Virus record (IMG/VR): IMGVR_UViG_3300042518_001152
Span: 1 to 24,673 of that record
Direction: 5' to 3' (one strand)
DNA length: 24,673 nt
Source: a virus
In this document: positions 1 to 24,673 of the stretch, piece by piece
Numbering within the stretch: the stretch's first letter is position 1
Layout of the letters: each line of letters opens with the position of its first letter
Notes under the pieces: generated by a model
What the model was told of the DNA's origin: nothing
The model's database searches: none
The model's input: only the letters and a program-made list of their open reading frames with translations
Position numbers and translations under genes: made by a program

Positions 1-36
1 TTCATTATACCAGAAAATGTAGTTATATAAATTCAT
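1..36 (-). CDS. Start of a small phage protein, cut by the left edge
   Basis: An ATG at 36-34 opens a frame that stays open for 12 codons to the window edge and reads MNLYNYIFWYNE. It begins 12 bases after the stop of the preceding phosphoesterase gene, as expected in this tightly packed leftward operon. The aromatic, Tyr/Asn-rich start resembles the beginning of small hypothetical proteins I associate with Bacteroidetes phages, but 12 residues cannot establish a family. No function is proposed. Confidence 0.45.
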   Translation of the reverse strand, partial: MNLYNYIFWYNE

Positions 37-48
37 TTGTATTTTTTT

Positions 49-705
49 TTAAAGTTCAACAATTATTGGTGTGTGGTTCATAATATATCTCAAATCCAAA
101 AGGCTAGCATTAACCAATGTTGGGCCATCTGGCACATCAACTCTACCGTAAGCCTCGTGAATGTGACCACAAACATGAAGTTTCAAGTTTTTCAAATCAG
201 ACATTTTATTTCTTAGAAGAGGACAACCAACTGGTTCACCTCTATCAGTTAAATCTAAATAACCATTAATAGGACCATGAGTAATCAAAATGTCTGTGTC
301 TAAAGGTATCATTTCCCAATGTTGATTAATCGTTGATGAAGTTCTATTAAAGGCCCAATTATAAAACCATGGTTGAACAGGGCTACCCCAAATTTTAAAA
401 CCTTCTATTTCAACACCACTGTCGTTAAGGTAGATAATGTTTGGGTATTCCGATAATACTTCTTTTATATCTTCTGGGTTGGTTTTTTCAAAATAAAAAT
501 CGTGGTTTCCAGCAATTAATATTTTATATTTATAATTTAAATTATTATACCAAGATAAAAAATTTCTAATTTCAGTTTCATAACCACGACTAGATACATC
601 ACCAGCATGGATAATCATGTCTATGGAACCATCTTTGTTATCAATATACTCGCTAGGTATTTGATTATGTTTTGTATGGGTATCAGATATACAAACTATT
701 TTCAT
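49..705 (-). CDS. Calcineurin-like metallophosphoesterase (MPPED/UPF0046-like)
   Basis: A 218-residue two-metal phosphoesterase. The metal-binding motifs occur in order: SDTH near residue 7, AGDVSSRG near 34, GNHDFYF near 66, THGPINGYLD near 143 and CGHIHEAYG near 180. The compact single-domain layout and the GNHD..THGP..CGHIHE pattern match the class III phosphodiesterase-like MPPED group; the substrate in a phage is unknown. The ATG at 705 overlaps the stop of the upstream gene by ATGA, so the two are translationally coupled. It is one of three metallophosphoesterases in the window. The fold is certain; substrate assignment (cyclic nucleotides, RNA ends or others) cannot be made from sequence. 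Confidence 0.9.
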   Translation of the reverse strand: MKIVCISDTHTKHNQIPSEYIDNKDGSIDMIIHAGDVSSRGYETEIRNFLSWYNNLNYKYKILIAGNHDFYFEKTNPEDIKEVLSEYPNIIYLNDSGVEIEGFKIWGSPVQPWFYNWAFNRTSSTINQHWEMIPLDTDILITHGPINGYLDLTDRGEPVGCPLLRNKMSDLKNLKLHVCGHIHEAYGRVDVPDGPTLVNASLLDLRYIMNHTPIIVEL

Positions 706-1124
706 TTTTTATTAAGATATTTTTTACCATTCATCAATAGTTCCTCTATTTCCCATGGTGTATAGTTTTCATGGTATTCCCTAAAGAATTTAATCTTATA
801 CTCATCATTTAAGGTACTACCAATAATTAACCTAGACTCCTTCAATTCGTATTCTAGTCTGTCATTTTCTTCCTCTAAGTTGCGTATCTCATATTCTAGG
901 TCTGAAATCTCGTCTTCTAAATCTGAAACACTAGACCAATCACCACCCAAAGCTTCAAACAAATCTTCAACATTCCACTTTAATTCAGATAATAATGAAC
1001 GTTCTGTCGGTTCAGCTTTATCTATGCTATCCGCTATAAAATGATATCCCTTTAAATTTGTTCTAATAAAGGTTGAGAGCAATGATTTAAATTGCTCTAT
1101 TGGGAAAGTATTTTCTTCTGCCAT
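702..1124 (-). CDS. Coiled-coil protein of unknown function
   Basis: About 140 residues from the ATG at 1124. An in-frame start upstream at 1142 is unlikely because the -7 promoter element lies at 1140-1147, which would put that codon before the transcription start. The central part, roughly residues 65-100, is a charged heptad-like stretch rich in Glu, Leu and Asp (DLEDEISDLEYEIRNLEEE) that should form a coiled coil. The ends look globular. I recognise no family. It is the first gene after its own promoter and overlaps the downstream phosphoesterase by four bases, so the two form a short transcription unit. The start reads TTAATATG with no Shine-Dalgarno sequence. Confidence 0.75.
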   Translation of the reverse strand: MAEENTFPIEQFKSLLSTFIRTNLKGYHFIADSIDKAEPTERSLLSELKWNVEDLFEALGGDWSSVSDLEDEISDLEYEIRNLEEENDRLEYELKESRLIIGSTLNDEYKIKFFREYHENYTPWEIEELLMNGKKYLNKK

Positions 1125-1139
1125 ATTAAAAGTTTTGAG

Positions 1140-1170
1140 CAAAGGTACTAAAATAAATTGATATATACAA
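1140..1170 (-). promoter_or_regulatory. Bacteroidetes-type promoter (TTG-N20-TACCTTTG)
   Basis: On the minus strand TTG (1170-1168) is followed after exactly 20 bases by TACCTTTG (1147-1140). This matches the -33/-7 consensus TTG and TAnnTTTG of the Bacteroidetes primary sigma factor. The predicted start of transcription, about five bases downstream, leaves only some 11 bases before the ATG at 1124. Confidence 0.85.
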
Positions 1171-1178
1171 GTTTTGAC

Positions 1179-1922
1179 TTAAAATTCTTTCATCATTTTT
1201 TCAGAGACTTCCAAAATTTTTTCGTTGTACCAATCATCGTATTGTTTATTTAAAACAGATGTTTGATAAATGGTTTCTTCTGGAAAATGTTTGCTTAATT
1301 TATCTGTGTTTAATTTTCCATAATATGGGTGTATAACCATCCAATTAGTCGGACCCAAAACTAATTTAGCTTCTTTAAAGAACAATTCTATTTTTTTTGA
1401 AAATACGTTTTCAAAATACCATTCATTAATCATCGCCTCGGCTTTCTCAATTATGCTTGGTGTCTCTTCGGTTAATATTGGTGAAGCTAATCTAATTAAA
1501 TCAGAACTACATGTCTTTTTGTCCTCATAAGTTTCTTTGATAAAGTTTTTAAGTTTATATTTTAACACATAATTAAAATAATAATCTTCAAAAATTTGGA
1601 CGATAAAAGGTCTATCATATTTTTTGCTTAACTCCAATTCACTTAAACCCCCGATTAACTGAACACTTCTTTTTTTAAAATCTAACAAAGCAAACTCATC
1701 ATAAATTTCTTTTAATAATTCAACTTTTTTGTTATCAAACCACTCTTCAAAATAATTCTTTAACCCATTTATGTGACCAAAAATGTTAGATATTTCATCA
1801 TTAAAAGATTTTTCACTAAATTCTTTATCTGATTGTTTTTCAACAACATAATACCTTACAAATGAGGCTTTTAAACTGTAATTTTTATCCAAAAAAGATT
1901 TAACTAATTGTTCGTCTGTCAT
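1179..1922 (-). CDS. Hypothetical protein, 247 aa
   Basis: A soluble, strongly helical protein rich in Lys, Glu, Phe and Tyr, with no signal peptide, membrane segment or cysteine motif that I recognise. The start ATG (1922-1920) overlaps the stop of the upstream RNase R gene as ATGA, so it belongs to the RNase R transcript and is probably co-translated with it. The next gene downstream has its own promoter in the short gap after this stop. Aromatic pairs such as the DYYFNYVLKYK stretch in the middle and WMVIHPYYGK in the last third could mark a nucleic-acid or protein contact surface, but this is only composition. No function is proposed. Confidence 0.8.
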   Translation of the reverse strand: MTDEQLVKSFLDKNYSLKASFVRYYVVEKQSDKEFSEKSFNDEISNIFGHINGLKNYFEEWFDNKKVELLKEIYDEFALLDFKKRSVQLIGGLSELELSKKYDRPFIVQIFEDYYFNYVLKYKLKNFIKETYEDKKTCSSDLIRLASPILTEETPSIIEKAEAMINEWYFENVFSKKIELFFKEAKLVLGPTNWMVIHPYYGKLNTDKLSKHFPEETIYQTSVLNKQYDDWYNEKILEVSEKMMKEF

Positions 1923-3901
1923 AGTCTAATAAGTGTCAAATTTATATTTTTCTTTTCAACATCAACTGATTTTATAACTACCATAACTTCATCACCAAGT
2001 CTTATAGTTTGTCCAGTATTAAAGCCTTTTACACAATAATTGTTTACATCGGCCATATAAGTGTCACCACCAATTTCTGATAACCTAACCAAACCTTCGC
2101 ATTTGTTTTCAGCTATCTCTACAAATAATCCGTATTCAGCAACAGATGTAATAATACCCTTGTATATTCTACCAACATTGTTAGCCATGTAAATGCATTG
2201 CATATACTTGATAGAATCACGTTCAGCCTTTTGAGCTTTCTTCTCTCTTTCTGATAAATAAACACATTTAGCCTCTAATTTTTCTAATTTATGAGATGCT
2301 TTATTATCCAATAACCTACCTAACACTCTATGTACAATTACATCTGGATAACGTCTAATTGGACTGGTAAAATGAGTATAGTCTTTAAACCCTAATCCAT
2401 AATGACCAATGTTCTTGGTTCTATAATCTGCTTTTTGCATGGTACGAACAACAAGATTATTAATCATATTTTCTTCTGGCTTTCCCTTTACATCTTCAAG
2501 CAATTTATTGAGTGTTTTGGTTATTTCAATTGGGTCATGGGTTTTTATGTCATAACCAAATTGTTTGATAAAGTCTTTTAAACTATTAAGCTTTTCTTCG
2601 TTGGGTTTATCATGTGCACGATTAACACTAGGTATTCCTTTTGAATTAAGGAACTGAGCCACATGTCTGTTTGCCAATAACATGTATTCCTCAATCAATT
2701 TGTTTGAGTCCTTGCCAACCTTGAATATAATATCAATTGGTTTGTTCTTTTCATTCAATTTGAATTTAACTTCTTGTTTATCAAATGATATACTACCCTT
2801 AGATAAACGAACCTTACGCATCTTCTTGGCAATCTTGTCAAGTGTCTTGATTGCGTTGATTAACCCATGAGCTTTTATTAAATCCTCATCTACTTTTTCA
2901 TCAACACTAAAATCAACAAGTCCAATTTTTTTACATAGGTTTGACATAGCATTATAATCTTTCCATTCTATAACCTCTTGTGCTTCCTCATAAGTGAAAC
3001 GATGATTGGAGTTAATTACAGTTCTACCATACCATTCTTCCAATACATGGCCGTTGTGGTCCAATTTAAAAACCGCTGAGAAACAAAGCTTATCTTCGTT
3101 TGGTCTAAGACTACATAAGCCATTAGAAAGCCTTTCTGGAAGCATTGGAACGCATCTATCTACTAGGTATACCGAAGTACCTCTAGCATACGCTTCTTTG
3201 TCCAATTCAGTGTCTGGACGCAAATAATGCGATACATCGGCAATGTGAACACCAACGAACAATTCACCGTTCACCCATTCAACACTCAATGCATCGTCAA
3301 AGTCTTTGGCATCCGCTGGGTCAATGGTAAATGTAAGTACATTACGCATATCTCTACGCTTGTCAATCTCTGTTTGGGGTATAATCTCTGGAATGGCTTC
3401 TGATTCAGCTATTACATCAGCATCAAAGTCATATGGTAAACCATACTCTTCAAGGATTGAATGAATCTCCGTTTCGTGCTCTCCAGCATCACCTATAACA
3501 CGGATGATTTCACCGTTAGGGTTTTTAGCATCATCCTTCCATTCAACCAAACGAGCAACAACTTTTTGACCATCCTTAGCCCCCATAGATTTGGAAATGG
3601 GTATAAAAAAGTCAATTGGTAATTTGTTGCTATCAGGGATAAAGAAAGCATATTTAGGCGATACTTGAATAGTACCTACAAAATCTGTTCTAAAACGTTC
3701 TATTATTTCAATTACTTCACCTTCAATTGAACGCCCATTTCCTTGTATTATTCTGACTTTTACATTATCTAAATGTAAAGCTTTATTGGTATTGTTTTTG
3801 CTAATGTATATGTCTTTTGGTAAATCAATGTTTACTAGGTACGCAGAACCACTAGCATTCATGCTCATACGCCCTTCTACAATATCATTTATTTTCATCA
3901 T
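1919..3901 (-). CDS. rnr: RNase R/RNase II-family 3'-5' exoribonuclease
   Basis: About 660 residues. It degrades RNA processively from the 3' end, including structured RNA in RNase R enzymes. An N-terminal OB/cold-shock-like part is followed by the RNB catalytic domain with the acidic cluster DPADAKDFDDAL near residue 195, and then HIADVSHYL, the RCVPMLPERLSNGLCSL segment, and TSPIRRYPDVIVHR further on. A C-terminal S1 domain covers about the last 80 residues (GRIYKGIITSVAEYGLFVEI). The start is ATG 3901 or the adjacent ATG 3898. A frame open to 3949 is discounted because the promoter lies inside it, which makes the mRNA almost leaderless. Bacterial RNase R is usually 700-800 residues, so this is a compact version lacking the extra N-terminal helix-turn-helix and the basic tail. 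Phage-encoded RNase R is unusual; it may recycle host RNA. Confidence 0.93.
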   Translation of the reverse strand: MMKINDIVEGRMSMNASGSAYLVNIDLPKDIYISKNNTNKALHLDNVKVRIIQGNGRSIEGEVIEIIERFRTDFVGTIQVSPKYAFFIPDSNKLPIDFFIPISKSMGAKDGQKVVARLVEWKDDAKNPNGEIIRVIGDAGEHETEIHSILEEYGLPYDFDADVIAESEAIPEIIPQTEIDKRRDMRNVLTFTIDPADAKDFDDALSVEWVNGELFVGVHIADVSHYLRPDTELDKEAYARGTSVYLVDRCVPMLPERLSNGLCSLRPNEDKLCFSAVFKLDHNGHVLEEWYGRTVINSNHRFTYEEAQEVIEWKDYNAMSNLCKKIGLVDFSVDEKVDEDLIKAHGLINAIKTLDKIAKKMRKVRLSKGSISFDKQEVKFKLNEKNKPIDIIFKVGKDSNKLIEEYMLLANRHVAQFLNSKGIPSVNRAHDKPNEEKLNSLKDFIKQFGYDIKTHDPIEITKTLNKLLEDVKGKPEENMINNLVVRTMQKADYRTKNIGHYGLGFKDYTHFTSPIRRYPDVIVHRVLGRLLDNKASHKLEKLEAKCVYLSEREKKAQKAERDSIKYMQCIYMANNVGRIYKGIITSVAEYGLFVEIAENKCEGLVRLSEIGGDTYMADVNNYCVKGFNTGQTIRLGDEVMVVIKSVDVEKKNINLTLIRL

Positions 3902-3906
3902 TTTCA

Positions 3907-3937
3907 CAAATATACTATTTTTTATGTTAGTATGCAA
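3907..3937 (-). promoter_or_regulatory. Bacteroidetes-type promoter for the RNase R operon
   Basis: TTG (3937-3935), 20 bases, then TATATTTG (3914-3907). The predicted transcription start at about 3902 coincides with the ATG pair at 3901/3898, so the transcript would be leaderless or nearly so. It lies immediately after a terminator for the upstream operon. Confidence 0.85.
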
Positions 3938-3964
3938 CAAAAAACCCACAAAATTTTGTGGGTT
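3938..3964 (-). terminator. Intrinsic terminator
   Basis: A perfect inverted repeat at 3943-3964 with arms AACCCACAAAA and TTTTGTGGGTT. On the minus strand it is followed by a T run (TTTTTTGTTG), so it terminates transcripts leaving the SAK-type HAD gene. It is the only convincing intrinsic terminator I see on the minus strand, and it lies back to back with the promoter of the next operon. Confidence 0.85.
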
Positions 3965-3969
3965 AACTG

Positions 3970-4512
3970 TTAATGGTGGTTTGATAACACTACGTTTACT
4001 TGAAAGTCTTTCAGTCTACCTTCTTCAACTTTTGTTTTACCCCATTGTTCAAATACTGGTATATGTTCTAAGCGGTCATCCCACATTTCAACAAATTCAA
4101 TTGTTGGGTGTTTGTCTAGCAACATATTTAAAGTTTTAATTTTTTCAGCATCAGTTCTACCACCATTATTATAATAATAACCATCAAAAGAATAACCTTT
4201 TTCGTCCAATATTGCTTTAACTTGAGGAGCTAATTTTGAAATTCTACCAGTCAGCATTATAACCGCTGTATCTTTTTTTGATTTTTCTGTCTTATAATCA
4301 GTCATGACACTGGCGATTGTTTTTAAATCAAATATTGATGAGTCCAACGATTCCTCTCTACCCCACCAACCTTGGTATGGCCATGGTTTACCAGTTTTTT
4401 CTTGGTAGATTTTTCTACCAGTTTCTGGTAGTGGAGTGTCCAAAAGAGTGCCATCTAGGTCGAAAACCGCTAATTTAGTTTTGTTTAAAAATCCATTTGT
4501 ATCCATATGCAT
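3970..4512 (-). CDS. HAD-family protein, Swiss-army-knife (SAK) RNA-repair type
   Basis: A 180-residue HAD-fold protein. Motif I is VFDLDGTLLDTP near residue 18, followed by the paired tryptophans GWWGREESL near 49 and MLTGR near 88 (motif II region). The late motif WDDRLEHIPVFEQW holds the acidic pair near 144. The order DxDGTLxxTP, WW..SL, LTGR, WDDRxxH is what I know of HAD_SAK_1 (PF10307), a family linked to RNA repair in some contexts. The start is ATG 4512 or 4506, both lying inside the 3' end of the GIY-YIG endonuclease gene. Its first 14 residues differ from the orphan HAD start at 5193, suggesting its 5' end was brought in with the endonuclease. Transcription ends at the hairpin just downstream. 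Confidence 0.82.
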   Translation of the reverse strand: MHMDTNGFLNKTKLAVFDLDGTLLDTPLPETGRKIYQEKTGKPWPYQGWWGREESLDSSIFDLKTIASVMTDYKTEKSKKDTAVIMLTGRISKLAPQVKAILDEKGYSFDGYYYNNGGRTDAEKIKTLNMLLDKHPTIEFVEMWDDRLEHIPVFEQWGKTKVEEGRLKDFQVNVVLSNHH

Positions 4513-5101
4513 GTTTTGTTTTATTTCTTAAATTTGCACTTATATTTTTACGACATAAACCTAATTCAATTTCAACATCTTTAGCACTATTCCATTCTTT
4601 AATTAAATTACCATCTAAATCAAATTGTAAAATAGGTTTTTTTATGCTTTCAGAATTATTTTTTATCCATTCATCGCTTTTAATGATTTTTCTACCTTTT
4701 AAATTTTCTATTGCTTTCTGGTGTCTTTCAGTTTTTCCAGTTTTTTTTCTACTTTCAGATATTTTATTTTTTGTTTCTTCTGAGTGTTCTCTTCCAAACC
4801 AACCATCACCCCCTAACGTCAAATTCATACCATTTTTGTTTTTTTCGTTATAAGAGTTATAAAAACCAATATAATAAATTTCCAAATTATTCAAGTCTAA
4901 ATTTGTTATTTCACCTTCATATATTATTTCAAAATTATGATTTTCAAAACCATACTTTTTTAATGACCTACAAAGTATTTTTTGTCTTTCACAATCGAAA
5001 CATTTATATTTATTTAGTCTATTAGTTAAATTAACTGTTTTACCTATATATACATTACCACTTGGCGATGTTATTTTGTAAACGTAAGCTTTCTTTTTCA
5101 T
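4475..5101 (-). CDS. GIY-YIG homing endonuclease (Seg-like) with NUMOD motifs
   Basis: 208 residues from the ATG at 5101. The N-terminal GIY-YIG nuclease domain shows YVYKITSPSGNVYIGKT near residues 6-22 with the catalytic Arg/Glu region beyond. A NUMOD3-type motif (HSEETKNKISESRKK) lies near 120-135, and a C-terminal NUMOD1-like DNA-binding unit (ILQFDLDGNLIKEWNSAKD) near 160-205 ends in YGYKWIF. It is a selfish element that cuts DNA without its insertion and spreads by repair. The gene sits between an orphan 5' end of a HAD gene (5193-5140) and an intact HAD gene that it overlaps by 32-38 bases. The start codon lies in a perfect hairpin, which suggests translational repression. Upstream in-frame codons to 5143 are discounted. 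Confidence 0.92.
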   Translation of the reverse strand: MKKKAYVYKITSPSGNVYIGKTVNLTNRLNKYKCFDCERQKILCRSLKKYGFENHNFEIIYEGEITNLDLNNLEIYYIGFYNSYNEKNKNGMNLTLGGDGWFGREHSEETKNKISESRKKTGKTERHQKAIENLKGRKIIKSDEWIKNNSESIKKPILQFDLDGNLIKEWNSAKDVEIELGLCRKNISANLRNKTKHAYGYKWIFKQN

Positions 5102-5126
5102 GATATTTTTTATTATAAATATCATG
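5099..5126 (-). promoter_or_regulatory. Hairpin enclosing the endonuclease start codon
   Basis: A perfect 10-bp inverted repeat (CATGATATTT at 5126-5117 and AAATATCATG at 5108-5099 on the minus strand) with an 8-base loop. The ATG at 5101-5099 is inside the 3' arm, so read-through transcripts would hide the start codon. T4 I-TevI is controlled in this way: a late promoter within the hairpin yields RNA that cannot fold. The AT-rich motif at 5107-5122 falls inside this hairpin and could be such a promoter. Confidence 0.65.
5107..5122 (-). promoter_or_regulatory. AT-rich start-proximal motif (possible phage promoter)
   Basis: ATATTTATAATAAAAA on the minus strand, five bases before the endonuclease ATG. 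Near-identical 16-mers occur before four other genes, with consensus ATATTTATWAKWAAAA. These genes lack an adjacent TAnnTTTG promoter. It may be a late or phage-specific promoter; the alternative is a translation-start context. Confidence 0.4.
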
Positions 5127-5139
5127 AAAAATCTCAAAA

Positions 5140-5193
5140 TCAAAAAAGAGTCCCATCAAAGTCAAAAACGGAAATTTTTTTAATGTTTATCAT
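5140..5193 (-). pseudogene. Orphan 5' end of a HAD gene, cut at motif I by the endonuclease insertion
   Basis: An ATG at 5193 overlaps the stop of the upstream gene as ATGA and opens 17 codons, MINIKKISVFDFDGTLF, followed by TGA at 5142-5140. This is a textbook HAD start up to the catalytic DxDGT. The intact HAD gene beyond the endonuclease carries the same motif (AVFDLDGTLLDT). Over 28 bases around the motif, 5145-5172 and 4452-4479 agree at about 23 positions, so the endonuclease is flanked by a diverged direct repeat. The gapless four-base overlap shows this was the original gene start. I infer that the endonuclease inserted here and that the downstream copy has a replaced 5' end. Confidence 0.75.
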
Positions 5194-5528
5194 AATTTAA
5201 CCAATTTTAAAATACGCTGCCAAAAATTTAATTTAATTTTGGGTTCTAGCAAGGCACCGTATATTCTTTTTGTTGCAGACCCTATTAATACTTTTGTTAT
5301 TGGTCCGTGTACATTTATTGTTTGTCTTAACGCACCACTTATTTTTTTAGCTTCAATTGTTTTGTGTCTATTTAGTTTTTGAATTGTTTGCAAATTTTCA
5401 TCTTCAAACTTTTCAAACAATTCTACGATTTCATCAACCTCTTTATGACCAACAGCTTTAAACAAAAAATTATCTTCTATAGTCTTTTTTAATTTAACAT
5501 GTTTACTAAAAAGAATATCAAATTTCAT
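5190..5528 (-). CDS. Hypothetical protein, 112 aa
   Basis: The start is taken at ATG 5528, because the promoter's -7 element occupies 5535-5542 and rules out the in-frame codon at 5537. The protein is basic and mainly helical. The middle (EVDEIVELFEKFEDENLQ) is acidic and the C-terminus (WQRILKLVKL) is amphipathic. No recognised domain. The stop overlaps the orphan HAD start at 5193, so the pair was once a coupled unit. The transcript predicted from the adjacent promoter begins within one to three bases of the ATG and would be nearly leaderless. Confidence 0.72.
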   Translation of the reverse strand: MKFDILFSKHVKLKKTIEDNFLFKAVGHKEVDEIVELFEKFEDENLQTIQKLNRHKTIEAKKISGALRQTINVHGPITKVLIGSATKRIYGALLEPKIKLNFWQRILKLVKL

Positions 5529-5534
5529 ATTAGG

Positions 5535-5565
5535 CAAAGGTATAAAAATTTTTTCATTATTCCAA
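5535..5565 (-). promoter_or_regulatory. Bacteroidetes-type promoter (TTG-N20-TACCTTTG)
   Basis: TTG (5565-5563) directly after the IF3 stop, 20 bases, then TACCTTTG (5542-5535). The ATG at 5528 lies seven bases past the final G, so the predicted mRNA has essentially no leader. Confidence 0.85.
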
Positions 5566-5566
5566 A

Positions 5567-6058
5567 TTAATTTTTGCTCTTTGGTCTAATCATAACAAAC
5601 ATTTTTTTACCTTCAAGTTTTGGCATTGTTTCAGCTGAACCAAAATCAGTTAACTTCAATATAAGATTTAACATTAATTGCTCACCTTTGCTAACAAAAG
5701 CCATCTCACGGCCCTTAAACTGCATCGTTATTTTAACCTTATGTCCTTTTTGTAAAAATTCAGACATGTGTTTTATTCTATAATCCAAGTCATTCTCAGA
5801 AGTGTTTGGTCCAACTTTAATTTCTTTAACGTCTAGCGGTTTTGGTTTACCTTTTTTCTTTTGTTCATAAATGAATTTTTCATAATTCATTATTTTACAA
5901 ATGATTGGTGCCGCTGACGAATTAATCAAAACTAAATCCATGTTAGCATCACGTGCCATTTTTATAGCATCTGATGTTTTAACTATGCCTTTTTCTGGTA
6001 TTCTTACAGCATATTCTGTAATCTCTTCATTGATTTTGTGTTCTCTTTTGTTCTTCAT
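5567..6058 (-). CDS. infC: Translation initiation factor IF-3
   Basis: A 163-residue complete IF3. The N-terminal domain shows INEEITEYAVRIP and VLINSSAAPIICKIMNYEKFIYEQ near residues 9-65. A short basic linker (KKKGKPKPLD) follows. The C-terminal domain shows VKEIKVGPNTSENDLDYRIKH, VKITMQFKGREMAF near 110-122 and LEGKKMFVMIRPK at the end. IF3 binds the 30S subunit, prevents premature 50S joining and checks start codons; host versions discriminate against leaderless mRNAs. It is about 15-20 residues shorter than typical bacterial IF3, mainly in the first loop and the linker. A phage-borne IF3 is rare. Because this phage appears to make leaderless or near-leaderless mRNAs, a role in altering start selection is an attractive inference. 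The start codon is ATG, not the AUU typical of cellular infC. Confidence 0.95.
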   Translation of the reverse strand: MKNKREHKINEEITEYAVRIPEKGIVKTSDAIKMARDANMDLVLINSSAAPIICKIMNYEKFIYEQKKKGKPKPLDVKEIKVGPNTSENDLDYRIKHMSEFLQKGHKVKITMQFKGREMAFVSKGEQLMLNLILKLTDFGSAETMPKLEGKKMFVMIRPKSKN

Positions 6059-6130
6059 ATGTACATATATGTATTTTCCCGTGAACTACCAACCCACAGA
6101 AAAGCTGATGGATGGGTTTTACGCTCCGTT
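6059..6130 (-). promoter_or_regulatory. Structured, GC-richer leader before IF3
   Basis: On the minus strand AACCCA (6118-6113) and CAG (6107-6105) pair with CTGTGGGTT (6099-6091) to give a 9-bp hairpin with a five-base bulge and a CTTTT loop. It is followed by GGTAGTTCACGGG and the palindromes ACATATATGT and ATGTACAT just before the IF3 ATG. There is no T run, so it is not a normal terminator. The base composition is clearly richer in G+C than its surroundings. It could be a regulatory leader or operator for IF3. A 25-codon frame on the plus strand (6069-6146) also crosses it. Confidence 0.4.
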
Positions 6131-6137
6131 TTATAAA

Positions 6138-6320
6138 TTAATTTAAACTAGGTTTTATTAACGATTCATTTTGGTCAGAATCGTTATCGTTTGTTATATT
6201 TATACTTTCTATAACATCTTCTAATTCATCAAAAACAGAAACTTCTAACGAACCATTAACATCATCGTAAGTTGCAATAATTAGATATTCACCAAAATCT
6301 ATCTTTTTTGTTAACTTCAT
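6138..6320 (-). CDS. Hypothetical acidic protein, 60 aa
   Basis: A small protein with a beta-like first half (MKLTKKIDFGEYLIIATYDD) and an acidic, Asn/Asp-rich tail. No recognised family. The ATG at 6320 is preceded by the AT-rich 16-mer at 6324-6339, which separates it from the Nudix gene stop; this supports the start. Its stop lies about 80 bases upstream of the IF3 gene, and the structured leader occupies that gap. Confidence 0.65.
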   Translation of the reverse strand: MKLTKKIDFGEYLIIATYDDVNGSLEVSVFDELEDVIESINITNDNDSDQNESLIKPSLN

Positions 6321-6323
6321 ATT

Positions 6324-6339
6324 TTTTTATAATAAATAT
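6324..6339 (-). promoter_or_regulatory. AT-rich start-proximal motif (possible phage promoter)
   Basis: ATATTTATTATAAAAA on the minus strand, three bases before the ATG at 6320. It differs from the copy at 5107-5122 at one position. It fills the whole gap after the upstream Nudix stop. Confidence 0.4.
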
Positions 6340-6810
6340 CTAAATTAAAGAAGTGTTTTTAATATCTTTGATGATATTTTTTATAATATCTATTGATTGT
6401 GCTTGAGTCTCGTGTATGATTGATTTAGCTTCATCCAAATCAACCCATTTATAATTATCCATTTCTGGAAACTCACCCATTTCTAATGGCACAAATGAAT
6501 TACATTTTAATACCACATCCATTAAATTTAACGACATGTTTTGTTCTTCTAAAACTAAAAAACCATGAATAGCTTTTTTTCCATGTTTATAATTTACCAT
6601 TGGTAATTCAATAAAATTACAATCTTTAGGAACAATTAAATTTGTCTCCTCATAAGTTTCACGTATGGCAGCGTCTATAATATTCTCACCAACATCTACT
6701 TTTCCTTTCGGGATACTCCAAAAATCAGGTTTATGGTTTGTAGGGTGGCAAACTAATAACTTACCATCTTTATTAACCAAAAATAAACCAGCCGCTATTG
6801 TTTTCATCAT
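6340..6810 (-). CDS. Nudix hydrolase
   Basis: 156 residues. The Nudix box GKVDVGENIIDAAIRETYEE lies near residues 36-55 and fits G-x5-E-x7-R-E-x2-E-E, with Asn in place of the usual late Gly (EETNL). N-terminal strands (AAGLFLVNKDGKLLVCHP) and PDFWSIPKGK are typical of the MutT/ADP-ribose branch. It hydrolyses nucleoside diphosphates linked to another moiety; the substrate cannot be read from sequence. The start is ATG 6810 or 6807, overlapping the stop of the CsaA-like gene. In a phage candidates include oxidised dNTPs, ADP-ribose, or RNA caps and NAD caps. It is the second Nudix domain in the window, the first being fused to the NMN adenylyltransferase. Confidence 0.9.
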   Translation of the reverse strand: MMKTIAAGLFLVNKDGKLLVCHPTNHKPDFWSIPKGKVDVGENIIDAAIRETYEETNLIVPKDCNFIELPMVNYKHGKKAIHGFLVLEEQNMSLNLMDVVLKCNSFVPLEMGEFPEMDNYKWVDLDEAKSIIHETQAQSIDIIKNIIKDIKNTSLI

Positions 6811-7151
6811 ATTAATCTAGTACCTACTCCAATGAAATCTAATCCAACTTGTAATTGACCTTCAGTCCCAATACCAACCATAATCATAGCTTGACTGTTT
6901 ACACCTTTAATAACACTTGGTTCAAGGTTGGTGATAAAAGGCATTGTAAGACCAATCAATTGTTCTGGTAAATGTGTTTTACCTATATTGGTAAAAACAG
7001 TTCGCATATCACCGTTACCAAAATCTACAGTCAATTTAAGACCATAGCTTTTTGGTACTGTTTCAGCTTCAGTTATCATACCAACCTTTATTTCCAACTT
7101 AGCTTCAATAGCCAAAAATTCATCAAACGTTATTTGTTGCTTGTTCTCCAT
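6807..7151 (-). CDS. CsaA-like tRNA-binding-domain protein
   Basis: 114 residues consisting of a single tRNA-binding OB fold (the Trbp111/CsaA/MetRS C-terminal type). Visible are LEIKVGMITEAETVPKSYGLKLTVDFG near residues 14-40, then the LIGLTMPFITNLEPSVIKGVNSQAMIMV segment near 65-92, the usual hydrophobic core and loop of the family. CsaA proteins bind tRNA and have been called secretion-linked chaperones in Bacillus. In a phage a role in tRNA protection or delivery is more likely, but this is inference. It overlaps the Nudix gene by four bases and follows the HAD phosphatase by one base, so it is in the operon led by the large phosphoesterase at 9242. Confidence 0.85.
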   Translation of the reverse strand: MENKQQITFDEFLAIEAKLEIKVGMITEAETVPKSYGLKLTVDFGNGDMRTVFTNIGKTHLPEQLIGLTMPFITNLEPSVIKGVNSQAMIMVGIGTEGQLQVGLDFIGVGTRLI

Positions 7152-7152
7152 T

Positions 7153-7656
7153 TTATTTTGTTTTTTGTGTTAATATTCCTCGAACCTCTAATATTTTTTC
7201 AACTTCAACCCAATTAACATAAGGTCTACCTATATGTACTTGAATCGAGTTTTGACCATACGTTGTAGTTTGAATTCCTTGTGCAACTGGTTTCCACACA
7301 AACTCTTGTAATAAAGGACATCCAAGAGCCGAATCATCAATCATTAATTGTGCATAACTTTTAGGTGAATTAGTCCAAGTGTGTTGAGTTGGATTTGTTT
7401 GTACCCCATATAATGGAATATCATTCTTTACAAACCAATCAATTGCATCTTGAAGACCACTCGTGGTAACACTTCCATCTCTTTCAACAAATTCTTTATC
7501 ACTTCTCATAGTGAACAAGATTAACTGATGCCCTTCAGCCACAAGTCTTTTTAAAACAGGTACCGCACCTATATCCTTCCCAACTTCTGGGTAGTCATGT
7601 GTTACACACGTACCGTCAAAATCCACATTTATCACTATTGTTTCTTTATTTACCAT
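7153..7656 (-). CDS. HAD phosphatase, BT0820-like
   Basis: 167 residues. Motif I is VDFDGTCVTHDYPEVG near residues 11-26, motif II LFTMRS near 47-52, and the acidic motif MIDDSALGCPL near 105-115. The phrase DxPxxGxDIGAVPVLKRLVxxGHQLILFTMRS and the NPxQxxWTxSPKxYAQLxIDD segment match a conserved Bacteroidetes HAD family represented by Bacteroides BT0820. The catalytic Asp pair and the DD of motif IV are intact, so it should be an active phosphatase. The substrate is unknown. A close relation to cellular Bacteroidetes proteins supports the proposed host range. It is five bases downstream of the phosphoesterase stop. Confidence 0.88.
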   Translation of the reverse strand: MVNKETIVINVDFDGTCVTHDYPEVGKDIGAVPVLKRLVAEGHQLILFTMRSDKEFVERDGSVTTSGLQDAIDWFVKNDIPLYGVQTNPTQHTWTNSPKSYAQLMIDDSALGCPLLQEFVWKPVAQGIQTTTYGQNSIQVHIGRPYVNWVEVEKILEVRGILTQKTK

Positions 7657-7661
7657 AATTA

Positions 7662-9242
7662 TTATTTAAAAGTCGTAAAATCGCCATTAATAAAGTTGAT
7701 ATGTTGGGCTCTACCATCATTGTGGATGATAACATGTGATTGCAACCACGTGCTTGGTCCAAGATTATAGCCTACACGAAGACTAGTAGAAGTTCCAACT
7801 GCTATAGCACCGTCTTTACGACCTGGAGTGTGATAGTGCCCCACAACTATTTTTGTGTTCAATCTTCTAAATTGTAGTAATGAACCTCTGCTACCATTAG
7901 AACCGATATCACCATGTTGACCTAACTCCCAACCGCCTTTAACTTTATACGATGAACGTCTATCCAATGTTATAAATTTAGGGTATGCTTTATTTATTAA
8001 AGCTGGTATAACCCCTTTGACATTATGATAATTGTTAGCGTACTGTTCGAGCAAAATATCTGACAATTTCATGTATAATCTAGAGTTCTTAAACGTGGGT
8101 TGTTTTTTCCAATCCTCATTTTTTAACCATCTATCTAAAAAATCATCATGATTACTTCTTACAATAACAACGTTTTCAAATTGTTCAAATGGTTTCAAAC
8201 ATTCTATCATCATATCAATCTCTTTATTCAAATCATTTGTCCCGTTTACTTCTTTTGCATATTGAATAAAAGGGTCTTTGAGTTGGTGATGAGATATTGA
8301 ATCTCCGTCAAAAACATCGTGCAACACAACATGTTTTGGTTTTAAAACACTGGTTAATTCAAATGTTTTATTGATAATTTCTTGGTCATGATGGCCAAAG
8401 TGAACGTCACCTAAAATAAGGGCTTCAATTGAATTATTTCTGGACACAACACCATTTTCAACCCTATAATACAAATCACTAAACGAGCCAGTTTTATCAT
8501 CAGCGGTTACTTGACGGACAAAGAAAACATCTTTGTCTTTTATTTCAACAATGACAAAACCAAATGTATGGTGAAATTCACCTTTTTTACCAGCTTTAGA
8601 ATCTGTATAATTTTTGAGCGTAACAGAACCAGTTGTCAACATCATTTTTGGTTTGCTTTCATCTAATACAGGTATCATTTCCAACTGAACCTTTGGTGAA
8701 CCAAAAATACAAGAGTTGATGCCACTCATGCCTTGCATATCACTCATTGGGTTGGTCGCAGTTGGTTGTATTTTTATGTCTGACATTATAGAAACATACT
8801 TATGGATATTGTGTCTGTTAGCATCAGAATATTTTATAACATCTGGGTCCCATGTATCGTGTTCTTTATCGGTAAAAACAGATGTTGGGTTTTTATACCG
8901 TCCTAATATAATGTGAATGTCAGCTTCTATTTCATTTGCGTAAACTTCCAAATTTTTAAGGAAAGTTTTATGTACAGCCGTATCATTTTGAGCCCATGTT
9001 ATAATGAATCTAGTTTTATCTGGATTAAATTGTCTTTGTTGCGCTTTAAGATATTGTTCTGGTTCAACATCTGCTTTCTCTTTGAAAGACAACTTTTCAC
9101 TACACCATTTACGAACAGTTCGTTCAGAACGACCAAACAAATCCATAAGAAGCTTCATTCTATTATCCCATGATAATGTTTTATCCTGATAGATTAGTCT
9201 AGCCCTATCAATAGTTTCATCAGTTAATTCTTTAAATTTCAT
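7662..9242 (-). CDS. HTH-metallophosphoesterase, possibly related to T5 DNA-transfer protein A1
   Basis: 526 residues from the ATG at 9242; the codon at 9245 is TTG. Residues 1-55 (RMKLLMDLFGRSERTVRKWCSE) look like a helix-turn-helix DNA-binding segment. A middle region of about 200 residues follows. The C-terminal half is a complete two-metal phosphoesterase: ILGDVHFGHHD, VLHDVFDGDSISHH, VIVRSNHDDFLDRW, LGQHGDIGSNG and VVGHYHTPG. The SNHDDFLxRWL and HDVFDGDSxSHH phrases resemble what I recall of T5 A1-like DNA-transfer/nuclease proteins, so a DNA-directed phosphodiesterase, for example in host DNA breakdown, is plausible. It is the first gene behind its own promoter. The fold is certain; the A1 link is tentative. 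Confidence 0.8.
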   Translation of the reverse strand: MKFKELTDETIDRARLIYQDKTLSWDNRMKLLMDLFGRSERTVRKWCSEKLSFKEKADVEPEQYLKAQQRQFNPDKTRFIITWAQNDTAVHKTFLKNLEVYANEIEADIHIILGRYKNPTSVFTDKEHDTWDPDVIKYSDANRHNIHKYVSIMSDIKIQPTATNPMSDMQGMSGINSCIFGSPKVQLEMIPVLDESKPKMMLTTGSVTLKNYTDSKAGKKGEFHHTFGFVIVEIKDKDVFFVRQVTADDKTGSFSDLYYRVENGVVSRNNSIEALILGDVHFGHHDQEIINKTFELTSVLKPKHVVLHDVFDGDSISHHQLKDPFIQYAKEVNGTNDLNKEIDMMIECLKPFEQFENVVIVRSNHDDFLDRWLKNEDWKKQPTFKNSRLYMKLSDILLEQYANNYHNVKGVIPALINKAYPKFITLDRRSSYKVKGGWELGQHGDIGSNGSRGSLLQFRRLNTKIVVGHYHTPGRKDGAIAVGTSTSLRVGYNLGPSTWLQSHVIIHNDGRAQHINFINGDFTTFK

Positions 9243-9271
9243 CAATAATTTATTTGTAAAGTGTTATTTTG

Positions 9272-9302
9272 CAAATATACTAAAGAATTAGTTATATAGC
9301 AA
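9272..9302 (-). promoter_or_regulatory. Bacteroidetes-type promoter (TTG-N20-TATATTTG)
   Basis: TTG (9302-9300), 20 bases, then TATATTTG (9279-9272). It drives the phosphoesterase, HAD, CsaA-like and Nudix genes. The leader before the ATG at 9242 is about 25 bases. Confidence 0.85.
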
Positions 9303-9311
9303 GTGTTATGG

Positions 9312-10115
9312 TTACATTTTAATTGAAGGAATAAGTTTGTATAAGTAATCTCGCTCTTGTGTAAAAATAGGTGTGTTGTAATCTGGAATCCATTTGCTAC
9401 GTTGAACAGGGCCTCTTTCTGTTTCCAAAAAAACATCTTGTTTTTTAATCACAACACCTCTTTTATATTTTGGCAAGTAATCATTCCAATTTATCCCTTT
9501 TAGTGAAAAAAGCATTTCTTGTTTTTCTTCGCTACTCTTACCTTCTAACATTTTGTGTGAAAAATTTGCACTAGCGGCCATGCTAACGCTGTTTCTAGTA
9601 CAATCTTGTTGTCTCCAAATAAAATAATTGGAAACCTCTCTAATGTCAGGGATAACAAAAACACGTGAATCAAATACTGCTTCAATCTCAGCAAATTCAT
9701 CAGTCACTAATTTTTCAAATATTTCTTCATTATTGTATTTAAAAGTTGATAGCAACCTTAACATATTTTTATTAAAAGAAGCCGTCATTTTTGATGCAGA
9801 AATACTACATAATTTTTGAACCTTTCCATCAAAAATCATTTCAGATTCTATATTTTCAATGTCTGAAAACATCAAGCTCACTTCATCTGATTGAGTATAA
9901 GCAAACTTTGGAGATAAAAATTTACATAAATCAATAGTAGCAGCATCCATAACATTTGACAATAAATCATCAAACGGTTTGTTAAATTTTTTGGTGTATT
10001 TGCTAAAACCTTTACCGTCTAATCTTATAATAACATAAGACCTAGCAGGTATTTTAAAACTATAGCACGATTCATAACTTTTCATCCGTGACTCTAAATC
10101 AGCACCTTTTCCCAT
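9312..10115 (-). CDS. Thg1-like 3'-5' nucleotidyltransferase
   Basis: 267 residues. The metal-binding palm motifs are RLDGKGFSKYTKKF near residues 31-44 and TQSDEVSL near 74-81. The conserved DSRVFVIPD, NYFIWRQQDCTRNSVSMAA block lies near 148-180. Thg1 adds G-1 to tRNA-His; the Thg1-like proteins (TLPs) of bacteria and archaea repair truncated 5' ends of tRNAs by templated 3'-5' addition. The eukaryotic HINNLYN signature is absent at the expected place, which favours a TLP tRNA-repair role over strict His-tRNA maturation. In a phage this could restore tRNAs cut by host anticodon or acceptor nucleases (inference). It follows the PRPP synthetase stop by six bases in the same operon. Confidence 0.93.
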   Translation of the reverse strand: MGKGADLESRMKSYESCYSFKIPARSYVIIRLDGKGFSKYTKKFNKPFDDLLSNVMDAATIDLCKFLSPKFAYTQSDEVSLMFSDIENIESEMIFDGKVQKLCSISASKMTASFNKNMLRLLSTFKYNNEEIFEKLVTDEFAEIEAVFDSRVFVIPDIREVSNYFIWRQQDCTRNSVSMAASANFSHKMLEGKSSEEKQEMLFSLKGINWNDYLPKYKRGVVIKKQDVFLETERGPVQRSKWIPDYNTPIFTQERDYLYKLIPSIKM

Positions 10116-10121
10116 ATGTTT

Positions 10122-11141
10122 TTATTTTATTGATTCATAACTTAAATTATTATTTATAGCCGCCATAGCTTTAGCTATTTGATAGTCAACACTAATAGTA
10201 TTAATTAGATTGAATCCGTTTGTTATTTCATAACAATCATTAACATCATAATTCCCAATTTTAGCACAAACTTCATTTGGGTCTTTTTTAATAAGAGAAT
10301 CACTAATAATCAATTTACTTAAAACAGAACTACCTATGTTTTTGTATGCTTTACCAGACAACACCCCATGACTTATTATAGCCATAACGCTTTTAGCCCC
10401 ATTTTCCATTATAACACTGGCAGCTTTACATAAGGTACCAGCAGTATCTACCATATCATCCAAAATGATTACGTCTTTGCCTTGTACATCTCCTATTATA
10501 ACCATTTTATCAACCTCATTAGCCACTTTTCTAGTTTTATCCATCATAACATAATTTAAATCCAAACCGTGATGGGCTAGTAACTGTTCTTTCATCCTCT
10601 TAACCCTTTTGCCAGAACCAGCATCTGGTCCACACAAAACAGTATTTTCATTAGATATAGCAGATATGTAATCATCAAAAACGTTTTTACCTTCTATGTG
10701 AGCTACTGGAATATCAAAGAACCCTTGAATTTGGTCAGCATGAAGGTCAAAAGTTATAATACTAGTTGCCCCAGCATTTTCAATCATCTGAGCGATAACT
10801 TTTGCACCTATGGGGCCTCTAGCTTGGTCTTTTTTGTCTTGTCTAGCGTATGGGAAATAAGGTAATATTGCAATTATTTCCCCAGCAGCAGCACGTTTTG
10901 CCGCATCAATGGCTAAAATTAATCTTATTATTTTATCACTATTATCTGGGCTACTTAAAAGATAAACTCTTTTACCCCTAACAGATGTGTTATAATCAAC
11001 ACATAGCTCACCATCAGAAAATTTTTGAGGGTTTAAGTTACCTATTGATGTGTTTAGGTTTAACGCCTTTGATTTAGCTTTTTTTAAGATAGAGTCAATT
11101 AGGTCTAACCTATCATCCAAAGAAAAGATTATAGATTCCAT
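10122..11141 (-). CDS. prs: Ribose-phosphate pyrophosphokinase (PRPP synthetase)
   Basis: 339 residues from the ATG at 11141; codons up to 11183 overlap the upstream gene and are unlikely. Conserved blocks are QKFSDGEL, the flexible loop YFPYARQDKKDQARGPIGAK near residue 90, FDLHADQIQGFFDIPVAH near 130, and the ribose-phosphate/PRPP loop VIILDDMVDTAGTL near 225. It makes PRPP from ribose-5-phosphate and ATP. PRPP is the co-substrate of the Nampt encoded 4 kb upstream, and ribose-5-phosphate is a product of the Nudix domain of the NMNAT gene. Phage homologues of this family can instead act on ADP-ribose (Adps in the NARP1 pathway); sequence alone does not exclude that here. It shares a promoter with the small gene at 11347. 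Confidence 0.93.
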   Translation of the reverse strand: MESIIFSLDDRLDLIDSILKKAKSKALNLNTSIGNLNPQKFSDGELCVDYNTSVRGKRVYLLSSPDNSDKIIRLILAIDAAKRAAAGEIIAILPYFPYARQDKKDQARGPIGAKVIAQMIENAGATSIITFDLHADQIQGFFDIPVAHIEGKNVFDDYISAISNENTVLCGPDAGSGKRVKRMKEQLLAHHGLDLNYVMMDKTRKVANEVDKMVIIGDVQGKDVIILDDMVDTAGTLCKAASVIMENGAKSVMAIISHGVLSGKAYKNIGSSVLSKLIISDSLIKKDPNEVCAKIGNYDVNDCYEITNGFNLINTISVDYQIAKAMAAINNNLSYESIK

Positions 11142-11146
11142 TACTG

Positions 11147-11347
11147 TTATTTTTCGTTTATTGACCTTACAAAATATACCCAACCAGAATCAGAATTTTT
11201 TGTTAATATATCAGCTAGTAATTGAGCCTCATCAAAATTATCAAACTCCCATATCTCAGAATGAGTATCTACCAATAAAATTGTTTCTATTTTATCGTTT
11301 TTTTTAAAAGTTTTTACAATGGCATAAGATTTTCTATTGCTGTCCAT
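11147..11347 (-). CDS. Hypothetical protein, 66 aa
   Basis: A small protein with a beta-rich start (SYAIVKTFKKNDKIETILLVDTH) and an alpha segment containing FDNFDEAQLLADIL. The first-strand, DTHSEIW, helix, VYFVRSI order resembles small phage proteins that read like a compact alpha-beta fold, but I know no family name. It is the first gene after the promoter at 11361-11391, with a leader of about nine bases, and is followed after five bases by the PRPP synthetase, so the two are co-transcribed. Confidence 0.72.
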   Translation of the reverse strand: MDSNRKSYAIVKTFKKNDKIETILLVDTHSEIWEFDNFDEAQLLADILTKNSDSGWVYFVRSINEK

Positions 11348-11360
11348 AAAAGTATTTTTA

Positions 11361-11391
11361 CAAAGGTACTAAAAGTATTTCAAACTACCAA
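11361..11391 (-). promoter_or_regulatory. Bacteroidetes-type promoter for the prs operon
   Basis: TTG (11391-11389), 20 bases, then TACCTTTG (11368-11361). It lies in the gap after the 120-aa gene at 11423 and would transcribe the 66-aa gene, prs and the Thg1-like gene. Confidence 0.85.
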
Positions 11392-11422
11392 AATTATTTA
11401 AACTTAATTTTGTGTTTTTCAT
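11369..11422 (-). CDS. Possible 17-aa mini-ORF
   Basis: An ATG (11422-11420) directly abuts the TAA of the upstream gene and opens 17 codons ending in TAG at 11371-11369. The abutting stop and start would allow coupled translation. It overlaps the spacer and -33 element of the prs promoter, so it may be fortuitous. No function can be assigned. Confidence 0.2.
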   Translation of the reverse strand: MKNTKLSLNNFGSLKYF

Positions 11423-11785
11423 TTATTTTATTTTAATCCAATTTCTGTCATGATATTTTGCTCTATAAGTGCCAATCTCAAAACTATTGTTACTAAGAAT
11501 AATCTCTAGAGCTGTTGGCAACTCAGAATATAATTTATCCCATTCAGATTTTTGTTCATCTGTGTAAATAAAAAATTCATCATGTGTTAACAAATCAACA
11601 TTTTCTGGTTTCCCATTTAATATCAGACTAATAGCGTCATAAATGTTATATTCACCAAATGGAGGTGCTATTTCATCACCTTCATCAGCAACACCACTAA
11701 TAATACCCTGATTGTTTATGCTCCAACGTAAATTTTTCAGCAAAAGCACGTGTTCTTTTTTTAATTCAAATTTAATTACGCTCAT
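11423..11785 (-). CDS. Hypothetical protein, 120 aa
   Basis: An acidic to neutral soluble protein beginning MSVIKFELKKEHVLLLKNLRW, with a conserved-looking stretch DEGDEIAPPFGEYNIYDAISLIL and LPTALEIILSNNSFEIGTY near the end. It resembles phage proteins of a small hypothetical family but I cannot name it. There are no membrane segments. Its start overlaps the end of the SET-domain gene by four bases, so the two are coupled. Confidence 0.75.
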   Translation of the reverse strand: MSVIKFELKKEHVLLLKNLRWSINNQGIISGVADEGDEIAPPFGEYNIYDAISLILNGKPENVDLLTHDEFFIYTDEQKSEWDKLYSELPTALEIILSNNSFEIGTYRAKYHDRNWIKIK

Positions 11786-12081
11786 TTTTCTAGTTTATAT
11801 AATGTGTAATAAGCTGTTATTTCTTCACCAGCATTTATATTTCTTATTGCTTTAAGAAATAGATAATCACCATCAACAATTACTTTACAATTTGGTGTTT
11901 CAGAATGATTAAAAAAACCACCCAACGGAGTTCTTATATAACCATCTTGAAAATTAGGGTTGTATACATGCGTCATCCCTAATACGTGATTCTCGTCAAT
12001 ATCATCTGTTGCAAATAACCCAAGACCATCTATATTAGATGGTTTTATCGTTAAATAACTTGGTAGCGGTTTATAACTCAT
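11782..12081 (-). CDS. Minimal SET-domain protein (putative lysine methyltransferase)
   Basis: 99 residues. SET signatures are GLGLFATDDI near residues 20-29, FFNHSETPNC near 55-64 (the NHS..PNC pseudoknot segment that binds S-adenosylmethionine) and AIRNINAGEEITAYYTLY near 78-95, which holds the catalytic-region Tyr. These motifs are essentially complete, but the domain is very short and has no pre-SET or post-SET cysteines. SET enzymes methylate lysines in proteins. Targets in a phage could be a host chromosomal or ribosomal protein; nothing here identifies it. It lies between the lipoprotein gene, which it follows by one base, and a hypothetical gene that it overlaps by four bases. Confidence 0.85.
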   Translation of the reverse strand: MSYKPLPSYLTIKPSNIDGLGLFATDDIDENHVLGMTHVYNPNFQDGYIRTPLGGFFNHSETPNCKVIVDGDYLFLKAIRNINAGEEITAYYTLYKLEK

Positions 12082-12082
12082 A

Positions 12083-12382
12083 TTAATCTTTTTTACTATT
12101 TATCATACTAAAAAATATTCTTAGGATGAAGAATAATCCGCCAGTAAAACCAAAGTCATACCAATGTCCATTATTGTTTATTGCATAAACTTTAATTGAA
12201 TTATCAAACAAACTACCTATAAATGAAAAAGCACTTATCATACCATGCCAAGTACCACCCCAAAAACCATAAATGTGTTCCCCAGTTTGAATTGAAACTT
12301 CTGTGTTATTTGAATGAGCGCAACCTGTTAGCGCAATTATTGCAATCAAACAAATAAATAGTAAATTATTTATTTTTTTCAT
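12083..12382 (-). CDS. Small predicted lipoprotein with a C-terminal membrane segment
   Basis: 99 residues. The N-terminus is a signal peptide ending in a lipobox: KK, a hydrophobic core LLFICLIAIIALTGC, with Cys20 as the predicted lipid-attached residue. The mature part contains a Gly/Trp-rich block (HIYGFWGGTWHGMISAFSFIGSLF), NNNGHWYDFGFTGG, and a last hydrophobic stretch LFFILRIFFSMI that may enter the membrane. This mature region resembles a conserved family of small bacterial membrane proteins whose function I do not know. Being envelope-bound, it could modify the infected cell surface, for example in superinfection exclusion, but that is speculative. The start overlaps the coiled-coil gene by four bases. 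Confidence 0.8.
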   Translation of the reverse strand: MKKINNLLFICLIAIIALTGCAHSNNTEVSIQTGEHIYGFWGGTWHGMISAFSFIGSLFDNSIKVYAINNNGHWYDFGFTGGLFFILRIFFSMINSKKD

Positions 12383-12741
12383 AACGTTTTTTTTAATTTA
12401 TCAAGTTTTTTATTAAGTCTTTTTTCAACTTCTTCTTCAATTTTTCTGTTCAATAACAATTCAACTATTTTCTCAGTTATGTTATTTATTTTATCATCAA
12501 CGTGTCTAATCATCGAATTTTCAAATTGTTTTAATTTGAAATTCAAACGTTCTTCCACTTCTAATTTTCTTTTTTTACTAAAATCTTCAGAGAAATAACC
12601 TAGTTCTTCTGATATAAAACCACGCAAAATTTCTTTTACTTCGTCAGCTGTCAAAAGCACATGTGAGTCTTTATCTCTGGCGATGTTTAAAGCTTGTATT
12701 TTGTTTTCGTTTATAATACTTAATTTAGGTATGTTTACCAT
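12379..12741 (-). CDS. Coiled-coil protein, 120 aa
   Basis: The C-terminal two thirds, from about residue 55, is a long charged heptad pattern (KKRKLEVEERLNFKLKQFE, then IVELLLNRKIEEEVEKRLN) expected to form a helical oligomer. The N-terminus (VLLTADEVKEILRGFISEEL) is helical but not obviously coiled. No known domain. It overlaps the upstream HAD gene by 17 bases and the lipoprotein gene by four, so it is in the operon running from the macrodomain gene region down to 11.4 kb. Confidence 0.75.
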   Translation of the reverse strand: MVNIPKLSIINENKIQALNIARDKDSHVLLTADEVKEILRGFISEELGYFSEDFSKKRKLEVEERLNFKLKQFENSMIRHVDDKINNITEKIVELLLNRKIEEEVEKRLNKKLDKLKKTL

Positions 12742-13168
12742 ATTTTTCTTTTAAAAAAAGGTACACCAGTTTCCAATCGGTATATGGGTCAAAACCAGCT
12801 TTATCTTCAAATAAAACATTCATATAAGGTTTTTTATCATAACAACCATACCCATTAACATCGGTTTCAACTTCAGGGTTCTCATTTATATAGTCAAAAG
12901 TTATTCCTTGAGATAAAAACAAATCTATATATTCTTTTATCTCATGTGGATGTGAACATGTGTATAATATCCTTACAATGTCCTTTTGTTCACTAATTAA
13001 TTGCATAGCTTCTTTAGCGTATGGGTAAAAGTCTTTTGGTGTATTTCCATACTCGTAATTAGGTTTAAGTATGGTCCCATGAATATCAAAAAACCAAAAA
13101 GTTTTATCCCAACCACGTTTTTCCTTAGCCTCAAAATGGTTTTTTTCTATTGCCTTGATTATGCTCAT
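12725..13168 (-). CDS. HAD-like protein with an altered motif I (DxH instead of DxD)
   Basis: 147 residues. The HAD layout is clear: FFDIHGTIL near residues 27-35 (motif I), ILYTCSHPHEI near 68-78 (motif II region), KKPYMNVLFEDKAGFDP near 112-128 (Lys and late acidic residues). The nucleophile Asp is present, but the second Asp, normally the general acid/base of phosphatases, is His. The change may give a different activity, as in non-phosphatase HADs, or a binding protein. The ATG at 13168 overlaps the upstream stop by four bases. It is the third stand-alone HAD-type gene in the window, besides the orphan fragment. Confidence 0.8.
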   Translation of the reverse strand: MSIIKAIEKNHFEAKEKRGWDKTFWFFDIHGTILKPNYEYGNTPKDFYPYAKEAMQLISEQKDIVRILYTCSHPHEIKEYIDLFLSQGITFDYINENPEVETDVNGYGCYDKKPYMNVLFEDKAGFDPYTDWKLVYLFLKEKYGKHT

Positions 13169-13350
13169 TTTTTAGGAAATATTTTATCAAAATCCAATCT
13201 TTTCATCGAATAATAAGTGCTATCTTGCTTAAAGTACACAGTATCGCTAAAATAACTAATATTTTTAGGTACCCACGTTTTTAATTCTTCAACATCTATG
13301 TTTTTTTCTTTTTCATTGGCAACGCCAATTGTAACTGTTTGTTTAGACAT
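13165..13350 (-). CDS. Hypothetical protein, 61 aa
   Basis: A small, charged protein (SKQTVTIGVANEKEKNIDV, then YFSDTVYFKQDSTYYSMKRLD) with alternating beta-like segments and no membrane part. No recognised family. The start reads TTAATATG and lies 19 bases after the macrodomain stop; the stop overlaps the next gene. Coding is supported by the tight spacing on both sides. Confidence 0.62.
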   Translation of the reverse strand: MSKQTVTIGVANEKEKNIDVEELKTWVPKNISYFSDTVYFKQDSTYYSMKRLDFDKIFPKK

Positions 13351-13369
13351 ATTAATACTTTTTAAAGAA

Positions 13370-13819
13370 TTATGGTACGTAATTAACTATTGTTACATAT
13401 TCACCTCTCATTTCCTCTTCAATAATTTTTTCAATAATTGACCAGTTACCACCAGCAAGTCCAGCACCAATAAACGGTAACCCAAATCGTTTACCAGAAA
13501 ATTTTTCTTTCATAGCTTTGATACCAGAACGTAAAGCTTCATAGTCTAAATCAATTTTACCCTGTCTTCGACCTTTTGTGTCGAACTGAGAATAAATATT
13601 AACAACAATAGGTGTTGTATTTTTAGTATAAGTTATCGTTCCTAACTTATTTATATCACCAACAATAGTTTCACAATCAACTTTATAAGCTTCTGGATAT
13701 TTAGCTTTAATTTGTGGAGCTATACCAGCACCCATATTGCAAAAACAATTACAGCCATGAGCTATAACATCAAAATTATCTGCTAACTTAAGCAAATCAC
13801 CATCTACATATTTAATCAT
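13370..13819 (-). CDS. Macrodomain protein (ADP-ribose-binding or -hydrolysing)
   Basis: 149 residues forming one macrodomain. The ADP-ribose-contacting segments are YVDGDLL near residue 4, IAHGCNCFCNMGAGIAPQIK near 19-38 and LPFIGAGLAGGNW near 113-125. The shape is that of the Poa1p/ALC1-like branch, which removes phosphate from ADP-ribose-1''-phosphate or ADP-ribose from nucleic acid or glutamate. The same fold is found in DarG, which reverses ADP-ribosylation of thymidine in DNA by DarT2. It sits next to a NADAR gene and near Nampt and NMNAT-Nudix genes, which points to ADP-ribose chemistry during infection. Substrate is inferred from context, not from diagnostic residues. Confidence 0.9.
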   Translation of the reverse strand: MIKYVDGDLLKLADNFDVIAHGCNCFCNMGAGIAPQIKAKYPEAYKVDCETIVGDINKLGTITYTKNTTPIVVNIYSQFDTKGRRQGKIDLDYEALRSGIKAMKEKFSGKRFGLPFIGAGLAGGNWSIIEKIIEEEMRGEYVTIVNYVP

Positions 13820-13820
13820 C

Positions 13821-13889
13821 TTATTTAAGTTTTAAAAAATTTGTTATTTGTTTTAATTTGTCTAAAAATTCATCTTTAAACAAATGCAC
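13821..13889 (-). CDS. Possible 22-aa mini-ORF before the macrodomain gene
   Basis: A GTG at 13889-13887 follows an in-frame TAA and opens 22 codons (MHLFKDEFLDKLKQITNF followed by LKLK) ending in TAA one base before the macrodomain ATG. It fills the only gap between the NADAR and macrodomain genes. It could be a small amphipathic peptide coupled to the next gene, the end of a decayed gene, or chance. Confidence 0.25.
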   Translation of the reverse strand: MHLFKDEFLDKLKQITNFLKLK

Positions 13890-13906
13890 TTACACTTTCT
13901 TCGTAT

Positions 13907-14395
13907 CTATGAATTTGCGTCATCTTCTCTAAGTTTTTTTCTTACTTTCATAATTTCAATTCCAAGCCAGTTGGTTCCTAACCACGTTGCTTTATCCCAA
14001 GCACGTGGGTCTGTTTCGTGAAGACCAATACCCCAAATTTTATCATATGGACTAGCCTCTACAATTTCCAACTCACCAGTAGCCATTAATTCAGCTTTCA
14101 TACTTGGATTTTGACTGAATTTAGCGTAGTTTCCATCATAAACAATTTGACGACAAATAGATTCCCATTCATTTTTTTCAAATCCTTTTACTTGACGGCC
14201 AATTTGTTTTTGATAAGCTGGGTCTTTTGATTTCATGATTTCACGATAAGCATCATTATCACCAAAAAGTTTGGCTTTTCTAGCCATCATATATTGTTCA
14301 CAACAGTTGTATTCAATACCATCTATCGTAAACTTTGAGGGGTACCACTGTGAGTAAGTGCCACCCCAAAATAATATCATGTTATTCTTAACCAT
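13907..14395 (-). CDS. NADAR-family protein (YbiA-like, DUF1768)
   Basis: 162 residues. Family hallmarks are ILFWGGTYSQWYPSKF near 8-22, the glutamate helix YNCCEQYMMARKAKLF near 29-44, and the late block SPYDKIWGIGLHETD near 121-135 followed by WLGTNWLGIEIMKVR. NADAR proteins act on ADP-ribose glycosidic bonds; members have been shown to remove ADP-ribose from guanosine in DNA modified by DarT1. Key conserved Glu, Asp and Trp positions are present. The start ATG overlaps the Nampt stop as TAATG, so translation is coupled to the NAD-synthetic enzyme. Alternative roles include hydrolysing riboflavin-pathway intermediates as in cellular YbiA. Confidence 0.92.
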   Translation of the reverse strand: MVKNNMILFWGGTYSQWYPSKFTIDGIEYNCCEQYMMARKAKLFGDNDAYREIMKSKDPAYQKQIGRQVKGFEKNEWESICRQIVYDGNYAKFSQNPSMKAELMATGELEIVEASPYDKIWGIGLHETDPRAWDKATWLGTNWLGIEIMKVRKKLREDDANS

Positions 14396-16017
14396 TACGC
14401 AACCTCCAATTCTTGTTTTTTGAAAGTAGCTTGAACTCTTTCTCTTATTTCTTCAAATGTGTATTCCACAAGTATTTTACCATCTTGGAACACTGGAACC
14501 AATTCATCATGAACGCTATCAAAGTCAGCATCACGTGATGTTACAGTACGGTAAGTTCCATCTTCATTCTTAACAAGTTTCAAACGACCTTGTTTTGATT
14601 TCTTGAATGAAGGTTTCAAGTCACCATTTTCATCAACTTCTGTTGGTGATTTTACAAGGTCACGCTCAACACCATCAACAACTGCAAAACACGCTTTGGT
14701 TGCAAAGTTTTGTGTGTCACGGTTGATGTCAGCTTGTAACAACTTGCCACCCATACCAAACACGATGTTCTCAGCAGAGATACCTAGCTTGTAAAGTTCT
14801 TCATAGATTTCACCAATAGAACCGATGTTTACACCATCACCTTGGATAACACGGACTTGTGGAGGTAATACTTTGAATCCTTTTGAGTTGGTTGTGTAAC
14901 CAAACTTGTCAAACAAGATTTCAAATACAGCTTTAAGTGTATTCACAACGTGACCAGAGTCTGGGCGAATAACCAATTGATTGCCTGGTTCTGATGGGCG
15001 ACTCAAGATAAGGTCACGCAATTCAGTTCCCCAATATTGTGAACAAGCACGAAGAATATGGTAAGAGTCAGATACACAAGCAACAATACCAGTAGGATAT
15101 TTTTCAAGTGTTCTTCTCATCATTTCAACTTCACCAGCCTCACCTCTCATTGTCATGATAGAGTGTTCAGTTGCTGGTACGCTCAAACCAAATACTCGGT
15201 CAGAGTTGTAGTATTCACAGATACGTTTTGAAGCATAAGTTGTATCAGAACCCAAGAAGTTTACAAGGTGAGCAGAGCCACCGATACCAGCCGATTGTAC
15301 GGAAGACACACCACGGAAACCAAAGTCGTTCAATACAAACTCAATAACCATGTCCATGATATTTTCTGGAAGGTCTGATGTTTTTTGGAAGTATTCACGA
15401 ACGATTTTTTTAACTTCGTGAGATAAAGTAGCTACGGTAATAGGATACCAAACTTGCATCATGATAGTTTCAAGGAAGTTGGTCAACCAGTAGCAATTAG
15501 GGTCGGTGTTTTCAATAGTTACCAATACGTTCTTTACACCAACAACGGTTCCTTCTGGAACAGCTTTGATAAGAACTGGAAGACGGCCACCGTGAACGTC
15601 AATGATGTATTGGAATTTGGATTTGTCGAATACGTCTTCACGTCCGAACACACCCAATTTTGTACCTAAGTATTCGTATGCTTCATCCAACTCTTCTTGA
15701 GTGATTGCAACACCTTCGATAAATTCTTTGATGAACATTTGAATACCGTAAACTACGGTTTCACTGAATTTTCCACCACGTGACTCCATGTAAGAATAAA
15801 CCTTGGTAGTATTGTCCTCATAAAACTTGTGATGTGAATACTTGTAAGCATCACCCATAAGTACAAGGTTATACGGTTTATCCAAAGCCTTAGCAATAAG
15901 GTCTTGTAAACTTTCGATGGAAGCCCAATCACGATTCTTGATGGCTTCAGCCAAGCGGTCTTTAATCACTGATTTAAGACCTAGCTTTCTTTTTAAAAAA
16001 CGACTTGCGGATTGCAT
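14395..16017 (-). CDS. nadV: Nicotinamide phosphoribosyltransferase (Nampt/NadV)
   Basis: 540 residues. It makes NMN from nicotinamide and PRPP. The chain aligns with human NAMPT from residue 50 on: GDAYKYSHHKFYEDNTTKVYS, DFGFRGVSSVQSAGIGGSAH near 231-250 (Asp231 at the place of the Nam-selecting Asp219), VPATEHS near 280 with His285 at the place of the catalytic His247, IRPDSG near 350, VIQGDGVNIGS and FGMGGKLLQ. There is an extra helical N-terminus of about 40-45 residues. It has its own promoter. Local G+C is visibly higher (several 60-base rows at 50%) than in neighbouring small genes, which fits high expression or a different origin. KVP40 NadV is a known phage precedent. A NARP1-type Namat, which uses ADPR-pyrophosphate, is the main alternative. 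Confidence 0.95.
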   Translation of the reverse strand: MQSASRFLKRKLGLKSVIKDRLAEAIKNRDWASIESLQDLIAKALDKPYNLVLMGDAYKYSHHKFYEDNTTKVYSYMESRGGKFSETVVYGIQMFIKEFIEGVAITQEELDEAYEYLGTKLGVFGREDVFDKSKFQYIIDVHGGRLPVLIKAVPEGTVVGVKNVLVTIENTDPNCYWLTNFLETIMMQVWYPITVATLSHEVKKIVREYFQKTSDLPENIMDMVIEFVLNDFGFRGVSSVQSAGIGGSAHLVNFLGSDTTYASKRICEYYNSDRVFGLSVPATEHSIMTMRGEAGEVEMMRRTLEKYPTGIVACVSDSYHILRACSQYWGTELRDLILSRPSEPGNQLVIRPDSGHVVNTLKAVFEILFDKFGYTTNSKGFKVLPPQVRVIQGDGVNIGSIGEIYEELYKLGISAENIVFGMGGKLLQADINRDTQNFATKACFAVVDGVERDLVKSPTEVDENGDLKPSFKKSKQGRLKLVKNEDGTYRTVTSRDADFDSVHDELVPVFQDGKILVEYTFEEIRERVQATFKKQELEVA

Positions 16018-16047
16018 ATATTTATTTTTTAATTGTTGTTATTTGTG

Positions 16048-16077
16048 CAAAGGTACGAATAATATTTGAATTATCAA
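16048..16077 (-). promoter_or_regulatory. Bacteroidetes-type promoter for Nampt
   Basis: TTG (16077-16075), 19 bases, then TACCTTTG (16055-16048). The leader to the ATG at 16017 is about 26 bases. The -33 element overlaps the last codons of the orphan SLOG fragment, so this promoter originally lay at the end of that gene. Confidence 0.82.
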
Positions 16078-16160
16078 AATGTAATTATCAATATTTTTTT
16101 ACCAGCCTTATCAGCTTTTTTAATTGAGTCTTTCGTACCGCTACTATTTTGGTCTTTAAA
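16074..16160 (-). pseudogene. Orphan 3' end of a SLOG (DUF2493) gene, cut off by the HNH insertion
   Basis: The frame from TTT at 16160 to TGA at 16076-16074 encodes 28 residues, FKDQNSSGTKDSIKKAD followed by KAGKKILIITF. It aligns without gaps to the last 28 residues of the intact SLOG protein at 16775-17110 (FWDNYSKGTLDALTKAE...KKIIIVSF and stop), with 14 identities including the S-x-G-T phosphate-binding motif. A TAA at 16163-16161 closes the frame just before F, inside the end of the HNH gene. I conclude this is the original C-terminus of a SLOG gene separated by insertion of the HNH gene, and that the intact copy carries a different C-terminus. It has no start codon and is unlikely to be translated. 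Confidence 0.82.
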
Positions 16161-16716
16161 TTATCTGTTTATTTTTTAAATTAGTATGAGCTTTATCAAT
16201 CCAACTTATAAAATCATCATAATTAAAAGAATTTTTGATATAATTACATTGGCTACAACATGAAACAACATTATCTAATGTATAACCAATATCATTATCT
16301 TTCCTATCAATACCATTATAAACGTAATGACCATTAGATTTTGGTCTATTATAAATGTTTTTAGGTTCAGAACCACAATAAAAACACTCTGATTGAAATA
16401 AGTTTGTAATTTCTTCATCAGTTAAAGTAAATTCATAACCTTTACGTTTAGCATTACTTTTATAAGAACTTATTAACGAATTTTTGTTAGCCTCACCTTT
16501 AGGTTTTCTAGCTCCAGAACCATAGTCAACAGTTTCTCGATAACAACCACAACTTTTAGTGTGCCCATTTTTTATTTTGGACCCTTCAACTATTATTTCT
16601 TTACCGCAGTCACACAAACATTTATACTTTGTTCTAGAATATAAATTTCTAGGTACTGGCTCAAGAACCAAAAGTCTATTTATTTTTTTACCAGTTAAAT
16701 CATTTTTAATTACCAT
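16156..16716 (-). CDS. HNH homing endonuclease
   Basis: 186 residues from the ATG at 16716; an upstream TTG at 16740 is discounted. The N-terminus has a zinc-ribbon-like part CLCDCGKEI..GHTKSCGCYRE near residues 37-64. The HNH nuclease follows: CFYCGSEP near 115, NGIDRKDNDIGYTLDNVV near 137-154 and CCSQCNYIKNSF near 155-166, giving the two CxxC pairs and the central Asp/Asn of the motif. It is a free-standing mobile nuclease. It lies between the intact SLOG gene and the orphan SLOG 3' end at 16074-16160, so its insertion target was a SLOG gene at the conserved phosphate-binding motif. An AT-rich 16-mer lies 32 bases before the ATG. Confidence 0.92.
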   Translation of the reverse strand: MVIKNDLTGKKINRLLVLEPVPRNLYSRTKYKCLCDCGKEIIVEGSKIKNGHTKSCGCYRETVDYGSGARKPKGEANKNSLISSYKSNAKRKGYEFTLTDEEITNLFQSECFYCGSEPKNIYNRPKSNGHYVYNGIDRKDNDIGYTLDNVVSCCSQCNYIKNSFNYDDFISWIDKAHTNLKNKQII

Positions 16717-16748
16717 ATGTTTCTTTTTTTTTAGTACCAATAGTTATG

Positions 16749-16764
16749 TTTTACTTATAAATAT
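16749..16764 (-). promoter_or_regulatory. AT-rich motif before the HNH gene (possible phage promoter)
   Basis: ATATTTATAAGTAAAA on the minus strand, matching the copy at 24330-24345 at 15 of 16 positions. Here it lies 32 bases before the ATG, which would place transcription start 15-20 bases before the coding region. Confidence 0.4.
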
Positions 16765-16774
16765 AGTAAAGGCA

Positions 16775-17110
16775 CTAAAAAGAAACAATAATTATTTTTT
16801 TATTTAATTTTTCAGCTTTAGTCAACGCATCTAAAGTACCTTTTGAATAATTATCCCAAAATGCCACTACCAATTCAGCTTCGTTTATAATATCTGTATT
16901 CCTTATAAAACCAGCAGCTTTGCCATGTTTCTCCCAATCTGGAAGAAAGATTTTGGTTGGGATGTTGTTTTCTTTGGCGTATTGTTCTCCCAAAGTGTCA
17001 GCACCTTTGGCACCACCAGAAACCAATAGAGTTATATCGATTGCTGATAGAGTTCTTTTGACTTCTTCGTAGTTATCAAATGTTCTACTACCTATTACAG
17101 CTACTTTCAT
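16775..17110 (-). CDS. SLOG-superfamily protein (DUF2493, YspA-like)
   Basis: 111 residues, a Rossmannoid nucleotide-binding fold. VIGSRTFDNYEEVK lies near residues 5-18, LLVSGGAKGADTLGEQYA near 28-45 with the GGxxGxD loop, and VVAFWDNYSKGTLDAL near 81-97 with the phosphate-binding S-x-G-T. SLOG domains bind nucleotides and NAD-derived ligands; the ThsA sensor of Thoeris uses a SLOG domain to bind cyclic ADP-ribose isomers. A stand-alone SLOG protein inside an NAD/ADP-ribose gene block could be a nucleotide hydrolase or a signal-binding protein (inference). Its ATG overlaps the NMNAT-Nudix stop as ATGA. A diverged SLOG C-terminus is found beyond the HNH gene, so the 3' end of this copy may derive from the endonuclease donor. 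Confidence 0.9.
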   Translation of the reverse strand: MKVAVIGSRTFDNYEEVKRTLSAIDITLLVSGGAKGADTLGEQYAKENNIPTKIFLPDWEKHGKAAGFIRNTDIINEAELVVAFWDNYSKGTLDALTKAEKLNKKIIIVSF

Positions 17111-18048
17111 TTTATCAACTTTTGTGCTTTCATAAACTCAATCAATTTGATGAAGAGTTCACGGTGTTCCAACATGATGTCTTTTTCTGGGTTGATATCT
17201 TCTGGGCTCAACCAATCTAAAACTGCAACGTCATCTGATGGTTTTGCATTGCCCCACATGAATTTACCCAAGAACAATGTTGTCATGATACCAGATTCTG
17301 ATTTGGCATATCTCCAATCGTTGATTTTAGCACTAGCAACGTATTTCAAATCACCTATCTCGCATCCACCACTTTCTTCCATGAACTCACGTTTAGCGGC
17401 AGATTCCCAAGATTCATCAGTTCGGTCAACAAAACCACCAATAAAACGATAAAGAATTTCGTTGGGTTTTTTAGCCAAAAGGATTTGACCATTGTCATTG
17501 TAAGCAACCACATCAACAGTTGGATAGGTTACTGGGCGTTGTGTAAATGTTTGGTAAATAACACCTTTTCTAAAATCAACACTAGGGATAACTTCTCTAG
17601 CTATAGCCAATCTTTCTGAAGTTCCGTTAACTGGTGTTTTAGGCAAAACTTCAATAACCTTGTATTTGCCATGGTAGTGTGGAATAAACGAATCTCTACT
17701 ACCATAAATCACAGCAGATAACTCACCAAACGGTAATGAAATCTGTGCATCTAAATTTGCAGACCATTTGTGGTCATCACGCACATCCAATTGAGGAAGC
17801 ACGATAACGTTTGGATACGATTCATGAATCATAGCTCTTCTATTAGCAAAATCAAGAGGACTATTCTTGTCGGAAGATTTTTTAGACACCCCAAGAAAAA
17901 TTATAACTTTTTTATGATAGTGTAATACAGTATCTATAAGTTGTTTATGACCCTCGTGAAGTTGAGCTACTTGGAAACGGGCCATTATCACCCCAATTTG
18001 GGCTGTTGATGGGTCGACATCTGGTTTAATATTTAATATGTTACTCAT
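17107..18048 (-). CDS. nadM: Bifunctional NMN adenylyltransferase-Nudix (ADP-ribose) hydrolase, NadM/NatV-like
   Basis: 313 residues with two domains. The N-terminal nucleotidyltransferase has ARFQVAQLHEGH near residues 23-34 (the HxGH ATP site) and NGTSERLA near 141 (the ISGTxxR-like site); it joins NMN and ATP into NAD+. The C-terminal Nudix domain begins near 175 and has GGFVDRTDESWESAAKREF then MEESGG near 204-228, a Nudix box with a one-residue longer first loop. In Synechocystis slr0787 and phage KVP40 NatV the same fusion has NMNAT plus ADP-ribose pyrophosphatase activity. The Nudix half would turn ADP-ribose into AMP and ribose-5-phosphate. It has its own promoter with a 12-base leader and heads the unit NMNAT-SLOG. 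Confidence 0.94.
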   Translation of the reverse strand: MSNILNIKPDVDPSTAQIGVIMARFQVAQLHEGHKQLIDTVLHYHKKVIIFLGVSKKSSDKNSPLDFANRRAMIHESYPNVIVLPQLDVRDDHKWSANLDAQISLPFGELSAVIYGSRDSFIPHYHGKYKVIEVLPKTPVNGTSERLAIAREVIPSVDFRKGVIYQTFTQRPVTYPTVDVVAYNDNGQILLAKKPNEILYRFIGGFVDRTDESWESAAKREFMEESGGCEIGDLKYVASAKINDWRYAKSESGIMTTLFLGKFMWGNAKPSDDVAVLDWLSPEDINPEKDIMLEHRELFIKLIEFMKAQKLIK

Positions 18049-18064
18049 GTTTTTTATTTATACC

Positions 18065-18095
18065 CAAAGGTATTAAAAATTTTTATATTTACCAA
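18065..18095 (-). promoter_or_regulatory. Bacteroidetes-type promoter for the NMNAT-Nudix gene
   Basis: TTG (18095-18093), 20 bases, then TACCTTTG (18072-18065). It lies in the short gap after the AAA+ ATPase stop; the leader to the ATG at 18048 is about 12 bases. Confidence 0.85.
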
Positions 18096-18100
18096 ATTTT

Positions 18101-19405
18101 TTATAGTTTAAAACCTAAACCTTGTTTTTCTTTTTCAATTTGGCTAGAATAGAAGCCTTTGTAAGATTCTTTAATCAAACTAACTGTATCTTCAACACCC
18201 CAATTAACATCACCTTCTGACATTTCTCTGATGTTCTCAGCCAAGTTTGCTATAAACGCACCTGTAATATTTACCTTTTTGCCATTTATTTTTTCAGTAA
18301 GCGCATCATAAACTTCTTGAATTCTCCATTTTTCTGGCAAATGAATATTACAAACTTTAACGATTTGTTCGGCATCCAAGAAATTATAATCCAATGTAAA
18401 GTTAAATCTACCTGGTCTCTCGGCAGCTTTATCTACCAATCCTTTGTCATTGGTTGAAGCCAAAAGACTAATCTTACGTTTTTTAACGCCATCGAAGAAT
18501 GATAAAAACTGACCTAAAAGTCTAGTGTAGCTTCCATTGTCACGTGAACCCAAATACAAGTCAATATCGTCCATGATGATTACACCGCTTTCAAAAATCT
18601 CACAAGCCTCCATGATTGATGTGAGGTCATCTGTTGTATCAAAATCTGGAATGATGAATGTTACTTTAGGGATAAGCCTACGAGCAATCTCACGTATACT
18701 TTCGGTTTTACCAGTGCCTGGCTCTCCATTCAACAAATATCTTGCGTTACCACCTCTTTCAACACGAGTAACAAAATGGTCAATGAATTTCTTTTGAACA
18801 TCATTTAATATAAGCTCATTGCTAGATTGTTTGATGTCGATAATTTCAATACCTCTGAAACGACCATCTTTCATTTTTACTTTTATACACTTGCCCTTGT
18901 ATTCAGAGTTATTGAAAGACAATTCCATGATTTTCTTTTGAAACTTTTCAAAATCATTATAAGTTATTGCTTTCTTAGCAGTTATATGAAGCTGAATTTG
19001 AAGTTCATTTCTATGGTCCACAAACATCTTGGTTTGGAATAAAAAGTCATTATCGACATCTTTGAATTTTGAGTTAAACCAATAAGAACCAGTGTTCTCA
19101 AACACACCACCAAATGATAATCGCCCACTACTATCTACTTGGCCATAAGATGATACTACTACTTCATCATATTTTCCTTTAAAACAATTATGAAGATACA
19201 TATTGATGATAGCAAATTCAACAAATGTTATTTCAATGGTGTTTGATTGAGCGTTATAATCATCTTCATAATCATTTTCAATACCCACCTCTTCAATATG
19301 GTCCTCAATCGATTGTGGTATTCCTTCTTCTTGGCCGAGCCTGTTACTAATACTATTAAGAATCTTTTCAGCCCTTATGATATTTTTTGACAATTTTTTA
19401 CTCAT
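18101..19405 (-). CDS. AAA+ ATPase with a phage-specific N-terminal domain
   Basis: 434 residues. The ATPase core occupies about 195-400: Walker A GEPGTGKT at 227-234, Walker B VIIMDDID at 275-282, sensor-1 Asn in LLASTND near 319, and arginine-finger region AERPGRF near 328-334. This classical AAA pattern resembles BCS1, FtsH and proteasomal ATPases. The N-terminal 190 residues have an acidic start (EDHIEEVGIENDYEDDY) and a beta-rich part with SSYGQVDSSGRLSFGG, not a domain I can name. It probably unfolds or remodels a protein or complex. It lacks a protease domain. It follows a metallophosphoesterase by 18 bases. T4-type clamp loader or helicase loader functions are not supported by motifs. 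Confidence 0.88.
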   Translation of the reverse strand: MSKKLSKNIIRAEKILNSISNRLGQEEGIPQSIEDHIEEVGIENDYEDDYNAQSNTIEITFVEFAIINMYLHNCFKGKYDEVVVSSYGQVDSSGRLSFGGVFENTGSYWFNSKFKDVDNDFLFQTKMFVDHRNELQIQLHITAKKAITYNDFEKFQKKIMELSFNNSEYKGKCIKVKMKDGRFRGIEIIDIKQSSNELILNDVQKKFIDHFVTRVERGGNARYLLNGEPGTGKTESIREIARRLIPKVTFIIPDFDTTDDLTSIMEACEIFESGVIIMDDIDLYLGSRDNGSYTRLLGQFLSFFDGVKKRKISLLASTNDKGLVDKAAERPGRFNFTLDYNFLDAEQIVKVCNIHLPEKWRIQEVYDALTEKINGKKVNITGAFIANLAENIREMSEGDVNWGVEDTVSLIKESYKGFYSSQIEKEKQGLGFKL

Positions 19406-19423
19406 TTTGTTCGTTTTTATTAT

Positions 19424-20032
19424 TTATTTTATAATTACGTGACTAAGCTTTTCAATCACTTGTGTATAACTAATAGGTTTATAGTCGTGGAGCATACAAC
19501 CAACATCAATCGCTCTTCTATTCCAATAATAATTGGCATCTTCTCCATGATGAAGATTTCCATGACAATGACCATGCACATGATAACTTCCATGATGTGA
19601 TTTGTTCCATGAATATATTGGATAGTGCATGCAACAGAATAATGTTTCTACTTCATTGTAATCCAATACGTGTTTAATCCTAACTTCCAAATAATCCTGT
19701 ACTGATTGGAATCGTGTCACTTTCTTTATATCATCAAATTTATCATGATTACCCATAACAAAGTGAATGGTACCGTTAAGTCTATTCAACATCGATTCAA
19801 CACTTGCTTTGTCTTCACGTCTAGCAAAACTCAAGTCTCCAAGATATATTACTATATCGTTGGGTTTCACAACCTCATTCCAACCACCTTCTAGCACCAC
19901 GTGCATTTCGTTCACATCAGTAAATGGTCTGTTATCATATTTCAACACATTGTTGTGAAACAAATGAAAGTCGGATGTAAAAAATACATTCTTCTTATCA
20001 TTTGGTTGTGTCAAATCTACATTTAATCTCAT
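19424..20032 (-). CDS. Metallophosphoesterase, phage type
   Basis: 202 residues. Metal-site motifs are FFTSDFHLFHNNVLKYD near residues 17-33, YLGDLSFARRED near 63-74, FVMGNHDKFDD near 91-101, CCMHYPIYSW near 133-142 and VHGHCHGNLHHGED near 152-165. The SDxHxxHxxxxxYxxRPF and GDLSF phrases match a group of small phosphoesterases common in phages and prophages. The active site is complete. Natural substrate unknown; the group has been tied to nucleotide or nucleic-acid phosphodiester cleavage. The ATG overlaps the upstream hypothetical gene stop by four bases. Confidence 0.9.
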   Translation of the reverse strand: MRLNVDLTQPNDKKNVFFTSDFHLFHNNVLKYDNRPFTDVNEMHVVLEGGWNEVVKPNDIVIYLGDLSFARREDKASVESMLNRLNGTIHFVMGNHDKFDDIKKVTRFQSVQDYLEVRIKHVLDYNEVETLFCCMHYPIYSWNKSHHGSYHVHGHCHGNLHHGEDANYYWNRRAIDVGCMLHDYKPISYTQVIEKLSHVIIK

Positions 20033-20619
20033 TGTTTATTTTCTAATTTAGCTTTTAATTTTGCAAGCACATCACTAGCATCACCCAAAGTATAAGTTGA
20101 AGATGAACCAGTTGTTTTTTTAAAGTTCTCAACTTTCTTTTGAACCCCAACATCTTGAATCTTTTCAGCTCTTTCCATAAAGGAAGTTCTTCTGATAGAA
20201 CCTAGAAGCCAGTTGATGTGTTTATCACCGTTAAGTGATTTGGTAATTACCCAATTGTAGAACTCTTGAAAAGTTGGGTAAGACATATAAGTCGTGGTGT
20301 CTTTACCAGTAACACCCATTTTCTTTTCACCAACCAATTTGGATATTGGTGACTCTACTTTCTCCTCAGAGAATAATGATTTCAAATGGTTCATGAAATC
20401 AGCTTTGAATTCTTCTGTTTGAATACCTTTCAATATATCAGCAGCAGAAAATAACGGGTCTCTTGTTATTGCACATTTGAAATCTTTTTCTGGTGTATCC
20501 CAAACTTTTTCAACATTTGAAATTGGCATGTAAGCCCTGACAAGATGGTTCAAAAAATTTCTAGATTTAGGATTGGCAAGCATATTATCCAAACTTGCAT
20601 GAATTTGCTCTTGATTCAT
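20029..20619 (-). CDS. Hypothetical protein, 196 aa
   Basis: A soluble, helical protein. Distinct stretches are RNFLNHLVRAYMPISNVEKV near residue 20, CAITRDPLFSAADILKGI near 48 and TYMSYPTFQEFYNWVITKSL near 110, with a Lys-rich C-terminus (SDVLAKLKAKLENKQ). The C-terminal Ser/Thr-rich linker and coiled tail suggest a protein-interaction part. I recognise no family. It lies between the DUF3307 membrane gene and a phosphoesterase that it overlaps by four bases, inside the operon starting at about 21.75 kb. Confidence 0.78.
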   Translation of the reverse strand: MNQEQIHASLDNMLANPKSRNFLNHLVRAYMPISNVEKVWDTPEKDFKCAITRDPLFSAADILKGIQTEEFKADFMNHLKSLFSEEKVESPISKLVGEKKMGVTGKDTTTYMSYPTFQEFYNWVITKSLNGDKHINWLLGSIRRTSFMERAEKIQDVGVQKKVENFKKTTGSSSTYTLGDASDVLAKLKAKLENKQ

Positions 20620-20626
20620 ATAAACT

Positions 20627-20995
20627 CTATTTTGTTAAAAAGTAAAACGTTAAGAAAAGTTGTAAATAATGCAACACTTGGTCAAACCCAAAACTAACAA
20701 AGAAATTATGGATGTCGCCTTTGGCCCATAATTTACTGTTTAGTCTACTGGTAAAATAATCGGTAATCCAATGACAAATAAATGTTATTGGTGCGAACAA
20801 AGCCAACACCAAATAATTACCAGTTATTATACTATATGCATTTGCTGTTAAAAACCATACAACACTATATGACAACACATGCATGGTAAGGGCTTTGTTA
20901 TCCTTGCTTTTGTTGATTGCTTGCCAGTGGGTTTGTAACACAAAATCAGAAAACCAGTGGATAAAAATAATTGAAAAAATTACACCTAAACTCAT
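20627..20995 (-). CDS. DUF3307-type integral membrane protein
   Basis: 122 residues with about four membrane segments: VIFSIIFIHWFSDFVLQTHW near residues 5-24, a second near 43-60, a third near 65-86 (APITFICHWITDYF), and LHYLQLFLTFYFL at the end. The pattern HWFSDFVLQTxWxAxNK and the later HWITDYFTSRLN with charged residues within the hydrophobic parts fit DUF3307, a family common in phages and bacteria with unknown function. It would sit in the inner membrane. The start overlaps the YqeY gene stop by ATGA. Confidence 0.85.
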   Translation of the reverse strand: MSLGVIFSIIFIHWFSDFVLQTHWQAINKSKDNKALTMHVLSYSVVWFLTANAYSIITGNYLVLALFAPITFICHWITDYFTSRLNSKLWAKGDIHNFFVSFGFDQVLHYLQLFLTFYFLTK

Positions 20996-21423
20996 CCTAG
21001 TTCTTCGTTTATGATTTTTGAAACAGCTTTGTTGTCAAAAGACTTTCCTTTTTGTTCTTTGTTAAACATACCCATAAGGAACCCTTGGTTTTTGTTAATG
21101 CCTTCTCTGTTTAACAATTCTTTTACAACACAACGAATTTCATCTTCACTCATAAGTGTTGGCAAATATGGTTGTAAGTATGACAATTCAGTTTCCACTT
21201 TACTAGGGTCTTGATTTATTCTCTTTTTACTTTCAATCGTTTCAATCAAACCTTTTTCTAAAGTTTTTATAACTTTTAAAACGTTTTCATCGGTAGATTC
21301 TATCATCTTACCTTCTTGTGTTTGAATCGCCCCTTTTACAACACCTAAAAAGTTTTTCTTTTCCATGTTTTTAGCTTTGTAAGCTTCCATGAAATCATTG
21401 TTTATTTTTTCTTTTAATGTCAT
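20992..21423 (-). CDS. YqeY/GatB-C-terminal-like protein
   Basis: 143 residues, close to the usual 148 of YqeY. Features are the start MTLKEKINNDFMEAYKAKN, the RINQDPSKVETELSYLQPYLP block near residues 70-92 and the C-terminal GxxKxxD-like part ending SFDNKAVSKIINEEL. The fold is the tRNA-binding tail domain of the GatB subunit of tRNA-dependent amidotransferase; stand-alone YqeY proteins have no firmly proven role but are assumed to bind tRNA or proteins. Together with IF3, CsaA-like and Thg1-like genes it adds to a translation/tRNA theme. It follows the upstream gene by one base and overlaps DUF3307. Confidence 0.88.
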   Translation of the reverse strand: MTLKEKINNDFMEAYKAKNMEKKNFLGVVKGAIQTQEGKMIESTDENVLKVIKTLEKGLIETIESKKRINQDPSKVETELSYLQPYLPTLMSEDEIRCVVKELLNREGINKNQGFLMGMFNKEQKGKSFDNKAVSKIINEELG

Positions 21424-21424
21424 A

Positions 21425-21751
21425 TTAACTGTTTTTAATAACTAAATAATAATGATAGGATTTATTACCATCAATAGCGAAAAATTGCCATTTTATTTCA
21501 TTTTTAGCTATTCTATCGCTTATTTTTTTTCTCTCTTCCATATCAGCATCTAAACTAACCCTGATAAATTTTAATTTATCTTTTGGTTCTGAAGTGCTTT
21601 GTTTTATAAATTTTGGAAGCGAAGAATATTCCTTATCATTCGATACTTTATTAGTTTGTTTTTTCTCTTCTTTAGGGTTTTCAGTCTGTCTTTTTTTAGG
21701 TACTACCGTATTTATCGGTTTTTTATCAGCCTTTTTTCTTTCTAAACTCAT
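21425..21751 (-). CDS. Hypothetical protein with a basic disordered N-terminus, 108 aa
   Basis: The first 55 residues are Lys/Pro/Thr/Asn-rich (KKADKKPINTVVPKKRQTEN) and probably disordered. The C-terminal half (DKLKFIRVSLDADMEERKK, then IKWQFFAIDGNKSYHYYLVIKN) looks like a small alpha-beta domain. No known family. It is the first gene after the promoter at 21763-21793 with a leader of about seven bases and heads a long operon (YqeY, DUF3307, hypothetical, phosphoesterase, AAA+). Confidence 0.72.
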   Translation of the reverse strand: MSLERKKADKKPINTVVPKKRQTENPKEEKKQTNKVSNDKEYSSLPKFIKQSTSEPKDKLKFIRVSLDADMEERKKISDRIAKNEIKWQFFAIDGNKSYHYYLVIKNS

Positions 21752-21762
21752 TTATTACAATA

Positions 21763-21793
21763 CAAAGGTACTAAATTATATTAAAACACACAA
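21763..21793 (-). promoter_or_regulatory. Bacteroidetes-type promoter (TTG-N20-TACCTTTG)
   Basis: TTG (21793-21791), 20 bases, then TACCTTTG (21770-21763). It lies between the dihydrofolate reductase stop and the ATG at 21751. Confidence 0.85.
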
Positions 21794-21797
21794 GTTT

Positions 21798-22304
21798 TTA
21801 TGAAACTTTTTTAACATACTCTTCAAAAACATACTCTAACTCATTTTCTGATATAACCTGACTAGTTGACACCAAAGTCCACTCATCATGATTAAAACCT
21901 TCTAAAAATGCGTCACCTTCAATTTCCTTCATTATCCTTGTTAGGTAAACTTTATCAGCATATTTGAAACTTTGTTTATAAATTTCAGAACCACCAATAA
22001 TAAAGATTTCATCATCTCTAGTCTCCTCTTTTAAAATATGCAAAGTTTCAATTAAATTATTTATGAGCACACCACCATCAATAGGGTAATCTAAATTTCT
22101 GGAGACTACAATATTTCTCCTGTTTGGTAATGGTCTAAACCTCGATGGGATGCTCTCCCAACATTTTCTACCCATTATAACATTTGACCCTTCAGTTAAC
22201 TTCTTAAAAAATTTCATGTCTGTTGGCAAATGCCATGGTAATGAATTATTTTTTCCAATCACCAAATTATTTGATGCCGCTACTACTATCGAAATTTTGT
22301 TCAT
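21798..22304 (-). CDS. folA: Dihydrofolate reductase
   Basis: 168 residues, the normal length. It reduces dihydrofolate to tetrahydrofolate with NADPH. Motifs are IVVAASNNLVIGKNNSLPWHLPTDMKFF near residues 5-32 (with the catalytic acidic residue in the LPTD helix), VIMGRKCWESIP near 41-52, VVSRN near 66, and the cofactor loop IGGSEIYKQSFKYADKVYLTRI near 102-123. Phages use it for thymidylate synthesis or, in T4, also as a baseplate part. No thymidylate synthase is seen in this window. The ATG at 22304 lies inside the upstream small gene, with which it overlaps by 38 bases. Confidence 0.95.
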   Translation of the reverse strand: MNKISIVVAASNNLVIGKNNSLPWHLPTDMKFFKKLTEGSNVIMGRKCWESIPSRFRPLPNRRNIVVSRNLDYPIDGGVLINNLIETLHILKEETRDDEIFIIGGSEIYKQSFKYADKVYLTRIMKEIEGDAFLEGFNHDEWTLVSTSQVISENELEYVFEEYVKKVS

Positions 22305-22479
22305 TTTTATACCTCACTCCTTCATCTGTAATAGACACATATGTATCATTTTTTCCGTATGGCATAACATCAAAAACTTTTGAGTAGCCCAACTTTAACC
22401 AACGTTTAAATATAAGTTCGTTTTTTTCGTTAAAAAGATAAAGCTCATCGCCTTTAATTTCTTTCCTTAATTTGCTCAT
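22267..22479 (-). CDS. Hypothetical protein, 70 aa
   Basis: A small protein that reads like a mini beta-domain: GDELYLFNEKNELIFKRWLKLGYSKVFD, then NDTYVSITDEGVRYKNEQNFD. No family recognised. It overlaps the gene on each side, by 26 bases upstream and 38 bases into dihydrofolate reductase. The long downstream overlap is unusual here and suggests the 3' end has been extended past an older stop, or that it couples translation to DHFR. Confidence 0.6.
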   Translation of the reverse strand: MSKLRKEIKGDELYLFNEKNELIFKRWLKLGYSKVFDVMPYGKNDTYVSITDEGVRYKNEQNFDSSSGIK

Positions 22480-22693
22480 AGCATAACACTTTTTCTTTTA
22501 TTTCTATTAGTTTAATAAGTTCATCATAAAGATTTTCATTCTCGATATGTTTAAGCGCCAACTTTACATAATTAGTCGCTATTTTAATTTGTAGTAGCGA
22601 ATTACAAGAATCTATTACAGCAACACACTTCTCTAGTATAATTTTTGAAGTAGGGTTAAAAACTTTAGATTTATTTGTCTCTACCATTTTCAT
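22454..22693 (-). CDS. Hypothetical protein, 79 aa
   Basis: A small helical protein (IILEKCVAVIDSCNSLLQIKIA, then YVKLALKHIENENLYDELIKLIEIKEKVLCYEQI) that may form a helical bundle, with three cysteines. The start may be ATG 22693 or 22687. It overlaps both neighbours, by 23 and 26 bases. I recognise no family; similar length and helical composition to the next protein upstream suggest the two could be functionally paired, but similarity is not visible in sequence. Confidence 0.6.
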   Translation of the reverse strand: MKMVETNKSKVFNPTSKIILEKCVAVIDSCNSLLQIKIATNYVKLALKHIENENLYDELIKLIEIKEKVLCYEQIKERN

Positions 22694-22931
22694 TTAGAAC
22701 ATCGTTTAAATATTTAAAACACGTTGAAATTAACTCTTTTTTATTTGCGTAATTATTCTGGTCTGAAACTTTTATCAAAGTGCATAACGCCTCAAGAGTA
22801 CAAGAGATATCATTTATTATCATCTTTTTAGCCTCATCTGGTGTAGTTGGTAATACGAAGTCGGCTGATTTGTTAATCTGAACTATTTGTTCTCTTTCGG
22901 TGTCTATATCTATGATGATTAAATTTTTCAT
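22671..22931 (-). CDS. Hypothetical protein, 86 aa
   Basis: Starts MKNLIIIDIDTEREQIVQI, a strand with two Asp, followed by a helix-rich part (TPDEAKKMIINDISCTLEALCTLI) and a C-terminal helix. The ...D(x)D.....IxIxK..F.LP....E..KM..NDI..L.EAL... order recalls small phage proteins with a beta-strand plus helices, but I cannot name the family. First gene after the promoter at 22945-22975; the leader is about nine bases and the start reads TTAATATG. Confidence 0.68.
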   Translation of the reverse strand: MKNLIIIDIDTEREQIVQINKSADFVLPTTPDEAKKMIINDISCTLEALCTLIKVSDQNNYANKKELISTCFKYLNDVLNENGRDK

Positions 22932-22944
22932 ATTAATTTTTCGT

Positions 22945-22975
22945 CAAAGGTACTACATTTTTTTAAAAAAAACAA
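22945..22975 (-). promoter_or_regulatory. Bacteroidetes-type promoter (TTG-N20-TACCTTTG)
   Basis: TTG (22975-22973), 20 bases, then TACCTTTG (22952-22945). It lies back to back with the plus-strand 44-aa gene starting at 23000, making this the divergent control region of the window. Confidence 0.85.
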
Positions 22976-22991
22976 CTATTTATTGATAAAA
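22976..22991 (+). promoter_or_regulatory. AT-rich start-proximal motif for the plus-strand gene
   Basis: CTATTTATTGATAAAA on the plus strand, eight bases before the ATG at 23000. It fits the consensus of the four minus-strand copies at all but two or three positions. Finding it on the other strand in the same orientation to a gene supports a directional role. Confidence 0.4.
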
Positions 22992-22999
22992 ATATCAAA

Positions 23000-23134
23000 A
23001 TGGCAAAAAAAGAATCAAAAACATCTACTTCATCAATTATATCATTTGGTAAAAAGAGAAGTAAGGGACCAGCTAAAAAAAATTATGGCCCTAAAGCTCA
23101 AAAACCAAAAAAATATAAAGGTCAAGGCAGATAA
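23000..23134 (+). CDS. Small basic protein, 44 aa (plus strand)
   Basis: ATG at 23000 to TAA at 23134. The protein starts MAKKESKTSTSSIISFGKKR and ends PKKYKGQGR; it is rich in Lys, Ser and Gly and very basic, with no hydrophobic core, so it is likely disordered and nucleic-acid binding. The SFGKKR, GxAKKNYGPK and KKYKGQGR pieces resemble short conserved basic proteins in Bacteroidetes phages (from memory, unverified). It is the only plus-strand gene I accept. A longer frame in the same place (22983-23171) has no protein character. It diverges from the 86-aa gene and converges with the gp88-family gene. Confidence 0.72.
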   Translation: MAKKESKTSTSSIISFGKKRSKGPAKKNYGPKAQKPKKYKGQGR

Positions 23135-23142
23135 GAACCAAA

Positions 23143-23160
23143 CGAAATACTTCGCTTTTT
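23143..23160. terminator. Weak hairpin between converging genes
   Basis: CGAA-ATAC-TTCG followed by CTTTTTC on the plus strand; on the minus strand the same stem is followed by TTTGG. A 4-bp stem is marginal, but its place between the ends of two converging genes fits a bidirectional terminator. Confidence 0.35.
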
Positions 23161-23201
23161 CAATATTTTAATCAGTAACATGATTAAACCAAAAGTTATC
23201 A

Positions 23202-24326
23202 TTAGTGAATTAATAAGAAACTAGTTTTAACGTCTAATCTTTGTGCCGCTACATCACCATCACCTTTTGGCATTATAACTACGTTGTATTGATTTTTATC
23301 ACCTTTTGGTGTTTTCATCATCTCATCGTAAGTCAACAATGTTTCAACTGGTACATCATATTTTAAAGAAATTCTCTTTTTCAAGGTATCTATACCATCT
23401 TGACCATTCTTAAATATGACTTTACCCTTTTCATTTACAGCATATTGTCTTTTATCTTTTAATAATAAGTCGTCAAACAAATCTTTAGGTACTGTTACTT
23501 GTGTTTTTTTGCTTTCAATATCCTTTATTTGTTTAGATTGTTTAACGTTGATATCTCCAGATACATTTACAATGAAATCGTCATCTTCTAAATTAGCAAC
23601 ATTAGCCATTTTACTATAAGCATATGATGTTACATTATAACCATCCGCTTTTAATTTTTTGGTAATTCTAAAAGCAATGTTGAAATATTCTTCACTGAAA
23701 AAATCACCAGCATCGTTCCATCTCATTTTTATGGACATGTCTGGATTTTTTAAAGCAACTGATTCTAATTCCCTAAATAATAATTTTTCAAATCTTTCTG
23801 GGAAATTGAGTAGCAAATTTAATATTCTGGTTTGATTAACAAACACATTTGGAAACATAACATAACTACCCTGCCTAGCATAACAAAATAAAGCACAGGC
23901 ACCAGCCCCTGGACAAGTATTGACTATATAAAAAACCCCAGAATCCAAATCATATACCAAACCTCTTAATGCTGGTATACCAATATTAACAGTAAATGAA
24001 TTATCATCAGCTGATTTTGCCATTTTTGAATTTATACTTAAAATTTCATTTGGCATAGAAGTTATCTTTTGAATGAAAGCATCCATGTCTATTTCACCAC
24101 CCTCACTTTTAGGTATAGCTTTTCCGTGAATATATGGTTTATTTGTTGCTAATTTTTCTCTTTCAGCTGGTTTTTTCTCACAATTAGATATTACTCTTTC
24201 TAGATACTCTCTAGCCTCATCTATAGACAATTGTTTGAAGGAGACATCTTTAAACGTTCCTTGCAAATCTATTTCATATATTATGTTTAGATTTTCGTTT
24301 AAGATTTTTTTAATTAGTTGTTTCAT
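23202..24326 (-). CDS. Phage gp88-family protein (cysteine-rich motif)
   Basis: 374 residues. The family core runs from about residue 110: VNIGIPALRGLVYD, then NTCPGAGACALFCYARQG near 137-153 with three cysteines (138, 144, 148), the Asn-rich helix NVFVNQTRILNLLLNFPERF, IKMRWNDAGDFFSEEYF near 203-220 and VTSYAYSKM near 236-244. This is the pattern of 'Gene product 88' (PF17338) found in many tailed phages; its function is unknown, and a Cys-bound metal or cluster is plausible. The first 110 residues, starting MKQLIKKILNE with a helical region, are outside the core. The start follows an AT-rich 16-mer by three bases. The gene ends against the converging small basic gene. Confidence 0.88.
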   Translation of the reverse strand: MKQLIKKILNENLNIIYEIDLQGTFKDVSFKQLSIDEAREYLERVISNCEKKPAEREKLATNKPYIHGKAIPKSEGGEIDMDAFIQKITSMPNEILSINSKMAKSADDNSFTVNIGIPALRGLVYDLDSGVFYIVNTCPGAGACALFCYARQGSYVMFPNVFVNQTRILNLLLNFPERFEKLLFRELESVALKNPDMSIKMRWNDAGDFFSEEYFNIAFRITKKLKADGYNVTSYAYSKMANVANLEDDDFIVNVSGDINVKQSKQIKDIESKKTQVTVPKDLFDDLLLKDKRQYAVNEKGKVIFKNGQDGIDTLKKRISLKYDVPVETLLTYDEMMKTPKGDKNQYNVVIMPKGDGDVAAQRLDVKTSFLLIH

Positions 24327-24329
24327 TTT

Positions 24330-24345
24330 TTTTACTAATAAATAT
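24330..24345 (-). promoter_or_regulatory. AT-rich start-proximal motif (possible phage promoter)
   Basis: ATATTTATTAGTAAAA on the minus strand, three bases before the ATG at 24326. It fills most of the gap after the upstream partial gene. Confidence 0.4.
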
Positions 24346-24359
24346 CAAAACTTATCCGA

Positions 24360-24673
24360 TTAGGACAATTTATAAGATTTTTTTGTTCCGTCAGCTTTGG
24401 AATATACAACATGACTGGTATCCGTGTCCATATCAGAAAACCCTTTTAGTTTTTTAATGTATTTTTGAGACGTATTAGGTTTCAAATAAGCTATCGTACA
24501 ATGAGAATGATAATCTGGATAATCATTGGTATGGGGAAACTCCCTAAATTTTTTGTTTAATTTATTCATGTCTTTGCTTAATACATCAAACTTTAACACA
24601 TCAAACTTTGGGTTTGAAAAAGATGAAATTCCATCAAATTTTATATCTGGACGTTTTATTTTATTTATTTCCT
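24360..24673 (-). CDS. C-terminal part of a protein with a 2H-phosphoesterase-like motif (cut by right edge)
   Basis: The frame is open from the right edge (…EINKIKRPDIKFDG…) to TAA at 24362-24360, about 104 residues. An internal GTG at 24599 is not a likely start. The phrase DYHSHCTIAYLKPNTSQKYIKK contains H-x-T followed by a hydrophobic strand (HCTIAYL), the second half-motif of 2H phosphoesterases (2'-5' RNA ligase-like). The first H-x-T motif would lie outside the window. The family includes RNA-end and cyclic-nucleotide phosphodiesterases such as the anti-CBASS Acb1. It may also be a C-terminal domain of a larger phage protein. The short visible part limits confidence. Confidence 0.6.
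   Translation of the reverse strand, partial: EINKIKRPDIKFDGISSFSNPKFDVLKFDVLSKDMNKLNKKFREFPHTNDYPDYHSHCTIAYLKPNTSQKYIKKLKGFSDMDTDTSHVVYSKADGTKKSYKLS

Follow-up and report, generated by a model that had tools for sequence, protein, structure and literature searches.

The region between positions 10,122 and 18,048 of the viral DNA analysed here (IMG/VR record IMGVR_UViG_3300042518_001152; the whole stretch of 24,673 nucleotides is called the window) is probably an expanded NARP2-type cassette for rebuilding NAD+ in a Bacteroidota-type jumbo phage, for which we infer the enzymatic activities, the expression, the Nudix substrate and a role against host defence. It encodes a ribose-phosphate diphosphokinase (Prs) and a nicotinamide phosphoribosyltransferase (Nampt), both of canonical type by their motifs, and a NadM-like fusion of an NMN adenylyltransferase (NMNAT) with a Nudix domain. 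These genes lie in a conserved block to which Prs has been recruited repeatedly. The cassette extends a known phage counter-defence pathway and is not a wholly new system.

Bacteria commonly fight phages by depleting NAD+. In the proposed pathway, host defences of the TIR/SIR2 type would cleave NAD+ and free nicotinamide, Nampt would combine nicotinamide with PRPP to give NMN, and the NMNAT domain of the fusion would adenylate NMN to NAD+. The phage Prs would form PRPP from ribose-5-phosphate and ATP, keeping up the supply during infection, and the NADAR, macrodomain and SLOG proteins of the block may act on nucleic-acid-bound or soluble ADP-ribose derivatives. More tentatively, NAD+ might be rebuilt from both cleavage products: the Nudix domain would convert ADP-ribose, also where the NADAR and macrodomain proteins have removed it from nucleic acids or signals, to AMP and ribose-5-phosphate, from which Prs, Nampt (with nicotinamide) and NMNAT would lead via PRPP back to NAD+. 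We regard this as possible, with the balance somewhat against it. If true, it would add a third way of reconstituting NAD+, with the same outcome as NARP1 but via canonical intermediates. A conserved cassette in which NAD+ resynthesis goes together with a supply of PRPP and the clearance of ADP-ribose would mean that jumbo phages look after not only nicotinamide but also the donor sugar and the toxic part of cleaved NAD+.

Table 1. Predicted features of the NAD+ block and its surroundings in the window
Feature	Positions	Strand	Basis or remark
Bacteroidota-type promoter, NMNAT-Nudix and overlapping SLOG gene	18065..18095	-	TTG-N-TACCTTTG; 16 nt before NMNAT-Nudix
NMNAT-Nudix fusion (NadM-type, divergent subfamily)	17107..18048	-	313 aa; NCBIfam NadM/Nudix partial matches
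SLOG (YspA/YAcAr) protein	16775..17110	-	PF10686 1.5e-14; start overlaps NMNAT-Nudix stop
HNH endonuclease gene	16156..16740	-	PHROG HNH endonuclease 1.3e-19; inserted at 3' end of SLOG gene
Bacteroidota-type promoter, Nampt and overlapping NADAR gene	16048..16077	-	30 nt before Nampt
Nampt, nicotinamide phosphoribosyltransferase (PRPP type)	14395..16017	-	540 aa; PRK09198 8e-161, NAMPT_N 9e-26
NADAR-domain protein (ADP-ribosyl hydrolase family)	13907..14395	-	PF08719 8e-51; overlaps Nampt stop
Macrodomain protein (DarG/TARG1/Poa1-like range)	13370..13819	-	PF01661 8.7e-06
HAD phosphatase, BT0820 type	12725..13168	-	NF046079 1.2e-04; between Nampt and Prs
Bacteroidota-type promoter, ORF 11147-11347 and Prs	11361..11391	-	element nearest Prs
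66-aa ORF directly upstream of Prs	11147..11347	-	ORF list, promoter position
Prs, ribose-phosphate diphosphokinase (PRPP synthase, class I type)	10122..11141	-	ATG start, 339 aa; PRK01259 2e-93
Second, stand-alone Nudix hydrolase	6340..6810	-	PF00293 6.6e-18; downstream of block

Three enzymes and their promoters

A first-pass annotation, made from the sequence alone, had proposed three open reading frames with intact catalytic motifs, and all three were borne out, with family matches far beyond chance. The ribose-5-phosphate loop of Prs is intact (DDMVDTAGT, with DLHADQIQGFF), and the protein shows the class I pattern of a DDxxDTxGT loop, DLHxxQIQGFF and the RQD motif. In the tree it lies with bacterial class I Prs, split from six Adps enzymes of NARP1 at 100/100, and we read it as a canonical PRPP synthase. 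Nampt contains DFGFRG, GSDT, EHS and RPDSG with all key residues kept, together with the Nampt-type motifs QGDGV and GGKLLQ..NRD, and is without the clamp of the NARP1 Namats. Six Namats form a separate clade in its tree (support 100), and the window protein adjoins Bacteroidota Nampts, near those of Marinigracilibium, Chitinophagales and Cytophagales; by its sequence it classes as a canonical nicotinamide phosphoribosyltransferase. The PRPP-site residues of both enzymes were looked for and are intact. The annotated route from nicotinamide to NAD+ by Nampt and NMNAT, which is of the NARP2 type, is supported, with Prs in the same virus.

The third enzyme carries on a single chain an N-terminal NMNAT (HxGH, ISSTxxR-type; NadM-type matches) and a C-terminal Nudix domain (Pfam NUDIX, 5e-11), the arrangement that marks NadM. 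The family profile matched both domains of Francisella NadM (2qjt, E 1.6e-28), and the top PDB folds for an AF2 model (pLDDT 95.2) were the NadM crystal structures 2qjt, 2r5w and 2qjo, followed by NudC and RppH. The catalytic residues R24/H31/H34, R146 and REFMEE are present and kept in >90% of 74 relatives, and the metal-binding glutamates E221, E224 and E225 (REUXEE) in 69 to 71 of the 74 members (about 93 to 96%). The Nudix box is atypical in having one extra residue (G-x5-D-x8-RE-x2-EE). With bacterial NadM-Nudix enzymes (Synechocystis slr0787, Francisella NadM) the fusion shares domain order, fold and catalytic residues, but it is only ~20% identical to them, has the longer Nudix box and a DWRY X-loop, and its domains are arranged differently in the model (TM 0.48). 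The label of classical NadM was rejected, since the curated NCBIfam cut-off (PRK05379) was not reached (36 bits at best versus 449), though fold and profile support homology; sequence and model point to a divergent NadM-type subfamily. A single-sequence query for relatives returned 1 locus and an alignment query 88.

Elements of the form TTG-N17-21-TAnCTTTG are enriched on the coding strand of the window (7 strict observed versus 0.44 expected). Each enzyme gene had been credited with its own Bacteroidetes-type promoter, which holds for NMNAT-Nudix and Nampt (Table 1) and not for Prs: the element scan of the window found no promoter of its own, the nearest element preceding the 66-aa ORF. Because Prs starts 6 nt past the stop of that ORF and the promoter precedes the ORF, Prs is second in a bicistron, and the two are probably co-transcribed.

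Substrate of the Nudix domain

For ADP-ribose diphosphatases, an X-loop proline ~15-17 residues downstream has been reported (PMC5389931). This marker is absent from the window Nudix domain, which has DWRY instead, and proline occurs at those offsets in 2 to 3 of the 74 relatives. In Synechocystis NadM, the terminal ribose is contacted by Asp205, Arg277, Arg280 and a His (PMC5473349). D179 and H295 of the window protein align with the Asp and His and are conserved (two of the four contacts), and the two arginine positions fall on A248 and E251; an invariant R246 lies near and could take the Arg role. The closed loop from ADP-ribose through ribose-5-phosphate, PRPP and NMN to NAD+ is plausible. 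It depends on what the Nudix domain cleaves, a point that the missing proline and half-kept contacts leave undecided at the sequence level. Recycling of ADP-ribose to ribose-5-phosphate and PRPP by NadM-Nudix enzymes was proposed earlier for bacteria (PMC3680494).

The Nudix domain may instead remove other nucleotides (NAD(H), NAD-capped RNA, ApnA or cyclic-ADPR products) or tune NAD+ levels, as has been proposed for phage NadM (PMC9503650). The replacement of the diphosphatase proline by DWRY and the ranking of NudC and RppH next in the fold list speak for such a role, but the best fold and profile match is to NadM with ADP-ribose pyrophosphatase activity, and the ribose contacts D179 and H295 are kept (PMC5473349), with R246 as a possible Arg stand-in. 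We give it a real but lesser chance, about that of recycling from both products. The cassette offers a concrete, testable gene set, and its NMNAT-Nudix proteins form a divergent family whose specificity loop is unexplored.

Conservation of the block and recruitment of Prs

NMNAT-Nudix and Nampt form a core pair, found jointly in 47 of 50 records. Of 58 viral loci, 54 have the two on one strand within 6 kb, and in 28 they are direct neighbours. Prs is present in 20 of the 50 records overall and almost universal within the clade of the window; many of the 30 records without it are fragments, and it is also absent from the complete Tunturi_5 genome and from LR756500 (462 kb). The predicted co-occurrence in related phages was thus seen for the pair and, at Prs-anchored loci, for Prs with Nampt upstream on the same strand (24/27), and only partly for Prs overall. 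Relatives such as Tunturi_5, and also KVP40, do without Prs, so the pair does not depend on a phage copy of it. One operon (L046) runs NMNAT-Nudix, Nampt, Prs and HAD, then an NrtR-like Nudix regulator; there and at a second locus (L053), Prs from different Prs lineages has been joined to the pair. In all, Prs joined the pair independently at least three times.

Prs could be unrelated to NAD+, providing PRPP for nucleotide synthesis and owing its place in the block to inherited gene order. In the window, 8 ORFs separate it from Nampt, the two have separate promoters, and a DHFR gene is nearby; in LR745206, LR756502 and LR756504 it lies 50-400 kb away, and many phages with the pair have no Prs. 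Synteny alone is weak functional evidence, because these phages are kin and gene order is partly inherited. Against this explanation, different Prs lineages came to lie beside the pair independently in L046 and L053, and Nampt is upstream at most Prs loci; we consider the explanation unlikely, if by no means negligible, relative to PRPP supply for NAD+ rebuilding. A phage NAD+-dependent ligase as the reason for the NAD+ need was rejected, such a gene being found in 2 of 15 relatives.

Neighbouring genes

The first-pass annotation had overlooked the NADAR, macrodomain and SLOG genes and the HNH insertion. The first three lie between or beside the enzyme genes, and the block they belong to is conserved among contigs of jumbo phages. 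DNA viruses carry NADAR, macro, SLOG and Nudix genes together more often than expected by chance (PMC9503650). The SLOG gene is found at the same place in relatives. The HNH endonuclease is outside the NAD+ pathway; a second SLOG-like C-terminus, ending in DQNSSGTKDSIKKADKAGKKILIITF, follows immediately downstream of its gene. The BT0820-type HAD phosphatase is present at 24 of 27 Prs-anchored loci, and 20 of the 27 keep the stand-alone Nudix hydrolase on the downstream side of Prs.

The nearest PDB entry to the NADAR-domain protein is the NADAR structure 8bau (2.6e-19). The macrodomain protein matched BT1257 (1.5e-08) and Appr-1''-p phosphatase (2.8e-08) and did not reach the NCBIfam cut-off for DarG (6e-12, 45.5 bits versus 250). 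Its likeness, and that of NADAR, to anti-DarTG counter-toxins (DarG macro or NADAR; thymidine- or guanosine-linked ADP-ribose on DNA) is one of family matches. The NADAR of phage T4 is active in vitro, yet gave no in vivo protection against DarT1 (PMC11125620).

The window also encodes Thg1, RNase R, an RNA-repair-type HAD, a 2H phosphoesterase fragment and DHFR; scans of the window for tRNAs and Rfam families gave no hits. Given the first four of these genes and the resemblance of the macrodomain to Appr-1''-p phosphatase, ADP-ribose might stem from RNA repair by the phage itself (KptA/Tpt1, followed by 2H, a Poa1-type macrodomain and Nudix) and not from host defence. Of 15 large relative records, however, only 1 yielded KptA; we rejected phage KptA repair as the main source and consider an RNA-repair origin improbable compared with NAD+ cleavage by the host.

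Relation to known NAD+ pathways

NARP2, as Osterman et al. reportedly described it in 2024, comprises a phage nicotinamide phosphoribosyltransferase and an NMN adenylyltransferase and is said to bring back NAD+ and let the phage grow when a defence depletes NAD+. The window has both genes, Nampt and, by sequence and fold, NMNAT. The prototype, NadV and NatV of KVP40, likewise joins Nampt with NMNAT, and NatV is a full-length NadM-Nudix fusion; unlike in the window, the two KVP40 genes are ~43 kb apart, and the Nudix X-loop keeps its proline (FDNPNRS). The window fusion belongs to a separate divergent subfamily, and Prs, NADAR, macro and SLOG are additions relative to KVP40. Since KVP40 already carries such a fusion and lacks Prs, the reading that suits the window best is an expanded pathway of the NARP2 type.

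The annotation had kept a NARP1-type alternative open, with the Prs homologue as ADPR-pyrophosphate synthetase (Adps) and the Nampt homologue as nicotinamide ADP-ribose transferase (Namat). NARP1 has homologous folds and the same proposed purpose of rebuilding NAD+ after depletion; Prs-like and Nampt-like phage genes lie within a few kb in the window, and macrodomain genes also occur in some NARP1 loci, e.g., that of PAK_P4. Diagnostic motifs and trees nevertheless ruled this identity out, leaving it a very slight probability: Adps of FelixO1, Vetrix, PAK_P4 and ICP1 carry DDICDG and [DE]PHS and those of SAP23 and A511 DDLTSYGGT, Namats have YGDSI (YGEGI in A511) in place of QGDGV, five of six Namats show the clamp G.GS[YF][TS]YQ..TRD where the window has GGKLLQADINRD (GS-aromatic..TRD being the Namat selectivity clamp; PMC12774641), both proteins fall in separate clades with substrates canonical by motif (ribose-5-phosphate and PRPP), and the window encodes an NMNAT, a step that NARP1 does not need. 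An AU test of a clade uniting window Prs with Adps gave no decision (p 0.142), so the case against Adps rests on branch support and residues.

NMNAT-Nudix and Nampt pairs of Bacteroidota and Ignavibacteria belong to the same subfamily as the window fusion, with the genes adjacent; the Prs of the window family was not seen beside these pairs, Prs lying elsewhere in those genomes. The jumbo-phage NAD+-ADPr networks of Iyer, Burroughs, Aravind et al. (PMC7824862, PMC9503650) include NadV and NadM-Nudix with NADAR neighbours, co-occurring Macro, NADAR, SLOG and Nudix genes, and a Nudix that receives linear ADP-ribose and releases AMP; a term search of both texts found no mention of PRPP. To these networks our analysis adds the link to Prs, its repeated recruitment and a swap of Nampt, in which some relatives carry a divergent Nampt-like enzyme at the same spot, with Prs retained and usually macro or NADAR too.

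Layout of the NAD+ genes

The 24.7-kb virus fragment from IMG/VR (the window) has a GC content of 31.6% and carries nearly all of its coding on the minus strand, on which Bacteroidota-type promoter elements are enriched (7 strict elements versus 0.44 expected). The first-pass annotation had described Prs, Nampt and an NMNAT-Nudix fusion as a closed NAD+ repair loop, and all three open reading frames (ORFs) are present where it put them, with families unambiguous by match. It left out several genes between or beside them, which encode NADAR, macrodomain and SLOG proteins, an HNH endonuclease and a HAD phosphatase of the BT0820 type. Since the SLOG gene overlaps the NMNAT-Nudix stop and the NADAR gene the Nampt stop, the layout suggests two transcription units, NMNAT-Nudix plus SLOG and Nampt plus NADAR, each preceded by a promoter element. 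A third unit has Prs as its second gene, after a 66-aa ORF, so that the proposed individual Bacteroidetes-type promoters hold for NMNAT-Nudix and Nampt, with an element ahead of the unit, but not for Prs. The SLOG ORF carries its own replacement end, and the HNH insert is missing from relatives. The HAD phosphatase, which also directly follows Nampt in the bacterium Marinigracilibium (locus L098), is a candidate pathway member.

Features of the window and their positions
Feature	Position	Remark
RNase R	1919-3949	
GIY-YIG/NUMOD3 homing endonuclease	4475-5143	
IF-3 homologue	5567-6058	
tRNA-binding domain protein	6807-7151	
Thg1 tRNA-His guanylyltransferase	9312-10115	
Prs	10122-11141	
Small SET-domain protein	11782-12081	
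BT0820-type HAD phosphatase	12725-13168	after Nampt in most phage loci
Nampt	14395-16017	
Second SLOG-like C-terminus (DQNSSGTKDSIKKADKAGKKILIITF*)	16070-16155	left downstream of HNH insert
HNH endonuclease	16156-16740	inserted at SLOG gene 3' end
NMNAT-Nudix	17107-18048	
AAA ATPase	18101-19405	IetA anti-phage ATPase-like; weak match far below cut-off
YqeY-like protein	20992-21423	
2H phosphoesterase fragment	24360-24671	window end; weakly matches 2'-5' RNA ligase and anti-CBASS Acb1

Type of Prs and Nampt

A NARP1 reading, with the two proteins as Adps and Namat, had been kept open. We compared them with six annotated phage Prs-like and Nampt-like pairs that fit NARP1 (FelixO1, Vetrix, PAK_P4, ICP1, SAP23 and A511). 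A branch with 100/100 support parts the six Adps from the window Prs and bacterial Prs, and in the Nampt tree the Namats are set apart at 100*, with the window Nampt placed among Bacteroidota bacterial Nampts. The ribose-5-phosphate loop of the window Prs reads DDMVDTAGT versus DDICDG or DDLTSYGGT in Adps, and DLHADQIQGFF is intact where Adps have a [DE]PHS motif. QGDGV and GGKLLQ..NRD are both retained in the window Nampt. Of the six Namats, five carry YGDSI together with an aromatic clamp ending in TRD, A511 being looser (YGEGI, GAYMYSFSLSRD). This clamp is the reported determinant of selectivity for ADPR-pyrophosphate (PMC12774641). Trees and diagnostic residues together speak strongly against an Adps/Namat identity as represented by these six pairs.

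The NMNAT-Nudix protein and its substrate

The single NMNAT-Nudix sequence barely matches solved NadM structures (E = 1.5e-4); a 71-member family profile matches both Francisella NadM domains (E = 1.6e-28). A confident AlphaFold2 model (pLDDT 95.2, pTM 0.88) had the three bifunctional NMNAT/ADPR pyrophosphatase entries as its best PDB matches (E = 8e-18, 20-22% identity), and TM-scores of 0.41-0.48 with an rmsd of ~12 angstroms show that the domain arrangement differs in the model. The NMNAT residues R24, H31, H34 and R146 are kept in >90% of 74 members, as are the REUXEE glutamates of the Nudix domain, which suggests selection on both activities. One extra residue in the Nudix box is common to the family.

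In ADP-ribose diphosphatases, the X-loop (specificity loop) carries a proline ~17 residues past the Nudix motif (PMC5389931). The window's NMNAT-Nudix family has a near-invariant DWRY in place of this proline, unlike KVP40 NatV, where the proline is present. In Synechocystis NadM, the terminal ribose is contacted by Asp205, Arg277, Arg280 and a His (PMC5473349). The Asp and His contacts align with the conserved D179 and H295 (EDH motif), the His having been picked as the sole one of the region, with the published numbering two off from our count; the two Arg positions align with A248 and E251, and an invariant R246 lies nearby. On this picture, ADP-ribose remains the most likely candidate for the Nudix substrate.

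Co-occurrence in relatives

An alignment query found 88 viral NMNAT-Nudix relatives, of which 80 were kept; 24 more are in bacterial genomes, chiefly of Bacteroidota and related phyla. In 58 distinct viral loci the flank was long enough to look for Nampt: in 54 it comes after NMNAT-Nudix on the same strand, no more than 6 kb away, and in 28 it is the next gene. Of 50 whole records, 47 have Nampt and 20 have Prs. Among 27 distinct loci of the window's Prs family with 9 kb upstream, some cut by contig ends, Nampt and HAD each lie upstream of Prs in 24, the macrodomain gene in 18, NADAR in 14 and SLOG in 12. The commonest order is AAA, NMNAT-Nudix, SLOG, Nampt, NADAR, macro, HAD, Prs, Thg1, Nudix2, and the AAA ATPase is a constant upstream neighbour of NMNAT-Nudix within the window's clade. 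One record (G044, behind locus L154; 341375-343904) has Nampt in two pieces, residues 17-176 and 157-537, with ~0.9 kb between them; an intron or a homing insertion may be the cause. Members of the NMNAT-Nudix family are also found in Patescibacteria MAGs (L103, L109 and L110), with Nampt adjoining in L103 and L110.

Shared gene order counts for little by itself when phages are related; repeated joining of Prs and exchange of Nampt are stronger evidence. A 247-kb IMG/VR contig (L046, 9974-15551) has a compact operon of NMNAT-Nudix, Nampt, Prs and BT0820-type HAD, with a Prs of another lineage than the window's directly behind Nampt and, judging from its sequence, a gene for a putative NrtR, an ADP-ribose-responsive Nudix repressor, a few genes later. 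In L053, a third Prs lineage is represented, 2 kb downstream of the pair. With Prs of other lineages in these two loci, the pair has acquired Prs on more than one occasion. In L002, L020, L022, L027, L041, L127-L130, L145, L170 and L175, a divergent Nampt-like phosphoribosyltransferase (24-27% identity, own 100* clade, core residues kept) stands in Nampt's place, and the neighbours, including the same Prs and NMNAT-Nudix, stay. On the other hand, Prs was not found in the complete Tunturi_5 phage, LR756500 or KVP40, all with NMNAT-Nudix, so host PRPP can evidently suffice.

Relation to known systems

NARP2 reportedly consists of Nampt and NMNAT, according to a 2024 paper. KVP40 has a NadM-Nudix fusion like the window, but lacks Prs. 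Families, residues and trees support well a route from nicotinamide to NAD+ via Nampt and NMNAT, and the window quite probably represents an expanded NARP2-type cassette. PRPP supply by a repeatedly recruited Prs is plausible, and the ADP-ribose recycling arm is hypothetical; the first-pass annotation was thus right in its main observations, and its interpretation is supported in part.

Iyer, Burroughs, Aravind and colleagues have described jumbo phages encoding NadV and NadM-Nudix with NADAR close by, and also a scheme in which Macro/NADAR hand linear ADP-ribose on to Nudix; in their view, the Nudix part of NadM regulates NAD+ levels (PMC7824862, PMC9503650). A term search of both papers found no mention of PRPP. 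For bacterial NadM-Nudix fusions, conversion of ADP-ribose to AMP and ribose-5-phosphate, and then to ATP and PRPP, has been proposed (PMC3680494). Coupling of ADP-ribose clearance to NAD+ synthesis is credible in principle, since a 2026 preprint describes another phage that degrades 2'/3'cADPR to ADP-ribose, feeding NARP1 (PMC13232231).

Other genes

The window also encodes a complete phage homologue of the translation initiation factor IF-3 (PF00707 and PF05198).
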